A DNA stretch of 64,000 nt from Verrucomicrobia bacterium S94 (GTDB taxonomy: Bacteria > Verrucomicrobiota > Kiritimatiellia > Kiritimatiellales > Pontiellaceae). The stretch spans positions 62,001 through 126,000 of the forward strand of contig CP036201.1 of the NCBI GenBank assembly GCA_004299845.1, written 5' to 3'. Below, piece by piece: positions 1 to 64,000 of this stretch. The notes under the pieces were generated by a model. That model saw only the letters and a program-made list of their open reading frames with translations. It had not been told where the DNA came from and did no database searches. A program made the translations under genes and the position numbers. Numbering within the stretch: the first letter of the stretch is position 1; each line of letters starts with the position of its first letter.

Positions 1-1800
1 TATGCAACTTCAGGCAATGACTGGTCGGCTTACGCCGGTCGTGACTGGACGTTTACAGCGGATATCTATATTACCGCCGCGCAACTTGCTAATACTAATG
101 TGACTGACGATACGATATCCTGGCAGCTTCTGGATGGAACCGATGTGCTTGCTTCCGGTGGAAATCTGACGTTGGCCAATGCCTCCTGGTGGACGGCTGA
201 TGCCTGGAATACCGTCATCTGGAAGGGGACGTTCCCTGCCGGCTCTGCTTCACTTACAAATGCGACCTTCGCTTTCGTTAACAACGATAAAGATACACAC
301 GATGCCGGAGACAACTACACGCTGGATAACCTGAGTCTGATCTGCAACATCCCGGTGTACGATGCCGTCCTCTGGGATGACCAGGCTCCGGTCGGCGGAA
401 ATATTGCACTCAGTGCAACCACTGAATCCGCGGTTACGGGTGGCGATACCGGTCATGGTGATATCGGAGAGTATAAGTCGGATGCGAATACCGGTCAGTG
501 GGGAAACTATAATTCCGGAGCAGACAATTGGGAGCAGTATGCGGGTGTAGAATGGCAGCTGTCCGTTGATGTTTACATTACATCGGCCCAGCTTGCTGAT
601 ACCAATATCACTGACGATACCATGTATTACAGTGTTGCGGGCAATACCGGCGGGTTTACGGATGTCGGAGAACTTAATCTGGTTCCGGATTCCTGGAATA
701 CCGTGACCTGGTTCGGTACTATGCCGATTAATCCGAACGATCTGACTGCTGCGAATGCTATGGTTCTGTTTAACGACCAGCTTACGCATCCTGCGGGAGC
801 AAACCTCTATCTCGATAACTTTAAATTCGAAACCCAGTCTACTCCGCCTCTGCCGACAGATACGATTTGGAATGAAGAAAATCCGGAAGGCGGAGGTATG
901 GCATTAACTCTGGTAACCAACGCATTCGGTTCGGGAATCGGTGCCTTTAATTCCGGTACCGACAGCGGTGAATATTCCAACTATGGAATATCCGGGAACG
1001 ATTGGTCTGCCTATGCCGGTCAGGGCTGGACCCTGACGTTTGATATTTATCTGACATCGGCCCAGCTCGCAGATCCTGCCATTATTGACGACCAGATTTA
1101 TTACCAGGTAGGTGATGTTTCCGGTGGATGGATGACCATCAGCAATACCAGCTGGGTGGCCGATTCCTGGAATACAGTGATCTGGAGTGGCGTTTTTACC
1201 AATGAACCGAGTGCTTTAACCAATGCATATGCTCGTTTGCTCAACAGCGATCGCACTACGCATCCCGCTTCGGGGTACAACTACTATGTGGATAACTTCA
1301 ACCTGGAAGTTGTAACTCCGGCTGAAGTTGATGATGCGGATGATCTGTGGGTTGATGTCGCTCCGGAAGCCGGAGGCATGATGCTGACTTCGATCGATGA
1401 TCCGTTCGCTACGGAACAGGGCGAAATCGGCATGTTCAAATCCGTCGATCTGCTGGGTGGGGATGTTTCAAGTTACGGCGTATCCAACCGTTACTGGGCA
1501 CTCTATGCCGGACAGGACTGGACACTTTCATTCGATATTTATGTGCCGTCCCTCAAAATGGCGGATGCCAATGTAAGTGATGACATCATTTCCTACAGTG
1601 TGGCCGGAGTAACCGGTGGTTCGAAAGCCATCAGCACATTGGTTCCGGATGAATGGAATACCATCACCTGGACCGGAACGTTTGATTCTGATCCGGAAGC
1701 ATTGACAGCAGTGGAAGCGTTGCTGATTAATGATGACAACGGAACGGATCCGGTTTCCGGACCGAACTACTTCATCGATAATATCCAGTTGCGTTCTGTT
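1..1800 (+). repeat. Tandem ~155-residue protein-domain repeats (3 full, 1 partial)
   Basis: The copies start near bases 1 (partial), 361, 859 and 1339 and diverge at DNA level, so this is an old protein-level tandem duplication rather than a recent DNA repeat. A single related copy forms almost all of the next gene (about 3050-3516). Confidence 0.75.
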
Positions 1801-2895
1801 CCTGGCGTTGTTGTTGTGCCGCCGGACTACGTAACGGTCACCAACGAGATCGAATTCATCGCCGGTGAAAATTATGCCAACGGTGCGATCAACGGCCAGA
1901 ATTCCTGGGTGGCCGGAGGAAGCTGGTTGGTGGATACGGCTTCCGGAGGAACGGTTACCTGCACGAATAACAATGTCAATATGACATTGCTGAAGAATAC
2001 TCCGCTACCGGTTGGGGATTCCATTGAATTTGCCGTTCGGTACAAAATTCTTGGAACGCATGCTCCGGCCGGATATGTGTATGTCGGACGGTTTGGTTTG
2101 ACCACCAAGACTGATGGTACAGATGTAGGCTATGATGGAAGTTCTACTCGTGAGAACAGAGCTATGGCGACCCTTCAGGCAAGCAATACAGGTGCTGATA
2201 CCTATCGCATTTATGGCGATGGCTGGAATGGTCCTCAGACTGACTTTCTTACAGGTGCTGCCGGAGACGAGTGGGAAATGCGTTTCAGCCTGACGATGGG
2301 TGACAGTGCGGCTTCGACCGTCTTTTCTTCGACACTTTCGAACCTGACCTCAGGAGTCGGAGACGCCTATGATGCAACGGAAAGCGGCGTCAGTGAAATC
2401 TTCTACAGTGCGCTGGAAAACGGCGCGGCCTACCCGTACTTCGAAACCGGAGGATTCGGTTCCGGACTGACCGGAGTTGAAGTCATGAGTATTGAGCTGA
2501 TCGGTCCGGAAGCGGTTGTCAGCGGGTATGCCAGCTGGGTGGCTTCCTATGGACTCGTAGGCGAGCATGGCGAGCCCGATGCCGATCTCGATGGTGACGG
2601 TATGAACAACCTGGGCGAGTATGCCTTTGGCGGCGATCCGATGCCGGGAACCGGCGCCGGAGATATCGGGGTTATTCCGACCTTCGATGGAAGCACTGGA
2701 GACTACACCTTCTCGGTAATTGGTGATGACACGCTGACGGTGAACGTAATGACCAACGTCAATCTTGCGGTGGAAAGTCTCTGGGGCGTACACGAAACGG
2801 TTCCGGTTTCCAACAGCGGGATGCTTGAGGAATATATCAGTAACATTGATCAGAATGCTGATAATGTATTCATCCGCCTGGAAGTGACCAAATAA
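1..2895 (+). CDS. Secreted multi-domain surface protein, tandem beta-sandwich-like repeats (5' truncated by window)
   Basis: The reading frame is open from base 1, so the true start lies outside the window; 964 residues are visible. It holds three full copies and one partial copy of a ~155-residue domain (about bases 1-345, 361-835, 859-1314 and 1339-1800). Each has a W-x-x-x-A/P opening, an 'SxYAGQxW' strand, an 'ADxNxxDD' turn and a closing 'YxxDNxxLE' strand. A ~220-residue module follows (about 1846-2515), distantly like the C-terminal modules of the enzymes at 5625, 9109 and 12074. It ends with a calcium-loop module 'DLDGDGMNNLGEYAFGGDP' (about 2524-2892). No catalytic motif is visible. 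Carbohydrate binding or a cell-surface role is inferred from the domain style and from the galactan-degrading neighbours. The family is not one I can name. Confidence 0.8.
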   Translation, partial: YATSGNDWSAYAGRDWTFTADIYITAAQLANTNVTDDTISWQLLDGTDVLASGGNLTLANASWWTADAWNTVIWKGTFPAGSASLTNATFAFVNNDKDTHDAGDNYTLDNLSLICNIPVYDAVLWDDQAPVGGNIALSATTESAVTGGDTGHGDIGEYKSDANTGQWGNYNSGADNWEQYAGVEWQLSVDVYITSAQLADTNITDDTMYYSVAGNTGGFTDVGELNLVPDSWNTVTWFGTMPINPNDLTAANAMVLFNDQLTHPAGANLYLDNFKFETQSTPPLPTDTIWNEENPEGGGMALTLVTNAFGSGIGAFNSGTDSGEYSNYGISGNDWSAYAGQGWTLTFDIYLTSAQLADPAIIDDQIYYQVGDVSGGWMTISNTSWVADSWNTVIWSGVFTNEPSALTNAYARLLNSDRTTHPASGYNYYVDNFNLEVVTPAEVDDADDLWVDVAPEAGGMMLTSIDDPFATEQGEIGMFKSVDLLGGDVSSYGVSNRYWALYAGQDWTLSFDIYVPSLKMADANVSDDIISYSVAGVTGGSKAISTLVPDEWNTITWTGTFDSDPEALTAVEALLINDDNGTDPVSGPNYFIDNIQLRSVPGVVVVPPDYVTVTNEIEFIAGENYANGAINGQNSWVAGGSWLVDTASGGTVTCTNNNVNMTLLKNTPLPVGDSIEFAVRYKILGTHAPAGYVYVGRFGLTTKTDGTDVGYDGSSTRENRAMATLQASNTGADTYRIYGDGWNGPQTDFLTGAAGDEWEMRFSLTMGDSAASTVFSSTLSNLTSGVGDAYDATESGVSEIFYSALENGAAYPYFETGGFGSGLTGVEVMSIELIGPEAVVSGYASWVASYGLVGEHGEPDADLDGDGMNNLGEYAFGGDPMPGTGAGDIGVIPTFDGSTGDYTFSVIGDDTLTVNVMTNVNLAVESLWGVHETVPVSNSGMLEEYISNIDQNADNVFIRLEVTK

Positions 2896-2912
2896 TGCAA
2901 TACGCATAATCC

Positions 2913-2950
2913 GTCCGGCGGGGCTCCCGCCGGACACCGGTTTCAACCGG
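2913..2950 (+). other. Two consecutive hairpins between the repeat protein and the PEP-CTERM gene
   Basis: GTCCGGCGGG (2913-2922) pairs perfectly with CCCGCCGGAC (2926-2935) across a three-base loop. It is followed directly by CCGGTT-TC-AACCGG (2937-2950). No T-run follows, so this is not a classical intrinsic terminator. It could be an mRNA stabiliser or processing signal that sets different expression of the two neighbouring genes. Confidence 0.55.
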
Positions 2951-2989
2951 GAGAGATAAGCTCGTCCGGTGTAGTAAAAAGGAGAAAAC

Positions 2990-3595
2990 ATGAAAAAGAC
3001 AGGAATACTCATCGTATTGGCGGCATTTGCTGCAAGTACGCAGGCCGCTGTTATTTTATGGGAAGATACAGCACCTGTTGGTGGAAATATGTCGCTCACA
3101 GCAACAACGGAAACAGCTGTAACAGGAAGTGATACCGGTCATGGTGATATTGGTCTGTTTGATGCGGCAGAAGGTGCTCAGTACCGAAATTATAATATTA
3201 CCGGTCAGGATTGGTCGGCTTACGCTGGTCAGGAGTGGACATTGAGTGTTGATATTTATATTACCTCCGATCAGCTGGCAGATCCGAATATTGCTGATGA
3301 CAGTATTTATTACAGTATTGGTGGTGTAAGTGCTGGATGGACGACAGTTGGTACGTTAACCGCAGATGCGTGGAATACTTACACCAAAAGCGGGACGTTT
3401 ACTACGGATGCCAATGCGTTAACCAATACAAGTGCTTTGTTTCTGAACAATGATAAGAATACCGATGGAGCATTGGGGGCAAACTACTATGTCGACAACT
3501 TCAAACTTGAAGTTGTGCCGGAACCGGGAACACTTGGGTTGATTGCGGTATTCGGAGGAGGGGTTCTGTTTATCCGCCGTCGTTTCATGATGTAA
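2990..3595 (+). CDS. PEP-CTERM sorted single-domain surface protein
   Basis: This 201-residue protein starts at an ATG with a clear AAGGAG site. It has a signal peptide (residues ~1-19, ending 'STQAA'), one copy of the ~155-residue domain repeated in the preceding protein, and a C-terminal PEP-CTERM signal: 'VPEPGTLGL', a hydrophobic segment, then 'RRRFMM'. Known biology of the family: exosortase recognises this tail, and cargo is moved to the surface or into exopolysaccharide. No exosortase gene is visible in the window. The domain match with the upstream protein suggests they bind the same ligand, the small one as a sorted single unit. Its exact function is unknown. Confidence 0.85.
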   Translation: MKKTGILIVLAAFAASTQAAVILWEDTAPVGGNMSLTATTETAVTGSDTGHGDIGLFDAAEGAQYRNYNITGQDWSAYAGQEWTLSVDIYITSDQLADPNIADDSIYYSIGGVSAGWTTVGTLTADAWNTYTKSGTFTTDANALTNTSALFLNNDKNTDGALGANYYVDNFKLEVVPEPGTLGLIAVFGGGVLFIRRRFMM

Positions 3596-3620
3596 TTTTT
3601 TCAGCAGTGGAATTATTGCA

Positions 3621-3650
3621 ACAGGGCGTCTTCGGGCGCCCTGTTTATTT
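3621..3650 (+). terminator. Rho-independent terminator after the PEP-CTERM gene
   Basis: Stem ACAGGGCG (3621-3628) pairs with CGCCCTGT (3637-3644), followed by TTATTT. Confidence 0.8.
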
Positions 3651-3751
3651 CATGATTAATCCTTATGACCAGTGGATGATATGTCTGTTTAGTGGATGAA
3701 TCTACGTTGGATTAAGAGATATCAACCTGAAAGGAAAGCTGAGGACTCATC

Positions 3752-5614
3752 ATGATAAAGCAGTGTATTTTTATATTTTCAACAGTCATACTTGGCGGTG
3801 CTGCAGTAGCAAAACCGTCCGTCCCGAATATTTTATGGATTATTACCGACGATCAGCGAAGTGATTCGCTGGCGTGCTGGAACGAGGCGGTGACCGGAAA
3901 AAGTGAAAGTGAACTGGGTTATGTGGAATCGCCCAATATCGATCGACTGGCGGAGGAAGGAACGCTGTTTACACAGGCATGGTGTAATTCGCTGGCGTGC
4001 GCGCCGAGCCGCAGTTCCATGCATACGGGGAAATATCCGCATCGTTCCGGGATGTACGGATTCCGCAAAGCGCATCAGGCGGCCGGATGTGCAAGCCGTG
4101 TTATTCCGGAAGTAATGAATGAACATGGTTATCAATCCTCCATGTTCGGTAAACCGGGCTATTATATTTTTGACTGGGAGGGTTATCATCAGTGGGCTCC
4201 GCTGGGGAACTATCACCCCTGGATCACCAATAATGATCTGCAGAAGACCGATGCCAGCAGTTTCTGGTTTAACAAGCCTTGGGGTACGTATCAGGGAAAG
4301 GGAATGGTGCTCGGCAGTGAAGAGGTATTCCGTTTTGAAAACGGTCGGGTTGAACGGTTCTGGAAAAAGCGTGCCGATCGGAAAATTACAGCGGAGGAAA
4401 AAGCACATCGGAAAGCGGTGGAGGAAGAGCTTGATATACTGCGTTCTTATACCCGCAGTAATCCCGACCTGATTATCGGCGGTGTGTCGCCGCGGCCGGC
4501 GGAAGGTACGCTGGACGGGGCGATTGTTCGTTCGTTGAAAAATTATCTTTCCAATGTCGGCAGGGAATATACTGCGGTAACCGGAAAAACGGAACGGGGG
4601 CCGGATCCGGATAAGCCGCTTTTTATCAATCTCGGCCTCGTTTTTCCGCATACACCGGTGCTTCCGTCTAAAGCGTTCCGCGATCGTTTTGCCGACAAAG
4701 TTTATAAGGTGCCGGAATACAGTGAAAAAGAGGCGGAGCTGATGCCGGGGTCGTTGCGTGACCTTCGGAATGATATGGATTTCTCGAGAATGACCGATGC
4801 AGAAAAGCAGCAGGCGATCCGGGATTATTATGCTTATTGTGCGATGGGGGATCATCTGGTCGGTCAGGCGGTAGATGCGTTTAAAGCCTATTGCGATAAA
4901 CAGCAGCAGGAATGGTTGATTATTTATGTCTGCGGCGATCATGGCTGGCATCTTGGAGAGCAGGGAATTGAAGCTAAATTCAGTCCCTGGTTTCAGACGA
5001 CACATGACAGTGTGATCATGGTTTCTTCGGACAAACGGAGGGTGCCGGCCGGCAACGTGTGCCGAGACTGGATTGAATATGTTGATTTTGCGCCGACGTT
5101 CTACGAGGTCGCCGGTATTGATCCATCGGTTCACCCGGGGCTGGATGGAATCAGTCTTTTCGAGACGCTGGAAAAGGGACCGCAGCGCGAATATGTGATT
5201 GGCGAAATGAACCAGGTGCGTGGGGACCGGGCTTATCTGCGTTGTAAGGATTTCGCATTTGCCATGCGGGTGCGCCCGTTCTGGACCAAGCCGGGCGAGG
5301 GCTATGAACCGGGAGAAAAGATCCGGTGGGGACTGGATGCCTCGCCTGAAGAGGTGGATATGTCGCTTTATGATCTGCGGGTAGATCCGAAGGAACGTGT
5401 GAATGTGGCGTATACCGAGGATTATAAAGAACTGGCGGCATTTTTCAGAAATAAACTGGGAAGTATTGTTCTCGGTGATGGTCGTATTGAGTGCGACTGG
5501 ACGCAGAAGAGTAAATATACAGTTCATAATTTTGCGAAAGGGGCTCATGACCGGAAGCTGAATATACCGGAACGGATTATTCCGAAGCCGGTAAACCGAA
5601 TGGATCAACTCTGA
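3752..5614 (+). CDS. S1-family sulfatase (formylglycine type), secreted
   Basis: A 620-residue protein with a signal peptide (residues 1-~20, 'GGAAVA-KPS'). The sulfatase opening '[13 protein letters not shown]' supplies metal-binding aspartates. The activation motif is C83-APSR-xxxxTG, whose cysteine is converted to formylglycine by a maturase. A '[11 protein letters not shown]' metal-site motif lies in the second half. It should release sulfate from sulfated galactan oligosaccharides, in the periplasm or outside the cell. It sits 10 bp before the first GH86 gene, so co-transcription is likely. In porphyran-type galactan the expected target is L-galactose-6-sulfate, but the subfamily and position specificity cannot be read here. 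Confidence 0.9.
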
Positions 5615-5624
5615 GGAGAACAGG

Positions 5625-8600
5625 ATGGAAAAAAGAGTGGGGAATATAATTGCGGTGGCTGCGCTGGGTCTGACCGGTGCCGCCGCTCAGGTTTCGGTCG
5701 ATATTAATCTGGATACCCGTCATGAAGTCGGCGGGGTTTCGGAGTTCGACCGCGAAACCTATATGGTGCTGCATGCCAGTGCCGGTGAGAATACCTGGGA
5801 TTCAGAGGAGCAGGAATCGGCTTTTCTGAATGATTACGATGTTTATCTGGGGCGGGCCAACGGAACGCTTCCGTGGAACCTGAGTCAGACGACAGAAGAT
5901 CCATCGAAACCGGGGTGGTGTGACCATGCCAATATGCTGAGCCGTGGTAATAGTGCCCGGTCGACGTATGCTTCCGATACACATGCCCATTCTCTGGAAT
6001 CCCGTGCCCGGAAAATGATGATCGGCGGACAGGAGGGTATGTATCCCAACGGGCAGACCAACGGCAATGGTTTCGCGGTGGGGAGTTATGAAGCGCTGGC
6101 GGACTTTTATGAACAGTTTCTGACCGATTTCTACGGTACCGGAGGAACTGACGGCGCGCCGAAACCCGCGATGGTTGAAGTGATGAATGAACCGTTTGTT
6201 AAGGCCGATGAACTGGGAACCACCCGTGCGAATATCTCCCGTCTGCATACCAATGTGGCGGCCGCGATTCATAATTCACATCCCGATGTTATGGTTGGAG
6301 GCTACTGTGCGGCTCATCCGCAGTATGAAGGCAGTAATTTCGGGCATTGGGAGGACAACTGGAAAACATTTATCGACATTGCCGGAGAGCATATGGATTT
6401 CTTTTCGCTGCATCTCTACGACAATCCGGGAGGGAGTACGAATGTGCTGGAGCATCAGTACCGTTCGGGTAGCAACGTGGAGGCGCTGCTGGATATGATT
6501 GAGCATTACAGCATGCTGACGCTGGGCGAAATAAAGCCTTTCAATATTTCGGAATTCGGGAGTCTTTCGGTTGAAAGTGACGTTCCGTACAATCCGAAGA
6601 ATGACTGGGTGGATGTCCGTTCCTACTCCACGATTCTGATGCAGTTGCTGGAACGTCCGGACCGGATGATCCAGACCATTCCGTTTATGATGGTTCAGGC
6701 TGAGTGGGGGCGGAGTGCCAATGGTTATCCCTATCCGACCCGCTTGCTGTACGACGAAGATGAACTGCTGGGTTCTCCGAAGGATAAGGACGGGCCGTTT
6801 GTTTTTACTGAGCGAATCAAGTATTGGGAATTATGGAAAGAAGTGCAGGGGACGCGCGTGGACAGTATTTCCGATGATCCCGATATTCAGGTTGATGCCT
6901 ATGTCGATGAAACGAATGCGTTTGTAATTGTCAGCAGTCTGGATCATACCGGTCCGCAGACGGTTGATTTGAATCTGTTTGGCACTTCCCGGTTGTTTAA
7001 TGCCGTTGAAGTAAAGCATACGTATGCGGACGCGGCGGGCAATGTTGTGCTGGATCATTATGTAACCAATGAACTGGCATCCATGACACTTCCGGCATCA
7101 TCGACTGCAGTTATTAAATATCAATTTTCCGCTCCGGTGGTTCCGGAAAAAACGGAAATCGAGTCCAAATATTATGCTACTACATATCTGCAGCCGATCA
7201 CGGCCGGCACTCCGGTGGTGTTTTCCATTACAAATGTAAACACCTCGGCCCGCTATGGCGAAGCTGTACTGCGCCTGGGCCTGGGGCGTGCTCACGGACT
7301 CTCGCTGCAGCCGGTACTGACTGTCAATGGAACCGAGGTGCCGGTGCCGGAGGACTGGCGCGGATATGATCAGTCCACGCGGGACTCTTTTTTCGGGGTG
7401 CTTGAAATTCCGGTTCCATATGAACTGCTGCAAAGCAACAATACGGTGTCCGTTCAGTTTGAGGACAATGGCGGACATGTTTCTTCGGTTGCACTGCAGG
7501 TTTTCGAATTTGAATCCGATATCCGTACCCGGGCCAGAATGATTCCGATTGATTCCGCCGTTATCAGAGGTTCGGAATTTGTACTGGAGGTAACGGACGG
7601 ACCAACCAATGGGTGGATTGAACTGCATGCGGCAACCAATCTTGTTTCCGGAAACTGGAGGGTACAGCAGGAGAGTCTTCCGACCGATGCTTTGGGACAG
7701 CGTATTGTCACCAACCTGATTACTGCTCCGCAGGAGTTCTACAGGATTGTAGAGGGCTCTGCGCCGGGTATCCCGGTGTCGGGTTTCACTCTCGATCCGG
7801 ATTCGGGATCCGTCAGTACCGGCGGGACGTTCCGTCTGCTTTACCTGCTGTCTCCGGATGACGCTGCGGACAGGAGTATCATCTGGTCATCGAGTGATCC
7901 TGCTGTTGCAACGGTTTCCGGCGGAATAGTGAGTGGCCTGTCAATGGGCAGTGCAATCATCACCGGGGAAACCGTCGATGGAGGTTTCACAGACAGCTGC
8001 TCCATTTCGGTGGGGACGACAACGGCGGATATTGTTTTTGATGATGTGAATGCCTATAAAAATCGGCATTTCACCAACGGGACGTATATGACGGTGAAGA
8101 CTGAATATGATGCCGGTGCGGGGCATGCCGTTCTTTCGCCGTCGGACGGGATCAGTTATAAACTCAGACAGATTGATTCTTCCGGAGGTTCCTGGAGTGT
8201 GGTGAAAGACTATGCTGCAAATGATGCCGGAGCTGCGGGAACGTCGGCGGGGGTGTCGGAAGCACAGATCCGGATTCCGGAGGACATCATTCCGAGTGAT
8301 CAGCTGCCGGCCGATAATTTTTATTATCTGTTCGCCAGTTTCGATTCGACGGACGGGGGAAGAGAATCGGTAGGTACCCAGCCGGTAATCATCGAGAACC
8401 CGGCCTGGGTTCCGGTTATTGCGTTTACGGCTCCGGATTATGTGGATGGAATACTGGATGGTCAGTTGTTCTTTACGGCAGAATCCGGTTGGGCCGTTTC
8501 GGATTCGACGGGGGACGGAATGGCATTCACCCCGGATAACCAAAGTGCGGCAGTTCTGACCAATGCGGTTCAGCTGGGTGTCGGAGGGACTTACAGTCTC

Positions 8601-9077
8601 ACCATAAATATGGAATTCAGCGGAACCTATTCCACGCCAACGGCCTGGGCGTATGTCTTCCTTGCCGGAATGAAGGACAGCAATGCAGCTGCTTCTGTGG
8701 GTGTCGCCGGAACGGCTGCCGATGCCAATCTTCAGATCTATACCGGCGAAGATAAATACCGGTTGCTGAACGAATATAGCAGCATCGGGGCTTCAACGAT
8801 TGCGAACACGCTGGATGCAGGGGATATTCTTCAGTTTGAGTATCAACTTACGCTAGGGATCGATGCGGCCAGTACGTCGTACACGGTGCGTCTTCAGAAC
8901 CTGACGGATGGAGATGATACGGGGATCGGTACGGTGAGCGGTGTGGATGATGCGATTTACAATGCGCTCACCGGCAGTGGTGCCTACGGGTTTTTCCAGT
9001 CCCACAATCTGACGCAGGGCGATGTCGGTTTTAACGGGCTGCAGGTGAATTCTGTGGCGGTATCAATTGTTCCCTGA
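5625..9077 (+). CDS. GH86 beta-agarase/porphyranase-type endo-hydrolase with BIG2 and accessory modules
   Basis: The start is the ATG with GAGGAG overlapping the previous stop. A signal peptide ends near 'GAAAQ'. The N-terminal ~470 residues have the GH86 opening ('VGGVSEFDRETYMVLHAS') and a TIM-barrel pair of glutamates: acid/base E189 in 'VMNEP' and likely nucleophile E310 in 'NISEFG'. A beta-domain follows, then a 'FYRIVE'-ending strand module (~650-710), a BIG2-type Ig domain (~720-800), an unassigned domain (~803-925) and the ~220-residue C-terminal module shared with the next two genes. GH86 enzymes cut agarose or porphyran internally and release even-numbered oligosaccharides. At 1150 residues it is longer than most GH86 because of the added modules. 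Agarase versus porphyranase cannot be decided by eye. Confidence 0.88.
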   Translation: MEKRVGNIIAVAALGLTGAAAQVSVDINLDTRHEVGGVSEFDRETYMVLHASAGENTWDSEEQESAFLNDYDVYLGRANGTLPWNLSQTTEDPSKPGWCDHANMLSRGNSARSTYASDTHAHSLESRARKMMIGGQEGMYPNGQTNGNGFAVGSYEALADFYEQFLTDFYGTGGTDGAPKPAMVEVMNEPFVKADELGTTRANISRLHTNVAAAIHNSHPDVMVGGYCAAHPQYEGSNFGHWEDNWKTFIDIAGEHMDFFSLHLYDNPGGSTNVLEHQYRSGSNVEALLDMIEHYSMLTLGEIKPFNISEFGSLSVESDVPYNPKNDWVDVRSYSTILMQLLERPDRMIQTIPFMMVQAEWGRSANGYPYPTRLLYDEDELLGSPKDKDGPFVFTERIKYWELWKEVQGTRVDSISDDPDIQVDAYVDETNAFVIVSSLDHTGPQTVDLNLFGTSRLFNAVEVKHTYADAAGNVVLDHYVTNELASMTLPASSTAVIKYQFSAPVVPEKTEIESKYYATTYLQPITAGTPVVFSITNVNTSARYGEAVLRLGLGRAHGLSLQPVLTVNGTEVPVPEDWRGYDQSTRDSFFGVLEIPVPYELLQSNNTVSVQFEDNGGHVSSVALQVFEFESDIRTRARMIPIDSAVIRGSEFVLEVTDGPTNGWIELHAATNLVSGNWRVQQESLPTDALGQRIVTNLITAPQEFYRIVEGSAPGIPVSGFTLDPDSGSVSTGGTFRLLYLLSPDDAADRSIIWSSSDPAVATVSGGIVSGLSMGSAIITGETVDGGFTDSCSISVGTTTADIVFDDVNAYKNRHFTNGTYMTVKTEYDAGAGHAVLSPSDGISYKLRQIDSSGGSWSVVKDYAANDAGAAGTSAGVSEAQIRIPEDIIPSDQLPADNFYYLFASFDSTDGGRESVGTQPVIIENPAWVPVIAFTAPDYVDGILDGQLFFTAESGWAVSDSTGDGMAFTPDNQSAAVLTNAVQLGVGGTYSLTINMEFSGTYSTPTAWAYVFLAGMKDSNAAASVGVAGTAADANLQIYTGEDKYRLLNEYSSIGASTIANTLDAGDILQFEYQLTLGIDAASTSYTVRLQNLTDGDDTGIGTVSGVDDAIYNALTGSGAYGFFQSHNLTQGDVGFNGLQVNSVAVSIVP

Positions 9078-9108
9078 ACCGAGAACGATATTAAACGGAC
9101 ATGTTGCT

Positions 9109-12045
9109 ATGAAAAAAACAGTTTTCGGGATCTTTTCGGTGGTGCTTCCGCTTGCGGTTATGTTTTCCGGTTCTTCTTTTGCGGAATCGGTTGATGTGGA
9201 GGTAAATCTGAATGTAAAACGTTCTGTTGGTGGAGTGGATTCATTCGACCGGTCCCGTTTCATTACCATTCATTCCAGTCATACTGACGGGGATTGGGGA
9301 GATAGGTATGGTCCCAATTTTACGAATGATGTACTGGCGGATTTTGTGCTGGGGAACGATGTCTATTTCGGCCGGGATACCGGATATATTACCGGCCAGT
9401 TGCGAAATGTGATTGAAGAAGACCCGGACAAACCGGGCTGGGCGCGGGTGACAGGCAGTACCTGGTCGATGGATCATCAGGGGCAGTATCAACGGAATAA
9501 CTATAATGCAAAGACCTCTATTCACGCCTATGAAGACCGATTGGACGGATATGTTATCGGGGCTCAGTTCCGTCCGTTTTGGCCCGATGGAACCCTGACA
9601 GGAAACGCGGACAAATTCAGCCGGTGGGCGCTGTCGCAGGCCGATACTGAGGCGGAACCGTTCGGTTCTGCTTCCGGAAATTATATGGGCCATTTCATGA
9701 ATTATTTTTACGGCAGTGATACGCAGGTCGGGCATCCTCTGCCCACCTATGTGGAAGTTATGAATGAACCGGATTGGCCACTGTTTGAATCTCCGAGCGA
9801 TCCGGCTTATGGCACGTCTTCCCCCGAGGAACTCTGGCGCTATCATAATACCGTTGCCGATCAGATCCGCAGCCTGAATACCCATGTACTGATTGGCGGT
9901 TACTGCCCGGCCTTTGCTGATCTGGAAAAAGATAATTTCGGTGAATGGCAGGATGAATGGATCTCGTTCATTAATACCTGCGCAACCAACATGGATTTTT
10001 ACACGTTGCATTTTTACGATACAGATTCCTCCGGAAGTTCTCTGATCCGCCGGGGCAGTCATACTGAAGCGATGTTTGATATGATCGAACACTACACACA
10101 GATTCGGGTCGGTAAACAAGTGCCGTTTATCGTTACCGAATATGCGGGTAAAGACACTGCGTTGCAGCAGCAGGGCTGGAGTCCTCTTCTCGATTGGAAG
10201 CGGATTAAATCGATGAGTGGCTACCTCATGAGTTTTATGGACCGTCCGAATCTGGTCCTGAAAGCTATTCCGTATATCATGATCAAACAGGAATGGGCGC
10301 GGAATGCCACGACCGGCATTCCCGGCAGTGCCCGCCTGATGCGGCAGGCGGACGAACCCGCGAGCTATACCGGAGACTGGGTCTACACCGAACACATCAA
10401 GTGGTATCAGCTCTGGGGCGATGTGAAAGGAATCCGGGCCGATATTGTTTCCTCGGATCCTGACATTCAGGCGGATGCCTACATCGATTCAGAAAAAGCC
10501 TATGTGATTCTCAATAATCTGACAAAATCCGACCAGATAATAGATCTCACTCTGTTTGAACATCACGGCAACTCGGTTGTTTCCGTCCGCGAGAAGAACC
10601 TTTACTGGGATGCTGCCAGCACAAATGTTGCCCTGGATGACATCGTACATGCCGGGAACCTGAGTCAGGTTCAGCTGGGTAGCGAGGGTACAGCCATTCT
10701 GGAATATACGTTCACAGAACCGGTGGTGATGGATCAGACCTCGGACGAAGTGAAATATTATGCCACAACCTATTTTCAGCCTATCACGAATGATCTTGCG
10801 AATGTGTTTACTTTCACGAATGTCAATGTAGGAACCCATGGTGAGGCTGTGCTGCGTTTGAGTGCCGGACGGGATCGAACCCTTTCGAAAAGGCCGACCG
10901 TACTGTTCAACGGTGTTCCGCTTCCGGTACCGACTGATTTCATGGGACATGAAGGAGACAGTCGTACTATTTTCTTCGGTGCTCTGGAAATCCCGGTACC
11001 TTACAGTCTGCTGCAGTCCAGCAATACGGTTTCCGTCACGTATCCGGATACCGGAGGGTATATCGGCAGTGTGACTTTGCGGACCTTTGAATTCAGTACG
11101 GATCTGCGAAGCCTTTTGTACGATATCCCGGTGGATTGGCTGCATGTAGCAGACTCCAGCCTGAGGCTTGGATTTGAGGCGGGCCCGACCAACAGTTATT
11201 TCACCCTGCTTTCTTCGACCAATCTGTCCGGCGGATCATGGTCGGTTGCTCAGACCGAGCTTCCGACAGATCATCTCGGCGACGGTGCGGTAACCAATCC
11301 CATTCAATACGCCAGTGAATTTTTCCGATTAGTGGAAAGTGACTCCCCGCAGCCCACCAATGCCCCGCCACCGGAGCCGATATCGATCGGATTTACGGCA
11401 CCGGACTACATTGACGGGCCGCTGGATGGACAGAAAATATGGAATGCGGAATCGGGCTGGACGGTGGGCGATACCATAGGGTCGGGCTATGCATCCACGC
11501 CGGATAATGCCAGTGCTGCAGTGATGACCAATGCGGTTCAGCTGGAGGTCGGAGAATCGTACAGCCTCAGTATCAACTTCCAGTTTGGCGGGAGCTATTC
11601 GCAACCCACCAACTATGTATACGCCTTTCTCAGCGGCCTCAAAGATTCTGAGGCCGGAGTCAGCGTTGGTACAGGCAGTGAGGCGGCGGATGTCAACCTC
11701 CAGATCTATGGCGGGGACGAGAAGTACCGACTGCTCAATAACTGGAGTACAATATCCGGCTGCAGTACGGTTCTCGGCCAGCTTGATGCGGGGGATATTC
11801 TTCAGTTTGATTATACCCTGACCATGGGGTCCGATGCCGCCAGTACGTTCTATTCGGTCCGGTTGCAGAATCTGACTGACGGGGGTGATACAGGCACGGG
11901 AACGGTGACCGGCATTGATGAATCGATCTACAATGCGCTGAACGGAAGCGGAGCCTATGGTTTTTTTCAGACCATCTCTCCAAACGCAAATGAATCCACA
12001 TTAAGTGGATTACAGGTGAATTCCGTGACGATTACTTCGCCATAG
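9109..12045 (+). CDS. Second GH86 agarase/porphyranase-type endo-hydrolase
   Basis: I chose the ATG at 9109 (MKKTVFGIF...) because it begins a proper signal peptide ending 'SSFAES'; an in-frame TTG at 9067 would precede it. The gene starts 31 bp after the first GH86. Catalytic residues match the paralogue: E220 in 'VMNEP' and E344 in 'IVTEYAG'. Order: GH86 barrel, beta-domains, a strand module ending 'FFRLVES', then the ~220-residue C-terminal module (about 11385-12042). It lacks the BIG2 and extra domain of its neighbour. The ribosome site is weak. The two GH86 genes are diverged tandem paralogues, which suggests complementary cuts on a mixed agar/porphyran chain; this is inference. Confidence 0.88.
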   Translation: MKKTVFGIFSVVLPLAVMFSGSSFAESVDVEVNLNVKRSVGGVDSFDRSRFITIHSSHTDGDWGDRYGPNFTNDVLADFVLGNDVYFGRDTGYITGQLRNVIEEDPDKPGWARVTGSTWSMDHQGQYQRNNYNAKTSIHAYEDRLDGYVIGAQFRPFWPDGTLTGNADKFSRWALSQADTEAEPFGSASGNYMGHFMNYFYGSDTQVGHPLPTYVEVMNEPDWPLFESPSDPAYGTSSPEELWRYHNTVADQIRSLNTHVLIGGYCPAFADLEKDNFGEWQDEWISFINTCATNMDFYTLHFYDTDSSGSSLIRRGSHTEAMFDMIEHYTQIRVGKQVPFIVTEYAGKDTALQQQGWSPLLDWKRIKSMSGYLMSFMDRPNLVLKAIPYIMIKQEWARNATTGIPGSARLMRQADEPASYTGDWVYTEHIKWYQLWGDVKGIRADIVSSDPDIQADAYIDSEKAYVILNNLTKSDQIIDLTLFEHHGNSVVSVREKNLYWDAASTNVALDDIVHAGNLSQVQLGSEGTAILEYTFTEPVVMDQTSDEVKYYATTYFQPITNDLANVFTFTNVNVGTHGEAVLRLSAGRDRTLSKRPTVLFNGVPLPVPTDFMGHEGDSRTIFFGALEIPVPYSLLQSSNTVSVTYPDTGGYIGSVTLRTFEFSTDLRSLLYDIPVDWLHVADSSLRLGFEAGPTNSYFTLLSSTNLSGGSWSVAQTELPTDHLGDGAVTNPIQYASEFFRLVESDSPQPTNAPPPEPISIGFTAPDYIDGPLDGQKIWNAESGWTVGDTIGSGYASTPDNASAAVMTNAVQLEVGESYSLSINFQFGGSYSQPTNYVYAFLSGLKDSEAGVSVGTGSEAADVNLQIYGGDEKYRLLNNWSTISGCSTVLGQLDAGDILQFDYTLTMGSDAASTFYSVRLQNLTDGGDTGTGTVTGIDESIYNALNGSGAYGFFQTISPNANESTLSGLQVNSVTITSP

Positions 12046-12073
12046 GATGAATGGTTGTAAAAGAGGGAGTGGA

Positions 12074-14917
12074 ATGAAATACACGCTGATTATACTCGCT
12101 GTACTGCCTTCGCTGGTATTGGGGGCAGATTATCATGTGGATCAGGCTTCGCTTGAAATATATGAAGACGGCTCAGCCGCGTATCCGTTCAGAACAATCG
12201 CCCAGGCATCGGAAGTGATGTCGGCGGGTGACACCTGTTATATTCATCGGGGGATTTACCGGGAAACCATTGTGCCGGCCCGGTCGGGGTCGGCCGGATC
12301 GCCGATCCGGTATACGGCATACAACGATGAGCCGGTGGTTGTTTCGGGAACCGAAGTGGTCGATAACTGGCAGGTGCATACAGGGAATGTCTATAAAGCC
12401 ACCGGTGTGAATATGCCGATGGGAAATAAGAACATGGTCTTTTTCAACAGCGAGGCTATGCAGCTGGCCCGCTGGCCGAATGATCTGGATGGTGATCCAT
12501 ATACCTATGATGCCGAATTTGCGGATACCGCTTCAGGAACCTACTCCGCGTCATATATTACGAATGATGAAATTCCGGACTACTGGACCAGCGGTATCAT
12601 CTTCTGGCTCGGAGCACACAGCGGCTGTTCCGTTCAGCGGAGCATCACGGGGTTTGATCCCGGAACGCACCGGCTCTCATTTACGCCGATGCCCACAGAT
12701 CAATGGCCGTTCAGTAATCATTCGCCTTTAACCTATGAAAACGGGCATCGCGGAACTTTCTATCTGCTGAACCGTCTTGAAGCGCTGGATGCTCCTGGCG
12801 AATGGTATTATGACTCCGGGGCGCAGACGCTTTATTTTTATGCGCCGAACGGAGTCGATCCGTCCACCGGTATCGTTGAGATTGCCGTTCGCGACAGGGC
12901 CCTTGATCTGACTGAAAATTATATCGAGGTTGAAGGGCTCAACCTGTTCGGTGGGTATGTGAACATGAAAAATCACCACTGCGCCCTGGTGAATATGCGT
13001 CTGCGTCACTGTATTTACGGGCTTATTCCGGATATTGATAGTTCGGGAGCCTCCACGGCCGGCGGGGCCGCGATTCAGGTCACCGGAGATGATAACCGGA
13101 TTGAACGCTGCCTGCTGGAAGAAGGAACCGCCAACGGAATCAACGTCGGCGGAAATGCGGACCGCACCATCATCCGCAATAACATCATCCGGAACTTTGA
13201 TCAGCAGGGCAATCACTGCTGCCCGATCCGTTCAAGCGGTCCGGATGCTCTCATTGTAAGCAACAGTATTTCCGGGTCGGCACGTGACGTTACCCGGGCG
13301 ACCGGTGCCGGCACGGTATTCAGTTATAACGAGGTATCGGACGGGCCCAAAGCGTGCGCCGATGGCGGGCTGTTTTATGTCACCGGAAACAGCGTTCCAC
13401 AGGATGTGGAGCTCAGCTATAACTGGTTTTATGACGCCTATGCGCCGTCATATGCCGGGATTAAAGCAACAGGAATCTATCTCGATAATAATACTGCGGG
13501 ATACAAAGTGCATCACAATGTGGTGTGGGATGTTCAATGGGGCGGACTGCATTTCAACTGGGATGCCCTGGAGAATGAAATTTACAACAATACATTCTGG
13601 AACGTCGGTGCCGGTGAAGCGGTTATTCTGTGCTGGGTGCCGGAACGTAACGGGGTGCGGACCGATGTGCGCGATAATACGCTGATTAATAATCTCTCGG
13701 ATGTGCGCGACTGGTGGGATTCGGGGGCTGGGAGTTATACTGAAGATGAAACACTGGATAACGTTTTTTCAAATAATGTGCAGGTGGCTTCCGATCCCTT
13801 TGTTTCCATTGCGGATAAAAATTTTATGCCGGTGAATGATCCCGATATTGTGGATCAGGGATGGGTTATTGACGGAGTGACCGAAGGGTATGCCGGAATT
13901 TTCCCGGATATCGGTGCCTATGAATACGGCGGAATCCGCTGGATTCCCGGTCCGGACTGGACGCCATCCTCGTTTTCCTGGCTACTGGAGGATGAAACTT
14001 CCGGATGGATTCGCATCGATCACATGGAAGTGGCCGGTACGGATGTGATACTCAGTTTCACCAATGGTCCGGCCAACGGCTGGTTTGAACTGCAGTCTAA
14101 AACAAACCTGATCGATAGTGCCTGGACGGTTGTTCAGGCTCATCTTTCCGTTGATGCTTCCGGTACCGGATCGGTGACGAATCCCATCTCGACCCCGCAG
14201 GAATTTTTCCGTCTGTTTGAAGGGGATGCTCCGCCACCGCCTCTACCGACCATGACTGTCATGGAGTTTACTTCCCCCGATTACAGCGATGGACTTCTTG
14301 ACGGGCAGCAGAACTGGAATGCGGATGCGGGGTGGACGGTAAATGATTCTGCCGGGACGGGCCATGCATCAACTCCGGATGAAAACAGTATCGCTGTGCT
14401 GACTCATGCCGTGCAGTTGAATCCCGGTGAATCATACAGCCTGAGTGTCAAATTTGAATTTGAGGGAAGTTATGCCACGCCAACCAACTATGCGTATATT
14501 TTCCTGGGTGGGGTGAAAGTCGACGGCACAGATGCATCGGAGGGAACAGCAGGCTCTTCCGCAGATGCCAATCTCCAGATTCTCAAGGGTGCCGATAAAT
14601 ATCGCTTACTCAATGAATACAGTTCGACAGGAGCGGCCATCATTGAGAACACGCTGGATGCCGGCGATCTGCTTCAGTTTGATTATGAAATTACGCTGGG
14701 ATCAGATGCCGCATCGACCACATATACGGTGCGGCTGCAGAATCTGACGGATGGAGATGATACGGGCATCGGGACGGTGACCGGAGTGGATGATGCGGTA
14801 TACAATGCCTTAACCGGTTCCGGAGCTTATGGCTTTTTTCAGTCTCATAACCTGAGTCAGGGCGGTGCAGGATATACGGGGACGAAGGTGTATTCGGTTT
14901 CCGTAAGTATGCCTTGA
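12074..14917 (+). CDS. Secreted right-handed beta-helix carbohydrate-active protein
   Basis: Start at the ATG of MKYTLIILA, which has AGAGGGAGTGGA ahead of it and opens a signal peptide ending 'LVLGA'; an in-frame ATG at 12047 is less likely. Residues ~20-120 carry the 'DGSxxxPFRTIAQA...AGDTCYIHRGIYRETI' entry of parallel beta-helix proteins. The helix continues to ~620 with many 'NNxI/NNTFWN' rungs. Then come a strand module ending 'FFRLFEG' (~655-720) and the ~220-residue C-terminal module shared with both GH86 proteins. The beta-helix fold is used by polysaccharide lyases and several hydrolase families (for example PL6, GH82 and GH141-like), and I cannot assign one. Position between GH86 and GH2/GH117 genes argues for a role in agar/porphyran breakdown. 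Confidence 0.78.
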   Translation: MKYTLIILAVLPSLVLGADYHVDQASLEIYEDGSAAYPFRTIAQASEVMSAGDTCYIHRGIYRETIVPARSGSAGSPIRYTAYNDEPVVVSGTEVVDNWQVHTGNVYKATGVNMPMGNKNMVFFNSEAMQLARWPNDLDGDPYTYDAEFADTASGTYSASYITNDEIPDYWTSGIIFWLGAHSGCSVQRSITGFDPGTHRLSFTPMPTDQWPFSNHSPLTYENGHRGTFYLLNRLEALDAPGEWYYDSGAQTLYFYAPNGVDPSTGIVEIAVRDRALDLTENYIEVEGLNLFGGYVNMKNHHCALVNMRLRHCIYGLIPDIDSSGASTAGGAAIQVTGDDNRIERCLLEEGTANGINVGGNADRTIIRNNIIRNFDQQGNHCCPIRSSGPDALIVSNSISGSARDVTRATGAGTVFSYNEVSDGPKACADGGLFYVTGNSVPQDVELSYNWFYDAYAPSYAGIKATGIYLDNNTAGYKVHHNVVWDVQWGGLHFNWDALENEIYNNTFWNVGAGEAVILCWVPERNGVRTDVRDNTLINNLSDVRDWWDSGAGSYTEDETLDNVFSNNVQVASDPFVSIADKNFMPVNDPDIVDQGWVIDGVTEGYAGIFPDIGAYEYGGIRWIPGPDWTPSSFSWLLEDETSGWIRIDHMEVAGTDVILSFTNGPANGWFELQSKTNLIDSAWTVVQAHLSVDASGTGSVTNPISTPQEFFRLFEGDAPPPPLPTMTVMEFTSPDYSDGLLDGQQNWNADAGWTVNDSAGTGHASTPDENSIAVLTHAVQLNPGESYSLSVKFEFEGSYATPTNYAYIFLGGVKVDGTDASEGTAGSSADANLQILKGADKYRLLNEYSSTGAAIIENTLDAGDLLQFDYEITLGSDAASTTYTVRLQNLTDGDDTGIGTVTGVDDAVYNALTGSGAYGFFQSHNLSQGGAGYTGTKVYSVSVSMP

Positions 14918-14936
14918 ATTTGAAAAGGAGATCGGG

Positions 14937-15367
14937 GTGAAAAAACTGTTTACTTTTATTACGTTGATGCCGGCTCTGGCCTGGTCGGCAACGTATCATG
15001 TGGATCATGCATCGTCGGAGTCGGCGGAAGATGGGCGGTTTCCTACCCGTTTAAAACGATTTCACAGGCGGTTGCGGTGATGTCGGCGGGTGATAACGTG
15101 CATCATTCATGAAGGCACGTATCGCGAGCAGGTGGTGCAGAAAGATAACGTGACGTTCCGGCGGTTTGAGCAGGACGAAGTGGTGGTCAGCGGCACCGAT
15201 CCGGTAACGGGCTGCAGTTTGTATTCCGGGGAAATTTACAGAGCGCCGTTTTCGTGGAGCGGCCATGAATTTACGCAGGTTTTTTTCAGTCAATCCATCC
15301 GGGGAGAAATGCTTCCGGCCTGAGCGGATTACAGGTGAATGCCATATCGGTTTCCGTACTTCCATAG
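14937..15367 (+). pseudogene. Remnant of a second beta-helix gene: internal deletion plus frameshifts
   Basis: After an AAAAGGAG site a GTG start opens 'VKKLFTFITLMPALAWSATYHVDHAS', clearly like the start of the gene at 12074. The frame breaks after 'EDG', near 15030-15045. It resumes in another frame as 'YPFKTISQAVAVMSAGDN', then shifts again near 15100 ('IIHEGTYREQVV'). At 15278-15288 the N-terminal part jumps straight to the last residues of the shared C-terminal module: 'FFQSI...' then 'LSGLQVNAISVSVLP', stop at 15365-15367. About 2.4 kb present in the intact paralogue is missing. Both parents carry a GG-Y-TTTTTC tract at the matching places (12436-12446 and 14830-14840 in the paralogue), so a deletion between short repeats is likely. 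Confidence 0.88.
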
Positions 15368-15428
15368 TGCCGGTACTCGGATCCTTTTCACCCGTATCTT
15401 TCAATAGGCGGCTGTCTGTATAGTCCAA

Positions 15429-15466
15429 TTGAACAATGTACGCATTATTATATTACGGCGTACATT
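15429..15466 (+). promoter_or_regulatory. Putative promoter with embedded inverted-repeat operator before GH2
   Basis: TTGAAC (15429-15434) and TATTAC (15451-15456), 16 bp apart, make a possible promoter. A perfect inverted repeat AATGTACGC (15435-15443) / GCGTACATT (15458-15466) lies in the spacer and over the -10 end. TGTACGCATT, part of the left arm, recurs before the dehydrogenase at 22249. The XylR-type regulator at 24166 is a candidate ligand-controlled binder; this is inferred from proximity only. Confidence 0.5.
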
Positions 15467-15500
15467 TTACGATGAGTCTGGATTATAGAAAGGTCGGAAA

Positions 15501-18044
15501 GTGAATACGTTTTTAATGATGGCAGTGCTTGTTGGAATGAGTGTGGCGGCAGGGGCTGAGCGTGTGCTTGATTTTAACCGGGACTGGTGTTTTGCTCTTG
15601 ATGTTGAAGGCGTTCCGCAGGACGAACATTATGATGATTCGACATGGCGTTCGCTGGATCTGCCGCACGACTGGGTGGTGGAAAATTCATGTCAGTCTAA
15701 TCTCCCGTTTTATCAGGCTACGGGGGTCATTCCTGGAAAAGGGATTGGCTGGTATCGTAAGACGTTTGAGACCGGGGCGCTGTCCGGTAAAAAGGTGCAG
15801 GTTCTTTTTGACGGGGTTTATAATAATTCCGATGTCTGGATCAATGGCCGGAAACTCGGGTTCCATCCCAACGGTTATACCCCGTTTTATTACGATCTTA
15901 CCCCGCACCTCAATGAGCACGGAACCAATGTGCTGACCGTGAAGGTGGACCACACCCGTTATGCCGACAGTCGCTGGTATACCGGGGCGGGGATCTACCG
16001 TAATGTGGAATTAATCACTACGGATAAACTGCATATTCCGATCTGGGGCACGTTTTATACCACGGTTTCGGCATCGGAAAAATCAGCCCGGATACAGGCG
16101 GAGATCCGGGTACAGAACGACTATTCCGATAGCCGGAAATTCCGGGTTATTACCTCCATTCTCGATGCAAACGGCCAGGTGGTCGCATCGGATTCCAAAC
16201 GGATGAAACTGAACGGCGGGGAGTGCAGTACGGTTGAACAGCAGGTCAGGGTGAAAAATCCCCGCCGCTGGAATGTCGACGATCCGTATCTTTACACGGC
16301 GAAAACCGAGCTGGTTGTGGATGAAGAAACGGTGGATTCCTCATTTACCCGGATCGGAATCCGCACCTTCAGTTTTGATCCGGATACCGGTTTTTCACTG
16401 AACGGTCGGAGCATGAAAATCAAGGGCGTCTGTCTGCATCATGATGGCGGTCTGGTCGGCAGTGCGGTGCCGGAAGGGGTGTGGCGCCGGCGGCTTGAAA
16501 TGCTGAAGGAAGGCGGATGCAATGCCATCCGCAGTGCGCATAATCCGGCGTCGACGGTGCTGCTCGATCTGTGCGACGAACTGGGCTTTCTGGTTCAGGA
16601 TGAATTTTTCGATGAGTGGGATAATCCCAAGGATAAACGGTTCAATATGAACCAGCAGGAAGTTCATTATGAGACGCAGGGGTATGGAGAACATTTCCAT
16701 ATGCGAGGGGAGGAGGACCTCAAAACAACGGTGCTGAGCCATCGTAATCATCCGTCCATTATCCAGTGGAGCATCGGTAATGAGATTGAATGGACCTATC
16801 CGCGCAACAAAGCGGCGACCGGTTTTTTTAACAATATGAACTGGAACGGAAACTATTTCTGGAGTGAACCGCCGTTTAGTACCGAAGAGATTAAACATCA
16901 GCTTGAAACACTGCCGCGTGGGCGGTACGACATCGGGGAAACCGCGCAGAAGCTTTCCCGGTGGGTAAAGGAGCTGGATACGACGCGGCCGGTTACGGCC
17001 AACTGTATTCTACCTTCGGCCAGTCATTTTTCGGGGTATGCCGATGCGCTGGATATGATGGGCTACAGTTATCGGCGCGTACTCTATGATTATGGTCATG
17101 AAGTGCTTCCGGAAAAACCGATTATGGGGACGGAAAATGTTCCGCAGTATCACGAGTGGCAAGCGGTTGTGGAGAGGGATCATATTGCCGGCACGTTTCT
17201 CTGGACCGGGATCGATTATATGGGCGAAGTGCGTGGCGAATACCCGGTGAAGGTTAACGGCAGTGGAATGCTGGATACGGCCGGTTTCAAAAAAGGCAGC
17301 TGGCATATGTACCGCACGCTTTGGCGTGATGAGCCGCATCTGGCATTCGGCATCAATTATATTGAGGAGATCAAATACCGCGGGAACGAGCTCTATGCGC
17401 TGGATGCCGCGGGAAATGTGGTTTTGAAGGATCCGGACAGCTGGAAGCATATGCTCTGGAGCTGGCAGCCGGTTTTCAATCATTGGAATTTTGAAGACGG
17501 TCGCATGATGGTGGTGGAGCTCTACACCAATTGCGAAGAGGCAGAGCTTTTGTTGAACGGGAAATCGCTGGGGCGGAAAAAACTGGCTGATTTCGAAGAT
17601 CATATCATCAAATGGGGCGTGCCGTTTGAAAAAGGCACACTGGTGGCCCGAGGGTGGAAAGATGGGAAGCTCAGTGAATGTACGCTGTCGACACATGGAG
17701 CTCCCGTCGGAATACGGTTGACGGCGGATAAAACCCGGCTGATGGCGGATGGCTATGACGTGGCGCATATCGTTGTTCAGCTGTTGGATCAGCAGGGAAA
17801 TCCGGTGTACACCGAAAACCGCGAGATCACCTTTTCAATTCCGGAGGGCCTGAAGCTGCTGGGGGTTGATACGGGTGCTCCGGATAATGTTCAGGATTTT
17901 CAGTCTAATAAAATCAGAACGTATCAAGGTCGTGCGTTGCTGATTGTGCAGGCAACTGAAGCCGAGGGGTTCTATGAAATCGGAGCTACAGGAAAAGGTC
18001 TGGTGAATGCTTCTGTTTCAATTTCGACGGAGGGCGAAAAATGA
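15501..18044 (+). CDS. GH2 beta-galactosidase, secreted
   Basis: An 847-residue protein starting at GTG with a GGTCGGAA site and a signal peptide ending 'AAGAE'. Domains: jelly-roll sugar-binding domain (~25-185), Ig-like domain (~190-290), TIM barrel (~295-600), then C-terminal Ig-like domains typical of bacteroidal/PVC GH2 enzymes. Acid/base E428 sits in 'SIGNEIEW'; E545 in 'IMGTENVP' is the likely nucleophile. It should remove terminal beta-D-galactose from agar- or porphyran-derived oligosaccharides. Its stop overlaps the start of the GH117 gene by four bases, so the two are translationally coupled. Together they form an exo-acting pair removing alternate sugars of neoagaro-oligosaccharides. 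Confidence 0.9.
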
Positions 18045-19342
18045 GTATGGTCGTGATTCGCCGGGCGTTGGCGGTGTTCGCGGTCTCATTCTTTGGAGGC
18101 CTGATGACGCAGGCGAAGCCTTTCCCTTACAAGTTGCCGATGGAAAAACCGGATATGCCGCTCAGCGAAGCGATGGAGCGGGCATACGACGACTATGCCG
18201 CGCCGACCTATTGGTGGAATGAACTGTTTTCCATATTCCGCTACACCCCTATTAAGGGACTGGACTACAACGACCATGACGGAACGGTTACCCGCCGGGA
18301 TCCCTCAAAAGTGATTAAATACAATGGGCAGTATTATGTCTGGTATACCTGCCGTAAAACGCAGGTGCCGCCGCAGGGGGCCGGCGGTGGTTCGGAGATT
18401 CTGCCGTCATATGACTGGGATATGTCGGAAATCTGGTATGCCACGTCGGAGGACGGGTTCAGCTGGGAGGAACAGGGCGTTGCCATACCGCGTCCGCCGA
18501 AGCCTTTTCCCGGCTGGCGCTCGGTGTCCACGCCGGACATTCTGGTCTGGGAGGGGAAGTATTATCTCTATTATCAGGGCTTTCAGGAAATGCCGGGCAA
18601 GCGCGGCGATGACTGTCCGGTGGCGGTTTCCTGGGCCGATTCACCGGACGGGCCCTGGACTCCGCTGAATCGGGCTGTCATTCCGAACGGGCCGAAGGGA
18701 TCGTGGGATCAGTATTCTATTCATGACCCTTATCCGCTGGTCTACAGGGGCCGGATTTATCTCTATTACAAATCCGACTTTAACGGTCGCCCTGAACTGG
18801 TGCGCGCCCAGGGGCTCGCAATAGCTGACCATCCTCTGGGTCCGTTTGAAAAATGCCCGTTGAATCCGGTGCTCAATTCGGGACATGAAACCGCATATTT
18901 TCCGTTTAAAGGCGGTATTGCGGCGCTGGCCGGGCGGCATGGTAATGAAATGGAAAGTATCCAGTGGTCGCCGGATGGAATCAATTTTCGGGAACAGGCA
19001 AACTCTACATTGCTTCCGGTTGCTGCGGGGCCTTACGTGCCGGATGCGTTTACAGATTCGGGCGATGGGCGCGGCATTACCTGGGGACTCTGCCATTTCA
19101 CACAGGTGGGCGATGAGGGCAGGAAGCACAGCATACTTGGACGGTTCGACTGCGATCTGAGTCTGGATTATCATGATCAGCAGATGAAAGAGTCTACGCG
19201 TCACTGGTCGCCGGAGGTTTATTTTCGCGAGGGACTTTCCGAAGGCGCCCGGAAACGGCTTGAACAGCTGGCCAAAGAGGATCTCGCTGAAGAAACGGAA
19301 ATGCTGAAAAAACCGGAAAATAAAAAACTGGTGAAAGATTGA
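18041..19342 (+). CDS. GH117 alpha-1,3-(3,6-anhydro)-L-galactosidase
   Basis: A 433-residue protein with an N-terminal signal segment (hydrophobic to ~residue 24, 'MTQAKPFP'). It has the family hallmarks: the N-terminal helical '[10 protein letters not shown]...YND' region, '[19 protein letters not shown]', '[18 protein letters not shown]' and '[20 protein letters not shown]' blades of a five-bladed propeller. GH117 enzymes release 3,6-anhydro-L-galactose from the non-reducing end of neoagaro-oligosaccharides. The ATGA overlap with the GH2 gene and the anhydrogalactose catabolic genes directly downstream fit this reaction closely. A strong terminator follows. This is one of the most specific functional calls in the window. 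Confidence 0.92.
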
Positions 19343-19355
19343 TTTTCTGAGGGGT

Positions 19356-19396
19356 ACAGCCGTCTTTGCAGGATATGCGGGGCGGCTGTTTTTTTA
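19356..19396 (+). terminator. Rho-independent terminator after GH117
   Basis: ACAGCCG (19356-19362) pairs with CGGCTGT (19383-19389), followed by a run of seven T. Confidence 0.85.
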
Positions 19397-19414
19397 ATGT
19401 GGTTAAAATTCGCA

Positions 19415-19443
19415 TATAATCACATAGTTAACGCATAATGCGT
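19415..19443 (+). promoter_or_regulatory. Putative promoter -10 and palindromic operator before the anhydrogalactose catabolic genes
   Basis: TATAAT (19415-19420) is a perfect -10 match. Eleven bases downstream, around the expected start of transcription, lies the palindrome ACGCAT-A-ATGCGT (19431-19443). Its reverse complement contains ACGCATTAT, as at 15440-15448. The shared core supports one regulator for both units; this is inference. Confidence 0.5.
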
Positions 19444-19509
19444 GTTTACGCGGCGTGGAGAAGTCCTAAACTGCTCGCTGATTTTTTAACTATCTAAGGA
19501 GGCTGGATC

Positions 19510-20952
19510 ATGAAAGAGTATAAGCAGTTTATCAATGGAGCGTGGGTTGATTCCGTATCCGACCAGATTGACAAGGTTTTGAATCCGTCCACAGGTGAAG
19601 TCATCGGAACGATTCAGGACGGTAACGAGGAGGATGCGCAAATCGCCCTACAGGCGGCGGAAAAAGCGCAGAAAGGCTGGGCAAAAATGCCGCCGCGCAA
19701 ACGGGCCGAAATTCTGCGTAATTTCTGTAAAGAGATTCAGGCGAACCGTGAAGAGCTGGCCCGCCTGCTGACGGCTGAACAGGGCAAGCTGCTGACGGTG
19801 GCGCGATTCGAGGTGGATGTCTGCTGCTCGTTCATTGAATATGCCTGTGACTGGGCCCGTCAGATGGACGGCGATATTGTGAAATCCGATAACGAAAATG
19901 AGCATATCTGGATTCATAAAATTCCGCGCGGGGTGGTGGTGGGGATTACGGCCTGGAATTTCCCGCTTGCACTGGCCGGCCGCAAAATCGGGCCCGCGTT
20001 GGTTGCAGGGAACGCGATTGTGGTTAAGCCGACCTCGGAAACTCCGATGTCGACACTGGAGCTTGGGCCACTGGCGAAAAAAGCGGGAGTTCCCGATGGG
20101 GTGCTGAACATTGTGACCGGTCCCGGCCGGACCATGGGCGATGCGCTCTGCCGTCATCCGATCACCAAGATGATCACTATGACCGGCAGCACGCCGGCGG
20201 GTCAGGCGATTCTCAAGGCCGCTTCGGAAAATATGGCGCACTGCCAGCTGGAGCTGGGCGGCAAGGCACCGTTCATCGTTCTCGAAGATGCCGATCTCGA
20301 ACAGGCCGCTGCTGCAGCACTGCATTCCCGATTCGACAACTGCGGGCAGGTCTGCACCTGCAATGAGCGTATGTATGTTGAGGAATCGGTTTATGACGAC
20401 TTTATGAAAATTTTCATGCCAATGGTGGAAGCCATCAAGGTCGGCGATCCAATGGATGAATCTTCGGATATGGGCCCGAAAGTGAATGCCAGAGAGCTTG
20501 AGCATATGAAAGAGCTCGTCGAAATCAGTGTGAAGGAAGGGGCAACGGTTGCGTACGGCGGCAAGGAGGCCGAGGTTCCCGGATTTGAAGGAGGAAACTG
20601 GTTCGAGCCGACGATTCTGACGGATGTGACACAGGATATGACCATTGTTCATGAAGAGTCGTTCGGTCCGATTCTGCCGGTGGTTAAATTCAAAGGACTG
20701 GATCAGGCGATTGAATATGCCAATGACGCTGATTATGGGCTGGCCTGCATGATCTTCACAAAGGATATGAAAAATATCCTCCGTCTCACGGACGAACTGG
20801 AGTGTGGTGAGATTTATGTGAATCGGGGTCACGGTGAGCAGCACCAGGGTTTCCACAACGGGTATAAGCTTTCGGGTACCGGCGGCGAAGACGGCAAGTA
20901 CGGTTTTGAGCAGTATCTTGAAAAGAAGACGTTCTATGTGAACTATAACTAA
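19510..20952 (+). CDS. NAD(P)-dependent aldehyde dehydrogenase, likely 3,6-anhydro-L-galactose dehydrogenase
   Basis: A 480-residue cytoplasmic enzyme with a near-perfect TAAGGAGG site. It shows the aldehyde dehydrogenase core: 'TAWNFPLA' and 'VVKPTSETP' in the cofactor fold, 'TGSTPAGQ', general base E248 in 'LELGGKAP' and catalytic C282 in 'NCGQVC'. The 'GQVCTCNERMYV' context resembles lactaldehyde/glycolaldehyde dehydrogenase AldA. Known pathway: 3,6-anhydro-L-galactose is oxidised to 3,6-anhydro-L-galactonate by an aldehyde dehydrogenase, then isomerised by a cycloisomerase. The next gene is exactly such an enolase-superfamily enzyme and GH117 lies just upstream, so the anhydrosugar is the likely substrate. 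Lactaldehyde or another sugar aldehyde remains possible. Confidence 0.88.
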   Translation: MKEYKQFINGAWVDSVSDQIDKVLNPSTGEVIGTIQDGNEEDAQIALQAAEKAQKGWAKMPPRKRAEILRNFCKEIQANREELARLLTAEQGKLLTVARFEVDVCCSFIEYACDWARQMDGDIVKSDNENEHIWIHKIPRGVVVGITAWNFPLALAGRKIGPALVAGNAIVVKPTSETPMSTLELGPLAKKAGVPDGVLNIVTGPGRTMGDALCRHPITKMITMTGSTPAGQAILKAASENMAHCQLELGGKAPFIVLEDADLEQAAAAALHSRFDNCGQVCTCNERMYVEESVYDDFMKIFMPMVEAIKVGDPMDESSDMGPKVNARELEHMKELVEISVKEGATVAYGGKEAEVPGFEGGNWFEPTILTDVTQDMTIVHEESFGPILPVVKFKGLDQAIEYANDADYGLACMIFTKDMKNILRLTDELECGEIYVNRGHGEQHQGFHNGYKLSGTGGEDGKYGFEQYLEKKTFYVNYN

Positions 20953-20961
20953 ACAGGGATG

Positions 20962-21048
20962 GCCGATTTCCGAATGCCGATTTCCGTTTGTTTACCCGGC
21001 GGGTGTAAAAGTGAACGGATAAATCGGCAGTCTAAAATCGGCATTCGG
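20962..21048. repeat. Nested inverted repeat between aldehyde dehydrogenase and cycloisomerase genes
   Basis: CCGAATGCCGATTT (20970-20983) is the perfect inverse of AAATCGGCATTCGG (21035-21048). GCCGATTT (20962-20969) is inverted at 21021-21028. GCCGATTTCCG is also directly repeated in the left half. The ~109 bp gap is otherwise empty and separates two genes expected to be co-transcribed, so it looks like a dispersed intergenic repeat or mRNA-stabilising hairpin. Confidence 0.65.
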
Positions 21049-21061
21049 TAACGGGATTAAG

Positions 21062-22165
21062 ATGAGTTTAATTAAATCTATTGAAACGCGCCTGTTTGAA
21101 GTACCGCTGGCGGAAGTGCTGTCGGATGCGAAACACGGCGATCATCATTATTTCGAGCTGGTCACTGCAACGGTCACCCTCGAAGACGGCAGTAAGGGCA
21201 CCGGTTATACCTATACCGGTGGAAAGGGCGGCTACGCGATCAGGGCCATGATCGAACACGACCTTGCACCGGCGCTGATCGGCCGGGATGGAACCGACAT
21301 TGATGGCATCTACGATTTCATGGAGTGGCACATTCATTATGTCGGTCGAGGCGGCATTGCGTCGTTCGCCATTTCCGCAGTTGATATTGCGCTGTGGGAT
21401 ATCAAATGCAGAAAGGCCGGTGAACCGCTCTGGAAGATGGCCGGTGGAGCGGGGAACACCTGCAAAGCCTATTGCGGCGGGATTGACCTGATGTTCCCGC
21501 TGGAAAAACTGCTGAACAACATTCGCGGCTATCTGGCTTCCGGCTTCAATGCGGTGAAGATTAAGATCGGCCGTGAAAATCTTGAAGAGGACATTGAGCG
21601 GATTGCCGCAGTTCGTGAGCTGATCGGGCCGGATGTTACGTTCATGGTGGATGCGAACTATTCGATGAGTGTTGAAAAAGCGATCGAAGCGGCAGAACGT
21701 TTTAAGCCGTATGACATCACCTGGTTCGAAGAGCCGACGATTCCGGATAATTACCGGGGGTATGCTGAAATCGCGGAGGCCACCGGTGTGCCGCTGGCCA
21801 TGGGCGAAAATCTGCATACGATTCATGAATTCGGTTATGCATTCGAGCAGGCGAAACTTTCGTATATTCAGCCGGATGCTTCCAATTGCGGCGGTATTAC
21901 CGGATGGCTGGCGGTGGCGGAGCTTTCGCGGAAATATGATCTGCCGGTCTGTTCGCACGGTATGCAGGAACTGCATGTCAGCCTCGTTTCGGCACAGTCG
22001 AATTCCGGCTGGCTGGAAGTGCACAGTTTCCCGATCGACGAATATACAACCCGGCCGCTGGTCGTGGAGAACCATCGTGCGGTCGCATCTGACGAGCCGG
22101 GGATCGGTGTCGTTTTCAACTGGGAAAAGCTCAAGCCGTATGAAGTTGAATCGCTGAAGGCTTAA
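21062..22165 (+). CDS. Enolase-superfamily enzyme, likely 3,6-anhydro-L-galactonate cycloisomerase
   Basis: A 367-residue mandelate-racemase-type protein. Visible active-site set: K166-x-K168 ('VKIKIG'), metal ligands D197 ('VDAN'), E223 ('WFEEP') and E249 ('GEN'), and a general acid/base H299 in 'CSHGMQE'. The length is normal for the family. Many sugar-acid dehydratases share this scaffold. In the known anhydrogalactose route the cycloisomerase turns 3,6-anhydro-L-galactonate into 2-keto-3-deoxy-L-galactonate. Its place between the aldehyde dehydrogenase and two keto-deoxy-sugar oxidoreductases, near GH117, makes that the best reading. A galactonate or fuconate dehydratase is the main alternative. 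Confidence 0.86.
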
Positions 22166-22182
22166 GGGGAACCGGGCTGGAG

Positions 22183-22192
22183 TGTACGCATT
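22183..22192 (+). promoter_or_regulatory. TGTACGCATT motif shared with the GH2 upstream region
   Basis: The ten bases TGTACGCATT here match 15437-15446 exactly and lie 57 bp before the start codon of the zinc dehydrogenase. Only a half-site is present. Confidence 0.3.
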
Positions 22193-22248
22193 TCAGTCGT
22201 TTGCTCCGTAAGGTCTTCAATACGAATTTTCAAATAAAGGAATGGAAA

Positions 22249-23265
22249 ATGAAAGCTGCATATTATTCAGGAAATAAAAGTTTCACGATCAAAGAGGATC
22301 AGCCGAAAGAGCCGGGGCCGGGCGATGCGCGGATTAAAATTGCATATTGCGGAATCTGCGGAACCGACCTGCATGTATACCACGGTTCGATGGATGCGCG
22401 GGTAACCACAAACCGGGTGATCGGTCATGAATGTTCGGCGGTAGTGGATGCGGTCGGGGCCGGTGTTGAAGGGCTTGAAGTGGGGGACCATGTGGTGGTG
22501 CGTCCATTAAGCCATTGTGGCGAATGTGCGGCCTGTAAAAAAGGATATATTCATGTCTGTCAGAATCTGAAGTTCCTGGGGCTGGATACGGAGGGCGCCA
22601 TGCAGGAAATGTGGACGCTGCCGGCGCACACCCTGCATAAGATTCCGGCCGAAATGCGTCTTGATTATGCGGCACTGATTGAGCCGACTGCAGTGGCCTG
22701 CCACGATGTGGGCCGCGCAAAAATCAAAGAAGGTGAAGATGTGCTGGTGATCGGCGGCGGTCCGATCGGTCTGCTGGTGGCGATGGTTGCACGGCAGGCG
22801 GGCGGCAATGTCGTGATTTCCGAGGTGAGCGATTACCGTCTGGAAGTGGCTGAAAAACTTGGTTTCCAGACGCTGGATCCGCGTAAAGTCAATGTGGCCG
22901 AAGAGATGTGGAAACGTACCGGCGACAAAGGTGCGGAAGTCGTCTTTGAGGTTTCCGGTTCAAAGCCGGGCATTGAAACTATGACTGAAGCTGCGGCAGT
23001 ACGTGGACGTATTGTGATGGTGGCGATTTTTGCCAATAAGCCGGAAGTTGATATGTTCAAGTTTTTCTGGCGGGAGCTTGAGCTGATGGGGGCGCGCGTC
23101 TATGAGGCGGCGGACTATGAAAAGGCGATTGAGCTGGTGGTGAAGGGCGACATCGATTGCGAGACGCTGATTACCGATATTCAGGAACTGGAAGATATCA
23201 CCAAGGCATTCCAGGCTCTGGATGGTAATGCGACGGCGATGAAGAGTTTGATTAAGTGTTCATAA
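22249..23265 (+). CDS. Zinc-dependent MDR alcohol dehydrogenase, likely 2-keto-3-deoxy-L-galactonate 5-dehydrogenase
   Basis: Start at the ATG 22249 with AAAGGA ahead; an upstream in-frame start at 22201 lacks support. The 338-residue protein has catalytic zinc motifs 'CGICGTDLHVYHG' and 'GHE', the four-cysteine structural zinc loop 'CGECAACKKGYIHVC', and an NAD-binding 'GGGPIGLL'. It resembles the threonine/sorbitol dehydrogenase and L-galactonate 5-dehydrogenase (YjjN/LgoD) group. In the described pathway 2-keto-3-deoxy-L-galactonate is oxidised at C5 to a 2,5-diketo acid, then reduced by an SDR to 2-keto-3-deoxy-D-gluconate. The SDR gene follows 18 bp downstream, so this step is the natural assignment. 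It is inferred from context and fold, not from a diagnostic residue. Confidence 0.82.
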   Translation: MKAAYYSGNKSFTIKEDQPKEPGPGDARIKIAYCGICGTDLHVYHGSMDARVTTNRVIGHECSAVVDAVGAGVEGLEVGDHVVVRPLSHCGECAACKKGYIHVCQNLKFLGLDTEGAMQEMWTLPAHTLHKIPAEMRLDYAALIEPTAVACHDVGRAKIKEGEDVLVIGGGPIGLLVAMVARQAGGNVVISEVSDYRLEVAEKLGFQTLDPRKVNVAEEMWKRTGDKGAEVVFEVSGSKPGIETMTEAAAVRGRIVMVAIFANKPEVDMFKFFWRELELMGARVYEAADYEKAIELVVKGDIDCETLITDIQELEDITKAFQALDGNATAMKSLIKCS

Positions 23266-23283
23266 ATTAACAGGAGAAGAACA

Positions 23284-24084
23284 ATGAGTGTAATGGATCT
23301 GTTTGATCTTAAAGGAAAGGTTGCGCTGGTAACCGGCGGTACACATGGTATCGGAATGGCGGTCGGCATGGTGCTGGGCCAGGCCGGTGCCAAAATCTGT
23401 GTAAACGATATTGATGAAGCAAAACTGGAATCCGCAAAGAAAGAATACGCGGCGGCCGGCATTGATGCCTACACGCTGGTTTTCAATGTCTGCAGCGAAG
23501 CGGAAGTGGATGCCGGAATCTCTAAAATTGAGCAGGACGTCGGCGAAATCGATATTCTGGTGAACAATGCGGGGATCATCAAACGTATTCCGATTCTGGA
23601 TATGCCGGTAGAGGAATTTGAGCAGGTGATCGATGTCGACCTCGTTGCGCCGTTCATTGTCAGTAAGCGTGTTGCACCGAACATGATCAAGAAGCGTGAA
23701 GGCAAGATTATCAACATGTGTTCGATGATGAGCCGTTATGGACGTAATTCCGTTTCGGCTTATGCATCCGCAAAAGGCGGCCTGAAAATGCTGACGGCCA
23801 ATATGTGCTGTGAGTGGGCGAAGTATAATATTCAGGTGAACGGCATCGGTCCGGGCTACATTGCTACGGCGCAGACCGCTCCGATCCGTGAAGGCGGACA
23901 TCCGTTCAACGATCTGGTTATGACCCGTACACCGGCCGACCGCTGGGGTGAACCGGAAGATGTCGGTAATGCGGCGCTCTTCCTGGCTTCCAAAGCCAGC
24001 CAGTTTGTTAACGGTCATGTGCTGTATGTGGATGGCGGTATTACGGCCAACTTCGGTTACGTTAAAGGCGAAAACGTCGTTTAA
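23284..24084 (+). CDS. Short-chain dehydrogenase, likely 2,5-diketo-3-deoxy-L-galactonate 5-reductase (KduD/gluconate 5-dehydrogenase-like)
   Basis: A 266-residue classical SDR with an AGGAG site. Cofactor motif 'TGGTHGIG' (residues ~15-22), 'NNAG' at ~90, and the catalytic serine region 'NMCSMMS' followed by Y160-x-x-x-K164 ('YASAK') are all intact. The C-terminal 'NGHVLYVDGG' is typical. It is most like KduD/gluconate 5-dehydrogenase enzymes, which reduce a 5-keto group. With the zinc dehydrogenase before it, the two would invert C5 and deliver 2-keto-3-deoxy-D-gluconate to the KDG kinase/aldolase route, whose genes are not in this window. A strong terminator closes the unit. Confidence 0.84.
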   Translation: MSVMDLFDLKGKVALVTGGTHGIGMAVGMVLGQAGAKICVNDIDEAKLESAKKEYAAAGIDAYTLVFNVCSEAEVDAGISKIEQDVGEIDILVNNAGIIKRIPILDMPVEEFEQVIDVDLVAPFIVSKRVAPNMIKKREGKIINMCSMMSRYGRNSVSAYASAKGGLKMLTANMCCEWAKYNIQVNGIGPGYIATAQTAPIREGGHPFNDLVMTRTPADRWGEPEDVGNAALFLASKASQFVNGHVLYVDGGITANFGYVKGENVV

Positions 24085-24093
24085 TGCTTCAGC

Positions 24094-24125
24094 AGGGGCG
24101 GATGGCTATCCGCCCCTTTGTGTTT
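24094..24125 (+). terminator. Rho-independent terminator closing the anhydrogalactose catabolic unit
   Basis: AGGGGCGGAT (24094-24103) pairs perfectly with ATCCGCCCCT (24108-24117) over a four-base loop, followed by a T-rich tail. Confidence 0.88.
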
Positions 24126-24165
24126 ATTAGGGAAAGCGTTCATCCAGCGATAGAGTGACCGGTAG

Positions 24166-25338
24166 ATGGATGGACCGCAAAGAGTATCCCCGTTTAAACC
24201 TATGCCCGAAAAAGCCATAGAGATTGCGTTGTGCATTGATTACAACAGTAATTATTACCGGAGTATTGTCAGCGGCGTGGCGCGTTACAGTAATCTCAAG
24301 GGGTGGCGGTTTTACACCAACCGGGGATTCCCGCAGATTTCCCGGCAGGACCTGAAAGCGTGGAAGGGTGCCGGCGTGATCGGTCGTCTGACTCCCGAGG
24401 TGATTGCTGATCTGCAGGACCGCGGCATTCCTGCGGTGAATGTGAAGTCGGACTACCTCAATCTTCCGGTGGCTTCGGTGCTGATGGATAACATGGCTAT
24501 CGGCCGTATGGCGGCGGAGCATTTTCTGGATAAAGGAATCAGCCGTTTTGCAGCGACCTGCTGGTCGATCAAAGGTGCGAGCGGCGATTTAAAGGTCCGT
24601 GGCTTTATTCAGGCGCTGGAAAAACGCGGGCATTTGGTTCAGCGCCTGGAAAGTCAGAAAGATATCTCCCGGCCGGAACGCTGTCTCGATCTGCAGAAAG
24701 GGGAGACGGTCGGCGTTTTTGCAGCAGAGGATTATCTGGGCCGCATGGTCATCGAAGCGTGTCAGGACCACGGGTTGCGGGTTCCTGAAGACGTTGCGGT
24801 TATCGGTGTGGATAACAGCCCGTTTATCTGCGAGATGGTAAAGCCGGGTTTGACGACCGTTGAACTCGGTGCTGAGCGAATCGGTTATCAGGCGGCCCAG
24901 TTGCTGGACGATCTGATGAAGGGAGCGGCGGTTCCTGCAGAACCGATCATGGTTGCACCGGAGCGGGTGGTGCAGCGGCATTCCACGGATATTCTGGAAG
25001 TGAACGATGAGCTGGTTGGGCGTGCGCTACGCTTTATCAGTGAGCATGCCCACCAGCCGCTGACGGTAACGGAAATTACAGACGCGTTGTTCTGTAACCG
25101 TCGTGTGCTGGAAAAACGGTTTAAGGCCGAAGTCGGCCGCACGCTGCACGAAGAGATCCGGCGTTCCCGGATTAAACGTGCCTGCAGGCTGTTGCGGGAA
25201 TCCGACATGCTGGTGGAAGTGCTGGCAGAAGCCTGCGGCTATTGTTCGCGCGAGCGTTTCAATGCGGCCTTCCGCAAAGAGACCGGAAAGACTCCATCTG
25301 CCTATCGCAAGGAATACCGCTTCGGATCCAACAGCTGA
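24166..25338 (+). CDS. XylR-type transcription regulator (LacI-like sensor plus AraC helix-turn-helix)
   Basis: This 390-residue protein begins at ATG 24166; a second in-frame ATG at 24202 is possible and neither has a strong ribosome site. Residues ~13-270 form a periplasmic-binding-protein-like sugar sensor: 'IALCIDYNSNYYRSIVSGVARY', 'VLMDNMAIGRMAAEHFL', 'VIGVDNSPF'. Residues ~285-385 are two AraC-type helix-turn-helix motifs ('LTVTEITDALFCNRRVLEKRF', 'VLAEACGYCSRERFNAAFRKETG'). This architecture is that of E. coli XylR, which activates on sugar binding. Its place right after the catabolic unit suggests it senses anhydrogalactose or a pathway acid. Candidate sites are the ACGCATT-type repeats at 15435, 19431 and 22183. 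Confidence 0.9.
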   Translation: MDGPQRVSPFKPMPEKAIEIALCIDYNSNYYRSIVSGVARYSNLKGWRFYTNRGFPQISRQDLKAWKGAGVIGRLTPEVIADLQDRGIPAVNVKSDYLNLPVASVLMDNMAIGRMAAEHFLDKGISRFAATCWSIKGASGDLKVRGFIQALEKRGHLVQRLESQKDISRPERCLDLQKGETVGVFAAEDYLGRMVIEACQDHGLRVPEDVAVIGVDNSPFICEMVKPGLTTVELGAERIGYQAAQLLDDLMKGAAVPAEPIMVAPERVVQRHSTDILEVNDELVGRALRFISEHAHQPLTVTEITDALFCNRRVLEKRFKAEVGRTLHEEIRRSRIKRACRLLRESDMLVEVLAEACGYCSRERFNAAFRKETGKTPSAYRKEYRFGSNS

Positions 25339-25470
25339 TGATTTCCTCCTTATTCCGGGCGGTGTTTTTTCTGCCTCTGGATGTTTCAGTAGATTCCGTC
25401 AGATTCGAACGTTCCGAGATAGGTAATATCATTTACTAAAACATTCCGGTCTTAACGACAGCGTTAGTCC

Positions 25471-25543
25471 GTGCAGAGATGCAGAGAGCGCGGAGCTGTT
25501 TATGATTGAATTTCTCTGCGTCCTCAACGCCTCTGCGAGGGAT
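25471..25543. repeat. GCAGAG-rich imperfect inverted repeat (dispersed intergenic repeat type)
   Basis: GTGCAGAGATGCAGAGAGCG on one side and TCTCTGCGTCCTCAACGCCT on the other form an imperfect inverted repeat in the 315-bp gap between the regulator and the GH29 gene. From memory, sequences of the form 'cgcagaggcgcagagga' occur as non-coding repeats in many environmental genomes. No gene is visible in this gap. Confidence 0.55.
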
Positions 25544-25653
25544 CAAATTTATACCGGATAGTTTTAACGTTTGGTATAACATATCCAAAAGAAGGGTTGC
25601 CTGTGGGGAGGGTTCTGTGAGTAGCTTTTGTATTCTTGTATGAAAGGTGATTT

Positions 25654-27126
25654 ATGATGAAACGTGTATTCCTGTTTTCTGTCCTGTGTGTAATCGGTGC
25701 TGCGGCGGACAGCTTCCGCTATGAGCCCGACTGGGATTCGATCCGGAGCCGGTATCAGGTGCCGGAATGGTTCCGTGATGCCAAGTTCGGTATTTTTATT
25801 CATTGGGGCCCTTATGCGGTGCCGGCTTATATGTCGGAAAAATATGCGCCGGGCATGTATGATCCCAACTGGAACAAAGGCGGAATGAATGCCTTCCGGC
25901 ATCATCAGGAAACCTATGGGGATCCGTCGGAATTCGGGTACAAGGATTTTATTCCCATGTTCAAGGCCGAAAAGTTTGATGCCAAAGCCTGGGCCAGACT
26001 GTTTAAAAAGGCCGGCGCGCGCTATGTGGTTCCGGTGGCGGAACATCACGACGGGTTTGCCATGTATGCGTCGAAGCACACCCGCTGGAATGTGAAGGAC
26101 ATGGGGCCGAAAAAGGATACCATGCGCCTGCTGGCTGATGCCGTGCGGGCCGAGGGCATGAAGTTCGGCGCATCCTCGCATTTTGCGCTGAACCGGATTT
26201 ATTACAAAACCACCGATCCGCATTGGGATACCAATGATCCGCAGTATGCCGACCTCTACTGGTATCCGCGCGATAAGGATTCAAAGCCGGACCAGGATTT
26301 TCTCGATCTCTGGTGGAAGCGTACCACGGACATCATCGATAATTATCAGCCGGATCTGCTCTGGTTTGATTATGGTCTGGATAAGCCCGGTTGGGAACCG
26401 GTGCATAAAAAAATTCTGGCCTATTATTACAACAAAGGGCTGGAGTGGAATAAAGGCGTGGTCTTTCAGGATAAGAACATGAAATACCACTGTTTCCCGG
26501 AAGATGTTATCGTGCTCGATATTGAACGCGGGCGTATGTCCGACATTTATAAATATCCGTGGCAGACCGATACCTCCGTCGGAAAAATTTCCTGGGGCTA
26601 TATCGAAAACGAGGAGTATAAAACCGCCGACTACCTGCTCGACGAGCTGATCGATATTGTCAGTAAAAACGGCTGTCTGCTGCTCAACATCGGACCCAAA
26701 GCCGATGGTACTATTCCGAAAGAAGCCGAGGAGATTCTGCTTTCAATGGGGGAATGGATGGATGTCAACGGCGAAGCGCTGTTTAATACCCGGCCGTGGA
26801 AAATCTACGGCGAAGGCCCGACTAAAGTGAATAAAGGTCATCATTCCGAAAAAAACAATGAAGAGGCGGGTTATAAAGATATTCGCTTTACCACGAAAGG
26901 CGATGTCCTCTATGCCACGGCATTGGGCTGGCCGAAAAACGGAAAATTTCTTATCAAATCGCTGGCGAAGAATAATCCCCACGAATCGCGGCGCATTAAA
27001 TCCGTGCAGTTTGTCAGCGGAAAAAATCACCTGAGATGGAAACAGACCCGCAAAGGGCTTGAACTGAATGTGCACGGCAAAAAGCCCTGCGAAGCCGCTT
27101 ATGTCTTCAAGGTGGAATTCATGTGA
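25654..27126 (+). CDS. GH29 alpha-L-fucosidase/alpha-L-galactosidase, secreted
   Basis: A 490-residue protein with a signal peptide (residues 1-~19). GH29 signatures: 'WFRDAKFGIFIHWGPYAVPAY', 'YVVPVAEHHDGFAMY' and nucleophile D239 in 'LLWFDYG'. The family normally cleaves alpha-L-fucose. L-galactose has the same configuration, and GH29 exo-alpha-L-galactosidases acting on red-algal galactans are known. In a region with GH86, GH117 and sulfatases, L-galactose of porphyran after 6-desulfation is a plausible target; this is inference. The gene is single and follows its own 315-bp gap, so it may have a separate promoter. Confidence 0.88.
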   Translation: MMKRVFLFSVLCVIGAAADSFRYEPDWDSIRSRYQVPEWFRDAKFGIFIHWGPYAVPAYMSEKYAPGMYDPNWNKGGMNAFRHHQETYGDPSEFGYKDFIPMFKAEKFDAKAWARLFKKAGARYVVPVAEHHDGFAMYASKHTRWNVKDMGPKKDTMRLLADAVRAEGMKFGASSHFALNRIYYKTTDPHWDTNDPQYADLYWYPRDKDSKPDQDFLDLWWKRTTDIIDNYQPDLLWFDYGLDKPGWEPVHKKILAYYYNKGLEWNKGVVFQDKNMKYHCFPEDVIVLDIERGRMSDIYKYPWQTDTSVGKISWGYIENEEYKTADYLLDELIDIVSKNGCLLLNIGPKADGTIPKEAEEILLSMGEWMDVNGEALFNTRPWKIYGEGPTKVNKGHHSEKNNEEAGYKDIRFTTKGDVLYATALGWPKNGKFLIKSLAKNNPHESRRIKSVQFVSGKNHLRWKQTRKGLELNVHGKKPCEAAYVFKVEFM

Positions 27127-27145
27127 TGTTCCGGTGTTAGTTGGC

Positions 27146-27553
27146 TCAGTGCGTTGCGGGCTGAAAAGCGTCTCTGATTGATTCTTTATTCAGTGCGATG
27201 AGGGTGAAAACCCCGAGCACGGTTCCAAACGGCATGAACATGCATTCAATTCCGGCGATGACCATGCAGTACATCCGGTTTTTCCGTTGGCTGAGTTTTC
27301 GCCCGGCCACAATCATGCTGATGGCGGTCAGCCAGCCGGTGAGGATGAAGATGGAACCCATGATTACAAACAACCATCCGATCTGAGCCGGTGGCGGATT
27401 TCCATCGGTTTCTTCGAAGAACTTACCTGAAATGATGGCCAGCCCCATAAAAACATGGATGAACGGTATGCATGAAAAGAGTGCGGTAATGCCGCCTGCA
27501 ACATAATGGAAAACGGCCAGGATGTTTAACTGCTTCGCTTCTTCATGATTCAT
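27146..27553 (-). CDS. Small integral membrane protein of unknown function
   Basis: A 135-residue protein on the minus strand with a GAGGAG site before its ATG. It has about four hydrophobic segments (residues ~10-34, ~50-72, ~75-95 and ~100-122) with 'GGITALFSCIPFIHVFMGL', 'WLFVIMGSIFILTGW' and 'MVIAGIECMFMPFGTVLGVFTLIAL'. The pattern resembles small DUF-type inner-membrane proteins; I cannot name the family. It runs opposite to all its neighbours and convergent to the GH29 gene, and has no evident link to the galactan genes. Confidence 0.72.
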   Translation of the reverse strand: MNHEEAKQLNILAVFHYVAGGITALFSCIPFIHVFMGLAIISGKFFEETDGNPPPAQIGWLFVIMGSIFILTGWLTAISMIVAGRKLSQRKNRMYCMVIAGIECMFMPFGTVLGVFTLIALNKESIRDAFQPATH

Positions 27554-27937
27554 AAATGGGCTCCTCTTATATATATTGTCTAGCGGGTGAACATTTATTT
27601 TCCATTATTCCGGTGTGGTCGGGAAATGCAATGGCGGAGGAGTGCCACAATGCCGGCTTTACCGCTTTGTCCTACGGCGCAGCTGATTACGGAACCGTCG
27701 GGATGCGTGATGAGGGTTTTGGAGTTTTCATACTCCTCTTCTTCATTCAATCTTCAAAGTAAGCTACGCAAACAGCAAGGTGCAGGGGGAGTGCAATTTA
27801 AGAAGGGTCTCCTGCAGGAATCGCCATGTTCTTTAATATCCATTCTGTTTTAATGATCGTGGAAATACAGAAAGGCACTGAATTCACGAAGATTTATTTT
27901 CGTGGATTTCAGTGGTTTTGGCTGAAGGAGATTTTCG
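27554..27937. other. Intergenic region without a convincing gene; possible remnant
   Basis: This is 384 bp between divergent genes. Short overlapping ORFs exist on both strands. One minus-strand frame across ~27600-27733 reads through without a stop but has no start, no domain I recognise and no ribosome site. The last ~60 bp hold an inverted repeat. It could be a decayed gene. Confidence 0.35.
27876..27914. repeat. CACTGAA/TTCGTG imperfect inverted repeat
   Basis: CACTGAATTCACGAA (27876-27890) faces TTCGTGGATTTCAGTG (27899-27914) with one gap. From memory, 'cacgaa...cactgaa' intergenic repeats recur in genomes of this lifestyle. It ends 12 bp before the AAGGAG of the sulfatase, so it would fold in its leader RNA. 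Confidence 0.55.
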
Positions 27938-29323
27938 ATGTGGATTAAAACGGGTTTTATGGTTCTACTGTTTTCGCTGTCTGTTTTGGCTGCTGATAAG
28001 CCGAATATTGTGCTGTTGTTTGCGGATGATGCGGGATACGGGGATTTCGGATTTCACGGCAGCCGCCATTTCAGAACGCCGCATCTGGATGCGCTGGCGA
28101 AGGACGGGGTTGTGCTGACCCAGTTTTATGTAACGGGGGCCACGTGCGGACCGTCGCGCGCCGGGCTGCTGTCGGGCCGTTATCAGCAGCGCTTCGGATT
28201 CGAGGAGATTAATGTACCGGGAATCATGAGTCCTCACTCAAAACTGCTGGGCGACGAAATGGGGCTGCCGACCGATTTTCCAACCCTTGGAAATTATCTT
28301 CAGGAGCTGGGCTATAAAACCGCAGTCTTCGGAAAATGGCATATGGGGGTGGCGGATCGGTATCATCCGCTGAAACGCGGTTTTGATGAGTTTTACGGGT
28401 TCCGGGGCGGCGCACGCAGTTTTTTCCCTTATCCGCAGCCGGAGAAACAGAAACATGAAAATCTGCTGGAACGCAATTTCGGGGAATTTAAAGAACACGA
28501 GGGCTATCTGACGGATGCGCTGGCCGCTGAAACATGCGATTTTATAGCCCGTCACCGGGATGAGCCGTTTTTTGCCTATGTTGCGTTCAATGCGGTACAT
28601 ACCCCGATGCAGCCGGATCCGAAAGATAAAGATAAGTTTCCGCAGCTTGAGGGAAACCGCCGCAAAGTGGCGCAGATGACATTGTCGCTGGACCGCGCGT
28701 GCGGGAGAATTATGGATACCCTGAAAGCGCTGGGGCTTTACGAAAATACGCTGATTGTTTTTTCGAACGACAATGGTGGACCGATGGATAAAAACGGGTC
28801 GAGCAATTATCCGTTTTCCGGTGTGAAGGGCACGCAGCTGGAGGGGGGAATCCGTGTGCCCGGCGTGGTGGCCTGGCCGTCGAAACTGCCGCGGGGAAGA
28901 ACGTATGATTATCCCATGATTACACTGGATCTGATTCCAACCTTTGTAAAAGCGGGCGGAGGGGAACCGGCGGAAAATCTGGATGGGGTGGATATGATGC
29001 CGTATCTGCTGGGCGAAAAAACGGGGCGGCCGCATCAGACGCTGCACTGGAAAATGGAAACGCGCGCCGCGATCCGCGACGGTGACTGGAAACTGCTGCG
29101 CTTCCCGGACCGGCCACCACAACTGTATAATTTAGCTGAAGATCCCGGCGAGCAGCATGATCTGGCGGCGGAACATCCGGATCTGGTGAAACAGCTTTTC
29201 AAAAAACAGTTTGAATGGGAAATGGAGCTGCAGCGTCCGCTGTTTATGCTCCGCCGTCAGGAGGAGGCGTGGTCAGCCCGCCGGGCCGATGAATTTTCGG
29301 TTCCTCCTTCTGCGGATTATTAG
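27938..29323 (+). CDS. S1-family sulfatase, secreted
   Basis: A 461-residue protein starting after AAGGAG, with a signal peptide (residues ~1-17, 'SVLAADKP'). Motifs: 'NIVLLFADDAGYGDFG' at the metal site, activation motif C70-GPSR-AGLLSGR, 'GKWHMG', and 'FSNDNGG'. It is a compact arylsulfatase-like enzyme, distinct from the longer sulfatase at 3752, so the two probably remove sulfate from different positions. The neighbours are a GH29 and a GH2 enzyme, matching a desulfate-then-cleave order on galactan oligosaccharides. The terminal ~20 residues are charged and probably disordered. Confidence 0.9.
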   Translation: MWIKTGFMVLLFSLSVLAADKPNIVLLFADDAGYGDFGFHGSRHFRTPHLDALAKDGVVLTQFYVTGATCGPSRAGLLSGRYQQRFGFEEINVPGIMSPHSKLLGDEMGLPTDFPTLGNYLQELGYKTAVFGKWHMGVADRYHPLKRGFDEFYGFRGGARSFFPYPQPEKQKHENLLERNFGEFKEHEGYLTDALAAETCDFIARHRDEPFFAYVAFNAVHTPMQPDPKDKDKFPQLEGNRRKVAQMTLSLDRACGRIMDTLKALGLYENTLIVFSNDNGGPMDKNGSSNYPFSGVKGTQLEGGIRVPGVVAWPSKLPRGRTYDYPMITLDLIPTFVKAGGGEPAENLDGVDMMPYLLGEKTGRPHQTLHWKMETRAAIRDGDWKLLRFPDRPPQLYNLAEDPGEQHDLAAEHPDLVKQLFKKQFEWEMELQRPLFMLRRQEEAWSARRADEFSVPPSADY

Positions 29324-29556
29324 GCGCCTGTCATCCGTTACCGAAAGGTTTTCTGCTCTTTTCGGCCGTAGGGTAGCGGACGGTGTTCTTTCGTATTTTC
29401 CGTGGTAAAAACTTCCAGTCCCTGAAAAAATAACCAAAACGCAAGGTACGAGTGCAATAAGAGACGGCAATCTTGCAAGATCAGCTATGTTGGCTGATTT
29501 CAACCTGTGGCAATAAATAGAACCTCTCTGAAGGATGGCGTGTGTTTCGGCGGTAA

Positions 29557-32808
<3,252 letters not shown>

Positions 32809-32809
32809 A

Positions 32810-35200
32810 ATGATGAATAAAGCCACATTAGCGGGTTGTGTACTGGCAGGCGCGGTTATGTCGTCGGCGTTCGCCGGTTCCGGAAACGTGCCATTGAAGG
32901 AGCAGGCTCTGGTGAAAATCGGTGAACTTGAAGCGCTGATGGATCAGGCCCGTGCGAAGGAACTTTGTGTGGCACGTGAAGAAACCGTGGTGTGGTTTTC
33001 AAAGGAGTTTATTAAGTTTGCAGATTGGGATGAAGCCCATAAGGAGGCGAATGAATATCTGTTCGGCGTCTACCATCAGCCCTTTAAAAGTCGGAAGAAG
33101 GAACTGGCGGAACAGTTGCCGGATTTCGAGCGGAAGAAAGTTATTGAGCTGCTGGACAAGGGCATTGCCACACTGAGCGCGGTAATCCGCGGTGAGATCG
33201 TTCGTCGTCCTGTAAACCGGGTGAACTGGGAAAATATCGAGGTGGTTGAGGATGTTCTGCTGAGTAACGGTAAACCGGTTTTTCTGTATGACTATTTTTC
33301 CAAATCGGTGGGCCGTCCGCTGACTGATAAACAGGTGTATAATGATCATCTCGGGGCCATCTTCCACGGTGGTGAAAACCTGTATCCGGTCGACCATGAT
33401 CGGGCGATCAATTCATTTCTGCTGAAGGAAGACGGATCGTGGGATGAGGAACTGCTGAAAGAGATTACCGAAATTCATAATACTAACGTCGGGTTTCTGC
33501 TGTTCTGGAACGGCGGGATTCCGGAGTGGGTGCTGGAGAGAGAACCGGAGGCGGATAAAGGACGAAGCCTTTTCACGGGCTATGATATCGATAATCCGCT
33601 GATGCGTGAGGTATGGGGGAAAATCGCCCGTAAGTCAGGGGAACTTACCCGCGGTAAAAAAGTGACCCAGCTCGGCTATATTCTTTCCAATGAGCCGCAC
33701 TGGTATGCGGCGAAGGAGCACTGGACTCAGCGGTATAAAGAGATGAATTCGGTTTCTTCGTACACGGATGCCCGCTTTAAAGCATGGCTGAAGAAAAACT
33801 ATAACGGTGATATCGGGAAACTGAACAGCAATTGGGAAAGTGAATTCAGAAGCTTTGAAGAGGTTTCCTATCCGTTCCCGCTTCCGCGTTCGTTGCGGGG
33901 AACAGCGCTGTGGTATGATTTCTGCCGTTTTAATATGGACCGTGTAACGGATTGGTTTACCTATATTCAGAATGAATTGCGTAAAGGAAATCCGGAAGCG
34001 GAGACAAGCATCAAATTGCAACCCAATCTGTTTTCCGAAAATTACCGTTCGCACGGCATTGATGTGGAAGCACTGACCGAACTGACGTCGATGATCGGCG
34101 ATGATGCCAAAACGAAATGGATCCGGAATCTGAATGCAAATCAGTCTGAACCTTGGGAGGCGCACTACGCCTATTGCTGGGAAGAGCTGAGCATGACCTA
34201 CGATTTTCTGGAATCGGTTGCGCCGAACAAGATTCACTTCAACTCGGAAAACCATTTTCTATCGGCTTCGTGGGTACGCGAGCTGGATATGCCCGAGGAG
34301 TATGTGCGCAACGTCTACTGGCTGGCGACAATCCAGGGCATGGATGCCAATCTGGCCTGGTGGTGGGCACGCGATCCGGACGGATCTCCGGAAGACCGTA
34401 TGGAAGGTGAACTGAATTTCTTTGATCCGGCGTTGGCCGGATCCTATGCGGCTTCGGCCAATCAGCAGCCGCATGTGGTGAATGAAGTGACGCAGGTGAT
34501 GTATGACCTGAACAGCGTTTCGGAAGAAATCATGGCCATTCGCCGGCAGCGTCGTCCGGTTCGTCTGTTCTACTCGGAAACCTCATCGATCAACAAATCC
34601 CGGCACATGAGCGATCAGTTTGAGATGTATGAAAAACTGTTTTTCGAAGGTTTTCCGCTGGGCTATGTGACGGAAAAAATTCTGACCAGACAGGATCACC
34701 GTCTATGGGATACGGTGGTGGTGTATAAAACACCGTTTGTGACCGATTCCGAATTTGCGGCGTTACAGCAGTATCTGGATGGCGGCGGCACAGTGATTGT
34801 CGATGCCTGGAGTCTGGACAGAAACCAGTATGGTCGACCGCGCCGGGAAAAGCTTTCCCCGGGGAAGGGGCGGCTGATTGTGCTTCCGAAAAGTGCAACT
34901 CCGGAGCAGATGAAGCAGAAAGCTCTGGCATTGAGCCCGGGGGCAAAACAGCCGGTTGTTGTTTCCGAGGATAACGGATCAACACACAAGGGCTGCACCT
35001 GGCGTGTGGTGAGAAATCCGAACGGAGAAGGTTATCTGGTTAATATTCTGAATCTGGGAAAACACCCGGCCGAGCTGCAGCTGAAGGATTCGAACGGAAA
35101 GCCGGTGGATGCAGTTGATGTGCTTACGGGGAAATCGATGGGTTCTGCATTTGCACTGAAATCCAACGGGGTGCTGTTGCTGAATGTTGCGGCGCGGTAA
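32810..35200 (+). CDS. GH42-like (clan GH-A) glycoside hydrolase, secreted
   Basis: A 796-residue protein with a signal peptide ending 'SAFAGS'. A helical segment (~35-125) precedes a TIM barrel with acid/base E295 ('LSNEPHWY') and likely nucleophile E480 ('HFNSENHF'). After it a flavodoxin-like domain (~585-690: 'RPVRLFYSETSS', 'YLDGGGTVIVDAWS') resembles the trimerisation domain of GH42 beta-galactosidases, followed by a small C-terminal beta-domain. The helical N-terminal extension is not standard for GH42, so it may belong to a related clan-A family acting on algal galactans (GH50 or GH167 are candidates). Coupling to the LacZ-type gene supports a galactoside substrate. Confidence 0.75.
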   Translation: MMNKATLAGCVLAGAVMSSAFAGSGNVPLKEQALVKIGELEALMDQARAKELCVAREETVVWFSKEFIKFADWDEAHKEANEYLFGVYHQPFKSRKKELAEQLPDFERKKVIELLDKGIATLSAVIRGEIVRRPVNRVNWENIEVVEDVLLSNGKPVFLYDYFSKSVGRPLTDKQVYNDHLGAIFHGGENLYPVDHDRAINSFLLKEDGSWDEELLKEITEIHNTNVGFLLFWNGGIPEWVLEREPEADKGRSLFTGYDIDNPLMREVWGKIARKSGELTRGKKVTQLGYILSNEPHWYAAKEHWTQRYKEMNSVSSYTDARFKAWLKKNYNGDIGKLNSNWESEFRSFEEVSYPFPLPRSLRGTALWYDFCRFNMDRVTDWFTYIQNELRKGNPEAETSIKLQPNLFSENYRSHGIDVEALTELTSMIGDDAKTKWIRNLNANQSEPWEAHYAYCWEELSMTYDFLESVAPNKIHFNSENHFLSASWVRELDMPEEYVRNVYWLATIQGMDANLAWWWARDPDGSPEDRMEGELNFFDPALAGSYAASANQQPHVVNEVTQVMYDLNSVSEEIMAIRRQRRPVRLFYSETSSINKSRHMSDQFEMYEKLFFEGFPLGYVTEKILTRQDHRLWDTVVVYKTPFVTDSEFAALQQYLDGGGTVIVDAWSLDRNQYGRPRREKLSPGKGRLIVLPKSATPEQMKQKALALSPGAKQPVVVSEDNGSTHKGCTWRVVRNPNGEGYLVNILNLGKHPAELQLKDSNGKPVDAVDVLTGKSMGSAFALKSNGVLLLNVAAR

Positions 35201-35211
35201 GAGGGGAAACG

Positions 35212-36795
35212 ATGAAAAACTATCAGAGGAATGCCTTTATTTTTGCCACGATCGTTGCGATCGGCGGTCTGGTGTTCGGGATCGATGCGGTGCTCATTTC
35301 CGGGACGACCAGCTATATTACTGAAGAGTTCGGTCTGACACCGGATATGTTGGGCAATGTGGTTTCATCGACGCTGCTCGGTGTTCTCATTGCATTGCCG
35401 TTTGTCGGGCCTGCGTGCAACAGTTTCGGGCGGAAGCGCGTGATTCAGATTATTGCTGTGCTCTATCTGATTTCTGCCGTCGGCTCCACTTTTGCGCCGG
35501 GGTACTGGACACTGTTCATTGCCCGTTTTATCGGCGGCCTCGCATTCAGTTCCATCACATTGGCCTCGATGTATATCGGCGAAATTTCGCCGCCGAGCTG
35601 GCGCGGAAAGCTGGTGGCGATGACGCAGATCAATATTGTGATCGGGCTGACGTTGGCCTATTTCATAAACGATGCAGTTTTTAAAGCCTCAGTTTCCGGA
35701 ACCGGCTGGGCGGAATCGCTGGGGTTTGCGGATCATACCTGGCGCTGGATGCTGGGTTCGGAAATTCCGGCCGCGGCTATCTGGCTGGTTCTGCTTTTCT
35801 TCATTCCGGAAAGTCCGTCGTGGCTGTTTTATAAAGGGCGTGAAGCGGAAGCGCGCAGTGTGCTCACAAAGCTGCTGTCCGATGATGAAATCGATCATCA
35901 TCTTGATGAGATGCGTGAGAGTATGGCCGAGAACGCACAGGAGCACGATATTCTTACCCAGTTTAAAGAGATTTTCGGGCGGCGCATGCGTCTGATTCTG
36001 GTGATTGCCGTGACGTTTGCTATTGCACAGCAGGCATCGGGAATAAATGCGATTATGTTTTATGCCACCACGGTGGTGGAACAGCTCGGTTTCGGTACGG
36101 ATGCCGCTTTTACCCAGACGGTTCTGTTTGGTGTGGCCAGCCTTGTCTTCACGATTGTGGCTCTGCTGCTGGTCGATAAAATCGGCCGTCGTCCGTTGAT
36201 TGTCGGCGGTATGCTCTGGATTATTGCGAGCCTCGGCGTCGGTGCCTACAGTTTTTCACAGGCGACCTATACCCTGCAGCAAAACACTATTGTCGAATTG
36301 ACCGATGCGGGGATTTTTCCGCAACCGGAGCGGCTGGAAGCCATTGTCGGTGTGGAATATCACAGTGATGTAGAGTTTAAGGCTGCCATTAATGAGGTGC
36401 TCGGAGAAAAGGATGCACGGAATAATCAGAGTCTGCTGATTCAGAATGCCGCTCAGATGAATGCGATGCTGATTTTTATCTGCATGCTCAGTTTTATTGC
36501 GGCGTTTCATTTTTCCATCGGTCCGATTATGTGGATTGTTTTTTCAGAAATTTTTCCGATATCGCTACGCGGAATTGCTATTCCGCTCTTCGGTTTCATC
36601 AGTACATTTGTCAGCTGGAGTGTGGCCAAATTTTTTCCGGTACAGCTTGATAAGCTGGGGATGGCTTCCACGCTGCTGACCTATGCTGGTTTTGTTGCGG
36701 CAGGGCTGGTGGTTCTCTTCTTTACGTTCAAGGAAACCAAAGGCCTGTCAATCGAGGAGATTCAGCAGAAGCTGGTTATTAAAACCAAGGTCTGA
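35212..36795 (+). CDS. MFS sugar porter (sugar:proton symporter family)
   Basis: A 527-residue inner-membrane protein with 12 predicted segments and sugar-porter signatures: 'GFGRKR'-type loop ('NSFGRKR'), 'RFIGGLAFS', 'PESPSWLF' after TM6, 'DKIGRRPL', and 'FKETKGLSIEEI' near the end. It should import a monosaccharide such as galactose or anhydrogalactose. An unusual ~70-residue soluble insertion lies between TM9 and TM10 (about residues 355-425, rich in charged residues). The gene starts 11 bp after the GH42-like gene and just before GH127, so import is built into this unit. It is the only obvious transporter in the galactan region. Confidence 0.88.
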   Translation: MKNYQRNAFIFATIVAIGGLVFGIDAVLISGTTSYITEEFGLTPDMLGNVVSSTLLGVLIALPFVGPACNSFGRKRVIQIIAVLYLISAVGSTFAPGYWTLFIARFIGGLAFSSITLASMYIGEISPPSWRGKLVAMTQINIVIGLTLAYFINDAVFKASVSGTGWAESLGFADHTWRWMLGSEIPAAAIWLVLLFFIPESPSWLFYKGREAEARSVLTKLLSDDEIDHHLDEMRESMAENAQEHDILTQFKEIFGRRMRLILVIAVTFAIAQQASGINAIMFYATTVVEQLGFGTDAAFTQTVLFGVASLVFTIVALLLVDKIGRRPLIVGGMLWIIASLGVGAYSFSQATYTLQQNTIVELTDAGIFPQPERLEAIVGVEYHSDVEFKAAINEVLGEKDARNNQSLLIQNAAQMNAMLIFICMLSFIAAFHFSIGPIMWIVFSEIFPISLRGIAIPLFGFISTFVSWSVAKFFPVQLDKLGMASTLLTYAGFVAAGLVVLFFTFKETKGLSIEEIQQKLVIKTKV

Positions 36796-36826
36796 TTTTT
36801 AAACCTGTAACTTTAGGATGTTAACC

Positions 36827-38797
36827 ATGAGTATTCCTGCAGTGACCGATAATGCGAACAGTCCGTTTGTGAAGTTTAAGTCGATCGGCATCGGTGAGTG
36901 CCGCTGGACGGAAGGCTTCTGGGCTGATAAATTCAAACAGTGCGAAGAGACGATGGTTCCGTATATGGGCGCGGTGCTGAAAGGCGACGTCGGTCATGCG
37001 TACAACAACTTTAAAATCGCTGCCGGCCTGATGGCCGGGGAACATCAGGGGTTCTACTGGCATGACGGAGACTTCTTTAAATGGATGGAGGCCTGCGTTC
37101 ATATTTATGCCGTTAACAGAGACGAAAAGCTGATGGATGAACTGGATGAAATCCTGAAGCTGATAGCGGAGGTGCAGGAAGGCGATGGATACCTGCATAC
37201 CTATATTCAGATAAATAACATCGGTCATTTTTCAAACCGGAAATATCATGAAATGTATAACTGCGGGCACCTTTATACCGCCGCCTGCATTCATTATCGC
37301 GTTACGGGGAAAACCAATTTTCTGGACATTGCGGTTAAAAATGCGGACCTGCTCTATAGTCTTTTCCAGCCTCAGCCGCCGGAGTTGGGACGCTTCGGAT
37401 TCAATCAGTCGCAGATTATGGGGCTGGCCGAGCTGTACCGTACCACCAGAGATACGCGCTACCTAGAGCTGGCCGAAATCTTCATCAACAACCGGGGGAA
37501 ATATCCGGTGGTGCATGATTCGACGACGGAGGGCTATCCGATCGGCGATATGGTGCAGGAGACGGTTGCTATACGCGAAGAAACCGAGGCCGCTGGACAT
37601 GCCGTATTGGCGCTTTACTACTATGCCGGAGCTGCCGATGTTGCGGCTGAGACCGGAGAGCAGGCGCTGTTGGATGCCCTTGACCGGTTGTGGAACAGCG
37701 TGGTGAACCGGAAGATGTATGCCACCGGCGCCGTCGGACAGACCCATTTCGGTTCTTCGCCGCGCCGGCAGCTCATTGAAGAAGGGTTTATTGATGACTA
37801 CAAAATGCCGAATACAACGTCGTATAATGAAACCTGTGCGAATATTGCGAATGCCATGTTCAGTTATCGCATGCTTGGTATTAAAGGGGAGTCAAAGTAT
37901 GCAGACATCATGGAACTGGTGCTGCACAATAGTGCGCTGGTAGGAATCGGGCATAGTGGGAAAGATTATTTCTATGCCAATCCGCTGCGTTTTGTTCATG
38001 GTCAGCGCGAATACGACGATGATCCCGAAGTGACGGAATCGCCGCACCGTGAGCCCTATCTTGAATGCTTCTGCTGTCCGCCGAATCTGGTGCGCACGAT
38101 TGCGAAGGTTTCCGGCTGGGCGTACAGTCTGGCACCGAACGGGATATCGGTGAATCTTTACGGCGCGAATGAACTTTCGACCTGTCTGCAGGACGGTTCC
38201 GCCCTTAAGCTGCGCCAGCAGACGGACTATCCGTGGGATGGTGCCGTGACGATTACGATGGAGGAGTGTAAAGCCGATGCATTTGATCTCTATCTGCGTA
38301 TTCCGGAATGGGCGGAGGACGCAACTGTTCTGGTGAATGGCGTAGCATCCGGAGCGGTTGTACAGGCCGGTGAGTTTGCCGTGCTGAGCCGTGAATGGAA
38401 AGCAGGCGATACGGTTGAGCTGAACCTCCCGATGGATGCCGTGTTTATTGAAGGGCATCCCTATATCGAGGAAGTGCGCAATGAAGTGGCTGTAAAACGC
38501 GGGCCGCTGCTCTATTGCATTGAATCTCCGGATCTTCCGAAAGAGGTGTCGATTCTTGACGTCTACCTGCAGGGGGATGCCGAGCTCAAGGTGGAAGATC
38601 AGCCGGATCTGCTCGGCGGCGTGAAGACTATCCGCACCGATGTGCTGTTGCGTAATGATACGGATAAAAGCCGGATGTATCACCGGGTATCCAAACCGGA
38701 TTTCACTCCATTTAAAGCTCAGCTGATTCCGTATTATGCCTGGAGTAATCGCGGTACTGCGGAAATGACTGTGTTCATGCCGGTGATCTGGCATTGA
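36827..38797 (+). CDS. GH127-family glycoside hydrolase, cytoplasmic, zinc-thiolate site intact
   Basis: Start at ATG 36827, nine bases after AGG; an in-frame ATG at 36818 is less well placed. The 656-residue protein lacks a signal peptide. It has the (alpha/alpha)6 barrel (~20-430) and beta-domains of GH127 (DUF1680). The active site reads E335-x-C337 in 'YNETC' and C414-F-C416-C417-PP. The reference beta-L-arabinofuranosidase HypBA1 uses E338, C340, C417 and C418 around zinc with a cysteine nucleophile, so the chemistry is conserved. GH127 members acting on 3,6-anhydro-D-galactose of carrageenan are also known. Here it follows a sugar porter, implying that an imported disaccharide is cleaved inside the cell. 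Confidence 0.88.
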   Translation: MSIPAVTDNANSPFVKFKSIGIGECRWTEGFWADKFKQCEETMVPYMGAVLKGDVGHAYNNFKIAAGLMAGEHQGFYWHDGDFFKWMEACVHIYAVNRDEKLMDELDEILKLIAEVQEGDGYLHTYIQINNIGHFSNRKYHEMYNCGHLYTAACIHYRVTGKTNFLDIAVKNADLLYSLFQPQPPELGRFGFNQSQIMGLAELYRTTRDTRYLELAEIFINNRGKYPVVHDSTTEGYPIGDMVQETVAIREETEAAGHAVLALYYYAGAADVAAETGEQALLDALDRLWNSVVNRKMYATGAVGQTHFGSSPRRQLIEEGFIDDYKMPNTTSYNETCANIANAMFSYRMLGIKGESKYADIMELVLHNSALVGIGHSGKDYFYANPLRFVHGQREYDDDPEVTESPHREPYLECFCCPPNLVRTIAKVSGWAYSLAPNGISVNLYGANELSTCLQDGSALKLRQQTDYPWDGAVTITMEECKADAFDLYLRIPEWAEDATVLVNGVASGAVVQAGEFAVLSREWKAGDTVELNLPMDAVFIEGHPYIEEVRNEVAVKRGPLLYCIESPDLPKEVSILDVYLQGDAELKVEDQPDLLGGVKTIRTDVLLRNDTDKSRMYHRVSKPDFTPFKAQLIPYYAWSNRGTAEMTVFMPVIWH

Positions 38798-38818
38798 TCC
38801 ATTATACCGGAATTTGGG

Positions 38819-38846
38819 AAAGGAAGGTTTCGGCCTTCCTTTTTTA
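38819..38846 (+). terminator. Rho-independent terminator after GH127
   Basis: AAAGGAAGG (38819-38827) pairs perfectly with CCTTCCTTT (38834-38842) over TTTCGG, followed by T residues. Confidence 0.9.
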
Positions 38847-38988
38847 TAATGGTGTGCAACGAGAGCAGACTTGAATGCAGGATCGGCTGTTCTCAGAGCC
38901 GGGTTCCTATGGGAACGTGTTAACAGTCGGATGGAAGAAGCGCATGCGCTGAATCCGTCCTGTTAATACGAAACAGGAGGAACCAGAA

Positions 38989-40851
38989 ATGAAAACCGAA
39001 TATACATTATGCGCGCTTTTCAGCGCAGGTCTGATGATCAGTCAGGTACAGGCGGGAATTACGTTTGAGGACGATTTTGAAAGTTATACCCCCGGAGATT
39101 CTCCGTCCCCTACAAATGTGTGGGTTGATGCAGAGGGAATGACTGTGACCAACGGGGGGAGCTGGGGATCGCAGTGGGTAAACAATGTCAGTACCGATGG
39201 CTGGAGTTTTGCAACGCTGGACATGCCGGACGCGGCTGTGATGACGATCTCATTTGATGCATATTTTGACACTGCTGATTTCGGAGACGGTTATATGCGC
39301 ATGAGCATGAACGGGGATCTGGGAAATGTGAACCGGCTCGATTTCGGGAAAAACTGGGATATGCGCAAGGGTACGGATTTCAGCATGGATAAAGTACAGC
39401 ATTTTGATGTGGTCATGAATCTGAGCGGAGCAACCGTGAACTATAACGGAACTTCGATTGCGCATGACAGTTTCGCGGTATGGGTTGACGGAGCGCAGGC
39501 CGGCCCGGCTTCCGGTACTGCCGGCAGCGGCGGGGAGTATCCGATGGATCAGAGCGGTTCGGAGAATAATACGCTGATTACCAAGGTCGGGTTCTGGGTT
39601 AATGCAGCGGCGGTACAGCTCGATAATATCGAAGTGCGGGATGAAGCCTACGTAATTCAGTATCCATGGGATACCGTATTCAATTATGAGTTTGACGGAA
39701 CGGTGGATGGTACCGTTTTCTCGAATCTCGGTGGATGGGACAGTCTGAATCAGTGGGGCTTCGGTTTTATCAATACGAATGTCACCGGTGCGCGGCTAGT
39801 GCACCGTCCGGAAAGCACAGAGCCGGAATTTGAAGTCAACAAAAAGGGCTGGAACTGGCGTGGTGTGATCCTGACCAACGGACTGGGCCGTGCTGTGGTG
39901 ACCAATGAAGCGATTGAGTTCAAAATGGATTATTCCATGTTTGCCTATACAGAGCGTTCGAACCGCAACGGGATCGATTTTTTCCTGACCACCAATCATA
40001 CGGCACTTGCGGATAATACGGCTCCGCATGAGGCTTCGCAGCAGTATTTCGGCAGTGAACCCGAAGCGCAGATGGGATTCCGGACCAAACAGCTGAATTG
40101 GGAAGTCGGCGGTGCATGGCCGGATGGCGGTTTCGGGCTTACGCTGGATCCCGTTAATGTCGGAGATGTACAGCTTTCGATGAGTCTGAATGCGATCGGT
40201 ATTACCAATTTGTCCGGAGGTGTTGCGGCAGACATTGAGAGTATCCCGATGACTATTACCTACACAGCTCAGAAAACCACGAATGCTGGGATCTGGCGTG
40301 TCAGCGTTGAAATTGCGAATGCCGACGGCGACGTACTGCAATCCTACAGCGACAGCAGCTATACCAATCAGGTCCTTTATGACGCGGAGGATATCTATTT
40401 CGGAATGTACGCTTTTCACAATGCAGAAGGTGAAGAAGGGGCGGAAATGGATAATATGCGGCTTCGGATTCTGCATGAGGCGGAGCCGGTTTATACGCCA
40501 TATGAAAATTTCCTGATTACTTATGGCCTTCTGGGTGAAAGTAAAACTGCAGACAGCGATGAGGACGGCCTGAACAACTGGGGCGAATATGTATTCGGCG
40601 GAAACCCGACCAATGGAAACGATGTGGGCAGTCAGCCTGTATTCGATGCGGTTTCCGGAAATTATATTTTCAATCTGATTGGTGATAATTCGGTAATTGC
40701 CCATATCCAGGAAACCGATGATTTGGTGATCGGTACCTGGTCGACCATTGATACGGTGGCTGTTTCGGAAACCAACAGGGTTCTGAACGCCTATACCAAC
40801 TCGGTCGGAACGTCGGCAACGAAGAAGTTTCTGAAGCTGATTGTTGATTAA
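38989..40851 (+). CDS. Secreted protein sharing its N-terminal domain with the GH16 enzyme; possible lectin-type second domain
   Basis: A 620-residue protein with a strong ACAGGAGG site and a signal peptide ending 'SQVQAG'. Residues ~25-220 form a beta-sandwich-like domain that matches residues ~20-210 of the GH16 protein downstream ('DxTFGxxxGDGYxRMxMNG', 'NRLDxGKNWDMRKG', 'VVMNLSG'). Residues ~225-500 look like a second large beta-domain ('GWDSLNQWGFGFIN...') with no catalytic pair that I recognise. The C-terminus carries the calcium-loop module 'DSDEDGLNNWGEYVFGGNP'. Its role is unknown; carbohydrate binding is the simplest inference. The unit is flanked by terminators, so it is probably transcribed alone. 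Confidence 0.78.
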   Translation: MKTEYTLCALFSAGLMISQVQAGITFEDDFESYTPGDSPSPTNVWVDAEGMTVTNGGSWGSQWVNNVSTDGWSFATLDMPDAAVMTISFDAYFDTADFGDGYMRMSMNGDLGNVNRLDFGKNWDMRKGTDFSMDKVQHFDVVMNLSGATVNYNGTSIAHDSFAVWVDGAQAGPASGTAGSGGEYPMDQSGSENNTLITKVGFWVNAAAVQLDNIEVRDEAYVIQYPWDTVFNYEFDGTVDGTVFSNLGGWDSLNQWGFGFINTNVTGARLVHRPESTEPEFEVNKKGWNWRGVILTNGLGRAVVTNEAIEFKMDYSMFAYTERSNRNGIDFFLTTNHTALADNTAPHEASQQYFGSEPEAQMGFRTKQLNWEVGGAWPDGGFGLTLDPVNVGDVQLSMSLNAIGITNLSGGVAADIESIPMTITYTAQKTTNAGIWRVSVEIANADGDVLQSYSDSSYTNQVLYDAEDIYFGMYAFHNAEGEEGAEMDNMRLRILHEAEPVYTPYENFLITYGLLGESKTADSDEDGLNNWGEYVFGGNPTNGNDVGSQPVFDAVSGNYIFNLIGDNSVIAHIQETDDLVIGTWSTIDTVAVSETNRVLNAYTNSVGTSATKKFLKLIVD

Positions 40852-40873
40852 CATTTAGAACAGATTGAATGGA

Positions 40874-40911
40874 GAGAGGTGCCCGGCGTTGCAGAGGGGT
40901 ACCTCTTTTCT
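40874..40911 (+). terminator. Probable rho-independent terminator
   Basis: AGAGGTGCC pairs with GGTACCTCT (one G-U pair) across a GC-rich loop, followed by TTTTC. Confidence 0.6.
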
Positions 40912-41072
40912 TCTGCAGAATGCGTTCCCGGGATAATCACCGCTGCATGAATCGGTCAATCAGAGATCAGCTTTGTGCTGTATTGACCATGTTGAAATGC
41001 AGAGTAACACGACATATTGATCCAATGCTGAAAGTTTCAGGTTATTGATCAATGGGTTTCAAAGGAGAGAAT

Positions 41073-42908
41073 ATGAAAAAAATATTTTTTGTTGTTTCAG
41101 TTCTGGCGGGATATTCGGCCGCAGCCGGAATTGTGTTTGAGGATACATTTGAAGACGACGTGCCCGGTGCTGCGCCGGCGGCTCCGGAGTGGGCGGATAC
41201 GGCAGGCATGACAATCACCGGCGGATCCCCAGTGGACACTCAGTGGCTGGAGATAACGTCCGATGCCGAATGGACATTCGGAATGCTGAATCCGCCGGAT
41301 GCATCGGTAATGACGCTTTCGTTCGATGGATATTTCGGGACAGCTTCTTTCGGTGACGGTTATCTGCGGATGAATATGAACGGAAACTACAGTGCTTTGA
41401 ACCGGCTGGACTGGGGAAAAAACTGGGACATGCGTAAAGGCAGTGAATTTGCTCTGGATACCGTTCAGCACGTTGATGTGGTCATGAATCTGAGCGGATC
41501 GCCGGTGACCTGTAATGGAAGCAGTCTGGCACACAATGAATTTTCTGTATGGATTGACGGAGTTCAGGTGCTGCAGGGTACCATGGACCAGAGTGGCTCG
41601 GAAACAAACACGGCGGTCTCGGGTATCGGAATGTGGATGTATGCGGGGAGTGGATCTTCAGCTGTTTACATCGATAATGTGACGGTTCGTGATGAGGCGT
41701 ATGTTTATGAGAAATCTGCTCCGGTGTATTATCCCCATACCGATCCGGGGAATGCCGGAAACTGGGTATTGCTTGAAGCAGTGAGCGACGAGTTTGAAGG
41801 TACGCAGCTGGATGAAACCAAATGGCAGGTCTGCGGACGGGCCGGCGTCTACTGGAATAATCAGTTTTCCGGGCGCTCATATTCCTCATCCAATGGCGAC
41901 AGCTGGGATACCGGCTGGGAATACAGTCCGGATAATCTGCGGGTGACCAACGGAATGCTGAAGATCAGAACGGAATATGATCCCTCTTTTAACTGGGTGA
42001 ACGATCCGTATGGAAATAACGAATTCACCACGGGCGGGATGTGGTCGAAAGCGCTGTCCGGTGAAACCGGATATATGGAAATCCGATGCAAACATCCGGA
42101 TGCGAGCACGGTTGCGGCATTCTGGACGACGGCAGGCCCGGAGAGTCCGGCCTGTGAAATAGATGTATTCGAAGCCATTGGAAGCCCTTCATCCAATTTT
42201 TCCCGAACCAATAAAATGTGGTCATCACTTCATGACTGGTCGAAACCGATCCCAAACTCGTCCTGGACCGAAACCTCCGGACTTCCTTTTAACTTCAAAG
42301 ACGGATTTCATACCTATGCTGCCGAGTGGGATGAGGAAAATCTGAAAATCTATGCCGATGGACGGCTTGTTCATTCAACAAGCCGTAGCTGGGTCGAAAC
42401 CAACGGCATTCATTCAACCCGATGGCCCCTTCCGGGAGAACAGCATATCTGGGTGGATGCAGAAATTTTCCCGTGGTGGGGGATTCCGGATCCGTCCAGT
42501 CTGCCGGCTGAATTCGAGGTGGAATATATCCGGGTCTGGGAAAAAGGCGCTCCGACTGCATGGCATAATTTTGCAGAGAAATACCAGCTGAGCGGGATGA
42601 AGACCGATCATTCCGATTCCGATCAGCTGAATGACTGGGGCGAATATGTATTCGGAGGGAATCCCACCAATGGCGACGACATCGGAGTAGTGCCGTCATT
42701 TAATAGAACAAGCGGCTGTTATACGTTCAGCCTGATCGGAGACGATACGGTTGTTGCTCACGTGGTCAGTACACCGGACCTGCGGCTGGACATATGGAAC
42801 ACAAACGAAACTATTTCGGTAACAGAAACAAACGGATTGCTTAATGCCTACACCTACATTGCCGGGACAGGGGACAGCAATCTGTTCCTGAAGCTAGAAG
42901 TCGAATAA
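41073..42908 (+). CDS. GH16 endo-hydrolase (agarase/porphyranase/carrageenase group) with N-terminal accessory domain
   Basis: Start at ATG 41073 behind AAAGGAGAG; the frame extends 21 bases upstream without a better site. Signal peptide residues 1-~19. Residues ~20-215 are the accessory domain shared with the previous protein. Residues ~225-490 are the GH16 jelly roll: 'AVSDEFEGTQLDETKW', 'GGMWSKA', the catalytic line E362-I-D364-V-F-E367, and 'FHTYAAEWDEENLKIYADG'. The C-terminal calcium-loop module 'DSDQLNDWGEYVFGGNP' ends the protein. GH16 marine members cut beta-1,4 bonds in agarose, porphyran, kappa-carrageenan or furcellaran. The exact substrate cannot be read, but the GH86/GH117 context favours agar or porphyran. 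Confidence 0.88.
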   Translation: MKKIFFVVSVLAGYSAAAGIVFEDTFEDDVPGAAPAAPEWADTAGMTITGGSPVDTQWLEITSDAEWTFGMLNPPDASVMTLSFDGYFGTASFGDGYLRMNMNGNYSALNRLDWGKNWDMRKGSEFALDTVQHVDVVMNLSGSPVTCNGSSLAHNEFSVWIDGVQVLQGTMDQSGSETNTAVSGIGMWMYAGSGSSAVYIDNVTVRDEAYVYEKSAPVYYPHTDPGNAGNWVLLEAVSDEFEGTQLDETKWQVCGRAGVYWNNQFSGRSYSSSNGDSWDTGWEYSPDNLRVTNGMLKIRTEYDPSFNWVNDPYGNNEFTTGGMWSKALSGETGYMEIRCKHPDASTVAAFWTTAGPESPACEIDVFEAIGSPSSNFSRTNKMWSSLHDWSKPIPNSSWTETSGLPFNFKDGFHTYAAEWDEENLKIYADGRLVHSTSRSWVETNGIHSTRWPLPGEQHIWVDAEIFPWWGIPDPSSLPAEFEVEYIRVWEKGAPTAWHNFAEKYQLSGMKTDHSDSDQLNDWGEYVFGGNPTNGDDIGVVPSFNRTSGCYTFSLIGDDTVVAHVVSTPDLRLDIWNTNETISVTETNGLLNAYTYIAGTGDSNLFLKLEVE

Positions 42909-43084
42909 GTCCGTATGCGGAATCCTGTATTTATTTCACTTCAACCCGCTAAATCAGAAATTGAGTAAAGCAGTGTTAGGTTTCTTGTGGAAATGCCGGT
43001 GTTCATTTCAACTCTGAAACTGGATTGTATTATTTCTGAATAAAAGGACGCACTGCTTACGGGAGTGCATGAAATGGAGGAAAA

Positions 43085-43840
43085 ATGAAAAAAAGCATGA
43101 TCATATCCGCGGTGTCTGCTGCCTGTGCTATGGCTCAGGCGGAAGTTATTGTGTCGTGGGGGCCGACAAATGGAGCGGTCAGTGTGCATCAGGATCTGAC
43201 TGTGGTTCAGACTTTCACGGATGCAGCTTACCAAAGTCCGACTGTGGGAGGGGATTATGACGGAAGTGCAGTCGCAAATCCGTATTTTTATGCAGCCGTA
43301 AGTGCTCCGGCGGGCCCGCAGGGGCTGTCGATCTGGAATGGGGCCAACACGGACCTGCTGGGGCGTTATCAGGGTTCCTCCGCCGCCGGAACCACGGACT
43401 CTCTTATGCTGGCCTGGGATGTCACCAATACACATCGGCTGGAGTCTTTTTCTTTGTTCGGTGTCGGGGAGTTCGGCGGAATGACCGGCCGGGAAGTCCG
43501 CTGGCTGTTGCAGGACCGCTCCGGAGACTGGTATGCCAGCGTGGCTGTCACGGGTTTTGGAAACAATGCTGATCTTACTACGGCAGATGTTACCACCATG
43601 AACTGGTTCGCATTCTCGCCGCACAATGAGGGCGTAGTAACTATTGGTGAAACGGAAGCTGCCGTAGATTTTACGGGTGTTCAGAAGGTCGGATTCTATC
43701 ATCAGTGGGAAACCGATGGCGGCGGGGGAATCTATCAGACCGGTTTTGAGGTCAGTGTTGTTCCGGAGCCGGCAACATTCGGTTTGGTTATGACTTTCGG
43801 AAGCGGGGTGTTCTTTGTCCGTCGCCGCTTCATGATGTAA
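43085..43840 (+). CDS. PEP-CTERM sorted surface protein of unknown function
   Basis: A 251-residue protein with a GGAGG site, a signal peptide ending 'AMAQAE', a beta-rich body with Trp and aromatic strands ('GLSIWNGANTDLLGRY', 'LLQDRSGDWYAS'), and the sorting tail 'VPEPATFGL', a hydrophobic span and 'RRRFMM'. The last six residues equal those of the PEP-CTERM protein at 2990, though the bodies are unrelated. The body is of a type common in PEP-CTERM cargo, with no enzyme motif. Surface display next to the GH16 gene suggests a role in substrate or biofilm contact; this is inference. Confidence 0.83.
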   Translation: MKKSMIISAVSAACAMAQAEVIVSWGPTNGAVSVHQDLTVVQTFTDAAYQSPTVGGDYDGSAVANPYFYAAVSAPAGPQGLSIWNGANTDLLGRYQGSSAAGTTDSLMLAWDVTNTHRLESFSLFGVGEFGGMTGREVRWLLQDRSGDWYASVAVTGFGNNADLTTADVTTMNWFAFSPHNEGVVTIGETEAAVDFTGVQKVGFYHQWETDGGGGIYQTGFEVSVVPEPATFGLVMTFGSGVFFVRRRFMM

Positions 43841-43864
43841 TCCGTTTTTTCATCATCATACCCC

Positions 43865-43908
43865 GGCCTCCGGAGATTGGAATTTACGATCTCTGGGGGC
43901 CTTTTTTT
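43865..43908 (+). terminator. Rho-independent terminator after the second PEP-CTERM gene
   Basis: GGCCTCCGGAGAT (43865-43877) pairs with ATCTCTGGGGGCC (43889-43901) with two G-U pairs, followed by TTTTTTT. Confidence 0.85.
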
Positions 43909-44103
43909 GCTGTTTAGGTCTGATGCCGGTGCGCTGCACCATAACAGGCCGGAAATCAGACGCTTCCGCTGAAGTTTCATTAGGCGAGAACAGTGCAATA
44001 AAAGCGGATTCTATTGCAGGAATGTCTATGTGCCCGTTGTCCAATCTATCGCATATTCGGAATATCGGAAAAGGAGAGGGAACGTTGCGAGGTGATTTGA
44101 ACA

Positions 44104-45219
44104 ATGAAAAAGAGCAAAGTTAAAAGTGGAAAAGGGGTCGTCAAGGGCGCTCCGAGCGGGTTTGTCATCAGTATTGCGATTCATGCGGCGGCTTTTGCGC
44201 TGGCCGGTATGCTGGTGGTGTTCAATGTGGTACAGAAAGAGGAGAAAAAGTTTATTCCGCCCAAGCCGGTTGACCGCCCGAAGATGAAACTGAAGAAGCC
44301 GAAAGTTAAGGTGAAGAAAAGTTCCCGGCCTAAATCCACCACTCGTATTGTTACTAAAGTGCAGAAGGCGAGTATGCCGGATATTCAGCTTCCGGAAATG
44401 AGTGGAATCGGGGAGGGACTGTCCGGTGATATCGTCGGTTTTGATATGGCTCCGGATCTGGAGGAGGTCAGCTTCTTCGGATCGGAACATTCGATCGGGA
44501 ATGATTTTGTCGGTACGTATTATGATATGAACCGCGACCGCAGCGGAAGACCTGTTCCGATGGATCCCGATACCATGGCCAATATTGTGAAGAACTTTCT
44601 GATCAAAGGCTGGAAAAGTAGTGTTTTCTCAAGATATTATCAGGCTCCGAAAAAGCTGTTCACAACACATTTCTGTGTTCCGACCGAGCTCTCTACCCTC
44701 GGTCCGGCCGCCTTCGGTCAGGAGGACGGGGCCTCCTGGTGCTGGCTGGCCCACTACAAAGGTCAGCTGGTTTATCCCGAAGATATCCGTATCCGTTTCT
44801 GGGGGCAGGGTGATGACTATATGATTGTTCGGGTTGACGGGGAGATTGTCCTGCTTGCCACCTGGCCGCAGGGTCCTGAACCCTATCTTATATCGGTCTG
44901 GGACTCTGATGCTGCGGACAACCGTAAATATGCTATGGGCAACAATCTCTCGGTAGTCGGAGACTGGATTGACCTGAAGGCCGGAGAACCGCTGGATATG
45001 GAGGTATTGATCGGTGAGGGCGGTGGCGGTCTTTTTACCGCTATGCTCTGTGTGGAGGTTGAAGGGGAGGAGTATCCGAAAAATCCGTTTATGCTCGGAC
45101 CGACGCTTCCGATTTTCAAAACCGAGGAACTGAGTCAGGACATGGTGGACTCCATTCACTTTATGCTGGCCGAGGGCGATGCGTGTGTAACCAACGGCCC
45201 TGTCTTTAAAGACTATTAA
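44104..45219 (+). CDS. Inner-membrane anchored protein with TonB-like linker and PA14-like C-terminal domain
   Basis: A 371-residue protein. A short basic N-terminus is followed by one membrane segment (residues ~18-42, 'GFVISIAIHAAAFALAGMLVVF'), then a Lys/Pro-rich linker (~48-80, repeated 'KPK/KVK') as in TonB proteins. The C-terminal ~230 residues include 'FWGQGDDYMIVRVDGEIVL', resembling the beta-strand core of PA14-type ligand-binding domains. The TonB C-terminal fold itself is not evident. A periplasmic sensing or scaffold role is possible. The downstream gene starts 19 bp later, so the two form a pair. I do not recognise a named family. Confidence 0.72.
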   Translation: MKKSKVKSGKGVVKGAPSGFVISIAIHAAAFALAGMLVVFNVVQKEEKKFIPPKPVDRPKMKLKKPKVKVKKSSRPKSTTRIVTKVQKASMPDIQLPEMSGIGEGLSGDIVGFDMAPDLEEVSFFGSEHSIGNDFVGTYYDMNRDRSGRPVPMDPDTMANIVKNFLIKGWKSSVFSRYYQAPKKLFTTHFCVPTELSTLGPAAFGQEDGASWCWLAHYKGQLVYPEDIRIRFWGQGDDYMIVRVDGEIVLLATWPQGPEPYLISVWDSDAADNRKYAMGNNLSVVGDWIDLKAGEPLDMEVLIGEGGGGLFTAMLCVEVEGEEYPKNPFMLGPTLPIFKTEELSQDMVDSIHFMLAEGDACVTNGPVFKDY

Positions 45220-45238
45220 TTCAAACAGGACTCCCGTG

Positions 45239-46009
45239 ATGAAACATCGATACCTATTTTCTGTCTTAAGTGCCGCATTGCTGGCCATTCCGGTTTGTGC
45301 GGAAATGCAAACGTGGACCACATCGGATGGGAAAACATTTGAAGCTGAATACATAAACCGAATGGGGCCGAACGCAATTTTAAAAACCGCAAAAGGCAAG
45401 CAGATCAAGGTTCCGCTAAGGCGGTTGTCTGAAGAGAACAGAGAGTATATTCAGCTTCAGCATCCTCCGAAGTTTAATATCGAATTTATCAATATCAGCG
45501 AAAAGGTTCCGCCCCCGCCTTCAAGTCCGTTTGTCGACCTGTTTTTTCCCAGCCGTTGTTTTGACTGGACCTTCGGGGTACGGGTGAAGCAGAAAGATGC
45601 CAGCTTTGACTATGGGCATGAAATTTTCATTGAATACTATGCCCTGGGGAAGGAAGTGGGCGGAGATCATTATGTCTATCTGAGCCATGGAGAAAGCAGT
45701 TTTACGCCGACAAAAGAAAATCGGGGTATTTACTCTTTTCAGGCTGAAAATCCGGTACGGCTTCAGGCCAAAGCGCTTACCGATCAGGCATCGTTACGGG
45801 GGATAGAATATGATGGCTATGTTGTGATTCTGAGGGATAAACGCGGGGAGATCATTCAGCACAGTGAGTCCAGCAAGGCTTTTTTCAGTAATATTGATAA
45901 TATCGGGAAGCTTCATTTTCCGAACCGCTTCAATGATGAAGGTGTGCGTGTGGGAGCATCCCGTCCGAAAGAGGTTCTGGATCGCGGAAATCCCTGGCTC
46001 TTTAAGTAG
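45239..46009 (+). CDS. Secreted SHD1-domain protein
   Basis: Start at ATG 45239 (a GTG three bases earlier is possible). The protein has ~256 residues with a signal peptide ending 'PVCAEM'. Residues ~22-75 form an SLA1-homology domain 1: 'TWTTSDGKTFEAEYI...AILKTAKGKQIKVPLRRLSEEN', frequent in PVC secreted proteins. The remaining ~180 residues are a beta-rich domain without a recognised motif. It is paired with the TonB-like/PA14-like protein upstream, which makes a shared periplasmic complex plausible but unproven. Confidence 0.78.
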   Translation: MKHRYLFSVLSAALLAIPVCAEMQTWTTSDGKTFEAEYINRMGPNAILKTAKGKQIKVPLRRLSEENREYIQLQHPPKFNIEFINISEKVPPPPSSPFVDLFFPSRCFDWTFGVRVKQKDASFDYGHEIFIEYYALGKEVGGDHYVYLSHGESSFTPTKENRGIYSFQAENPVRLQAKALTDQASLRGIEYDGYVVILRDKRGEIIQHSESSKAFFSNIDNIGKLHFPNRFNDEGVRVGASRPKEVLDRGNPWLFK

Positions 46010-46055
46010 CGGCCGAGGAGTCTGCATGGTGTGCATATTTTAATCTCAGTTCGGG

Positions 46056-46096
46056 CTTTCACCCTCAGATTATCCCAGAGGGTGAAAGTTTTTTTA
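46056..46096 (+). terminator. Rho-independent terminator after the SHD1 gene
   Basis: CTTTCACCCTC (46056-46066) pairs perfectly with GAGGGTGAAAG (46078-46088), followed by a run of T. Confidence 0.92.
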
Positions 46097-46228
46097 TGCA
46101 CAGAGGATCTGGTCCGGTGCAATGGTTGATACCCGAATTATAAAATCCTTGGTTACCGGTTCGAGTCAAACATGTGAGATTGAATGAAGTTGAATTAGAG
46201 AATCAAAAAAAAGAGTAAGGAGGAGAGA

Positions 46229-46945
46229 ATGATCCATTTGATTAAGTTATCAGGAGTCGGTATGGCTGTATTTGCGGTTTCCGCAGCGTTGGCCCGGACG
46301 ACCATTATCGGAGGATCAATCGGCAATGGAAATTTTAATGGGAACGGTGCGGAAGCGGGATCGGGGGTAACGCTTACATATGCTGAGACACCGAACTGGT
46401 TCCATGCCGCGGGGGACGAAAGCTGGAACTTTATTTTTACGTCGGGAATGATCGGGAGTGATGATTCCACTTCCGGCGGGGCCTATATCTTTAATAACCG
46501 GCTGACGGTGAATGATACGGGATACACTATTTCGGCTGCCGGCGAGGTGTTTTCGTTGTCGTATCAGTTCGGTGCCGGCGGCGGAGAATCGAACTGGGAA
46601 AGCGGCAATGATGTTCTGCGCGCATACCTTTTTACATCGGCCGCGCCGGTGGATGCTTCGTTGACTTCGAATGCCATGATTCAGATCAGTGGAAACGATG
46701 ACTATTACGTGAACCGGCCGCTGAACGGTCAGTGGACCTATCATGCAAATAATGCGTTCTATACCACTATGGCTGCAGATGTCGGAAAGACGGTTTATCT
46801 GGCACTGGTGTTTATTGATGATGGGGCGGGAACCGGAACCCCGAGGCTAGAAAATCTGATGCTGACGGTTGACGGAGGTATCACCAATCCCCGGCTGAAC
46901 AGGTGCAAACCGACTGGGCGGTGTATGTTGAGCGATATGGGCTGA
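46229..46945 (+). CDS. N-terminal part of a frameshifted secreted sulfatase (beta-sandwich domain)
   Basis: An AAGGAGGAGAG site, ATG and signal peptide (residues 1-~22, 'SAALART') open a ~215-residue beta-rich domain ('IIGGSIGNGNFNG', 'GKTVYLALVFIDD'). The sensible sequence ends at about base 46888 ('GGITNP'); the remaining ~19 residues of this frame look random. One base added to the C-run at 46888-46893 would join it to the downstream frame as 'NPPAEQVQTDWAVYVERYG', which is the usual continuation into a calcium-loop module. I therefore read this and the next entry as one gene split by a single-base loss, real or from sequencing. Confidence 0.75.
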   Translation: MIHLIKLSGVGMAVFAVSAALARTTIIGGSIGNGNFNGNGAEAGSGVTLTYAETPNWFHAAGDESWNFIFTSGMIGSDDSTSGGAYIFNNRLTVNDTGYTISAAGEVFSLSYQFGAGGGESNWESGNDVLRAYLFTSAAPVDASLTSNAMIQISGNDDYYVNRPLNGQWTYHANNAFYTTMAADVGKTVYLALVFIDDGAGTGTPRLENLMLTVDGGITNPRLNRCKPTGRCMLSDMG

Positions 46946-48705
46946 ACGGATATTACCTGACTGATACCGATGGTGACGGCGTTTCGGACCGTATGGAGTT
47001 TGCTCATGGCGGGAATCCGACCAATCCGGTCGATGCCGGGCAGTTTCCTGCTTTCTCTGTAAGTAATGCTGCTGCGGATTTTATCAGTATGGAAGTGGCC
47101 GGTACGAATTCCGGTATCTGTTATACAGCGGAATGGACGGATAATCTGATTACGGGAGAATGGCGCCAGGCCTGGGCTATGACCAACAGCACCCCGTCTG
47201 CAGTTTCAAACTACAATGAAGTGGTTTATCGGAAAGATGAAGGGCCGGAGGATCAGGTCTTTTTCAGAAATCGCATTTTTCCACCGGTGTCGCGACCGAA
47301 TATTCTTCTCATCCTGGCCGATGATCTGGGTTATGCAGATGTCGGTTTTAATCATCCCTATTCCGGCCCGAACAAAAACAATGCCTATAACGGAACGGCT
47401 CAGGTTTCGACGCCGGAGCTCGACCGGCTGGCCGGTGCGGGTGCCGTTTTCACTTCGGCATACGTTGTTCATCCCTTCTGCGGTCCGAGCCGCATGGGCC
47501 TGTTTTCCGGGCGTTATCCGCACGATTTCGGAGGGCCGTTCAATCTTCCGGATGATAATTCCGGGTATTATTCCGACCAGGGTATCAGCACCAATGAGGT
47601 GCTGCTCAGCAGTATGCTGCAGGAGGCCGGATACTATACCGGTCTGATGGGGAAATGGCATCTGGGGCAGGATTCGGAATATCACCCCAACAACCGTGGG
47701 TTTGATGAGTTCTACGGGTTCCTCGGCGGGGGGATTGTTTACTGGGGCCCCTATCAGGCCGGCGGGTGGGATTATCTGCGGTATCCGCAGTATAACGGAG
47801 TGGCGGATACTTCTCTGGGATCGGATGATCATATTACCGATGTGCTGACCGGGAAAGGTATCGATTTTATCGAACAGGCAGCCGCCACTGAAGATCCTTT
47901 TTTTCTGGTCATGTCCTATAATGCACCGCACTCCATTATGGTTGATGGGCGCAATGACCGCGACCAGGCCAAAGCGGAGGACCTTGCGGTCTTCGCCGAC
48001 GTGCCGGATCGCTATAGAAGAAATCTGCTCGGACTGATCCGCGGGATGGACCGCTGTGTCGGGCAGCTGGTGCAGACGTTGAAAAATACCGGACAGTATG
48101 ACAACACCCTGATTGTTTTTCTCAGCGATAACGGCGGACGTTTTGACCAGGTTGGAGGATGGGGCGACAACGGTGTGCTGCGCGGCCGGAAAGGGGATGT
48201 GACCGAGGGCGGGTTCCGCGTGCCGATGTTTATGCATTGGCCGAATATGATTCCTGCCGGTGTTACCTATGATTTTCCTGTAACCGCACTGGATTTCTAT
48301 CCCACTTTTGCCCGTCTTGCGGAAACTGAGGTGCCTGCAGGTCAGGAGGTGGCGGGGAAAGATCTGTGGAATGCGCTGATGGTTGCTGAAGATGCCCGGC
48401 CTGGAGAGCCGATCTATACGGTAACCTACAGTACAACGGCAGCCAGCGTCGGTATCCGGCAGGATCAGTGGAAGGCACTGAAGCTCGGTAATAACAACTG
48501 GGTTCTTTATGACGTGGTCAATGATATCAGCGAAACCATCGATATCAGCGAGGCGAATACGGTGATACTCAGTAATCTGGTTTCTGAAGGGGAAAGCTGG
48601 AGTTCCTCTCATGTGCAGCCGCTGTGGTGGAATAACCCGTCGCAGGAGACGGACTGGAAGAACAACGGTATGCCGCATTACGAGACCGTGTTTACACTTC
48701 CGTAA
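46903..48705 (+). CDS. Calcium-loop module plus S1-family sulfatase (C-terminal part of frameshifted gene)
   Basis: The nominal start here is a GTG without a ribosome site or signal peptide, so this 600-residue frame is best seen as the second part of the gene that begins at 46229. Residues ~1-120 are the calcium-loop module ('DTDGDGVSDRMEFAHGGNP'), here placed in the middle of a protein rather than at its end. Then comes a full S1 sulfatase: 'NILLILADDLGYADVG', activation motif C193-GPSR-MGLFSGR, 'GKWHLG' and 'FLSDNGG'. If the shift is real, export would be lost and the enzyme probably inactive in place. If it is a sequencing error, the product is a ~820-residue secreted sulfatase. Confidence 0.82.
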   Translation: MQTDWAVYVERYGLNGYYLTDTDGDGVSDRMEFAHGGNPTNPVDAGQFPAFSVSNAAADFISMEVAGTNSGICYTAEWTDNLITGEWRQAWAMTNSTPSAVSNYNEVVYRKDEGPEDQVFFRNRIFPPVSRPNILLILADDLGYADVGFNHPYSGPNKNNAYNGTAQVSTPELDRLAGAGAVFTSAYVVHPFCGPSRMGLFSGRYPHDFGGPFNLPDDNSGYYSDQGISTNEVLLSSMLQEAGYYTGLMGKWHLGQDSEYHPNNRGFDEFYGFLGGGIVYWGPYQAGGWDYLRYPQYNGVADTSLGSDDHITDVLTGKGIDFIEQAAATEDPFFLVMSYNAPHSIMVDGRNDRDQAKAEDLAVFADVPDRYRRNLLGLIRGMDRCVGQLVQTLKNTGQYDNTLIVFLSDNGGRFDQVGGWGDNGVLRGRKGDVTEGGFRVPMFMHWPNMIPAGVTYDFPVTALDFYPTFARLAETEVPAGQEVAGKDLWNALMVAEDARPGEPIYTVTYSTTAASVGIRQDQWKALKLGNNNWVLYDVVNDISETIDISEANTVILSNLVSEGESWSSSHVQPLWWNNPSQETDWKNNGMPHYETVFTLP

Positions 48706-48815
48706 AGCATTTATATATCATTCGGAGAGCGAACTGTCCGGATTCCGGGCATTGGAAATTTTCAATGCCTGGCATTCTGTCTGTACCGTTCCGGATGCGG
48801 GATTTTCCGGGTCTG

Positions 48816-48853
48816 AAAAAAGGCGGGCGCCCCGGATGTCCGGGGCGCCCGCC
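48816..48853 (-). terminator. Strong terminator of the EF-G-like gene (minus strand)
   Basis: A 15-bp perfect inverted repeat (48822-48836 with 48839-48853, GGCGGGCGCCCC core). On the minus strand it is followed by six T (AAAAAA at 48816-48821). It may also block read-through from the convergent sulfatase gene. Confidence 0.85.
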
Positions 48854-48925
48854 GGGTGTTCCGTTCGGAACGTTTATTTCGGTTTTCCTCTTTTTACTTT
48901 TTCTTCTCTTCTCCTCTTTCCACAC

Positions 48926-50959
48926 TCACTCCTCTTTGGCAGCCTTCGCATCATTTATAATTTTCGAGGCCAAGTGAGCCGGAACCTGCTCGTAGCGGGC
49001 GAAGTTCATTTCGAACGAGCCCTGACCGCTGGTTATTGATCGAAGCTCCGAGCAGAATTTGAACATTTCAGCCTGTGGCACATCGGCATTGATGACCTGT
49101 AAGCCATCTTCGGGACCCATTCCGAGGATACGGCCGCGCTTCGTGTTCAAAAGTCCTGATATATCACCCATAAACTGATCAGGTACTACTACTTTTACCG
49201 TCATGATCGGTTCTAGCAGAACCGGCGATGCTTTTTCAATCGCTTCATGTAACGCTTTTGCTCCGGCAATTTTGAATGCGACTTCGGAGGAGTCTACATC
49301 GTGGTAGGAGCCGTCGTAGAGCTCAACCTGGACATTGATGACCTTGGCTCCGACAAGGGGACCGTTTTCGAGGCCTTCAATAAAACCTTTTTCACAGGCC
49401 GGAATAAAGCCGCCGGGGATGGCGCCGCCGACGATTTTGTTGAGGAACCAGTCGGGATCGTCTTCGGTCTTAGGGCGGATGCGGATGTAGCATTCGCCGT
49501 ATTGTCCCCGACCGCCGGACTGTTTTTTATGTTTGTAGTGGCCTTCGCCGGAACCGGTGATGGTTTCTTTGTAGGCGACTTTCGGGGTGTGGTGGGTCAT
49601 TTTGACGTTGGAACGGTTGCGGATGTGTTCGAGCGTGACTTCGAGGTGTACATCCCCCATGCCCCAGAGAACCAGTTCATGGGTTTCAGTGTTGTGTTCA
49701 AACCGGATGGAGGGGTCTTCATCGGTGGCGCGGTGAAGGGCCTGTCCGATTTTATCGGCATCGGCTTTGTTTTTCGGTTCCACTGCGTAGGCCGTGACGG
49801 GCGAGGGAAAGACGATCGGTTCAAAGCGGATGTCGGAGCCGACGGCACAGAGGGAGTCGTTAAGGAAGGTGTGCTTGAGTTTGGTGAGCGCGACGATGTC
49901 GCCGGCTTTGGCTTCCTGGGCTTCGGTGGTTTTTTTGCCGTCGACGTAGAGGATGGTGCTGATTTTTTCCTTCTGTCCTTTGTTGGGGTTGTAGACTTCC
50001 ATGCCGGGCCTGAGGACGCCGGAATAAATGCGGATAAACGTCATTTGACCGACGAAGGGGTCGTTAAAGCAGCGCCAGACCTGGCCGGAGAAGGGCTGGT
50101 CTTCGTCGGCGGCGATCTGGTTGCCCTCGGCGCAGCTGACGGGATAGTCGTGCGGGGAAGGAAAGAGGCGGCTGATGGAATCCATGGTTTCCTTGACGCC
50201 CAGATCGGCTTTTACGGAGGTGGCGAATACCGGAATGAGATGCGCATCGTGAACAGATTTACGCAGGCCCTCGGAAAATTCGTCGGCGGAGAGTTCTTCG
50301 CCGTTAAAATATTTTTCGATGAGAGCGTCATCGGTTTCGGCGGCGAGTTCGATGAGGTGGTCTTTAATGGTTTTGACGCGGTCTTTGAGTTCGTCGGGCA
50401 CGTCATCATTCGGCGTGTTGAGGATGTCGATGGCTCTGCCGTCGGAGGTTGGCAGAACCATGGGGATGCAGCGGCCGTCGCCCCAGCGTTCTTTGATTTC
50501 AAGGAGGATGTCATCGAAGGAGGTGTCGTCTTTGTCGAGACAGGTGACGGCGATGCCGCGGGGCAGGTTGCGTTTTTCGGCGGACTTCCAGGCGCGCTGG
50601 GTGCCGACCTGAATGCCGGCGGAGGCATCGATGGTGATGAGCGCGGCGTCAGTTATTTCGGCGGCGCAGATTTTCTGGCCGATAAAGTCGGCATAGCCGG
50701 GGGTGTCAATCATAACGAGCCGGCGAATTTTTCGGGAGGCGGCGGTGTATACGCCATCGAAGGGTTTGGCCCAGATCGAGATTCCGTGTGCTTTTTCTTC
50801 CTCTGTCCAATCGGCCACACTGGTACCGTTTTCCGGAGAACCCATTCGATCCACCTGACCCAGCTTGAAGAGCATGCTGTCGATCAATGAGGTTTTCCCG
50901 CTACCCGTGTGGCCCATTAGAGCGAAGTTGCGGACGTTATCAATGGGAATATTTTTCAT
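48926..50959 (-). CDS. Elongation factor G-like translational GTPase
   Basis: Start at the ATG at 50957-50959 (MKNIPIDN) behind GGAGAGGATAT; the frame extends 25 residues upstream without such a site. The protein has 677 residues. GTPase motifs: G1 'GHTGSGKT' (16-23), G3 'DTPG' (85-88), and at the G4 position 'DKDD' (142-145) instead of the usual NKxD. Domains II-V of EF-G follow ('GGRGQYGECYIRI', 'GRILGMGPEDG'). It belongs to the EF-G-like/EF-G2 group rather than the main FusA; its role in translocation or ribosome recycling is not settled for this group. A long open frame on the other strand is a shadow of this gene. Confidence 0.9.
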   Translation of the reverse strand: MKNIPIDNVRNFALMGHTGSGKTSLIDSMLFKLGQVDRMGSPENGTSVADWTEEEKAHGISIWAKPFDGVYTAASRKIRRLVMIDTPGYADFIGQKICAAEITDAALITIDASAGIQVGTQRAWKSAEKRNLPRGIAVTCLDKDDTSFDDILLEIKERWGDGRCIPMVLPTSDGRAIDILNTPNDDVPDELKDRVKTIKDHLIELAAETDDALIEKYFNGEELSADEFSEGLRKSVHDAHLIPVFATSVKADLGVKETMDSISRLFPSPHDYPVSCAEGNQIAADEDQPFSGQVWRCFNDPFVGQMTFIRIYSGVLRPGMEVYNPNKGQKEKISTILYVDGKKTTEAQEAKAGDIVALTKLKHTFLNDSLCAVGSDIRFEPIVFPSPVTAYAVEPKNKADADKIGQALHRATDEDPSIRFEHNTETHELVLWGMGDVHLEVTLEHIRNRSNVKMTHHTPKVAYKETITGSGEGHYKHKKQSGGRGQYGECYIRIRPKTEDDPDWFLNKIVGGAIPGGFIPACEKGFIEGLENGPLVGAKVINVQVELYDGSYHDVDSSEVAFKIAGAKALHEAIEKASPVLLEPIMTVKVVVPDQFMGDISGLLNTKRGRILGMGPEDGLQVINADVPQAEMFKFCSELRSITSGQGSFEMNFARYEQVPAHLASKIINDAKAAKEE

Positions 50960-51145
50960 ATATCCTCTCCGGTTGTTGTTTACTTCCCCCGTCCTTTCAG
51001 TCGCCCGCGCGGCTTCTGAAGCGGGATGATTCAAAAAATACTGAAGTGTACATTTTATTCAAATCAAATCCCGTATGACCTGACGACTTTTATCCATCCA
51101 GATGAGTTGCAATAAAGCAGGGGCAGCTTTTATGGTGTCCCGCCC

Positions 51146-52396
51146 ATGAAAAAAAAGAAGTCCAGATTTGAGCTGATGGCTCCGGCCGGTTCGTATGCTT
51201 CGTTGGCAGCGGCGATCCGCGCGGGGGCGGATTCGGTCTATTTCGGGGTGGATAGGCTGAACATGCGTTCCCGCGCCGCCAGCCCGTTTACGCTGGATGA
51301 TCTGAAGCGTATTGCACGCATCTGCCGCTGGTGCGGAGTGAAATCCTACCTTGCGCTGAATGTGATTGTTTATGATGACGAGCTTGAGACGATGCGGCAA
51401 ATCTGCGATGCGGCAAAAGCGGCGAATCTTTCGGCGATCATTGCCTCGGATATTTCCGCCATTGAGTATGCGCATTCGATCGGGCTGGAAGTGCATGTTT
51501 CAGTGCAGGCGAATATTTCCAATTTCGGGGCGGTTAAATTTTATTCGCGTTATGCCGATGTGATGGTGCTGGCGCGGGAACTGACACTGGAGCAGATTAA
51601 GGGGATTCACCGGGCTATCGTTGAGCAGGATATTCGCGGGCCGAAAGGCGAGCTGGTTCAGATTGAGCTGTTTGCTCACGGCGCACTGTGTGTTGCCATT
51701 TCGGGGAAGTGTTACATGAGCCTCGGCTGCTATAATAAATCGGCCAATCGCGGCTCCTGTTTTCAGAACTGCCGCCGCGCGTATCGGCTGGTGGATGTGG
51801 AAACCGGCGATGAACTGGAAGTGCAGAACCGGTATATTATGTCGCCCAAGGATCTCTGCACACTTCCGCATCTTGATAAGCTGGCTGAAGCCGGCGTGTC
51901 GGTTTACAAACTCGAAGGGCGGGCGCGCACGGCACAATATGTCAGTACCGTGACTAAAGCCTATCGCCGTGGACTGGATGCTGTTGAAGCGGGCTCATTT
52001 GACTCGGAAAATTTCCGGCCTTTGGAAGCCGGTCTGGCCGAAGTCTTTAATCGCGGTTTCTGGGACGGCGGCTATTACTGTGGTGAACAGATGGGCGAGT
52101 GGGCCGCGAGCGGTCATTCGCAGGCGACGCATAAACGGGCGGAGCAGGGGCTGGTCACCAATTATTTTTCAAAAATCGGGGTTGTGGAATTCAAGCTTTG
52201 GCAGCAGGAGCTGCTGCCCGGCTGTGAAATGCTGATTGAAGGTCCGACGACCGGGGCTGTGCAGTTCCGGGTTGATGAATTCCGAGTCAACGGCAGACCG
52301 GCCGAGAAGGCCTTCAAAAACGACATGGTCACTTTCGCCGTTCCGGAAAAAGTCCGTCGCAATGACAAAGTGTTCCTGCTTCAGCCGGTAGCGTAG
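51146..52396 (+). CDS. U32-family protein (tRNA hydroxylation protein TrhP/YegQ-like)
   Basis: A 416-residue cytoplasmic protein. 'MAPAGSYASLAAAIRAGADSVYFG' opens the U32 barrel. The family signature 'ELFAHGALCVAISGKCYMS' is intact and several cysteines follow ('GSCFQNCRR'), as in U32 members that carry an iron-sulfur site. Known members act in 5-hydroxyuridine formation on tRNA (TrhP), 23S rRNA hydroxylation (RlhA) or ubiquinone synthesis. The C-terminal extension with a beta-barrel ('LLPGCEMLIEGPTTG') fits the YegQ/TrhP type. No clear ribosome site precedes the ATG. It is divergent from the EF-G-like gene, both being translation related. Confidence 0.86.
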   Translation: MKKKKSRFELMAPAGSYASLAAAIRAGADSVYFGVDRLNMRSRAASPFTLDDLKRIARICRWCGVKSYLALNVIVYDDELETMRQICDAAKAANLSAIIASDISAIEYAHSIGLEVHVSVQANISNFGAVKFYSRYADVMVLARELTLEQIKGIHRAIVEQDIRGPKGELVQIELFAHGALCVAISGKCYMSLGCYNKSANRGSCFQNCRRAYRLVDVETGDELEVQNRYIMSPKDLCTLPHLDKLAEAGVSVYKLEGRARTAQYVSTVTKAYRRGLDAVEAGSFDSENFRPLEAGLAEVFNRGFWDGGYYCGEQMGEWAASGHSQATHKRAEQGLVTNYFSKIGVVEFKLWQQELLPGCEMLIEGPTTGAVQFRVDEFRVNGRPAEKAFKNDMVTFAVPEKVRRNDKVFLLQPVA

Positions 52397-52467
52397 ACGG
52401 ACGCTCTTACTCCGGTTGTTCATCAGCTGTCCGCTTTGCGGGGCATTACAATGCCGGCAAGCTTTGC

Positions 52468-53811
52468 CTAAAACCGATGCTTCAATTGATCGAGGCGGTG
52501 GGTGATGACGTAGTCGTGGAAAATCTGGATGAGGCCCTGTCGGGCGAGGGCTGATTTATAGATTTTTGGGGAATGATCGGGACTGAAGAGGGTAAAGGCG
52601 GTTTGACGGATGATGCTGTTGCCGGGTTCGGGCGGGAGGTCATAGAGGTCGACTTGCTGACCGGTGGCGGCCTGGAAGGGGATGAGGATGTTGGTGATGA
52701 TGGCGTTGGCGCGGGCTGGACCGACGAGTGCGGTGGGTCTGCATGGAGTTTTCCAGCTGATATGGGTGTTCCAGTGGTTGGAGGGAAAATCGGTGAGTAT
52801 GTTCCAGTTTTTTGAAATTTCCAGCGTTTGGAAGGCGTAGTGGGCGGCGGCCATGAGCCGTCGGACAGGATGGTTGGCGGGGCGGATACCGGCGAGGGTC
52901 CAGTCGGATTTGCTGAGAGCGCGTTCGTGGAGGGTGCCGGGCTGTTTCCACCAGATGTCCCAGACGGATCGGATGAAGGTTTTTGAAGCGGATGTCCATT
53001 GGGGGCGGATATTTTTGGGCAGGTGCCCGGAGAGACCGAGTAGGAGCGCATAGGCGTGGTCGGGCGTTTCGGCGAGGGATCGCAGGCGGGCGAGGGGCAG
53101 GAGGGCGGCGATTTTGCGGAAGGGGGCTTTGTTGTTTTTGTAGCCGAGGGCGGCCAGCAGTTCTTCCCAGAGAACCTGTTCGGGGTCTTTGGATTGTATG
53201 GCGAGGGCGAGGCGTTCGGCTTTGAGACGGAGACGTTCTTCGCCGGCGGATTCGAGGAATTCGGTTTTTCGGTCGGGGGCGATATGACGGAGGGGGAATT
53301 CGCCGGAGGGAATGGAGTAGGGGAAGGCGGTAGTATCGATATTTTCGAAGGAGAAATCGGGATCTGCGGCGAGGGTTTCCTGCAGGGGAATCTGGATGAG
53401 ACCGGGAATTTCCTGCCCCTGGAAGTAGACAACGTGGAAGCGGACCTGATCGAAGTTGGGGTCGTTGACGTGTCCGTGCTGTTTCCAACCGTTAGGGTGG
53501 ATGTGAATTTCGAGGTCGCCGGTGACGCGGCGTTTTTCATTGCCGATCAGAAGAACCGTGTTGAGGAAATCGGGGCCGGATTCGAGGTTCCAGTGGCCGG
53601 GATGTTCGACGGTCACGGTTTCTCCTTCCGAGGTTCGGAGTTCGACGGGGCGGTTACGGGGATCGGCCCAGAGGCATTGAAGGTGGCGTTCGCGCCAGGG
53701 GAAGCGGCCGAAAGGGAGGGCGGATTCGTGTACGGTACCTTCCGCATGTCCGTTTCGGTAAAGACCGGAGCGGGGAAACGCGGTTTCCAGAGTCTGTAGG
53801 CTTATGGGCAT
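52468..53811 (-). CDS. DUF2851 family protein
   Basis: A 447-residue protein on the minus strand. The N-terminal half has the DUF2851 pattern: 'ERHLQCLWADPR', 'VEHPGHWNLESGPDFLNTVLLIG', 'GDLEIHIHPNGWKQHGH', 'VRFHVVYF'. The C-terminal half is helical and includes 'RPTALVGPARANAIITNILIPF'. The biochemical role of the family is not known to me. The other strand has long open frames here (up to 247 codons) caused by base composition. It is convergent with the U32 gene. Confidence 0.82.
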   Translation of the reverse strand: MPISLQTLETAFPRSGLYRNGHAEGTVHESALPFGRFPWRERHLQCLWADPRNRPVELRTSEGETVTVEHPGHWNLESGPDFLNTVLLIGNEKRRVTGDLEIHIHPNGWKQHGHVNDPNFDQVRFHVVYFQGQEIPGLIQIPLQETLAADPDFSFENIDTTAFPYSIPSGEFPLRHIAPDRKTEFLESAGEERLRLKAERLALAIQSKDPEQVLWEELLAALGYKNNKAPFRKIAALLPLARLRSLAETPDHAYALLLGLSGHLPKNIRPQWTSASKTFIRSVWDIWWKQPGTLHERALSKSDWTLAGIRPANHPVRRLMAAAHYAFQTLEISKNWNILTDFPSNHWNTHISWKTPCRPTALVGPARANAIITNILIPFQAATGQQVDLYDLPPEPGNSIIRQTAFTLFSPDHSPKIYKSALARQGLIQIFHDYVITHRLDQLKHRF

Positions 53812-53910
53812 TTATGTAGAATAATGAAAACTTTCAAAGTGGGCAATGGGTTTGATCGGCAAAAGGTGCAAAAATATTGCGTCGGGATCTCTGATGAATA
53901 GGATGGGCGC

Positions 53911-54414
53911 ATGAATGAGTTACAGGCAGACCGGGTGCTGAAGGCCGTCGTAGACGGCGTGACGGATTATAAAGAAATCGGGGGGCGGGCGGCTGTGGAT
54001 CGGGCTGAGCTGGTTGAAAAATCGGAAGTGCTTGACCGGGCGATTCAGCTGATTCGGGGTTTTTATAAATATGCACACGAAAATATGAAGCCGGCGGGGT
54101 TGCCGCCGCCGCGGAATCCGTATCTGGACAAAATGAAGGATATAGAAGAGCAGGCTCCGGAATATTTTGCGTTTGAGAGCGTGCAGCGGAACGGAATGAC
54201 GATGGAAAAGTGTATCTGGACCTGTGGTCAGCTGGGGCTGGATGAGGTTGTTGCGGTAGCGGCGTTGGAGAATGTGGCCATGCCGTGGCGGGATTCCAAT
54301 GGGTGGAAATCGTATGCTCAGGTGAATGCGGAAGGCTGTTTTGTGCTGATGGATAAACCGCCGGTGAAGCTGAAGCGGCATGTGGAGCGGTTTTTGTTGG
54401 AATTGGCCGAATAG
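53911..54414 (+). CDS. Small cytoplasmic protein of unknown function
   Basis: A 167-residue protein with AGGA before the ATG and no signal peptide or membrane segment. It is mostly helical with a conserved-looking 'EKCIWTCGQLGLDEVVAVAALENVAMPWRDSNGW' stretch. The length and normal codon use support a real gene. No family is recognised. It stands alone between the DUF2851 gene and the exopolysaccharide locus. Confidence 0.65.
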   Translation: MNELQADRVLKAVVDGVTDYKEIGGRAAVDRAELVEKSEVLDRAIQLIRGFYKYAHENMKPAGLPPPRNPYLDKMKDIEEQAPEYFAFESVQRNGMTMEKCIWTCGQLGLDEVVAVAALENVAMPWRDSNGWKSYAQVNAEGCFVLMDKPPVKLKRHVERFLLELAE

Positions 54415-54431
54415 GTCCGGGTTTTATAATC

Positions 54432-54447
54432 TGGCAAAGATGTTGCT
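54432..54447 (+). promoter_or_regulatory. Putative sigma-54 (RpoN) promoter of the Wzc/GT2 unit
   Basis: TGGCAAAGATGTTGCT matches the -24/-12 consensus TGGCAYRNNNNTTGCW at all defined positions but one, with the required GG-N10-GC spacing. It lies 97 bp before the start codon of the copolymerase gene. Confidence 0.68.
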
Positions 54448-54543
54448 TTCAGTTGCTTTAAGGTTGTGTTTTGTGGCGGTATGTCCGAGCATCCCGCGCA
54501 TATTTTTGTTTAGGGATTGAGTAGAATTTTAAGGTGAAAATTT

Positions 54544-56790
54544 ATGTTTTCTGGAAATGAGCCCCCTCCGGTATATGGAGCATCCCACACGCCGCCTCCT
54601 GTTGATCCGGCCAATCCGTATGGAGCTGCTCATCAGCCTGCACCGTTTAATCTGAAGGGGGGCGGCGGTTTCAAGCCGATGCGGCTTTTGTTTGTCGTGC
54701 TGCGACGGTGGTATATTCCGGTGATTTTCGGTCTTATCGGGATTGCGGTCGGAATTCTCCGGGCGTTGTATGCGGTTCCGGTTTATCAGGCCAAAGCTGA
54801 GATTGAAATGAGCGTGCAGCGGCCGCAGTTTATTCAGACTGAGGTCAATCTGGAAGAGGGCGGGGGTACGCTGAGTGAAGATGTGATCTTTAATACGCGT
54901 TTTGCGAAGTTCCGCTCGCCGGCTATGGAAGAGATCGCTGCGGAAGTGTATTTCAGCAAATATTCCAAAAAGGAGTATGAGGAGCGCACCTCCTGGATCG
55001 GCCTTGAGGATCTGGCTTACTGGGTGCGGCAGGTTGGCTGGTATAAGCAGGGAAATGCCAATATTGTGCATGTTTCTTTCCAGAGCCCGGATCCTGAGTT
55101 TGCCGCTCAGCTTGTGAATGTGATGATTGAGGCGGCGGGTGTGCTGATGGAGCGGGACAATAAAGAGCTGTCTGACGGCGCCGTAAAATGGCTGGTGGAT
55201 CAGACTGAAGTCCTGCGGAAGGAGCTGGAGGCGGTGGAGCTGGAGCTGGCGGGTAAGCGGCAGGATTTTCAGATTGCGACGCTGGAGCAGCGTAGGGAAA
55301 GTCTGAGAGCCATTCTGGCCGATCTGGGGACGCAGAAGGCCGGGCTGGAGAATCAGCTGGCGTTGCGGCAGACGGAATATGATTATCTCTCTGAGTGGGA
55401 GGAATCGGGACGGAGTATTGAGACGCTTCCGACCGGTCTGCCGAAAGAACAGCAACTCTATGAGCTGCTCGGGGTCTGGCAGACGGCTCTGGACGAATTT
55501 CAGCGGGTTTCTGAAAAATATACGGAAAAACATCCGAGATATCAGGAGGCCAAACGGGCTGAAGAGCGGGCGCTTTCGAGACTGGATCAGTTTGTTGAGG
55601 TGTCCTGGAAGGCGATTCAGAATGAGTTGACGCTGCTGAAAACTAAAATCAGTCAGATGCAGAGCCGTATGGAGAATATTGAAACGGAACTGCGCGATCT
55701 GGATAAGCAGATCGCAGACGGAAAACGGAGATTGCTGAAGCTGGAGCGGAAGCGGGATGCCGCTGAGACATCGTACCGCTCGATTCTGCAGCGGACGGAG
55801 AATACGCGACTGGCGGCAGAGCAGGATACCGCATTTGTGAAGGTGCTGCGGGAAGCAACGGTGCCTCGGATTCCGGTTGCTCCGGATAAAAAGAAAATTG
55901 TGATCGTGACCGTTTTCCTGTTCGGAATAATCGGTGCAGGATTGGCGATTCTCATGGATTTTATGATGAACCGCGTCGGCAGTGTGACTGATTTGAAGGA
56001 TCTGGGGCTGCATGTGCTGGGTATTCTTCCGCGTGAAAGTAAATATATGACCCGGGCGGATATTGCGAAATCAGGGATTGTGGACAGTTTCGGGCCGATG
56101 GTGGAAGTATTTGTCGGCATCAATGGTTATATCCTTTCTGAAAAGTATAAGGAACAGTCCAGGGTTCTGATGATCAGCAGTGCAGGCCCCGGCGAGGGGA
56201 AAACGATTTCGTCGTGCAATCTGGCGATCAGCCTGGCACGCAACGGACTGAAAACGCTGTTGATCGATGCGGATCTGCGCCGGCCTCAGATTGGGAATAT
56301 TTTTGAAATTCCTGCGGAACATCCCTCGCTGCTGGAGTGGCTTTCTTCCGGCAGCTCAGAGCTGGAGCGAAGTGAGCTGGTATCCCGGAATGTCATCGAG
56401 CATCTGGATGTGATCACGAGCCGTCCTTTGAAAAATGTGAACCCGGCTGAAATGCTCGGGCGCAAAGAGCTGGCGGAGCTGATTAAGTGGGCTCGAGATG
56501 AATATGACCGGGTCATTATTGATACTCCTCCGATCGGACCGGTGGGGGACGGCGTGATTCTGGCCTCCTATGTGGATTCGGTTATTGTGGTTTCCCGGGT
56601 GGGTAAGACTAAAATGAGGGGGCTGAAAACCATGCTTTCCCGTTTGCTTGAGGTTGATGCGCTGGTTTTGGGATGTATAGCCAATGATGTGCCTTATTCC
56701 CTTGCCGGTAAATTTTCCGGCGCAGAGGGCTATGGTTATGGTCATAGTTACAAGTCGTATGTAAGTGATACAGCTGAGACTGCGAACTGA
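54544..56790 (+). CDS. Wzc-like polysaccharide copolymerase with tyrosine autokinase domain
   Basis: A 748-residue inner-membrane protein with AAGGTG at the start. It has a Pro-rich cytoplasmic N-terminus (~1-45), TM1 (~57-80), a long periplasmic coiled-coil Wzz/GNVR region (~190-430), TM2 (~451-473), then a BY-kinase domain: Walker A 'GPGEGKT' (K553), Walker A' 'LLIDADLRRP' and Walker B 'VIIDTPP'. A C-terminal tyrosine cluster ('GYGYGHSYKSY') is the usual autophosphorylation tail. It controls chain length and export of an exopolysaccharide together with the Wza-like protein at 60826. The next gene overlaps its stop by one base. A likely sigma-54 promoter precedes it. Confidence 0.93.
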   Translation: MFSGNEPPPVYGASHTPPPVDPANPYGAAHQPAPFNLKGGGGFKPMRLLFVVLRRWYIPVIFGLIGIAVGILRALYAVPVYQAKAEIEMSVQRPQFIQTEVNLEEGGGTLSEDVIFNTRFAKFRSPAMEEIAAEVYFSKYSKKEYEERTSWIGLEDLAYWVRQVGWYKQGNANIVHVSFQSPDPEFAAQLVNVMIEAAGVLMERDNKELSDGAVKWLVDQTEVLRKELEAVELELAGKRQDFQIATLEQRRESLRAILADLGTQKAGLENQLALRQTEYDYLSEWEESGRSIETLPTGLPKEQQLYELLGVWQTALDEFQRVSEKYTEKHPRYQEAKRAEERALSRLDQFVEVSWKAIQNELTLLKTKISQMQSRMENIETELRDLDKQIADGKRRLLKLERKRDAAETSYRSILQRTENTRLAAEQDTAFVKVLREATVPRIPVAPDKKKIVIVTVFLFGIIGAGLAILMDFMMNRVGSVTDLKDLGLHVLGILPRESKYMTRADIAKSGIVDSFGPMVEVFVGINGYILSEKYKEQSRVLMISSAGPGEGKTISSCNLAISLARNGLKTLLIDADLRRPQIGNIFEIPAEHPSLLEWLSSGSSELERSELVSRNVIEHLDVITSRPLKNVNPAEMLGRKELAELIKWARDEYDRVIIDTPPIGPVGDGVILASYVDSVIVVSRVGKTKMRGLKTMLSRLLEVDALVLGCIANDVPYSLAGKFSGAEGYGYGHSYKSYVSDTAETAN

Positions 56791-57818
56791 TGGAATTTGA
56801 TATACGCACAGATAAACCAGAAGTCAGCGTATCGGTCATCACGTACAATAATGGACCGTATATTCGGGAATGTCTGGATAGTATTCTGGCTCAGGAAACC
56901 GATTTTCCTTATGAAATCTGTCTCGGAGAGGATGGCTCTACGGATGGAACCCGGGAGATCTGTATTCAGTATGCGAAGGAATATCCCGGTAAAATTCGTC
57001 TTTTTCTGAGAACGCAGCAGGATGCGGGGCGCGAGCGCTTCAGATCGCAGGGGGTATACAACTATATTGAAACCACGAGGGAGTGTTCCGGAAAATATGT
57101 TGCATTCTGTGACGGAGATGATGCCTGGATCTGTAAGCACAAGCTGCAGAAGCAGGTTGATCTGATGAAGGCGGATCCGGGTATATCACTCGTCCATTCG
57201 GATTTTGATAAATCCAACGAGGTTACCGGGAAGCAGATTCATGGCTTTAATGCAAAACGCGGGATCAAACCCTGCGTAGAGCAGGAAGAGGACCGGATCA
57301 TTATTGACCTTCTGTTGTGCCGTTATGCTATTGCGGCCAGTTCGGTGATGGCCCGTACTTCAGATGTGCTGGATATTTTCAATACCAATGAGGAGCTTTT
57401 TCTCTCCTATCCTATGGGAGATACTCAAACGTGGTGTGAGCTGCTGCGTCGGGGCAGGTTCCATTATATGGATGATGCGCTGGCTCTGTACAGAATCACC
57501 AGGGAATCGACATCCAATTCGCTGTCCGCATTAAGAAAATTTGAATTCGTTAATAAAACCGCTGATCTGGGGCTGAAGCTTATCGGCCGGTATAATCTGC
57601 CGAATCGGGAACTGATTGCTTATAAGGTAAAGAATTCCAACCGGTATGCGATGCTCAGTGGAAATATCCATGAGCTGGAGAAACTGTATGCCGCGCATCA
57701 AAGTGCTTTTGAGGGGATTGAAAAGCTGCTCTTCAGGATCAACCGTAGCGCCTTGTTCCGGCCTGTTATCGCGACGCTGTTTCAGCTGAGATATCTCCGG
57801 AATCATTTGAGACTGTAA
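56790..57818 (+). CDS. Family 2 glycosyltransferase
   Basis: A 342-residue protein whose ATG overlaps the stop of the Wzc-like gene. It has the GT2 A-fold: 'VSVSVITYNNGPYIRECLDSIL', 'EDGSTDGTREI', and the metal-binding 'CDGDDAW' with the downstream 'KLQKQVDLM'. A later 'GDTQTW' region likely holds the catalytic base. No membrane segment is evident. It should transfer a nucleotide-activated sugar during exopolysaccharide repeat-unit synthesis. The donor and acceptor cannot be inferred. Confidence 0.9.
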   Translation: MEFDIRTDKPEVSVSVITYNNGPYIRECLDSILAQETDFPYEICLGEDGSTDGTREICIQYAKEYPGKIRLFLRTQQDAGRERFRSQGVYNYIETTRECSGKYVAFCDGDDAWICKHKLQKQVDLMKADPGISLVHSDFDKSNEVTGKQIHGFNAKRGIKPCVEQEEDRIIIDLLLCRYAIAASSVMARTSDVLDIFNTNEELFLSYPMGDTQTWCELLRRGRFHYMDDALALYRITRESTSNSLSALRKFEFVNKTADLGLKLIGRYNLPNRELIAYKVKNSNRYAMLSGNIHELEKLYAAHQSAFEGIEKLLFRINRSALFRPVIATLFQLRYLRNHLRL

Positions 57819-58475
57819 GGCCGGCTGCTGTAATGCTACAGCCGCATTGAAAACGAAATTCGCCGTTTGCTGATGAGGCGTCTCTCATTTCTGTATAATC
57901 CTTGAAATTCACCCTGTTCAGCCTGCTCTTCAGATTCGGTCTGCGGCCTGCAACGGGAGTAAACCGGTCGGAAAGCAACTAATCGGGATAAAGAATTGAC
58001 GGGTAGCAGACGGTTTAGTAAACACGTTCGCTTAACAGACTGGGGTATGTCTGTTAATGCGTAAGTCCTTATGGATTAAGGGAGAATGAAACAGATTTTC
58101 TATCGTTAAAAGAATTTACACACAAGCGTGAGGGCGTATAATCAGGACTTTTTATAAGTGTTTTTATCTTCGCTGATTATCTTCTCATTGCTGAAAAAAA
58201 GAGCGTCGCTGATACACAACAGATTGTTTATAAGTTATTAATATAATGAAACTTCCGTTTCGGGAGCCGTCCATTGATGGCACATCTTCAGGAGCTTTAC
58301 CTGGCCTGACCGGGAAACGGTTGAATTCTTCCTTTGCAGCATACATACCCCGATAGATTGGCATACCGAATGCTGTAGAGGTCATACGTATTTCTTCGGC
58401 GGGCAAACAGGCCGTCCCGTCGAGACTCTTGGGGCAGAGTGGAATACGTGTGAACATCAATATAGGAAGAATTCG
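57819..58475. other. Long intergenic region with inverted repeat, upstream of the Ig-repeat gene
   Basis: This stretch of 657 bp has no convincing gene. It contains a perfect inverted repeat TTAACAGAC (58032-58040) / GTCTGTTAA (58049-58057) with an eight-base spacer, about 300 bp upstream of a sigma-54-like site at 58359. The repeat could be an enhancer site for a bacterial enhancer-binding protein. The remaining sequence shows nothing I can support. Confidence 0.5.
58359..58374 (+). promoter_or_regulatory. Putative sigma-54 (RpoN) promoter of the Ig-repeat gene
   Basis: TGGCATACCGAATGCT matches TGGCAYRNNNNTTGCW except for one base in the -12 box (ATGCT for TTGCT), with GG-N10-GC spacing. 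It lies 101 bp before the ATG at 58476. Confidence 0.62.
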
Positions 58476-60395
58476 ATGCATAAAAATAATAAGAGAGGGT
58501 GGTTTCGGGATATTGCCGTCAAACTGCTCGCACTATCCGTGATTTACTCGGGAGGCGAAGCATGGGCGATTGATATACCATCCCCTCCGCCTGGCGGCCC
58601 GCCGGCGCCGGTAATGACAGGTATTGAAATTTCCGGTCCTGCATCGATGGATGAAGATGGGGAAGCCCGGTTCATTTGCACAGCAAAATATTCCGATCTC
58701 AGCACGGAAACGGTAACTCCGACATGGTCGGATAATGCTGATTTTGCTGCCATCAGCGAGACAGGTATGCTGACATCCGATGATCTCATTGAGGATAAAC
58801 CGGTGACGGTTTCTGCAACGTATGAGGGCGAAAGTGCCAGTCTGCAGATTACGGTTATTGATTCCGTACCTACACTTACCGGGTTGACTGTAGAGGGGCC
58901 GTCGCAGATTTATGAACAGACGAACGCGCTTTTCAGCTGTAAAGCAGCCTATTCAGACGGCAGTTCTCAGACGGTCGATGCGGACTGGAGTGTGTCGTCT
59001 ACGGAAGCTTCTATTAATTCCGACGGATTGCTGACCGCCGGCGACGTAAGCGAGGATGTTGATATTCTCGTGTACGCGGCTTTCGGCGGAAAATCTGCGA
59101 ATGCGTCGTTGTCTATTAAATATGTTCCTGCGGAACTGGTGGGAATCATGATTTCCGGCGGAGTTTCCGTGGATGAAGGGGATTCGATTGATCTGGACTG
59201 TATTGCTCAGTTCGCAGATGGAACAACGCGCGTTGTTGAGCCGATCTGGAGTGAGAATTCCGGGTATGCGACCATTTCCACCTCTGGACTGCTCGTTGCG
59301 GGCGATGTACTTTCCGATCAGACGGTGATTGTCGGGGCAAGCTATGGCGGTTTTGCTGATACCCATTCTGTTCTTATTTCCTATGTGGCGCCTTCGCTGG
59401 AGAGCATTTCCATTGCGGGTCCGGCTTCGATCTTTGAAGAATCGTCTGCGCAGTATGCATGTACAGCGCATTATTCTGATGGAACGCAGAAAACGGTGAC
59501 GCCTACCTGGAGTGAATCTTCTGCATATCTTTCGGTCAGTGCCGGAGGGCTGGTCAGTACAGCTGATGTAACGGAAGATCGAACCGCTTCGCTCTCCGCT
59601 TCCTATGGCGGAAAATCCGCCAAAATAGATATAACGGTTCTTTATGTGGAGCCGGATCTGGAATCTATATCGGTTTCCGGAGCGGTCATTGTGGATGAGG
59701 GCGTTTCCACCCGTTATACTTGCACCGGCTATTATACCGATGGAACATCCGGCACTGTGGATGCGATCTGGAGTGTCAGTTCCTCGAATGCCGTAATCGG
59801 TGCTGACGGCTGGCTGACCGCCGGAAATATTCTGGAAGATGAAGTTGTCGCTGTGACGGCTTCAGTGGGTGAATTTTCCGATTCAATTTCTGTGACGCTC
59901 AAATTTGTTCCGGCACCGGTGGTGGTTACGGGGATCTGGATCGAGGGTACAAATACGATGTGGGAACTGGATTCCACCGAACTCACCTGCATGGCCTCGT
60001 TCTCTGATGGAACGACGAATGCGGTTGCAGCAGCGTGGTCGGTGTCTTCAGACCAAGCCTCGATTTCGTCCGGAATGCTGTCCACCGGTAATTTTGAAGA
60101 GGATACGGAGCTCACTGTGACGGCATCCTATGCCGGTTTCGGGGCTGTGCATGAGATTGTAGTGCACTATGTAGAAACCACTGTTATTTATCCGTTGATC
60201 GATCTTGAAGATAAGACCGTGATGGCCACAGTGTATGAACAGGCCACAGAGCAGTGGTATACTGTTGGACCTTTTAAAGATGAGATTAAATTCGAGCGTA
60301 AAGATCCGGTGCAGTGGTATTGGGTATCTATCTATGAAACCAATACTGTCAGCGGTGAAACGACTGAAATTCAGGCCAACTGGCTGCACTTATAA
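58476..60395 (+). CDS. Secreted surface protein with six BIG2-type Ig-like repeats
   Basis: A 639-residue protein with an AGGAAG site and signal peptide (residues ~1-28, 'GGEAWAIDI'). After a Pro/Gly-rich linker come six repeats of ~84 residues (about bases 58610-58860, 58880-59120, 59130-59385, 59395-59645, 59655-59905 and 59930-60175). Each has the form 'SGPxSxxE...CxAxYSDGT...PxWSxSSxxAxIxxxGxLxxGDV'. The last ~65 residues ('WYWVSIYETNT...') resemble the small secreted protein encoded next. BIG2 arrays are typical stalks of surface adhesins. Its place in the polysaccharide export locus suggests cell-surface or matrix anchoring; this is inference. Confidence 0.85.
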   Translation: MHKNNKRGWFRDIAVKLLALSVIYSGGEAWAIDIPSPPPGGPPAPVMTGIEISGPASMDEDGEARFICTAKYSDLSTETVTPTWSDNADFAAISETGMLTSDDLIEDKPVTVSATYEGESASLQITVIDSVPTLTGLTVEGPSQIYEQTNALFSCKAAYSDGSSQTVDADWSVSSTEASINSDGLLTAGDVSEDVDILVYAAFGGKSANASLSIKYVPAELVGIMISGGVSVDEGDSIDLDCIAQFADGTTRVVEPIWSENSGYATISTSGLLVAGDVLSDQTVIVGASYGGFADTHSVLISYVAPSLESISIAGPASIFEESSAQYACTAHYSDGTQKTVTPTWSESSAYLSVSAGGLVSTADVTEDRTASLSASYGGKSAKIDITVLYVEPDLESISVSGAVIVDEGVSTRYTCTGYYTDGTSGTVDAIWSVSSSNAVIGADGWLTAGNILEDEVVAVTASVGEFSDSISVTLKFVPAPVVVTGIWIEGTNTMWELDSTELTCMASFSDGTTNAVAAAWSVSSDQASISSGMLSTGNFEEDTELTVTASYAGFGAVHEIVVHYVETTVIYPLIDLEDKTVMATVYEQATEQWYTVGPFKDEIKFERKDPVQWYWVSIYETNTVSGETTEIQANWLHL

Positions 60396-60421
60396 TCGTT
60401 TGGATGATGAAGGAGTACACA

Positions 60422-60718
60422 ATGAAAAGAATATGGATAACACTGATCGCGGCATTTTTCTGTCTGCAGGCGTTTACCGGAGAAATCGGTCTGCCGACAG
60501 AGAGGTTGGCATTGCCGGCGGTGAGCGGAACGCATCTGATCTGCATCTGGGATGATACTGCGCAGGATTGGATGGGCAGTTTTGAGACCTATGATCATAG
60601 CGGAGTGTACGAGTTTCAGGTTCCGGAATGGGGAAAATGGTACTGGATCGGTCTCTGGGATTCCTCGAAGGGCGAATATGTCTATGGAAAATGGATCGGT
60701 CATTTCCTGACGGATTAA
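60422..60718 (+). CDS. Small secreted protein related to the C-terminus of the Ig-repeat protein
   Basis: Start at ATG 60422 behind AAGGAG. A 98-residue protein with a signal peptide (residues ~1-20, 'LQAFTGE'). The mature ~78 residues are rich in Trp and Tyr and end 'WYWIGLWDSSKGEYVYGKWIGHFL'. This aligns with the final segment of the preceding protein ('WYWVSIYETNTVSGETTEIQANWLHL'). It could be a free form of the same binding domain. No family is recognised. It lies 27 bp after its neighbour, in the same transcription unit. Confidence 0.78.
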   Translation: MKRIWITLIAAFFCLQAFTGEIGLPTERLALPAVSGTHLICIWDDTAQDWMGSFETYDHSGVYEFQVPEWGKWYWIGLWDSSKGEYVYGKWIGHFLTD

Positions 60719-60773
60719 TCCTTTCATGGACAAAACCGCTTGTTCAGCAGTGAATGGATTGTATCCTTGCAAG

Positions 60774-60799
60774 AGAGCAGTCTTATATAAGACTGTTCT
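60774..60799. promoter_or_regulatory. Palindrome (terminator hairpin or operator) before the Wza-like gene
   Basis: CAGTCTTATATAAGACTG (60778-60795) is a perfect 18-bp palindrome, extended with one mismatch to AGAG...TTCT. A T-rich tract follows, so it may terminate the small-protein unit. Its lack of a loop also fits a dimeric repressor site 26 bp before the start codon. Confidence 0.5.
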
Positions 60800-60825
60800 T
60801 TGTTTATAAGCGGAGTCGCGAAGTT

Positions 60826-61482
60826 ATGTTTGGTAAAATTACAGTTGCTGCAGTTCTGTTAACCGTGTGCATGCTCTCCGGGTGTGTTTCCACGGATACA
60901 GAAGAAGTTTCTGCAAAAGAGTTTAAACCTGTGCCCGGTGCTGTGGGGTCGGAGCAGATTCCGGAACTCACTGCGGGTGATGCACTGGAGATTTCGGTGG
61001 AGGTTGACGGCAATATGGAAGTGGCGTCCTATCAGTCAGAAATCCGATCGACCGGACGGGTTACTTTACCGCTGGTCGGAGATGTGGCGATTTCCGGCAT
61101 GACTTTGGAAGAAGCCCGTCTGGCCATTGCTGCAGCCTATGGGAAATATTTTGTCAGCAAGCCGGTTATCATCATCAACCGCGTGAATGATCTGGCAAAT
61201 ACGGAGTGGGGTTTCGTTACGGTTACCGGGGCCGTGGCGCAGCCCGGGCGGGTGAGTATTCCTTCTGCACAGGGCATCAAGTTGACCTCTGTAATCAGTA
61301 ATTCCGGCGGATTTGCCGCCAGTGCCAAGAAATCGGAAATCCGCATTACCCGCAAGCTTGAAGATGGCCGTAAAATACGGGTGAACATCAATTATAATGA
61401 TATTGGTCAGGATGGCGATGCCGATTCGGATATCACCCTGTTTCAGGGTGATATCGTGTATGTGCCCCAGCGGATTTTCTAA
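60826..61482 (+). CDS. Wza-like polysaccharide export lipoprotein (OPX family)
   Basis: Start at ATG 60826 with CGGAG upstream; the open frame begins 72 bases earlier without a site. A 218-residue outer-membrane lipoprotein: the lipobox is LSG-C20. The poly-export domain (~45-125) reads 'LTAGDALEISVEVDG...STGRVTLPLVGDVAISGMTLEEA'. An SLBB-type domain follows ('VTVTGAVAQPGRVSIPSAQGIKLTSVISNSGGF', ~130-180). It is shorter than E. coli Wza, as in many OPX proteins that rely on a separate barrel. The next gene encodes an outer-membrane barrel and overlaps by one base. Confidence 0.93.
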   Translation: MFGKITVAAVLLTVCMLSGCVSTDTEEVSAKEFKPVPGAVGSEQIPELTAGDALEISVEVDGNMEVASYQSEIRSTGRVTLPLVGDVAISGMTLEEARLAIAAAYGKYFVSKPVIIINRVNDLANTEWGFVTVTGAVAQPGRVSIPSAQGIKLTSVISNSGGFAASAKKSEIRITRKLEDGRKIRVNINYNDIGQDGDADSDITLFQGDIVYVPQRIF

Positions 61483-62642
61483 TGAAGCGTATTGGTGCTC
61501 TTTTTATCCTGTTTTTCGTTTTTTCCTTTGCGGCACATGCTCAGGAGGAACTGACGGGGATTAAACTGGGGGGATTTGTGTTCAGACCTTCGGTGGCTGG
61601 AGCGCTTATTTACGATGACCGAATTCAGTATGATGAGGCGACCGATACGGCATTGCACGATGTCTACACAGAAACGTCTGTCGGAGGGGAGTTTTCCAAC
61701 CAGGATGCTCTCGTGGATATGTCCGCCCGGGCTAACTACGGTTATCGTTACTATGATGACTATGATCGAAATAATGGTGAATTTTATAATGCCGGTGGAG
61801 ACATTGGATCTGATGCCTATGCATTGCGCTGGAGGCTTGCTGCAAATGTTGCGAAGACGCTGGGTTACGACTGGAATTTGGAAAATGAAGCGGTCAACAA
61901 TTCCGGATCTATTATATCGGATGAAGTCAATACACAGTGGATTTTCAATGGAAATCTGGATTATACCGCGCAACTATCTGAAAAAACCGCAATTATTCCC
62001 TCGTATTCGGTGCAGCACTATTATCAGGAATTTGAGGGACCCGATACGGCAGAGTGGCAGACGCATCAGGCTTCATTAATTTCAGCATATGCCTTATCGC
62101 AACGGACGAGTATTAATGTGGGCGGATATTATTCGATACAGGTGAACGATGATGAGGACGGTTCTATTGCGGTACTTGGCGGAGGGTTTGATAGCCGGGT
62201 AACGGACAAGACCGCAATTAGTTTCATGGGTGGTGTAGGGTATGCGGATTATGATCTGTCTGGATCCGATATCACAGGTCTGGTCGATTTGAAAGTCAAC
62301 TGGCAGGCGGTCTCTAATTTCGGTCTCTATATTTCCGGAGGGAATTCGTATGAACCCGGCTATGATGGAGGCGAAGCACGTATGGTATATCGGATGGGGT
62401 ATGGTGCAGATTGGTTGCTTGCATCTAAATGGAAATTGAGTGGATCGGTATTGCATAATTATGAAGATGGGATTGACGGAGATGATGATTCCATCTATGG
62501 CAGTGTACAGCACTTTTTTACCGTGCAATGTGCTTATGATCTAACCCGTAGATTAAATTTGGCACTGATTGGAAATTATGCCAACGATCAGGAGCCGGTT
62601 TCCCGTTCTACGGTTTCGCTGAGACTGGATTATACGTATTAG
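61482..62642 (+). CDS. Outer-membrane beta-barrel protein of the exopolysaccharide locus
   Basis: A 386-residue protein whose ATG overlaps the stop of the export lipoprotein gene. Signal peptide residues 1-~20 ('AAHAQEE'). The body alternates polar and aromatic residues in ~12-16 strands ('ANYGYRYYDDYDRNNGEFYN', 'SLISAYALSQRTSINVGGYYS') and ends in 'LRLDYTY', the aromatic C-terminal signature of barrel assembly substrates. It is similar in style to the BBP2-type barrels found in PEP-CTERM-associated polysaccharide clusters. It probably forms the outer-membrane passage for the polymer with the short OPX protein; this is inference. Confidence 0.82.
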   Translation: MKRIGALFILFFVFSFAAHAQEELTGIKLGGFVFRPSVAGALIYDDRIQYDEATDTALHDVYTETSVGGEFSNQDALVDMSARANYGYRYYDDYDRNNGEFYNAGGDIGSDAYALRWRLAANVAKTLGYDWNLENEAVNNSGSIISDEVNTQWIFNGNLDYTAQLSEKTAIIPSYSVQHYYQEFEGPDTAEWQTHQASLISAYALSQRTSINVGGYYSIQVNDDEDGSIAVLGGGFDSRVTDKTAISFMGGVGYADYDLSGSDITGLVDLKVNWQAVSNFGLYISGGNSYEPGYDGGEARMVYRMGYGADWLLASKWKLSGSVLHNYEDGIDGDDDSIYGSVQHFFTVQCAYDLTRRLNLALIGNYANDQEPVSRSTVSLRLDYTY

Positions 62643-63230
62643 TCAAAATGCAATGGTCTCTTTTGGGGTGTCTGCAAAAATGTACTTTTTACGTCCGGGC
62701 ATTCCTTTCAGAGAGTTGTTTCCAGACTTTTAATCGCCCTGTGTAACCGCAGTTGAAGAATGGGAAGTTCATGGTTTTTCAGGCATTCCGTTGTTCTTAT
62801 GGTCAGCTGATTCGCATGGTATGCTTTTTCTGTGGGCGTATTTTCATGCACAGCTACTGTTGCACAATTAGAAGCGATGTTTTGTTAAGTCGGTTGTTGT
62901 GTTCTCTCCGCAATTTCGGTTCTGTAAGGCATTCTTGTTGCATGAGCGGCAATTTTACAGATTTAGTAAAAAATACTACTTCCGGTTTCTGCCCGCTCGG
63001 GGTTCAGGATGACCAATGGCGGCAGCGTGTTATTAGACTTGTAATATCGAATTGGTGATGCGGTCCAGAGGAGTGCCGGTTTTTATACTTATTTTCCATT
63101 CTGCTTGTGGCATAGGTGTTGCTTTATAGTCTGTAAGAGAGAAGCTTAGGCCGAAGTAACTGGAACGAATTTGAGATGAGGCTGAATTGATCAGCACCCG
63201 GCTTACTGTGTGATACAATGTGGAGCATGT
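62643..63230. other. Long intergenic region with sigma-54-like sites
   Basis: The 588 bp hold no convincing gene; a 101-codon plus-strand frame (62753-63058) lacks a ribosome site and has a random composition. A weak sigma-54-like site (AGGCATTCTTGTTGCA, 62927-62942) and a perfect one (63108-63123) are present. Confidence 0.45.
63108..63123 (+). promoter_or_regulatory. Putative sigma-54 (RpoN) promoter, perfect consensus match
   Basis: TGGCATAGGTGTTGCT fits TGGCAYRNNNNTTGCW at every defined position. It lies 108 bp before the ATG at 63231. Confidence 0.75.
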
Positions 63231-64000
63231 ATGATGAATACGATGCAGTATAATTTTCTGAAGTTTAGTTTCCTGTTTGCGATGACGATCGGATTGACGA
63301 CTGTGGTTCGAGCGCAGGGGGATATCCCGATATGCAGGTGTCGGGTCCGACCGACGAGTTCCCTGCGGAGTTTGCCCCGTTTAATCCGCCTGTTGATACT
63401 GACTATGTGATTCCCGATGGGGCTCCTGAGATTGCAGAGTGGATACGGTCTAATCAGCCTGGTGATACATTAGTTCTTGCGGGAGAAAATTTTAGTTTAA
63501 AAACGGCTGATGAAGAAGGTGAGGATACTCGCTTTACCGTTTATGCAGGTGAAGAATTGTTGGTCGATGCTTCAATTCTTAGGTTGGATGGTCGTATCGG
63601 TTCTATAATGTTGCCGGAAATATTGCCGAAGAATGAAATGTATTTAATGTGGCCGTGCAATGCTGCAGGTTATGGCCGGCCTGTAGCTATCAATAAGGCG
63701 GAGCTTTGGTGGGTTGGTTTTGATCGGGTTGTTGCGGGAGAAACCTTTTCTGTCTATGGAAGGAATGTGTCTTTAAAAGGCGGAAAAAGTTATATCTTTG
63801 TGGAAAGTTACGGATGGGTTGAAAGTTTTTCGGCAAACCCGTTTAAAGCAACTTTTGCTGTTCCCAAAGAATTGGAAGAAGGAAGCTATCGGATCTGGTT
63901 GCACAATGGGTATGGGAAGGCATTCGGATGGTCTGATGCTACCAGTATACAGGTTGTATCAGCGGAAAACAGGAGCTCGAATATTTTCAATGTAATAGAT
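63231..64000 (+). CDS. Secreted protein, frameshifted near the signal peptide and cut by the window end
   Basis: An ATG at 63231 (GGAG ahead) opens a signal peptide ending 'VVRAQG' at ~63320. The frame then degenerates and stops near 63410. From 63323 another frame, with no stop to base 64000, gives a sensible protein: 'MQVSGPTDEFPAEFAPFNPPVDTD' split as seen, then 'APEIAEWIRSNQPGDTLVLAGENF', 'ELWWVGFDRVVAGETFSVYGRNV' and 'GSYRIWLHNGYG'. One extra G in the five-G run at 63317-63321 would join the two as 'RAQGGYPDMQ'. The '...PGDTLVLAGENF' and 'VAGETFSVYGRN' phrases recall the N-terminal part of secreted beta-helix/pectate-lyase-like proteins. A role in modifying the exopolysaccharide is possible but unproven. 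Confidence 0.65.

Follow-up and report, generated by a model that had tools for sequence, protein, structure and literature searches.

A predicted concanavalin A-like domain shared by a GH16 carrageenase-type enzyme and its non-enzymatic neighbour in Verrucomicrobia bacterium S94: a candidate carbohydrate-binding module

The window analyzed here, a 64,000-nucleotide stretch of the Verrucomicrobia bacterium S94 genome, contains a cluster of carbohydrate-related genes in which two neighbouring genes, named after their start positions 38989 and 41073, encode secreted proteins of similar architecture. Each consists of a signal peptide, a shared N-terminal domain (N1 or N2), a middle domain and a C-terminal module, the middle domain being M in the 38989 protein and a GH16 catalytic domain in the 41073 enzyme. 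The start of the latter at 41073 (MKKIFF...) was preferred over a longer open reading frame from 41052 because the sequence AAAGGAG lies directly upstream of 41073. The features are as follows.

27938..29323, + strand, sulfatase (PF00884), 88% identical in Pontiella agarivorans over the part compared
29572..32808, + strand, GH2 beta-galactosidase-type enzyme
32810..35200, + strand, GH167, exo-beta-carrageenan enzyme family (6ptm, E 1e-164; 9whd, GH167, E 1.5e-151)
35212..36795, + strand, MFS-type sugar transporter, assigned by eye from sequence and by synteny
36818..38797, + strand, GH127, family including alpha-1,3-(3,6-anhydro)-D-galactosidases
38989..40851, + strand, 38989 protein, secreted, non-enzymatic, signal peptide-N1-M-C, 620 aa
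39052..39657, + strand, N1, shared domain, predicted ConA-like jelly roll, residues 22-223 of the 38989 protein
39655..40488, + strand, M, second domain, predicted legume-lectin-like jelly roll, residues ~223-500, with no GH16 catalytic motif
40486..40851, + strand, C-module of the 38989 protein, a DxDxDG loop (KTADSDEDGLNNW from residue 519) and then a small beta-domain ending FLKL.V
41073..42908, + strand, 41073 protein, secreted enzyme, signal peptide-N2-GH16-C, 611 aa
41124..41711, + strand, N2, shared domain, residues 18-213 of the 41073 protein
41727..42548, + strand, GH16 catalytic domain, closest to the GH16_13 beta/kappa-carrageenase 9ijc/9int (E 4e-34)
42549..42908, + strand, C-module of the 41073 enzyme, matching that of the 38989 protein
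46903..48705, + strand, sulfatase with a C-module, further downstream in the conserved cluster

The cluster is syntenic in P. agarivorans, with core proteins 81-93% identical, and the P. agarivorans strain carrying the syntenic cluster grows on carrageenan (PMC10880615). A predicted endo-carrageenase, GH167/GH2, GH127 and sulfatases are found together, the gene content by which a carrageenan utilization locus is recognized. Sigma-70-like promoters were fewer in this region than in shuffled sequence and were uninformative.

The catalytic domain of the 41073 enzyme matches PF00722 (E 2e-11) and contains the catalytic residues E362-I-D364-VF-E367 with a preceding platform residue, Trp351. Scores of 121 bits against 9ijc/9int, 43 bits against a kappa-carrageenase and at most 35 bits against a porphyranase and an agarase led to rejection of an agarase or porphyranase reading, and the NCBIfam kappa-carrageenase equivalog was likewise rejected, its score of 38.8 bits lying below the cut-off of 350. 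An ExxxW motif (E464-IFP-W468) aligns with E-TFP-W of 9ijc; it also occurs in agarases and porphyranases and is hence not exclusive to GH16_13. The glutamate of this motif recognises unsulfated Gal in the -1 subsite, kappa-carrageenases having a Trp/Arg pair instead (PMC6952198). As 9INT is a GH16_13 enzyme, the closest characterized relative of the 41073 enzyme belongs to that subfamily, an assignment made from closest relatives and motifs rather than from a CAZy subfamily profile. By sequence the enzyme is therefore most like the GH16_13 beta/kappa-carrageenase (furcellaranase) type. Because the GH16_13-like enzyme sits with GH167 and GH127, which adjoin the pair, and with GH2, a transporter and sulfatases, the expected substrate is beta/kappa-carrageenan rather than agar or porphyran.

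An N-terminal domain common to both proteins, as originally proposed, was confirmed by BLASTP, which aligned residues 22-224 of the 38989 protein with residues 18-213 of the 41073 protein at 110 of 207 identical positions (53%, E 1e-65). Alignment of the N-terminal parts scored 79 standard deviations above 500 shuffles and that of the middle parts at shuffle level (z = 0.4), the latter being unrelated by sequence. The two stretches singled out as identical, GKNWDMRKG and VVMNLSG, are indeed present in both N1 and N2. VVMNLSG is a signature of the entire N family, in which N123 is 97% conserved, whereas GKNWDMRKG is confined to the N1/N2 subfamily. The S94 genome has no strong full-length copy of the domain besides N1 and N2, both of which are under purifying selection (dN/dS 0.12 and 0.22 against the P. 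agarivorans orthologues, with a range of 0.11-0.22 across the N and M domains). Profile searches of Pfam and NCBIfam returned no catalogued family for the shared domain, nor any match for the 38989 protein. The C-terminal parts (residues 485-620 and 479-611, respectively) are 49% identical (BLASTP, E 2e-34), so that the two proteins do end in the same module as had been observed; it is not peculiar to the pair, however, as 17 genomic places match it at E <= 1e-3. This module may serve in secretion, anchoring or calcium-dependent stability.

The AlphaFold2 model of N is a beta-sandwich, the architecture looked for from the outset, and is of the concanavalin A-like kind (pLDDT 85.5, pTM 0.85), a predicted two-sheet jelly roll with 98 PDB matches at E <= 1e-3 in Foldseek. 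The top matches were the calreticulin lectin domain, TtX122, CBM66, CBM40 and the lectin domains of sialidase and galactocerebrosidase. TM-scores were only 0.5-0.6. Residues 91-100 have a pLDDT of about 60, and the stretch before and within GKNWDMRKG is partly of low confidence. Identity with the X122 domain was rejected, a profile search giving E 0.08-0.5 over short pieces only, as was a 3-keto-disaccharide hydrolase domain (PF06439), to which a single member out of 39 gave a match (E 0.019), below the curated cut-off. About 10 aromatic positions, among them W51, F53, Y81, W102 and W182 (domain numbering, N1), are retained in all four cluster N domains and are uncommon in the rest of the family. 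The most conserved positions of the family (F9, N123, D191 and W144) could have a structural role.

The N family is spread across Verrucomicrobiota and occurs most often in PEP-CTERM proteins that have no enzyme domain: about 20 of about 40 members are ~250-320 aa long and terminate in a PEP-CTERM-like signal, and the remaining contexts include LRR or Ig-like proteins. Fusions to GH16, PL8 lyase, sulfatase, beta-helix and LRR proteins were also found. GH16_13 domains 55-59% identical in relatives carry no N, which indicates that N is dispensable to the catalytic domain. No match was obtained when 84,980 genomes were searched with the two window N domains alone; with 11 N members the same search gave five loci, four in Kiritimatiellales and the fifth on a short contig that is assigned to Anaerolineales but may be misbinned. 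No N domain was found on plasmids, and a search for papers on Kiritimatiellota PEP-CTERM proteins returned none in the literature covered. N is thus a movable module and is not GH16-specific. The earlier view of a domain that accompanies a galactan hydrolase and also occurs without one stands insofar as N is an optional GH16_13 appendage, but N is not a domain tied to GH16, agar or porphyran; it is a broad Verrucomicrobiota surface-protein domain. As a discrete, separable domain appended to a carbohydrate-active enzyme N has the form of a carbohydrate-binding module, and we regard it as a candidate for one rather than filing it as a CBM.

This distribution counts against carrageenan binding by N, as most members belong to PEP-CTERM or LRR proteins that lack a carbohydrate enzyme and would be explained equally well by a general role at the surface or in structure. 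As N is a common surface-protein module, its presence alongside a single hydrolase is a weak indication of substrate specificity. N could accordingly be a domain for extracellular structure or surface assembly of a generic kind, recruited into many secreted proteins and acting as a spacer or binding the cell's own exopolymer or envelope without substrate specificity, a reading also consistent with family-wide conservation limited to fold-signature residues and with the behaviour of TtX122, the best relative by TM-score, which bound no polysaccharide in published tests (PMC10916295). We consider it unlikely, though it deserves serious attention, because N is repeatedly fused to polysaccharide-active enzymes and carries the subfamily-specific aromatics described above, and because the widespread C-module in the same protein could already provide anchoring.

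A protein-docking role, in which N1-N2 (or N-M) pairing would join companion and carrageenase into a complex, is suggested by the presence of N in a pair of neighbouring genes that stay together in two species and by the fact that jelly-roll lectins often form dimers. It appears improbable given that M-proteins and GH16_13 enzymes coexist in N-free clusters (G019, G009) and that the N family occurs mostly in lone proteins.

The middle domain of the 38989 protein, originally described as an unassigned beta-domain, is instead predicted to be a second lectin-fold domain. The M model (pTM 0.86) is a predicted jelly roll with 145 PDB matches at E <= 1e-3, nearly all of the top ones being legume lectins. 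Comparison of N and M by hhalign was not significant (E 0.17-0.32), indicating a common fold class only. M was found in few Pontiella genomes, where it repeatedly adjoins GH127 and GH16_13; it lies beside GH127 at two loci in the S94 genome, two in P. agarivorans and one in G019, and one copy forms the N-terminal (input) part of a histidine kinase. This narrow occurrence and the position of M beside GH127 in carrageenan-type loci, together with the inclusion of hydrolases and lyases (PL20) among ConA-like folds, would fit a new enzyme family in N1 and/or M acting on carrageenan oligosaccharides, but this is very improbable given that the GH16-kind ExDxxE motif was not found in the 38989 protein, few acidic residues are invariant in the M alignment, M also serves as a kinase input domain and its fold matches are dominated by lectins.

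We therefore favour, by a slight balance of probability, a pair made up of a carrageenase and a glycan-binding companion with two lectin-fold domains. The two genes would provide a secreted pair within a beta/kappa (furcellaran-type) carrageenan cluster of a Pontiella-like bacterium, in which the 41073 protein would act as an endo-carrageenase of the GH16_13 kind and the 38989 protein, with no recognisable enzyme domain, would present N1 and M. N, a ConA-like and most likely non-catalytic module, comes from a family of surface proteins that is widespread in Verrucomicrobiota. In this pair its most likely ligand is the sulfated galactan or oligosaccharides derived from it, which would bring the enzyme and its companion together at the same polymer. 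Binding and its specificity, surface location and the function of the C-module are inferred, whereas the analysis showed that the two proteins have a domain in common, with a predicted fold and modular behaviour, and that the gene set is of carrageenan type, syntenic and under purifying selection in its N and M domains. A fuller version, in which N and M are two new carrageenan-binding module families, the 38989 protein is the surface glycan-binding partner of the carrageenase and M is reused as a histidine-kinase sensor of the same sugar, is speculative and rather doubtful. Little is known of the way in which Verrucomicrobiota cells take hold of red-algal gels at their surface, and the carrageenan cluster described here, which is conserved and belongs to a cultured genus, contains two unnamed lectin-fold families. 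If binding is confirmed, N and M would each found a new family of carbohydrate-binding modules and could serve as probes for hybrid carrageenans.

In Bacteroidota the SusE/F/SGBP proteins are non-enzymatic partners encoded beside an endo-enzyme, and the 38989 companion may act like these surface glycan-binding proteins, a likeness drawn by analogy alone. The best PDB match to the 41073 enzyme over the whole catalytic domain is the GH16_13 furcellaranase of Wenyingzhuangia fucanilytica (9ijc/9int), from which the 41073 enzyme differs in having a ConA-like domain added at the N-terminus and a DxDxDG-type module at the C-terminus. The lowest Foldseek E values were obtained with the calreticulin lectin domain for N (1e-7) and with legume lectins for M (3e-9), although TM-scores of about 0.5, rmsd of 6-8 A and 8-12% identity indicate fold class only. 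CBM66, CBM40 and other ConA-like modules are glycosidase-appended and represent the general fold class of N (Foldseek E 1e-5 to 1e-4), with TM-scores of 0.39-0.45 for CBM66/CBM40 and no sequence relation. The jelly roll of TtX122 from Teredinibacter turnerae (8q28, 8q2a) is the most similar to N (TM-score 0.60-0.62) and differs from it at 14% identity, by about 30-40 residues in length and in giving no significant sequence match; like N, it is a module of secreted, carbohydrate-linked proteins.

Two neighbouring genes encode an enzyme and a companion protein, each with a signal peptide and a similar layout:

38989-40851, + strand: companion protein, 620 aa, with the first copy (N1) of a shared N-terminal domain (N domain), a middle domain (M) and a C-terminal DxDxDG-loop module (C-module)
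41073-42908, + strand: enzyme, 611 aa, with the second copy (N2), a GH16 domain and the C-module

When N1 and N2 were aligned, 110 of 207 columns were identical (E 1e-65) and the score was 567 as against a maximum of 76 for 500 shuffles, indicating that the shared domain is real and well above chance. The original prediction of a common N-terminal domain is thereby confirmed, as are the identical stretches it named, GKNWDMRKG and VVMNLSG, and the common terminal module (C-modules 49% identical, E 2e-34). The middle parts of the two proteins aligned no better than shuffles. The C-module (e.g. 40486-40851) has 17 matching places in the window's genome at E <= 1e-3 and may act in this lineage as a sorting or anchoring signal distinct from PEP-CTERM.

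A good ribosome-binding sequence precedes the 41073 start codon, and the middle part of the protein encoded there matches Glyco_hydro_16 (Pfam, E 2e-11). Its closest solved structure is 9ijc, a GH16_13 beta/kappa-carrageenase (121 bits, E 4e-34; 9int is the same sequence), with laminarinase, kappa-carrageenase, porphyranase and agarase well behind. The catalytic ExDxxE motif corresponds to E362, D364 and E367, preceded by Trp351, an ExxxW motif is formed by E464-W468, and a dN/dS of 0.07 indicates purifying selection on the GH16 domain. Upstream of the pair are the following genes:

27938, + strand: sulfatase
29572, + strand: GH2
32810, + strand: GH167 (6ptm, E 1e-164; 9whd, named GH167, E 1.5e-151)
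35212, + strand: sugar transporter, assigned by eye
36818, + strand: GH127

Beta-neocarrabiose is the product released by GH167 enzymes, and among the GH127 enzymes are the alpha-1,3-(3,6-anhydro)-D-galactosidases needed after the GH167 step (PMC6923384). Judged by its sequences, this block together with the GH16 gene is a carrageenan gene set. Agar/porphyran genes form an adjoining block, with porphyranase domains in two genes, at 5625 and 9067. Next to porphyranase-type genes, consecutive genes for an aldehyde dehydrogenase, an MR_MLE-type enzyme, a Zn-alcohol dehydrogenase and an SDR (19510-24084) presumably serve anhydro-galactose catabolism. The block from the sulfatase (27938) to 48705 is syntenic in Pontiella agarivorans (core proteins 81-93% identical), strain NLcol2 of which grows on agar and carrageenan (PMC10880615); the orthologous cluster thus belongs to a proven carrageenan user.

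Within this block, the product of 44104-45219 (+), 95% identical in P. agarivorans, has a single membrane helix at its N-terminus and a TonB-like stretch rich in Pro and Lys. It adjoins a short protein that matches SHD1 weakly (45236-46009, +); neither of the two has a Pfam assignment above cut-off. The former has about ten matching places in the window's genome, some matches here and in related genomes adjoining porphyranase or GH16 genes, and may be a marker of polysaccharide loci in the lineage. At 46229-46945 and 46903-48705 (both +), two overlapping ORFs in different frames correspond to a single uninterrupted ORF of P. agarivorans (L069, 1-1885, minus; beta-domain, C-module and sulfatase, running off the locus end), and the window copy carries a frameshift or sequencing error. 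The beta-domain at 46229-46945 ('IIGGS...'), ahead of the sulfatase, is a third mobile domain, found C-terminally on GH16_13-type enzymes of the related genomes G009 and G019 (loci L078, L086).

The GH16_13-type domains of G009 and G019 are 55-59% identical to that of the window. At L078, L085 and L086 the GH16 domain directly follows the signal peptide, with the C-module and other beta-domains behind it, so the N domain is dispensable to the catalytic domain. A fourth such domain is fused to a sulfatase within one ORF (L079:1492-3801, G019), possibly a bifunctional desulfating carrageenase. Close copies of N1/N2 were found only in the window's genome and P. agarivorans among 43 genomes of the order. 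With an 11-member profile, 13 of the 388 Verrucomicrobiota genomes were positive for the N domain (E <= 1e-6), and a 39-member profile gave at least three matches in each of six Kiritimatiellales genomes. About 20 of some 40 distinct N-domain proteins are 250-320 aa long with a PEP-CTERM-like tail, others being fusions to GH16, PL8 lyase, sulfatase, beta-helix, LRR proteins or an Ig-like domain. In P. agarivorans the enzyme gene is directly followed by one for a PEP-CTERM protein built from the N domain (L069:4294-5076); the same place in the window (43085-43840) holds a different PEP-CTERM gene. The domain had been proposed to be uncharacterised and to accompany a galactan hydrolase; neither Pfam nor NCBIfam assigns it in any family member, so the first part stands, whilst its distribution is wider and its tie to galactan hydrolysis looser than originally thought.

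On balance we lean towards N, and probably M, being lectin-fold modules that would bind carbohydrate at the cell surface, with specificity for sulfated galactan, and so keep an endo-carrageenase and a non-enzymatic companion on a polymer that GH16_13, sulfatases, GH167, GH127 and GH2 would dismantle. The main rival, that N is a general surface-protein domain lacking substrate specificity, is favoured by its commonest context, the PEP-CTERM-tailed proteins, and we regard it as rather unlikely.

The companion and its M domain are the most interesting new element. M matched nothing in the databases and lacks an ExDxxE motif, and no sequence relationship between N and M was detectable. The model of M (pLDDT 81.4, pTM 0.86) has legume lectins as top matches (E 3e-9, TM ~0.5), and the M family was found in only 4 of 388 genomes of the phylum, all of one genus. 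An M-protein adjoins two of three GH127 genes in the window's genome, two of four in P. agarivorans and one of three in G019, although the GH127 copies are 63% identical and some of this pairing may reflect duplication of the whole cassette. In G019 an M-protein is also flanked by GH16_13-type genes. M further forms the N-terminal part of a P. agarivorans histidine kinase (L074:6632-9583; HisKA_3, HATPase_c), which suggests a ligand-sensing role for M, the kinase being a possible sugar sensor.

Both N and M are under purifying selection (dN/dS 0.11-0.22), and subfamily-specific aromatics are conserved in N. The AlphaFold2 model of N, with 39 relatives as input, is a confident jelly roll (pLDDT 85.5, pTM 0.85), in agreement with the beta-sandwich originally envisaged. 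Foldseek returned 98 PDB matches at E <= 1e-3, including the calreticulin lectin domain, CBM66, CBM40, sialidase and galactocerebrosidase lectin domains and Cip1, with TM-scores of 0.4-0.6 that place N by fold class rather than family. The best match by TM-score is the Teredinibacter turnerae domain TtX122 (8q28, 8q2a), for which neither binding nor enzyme activity was clearly seen when assayed (PMC10916295). The N domain is a real, unnamed family whose fold and role class are already well known.
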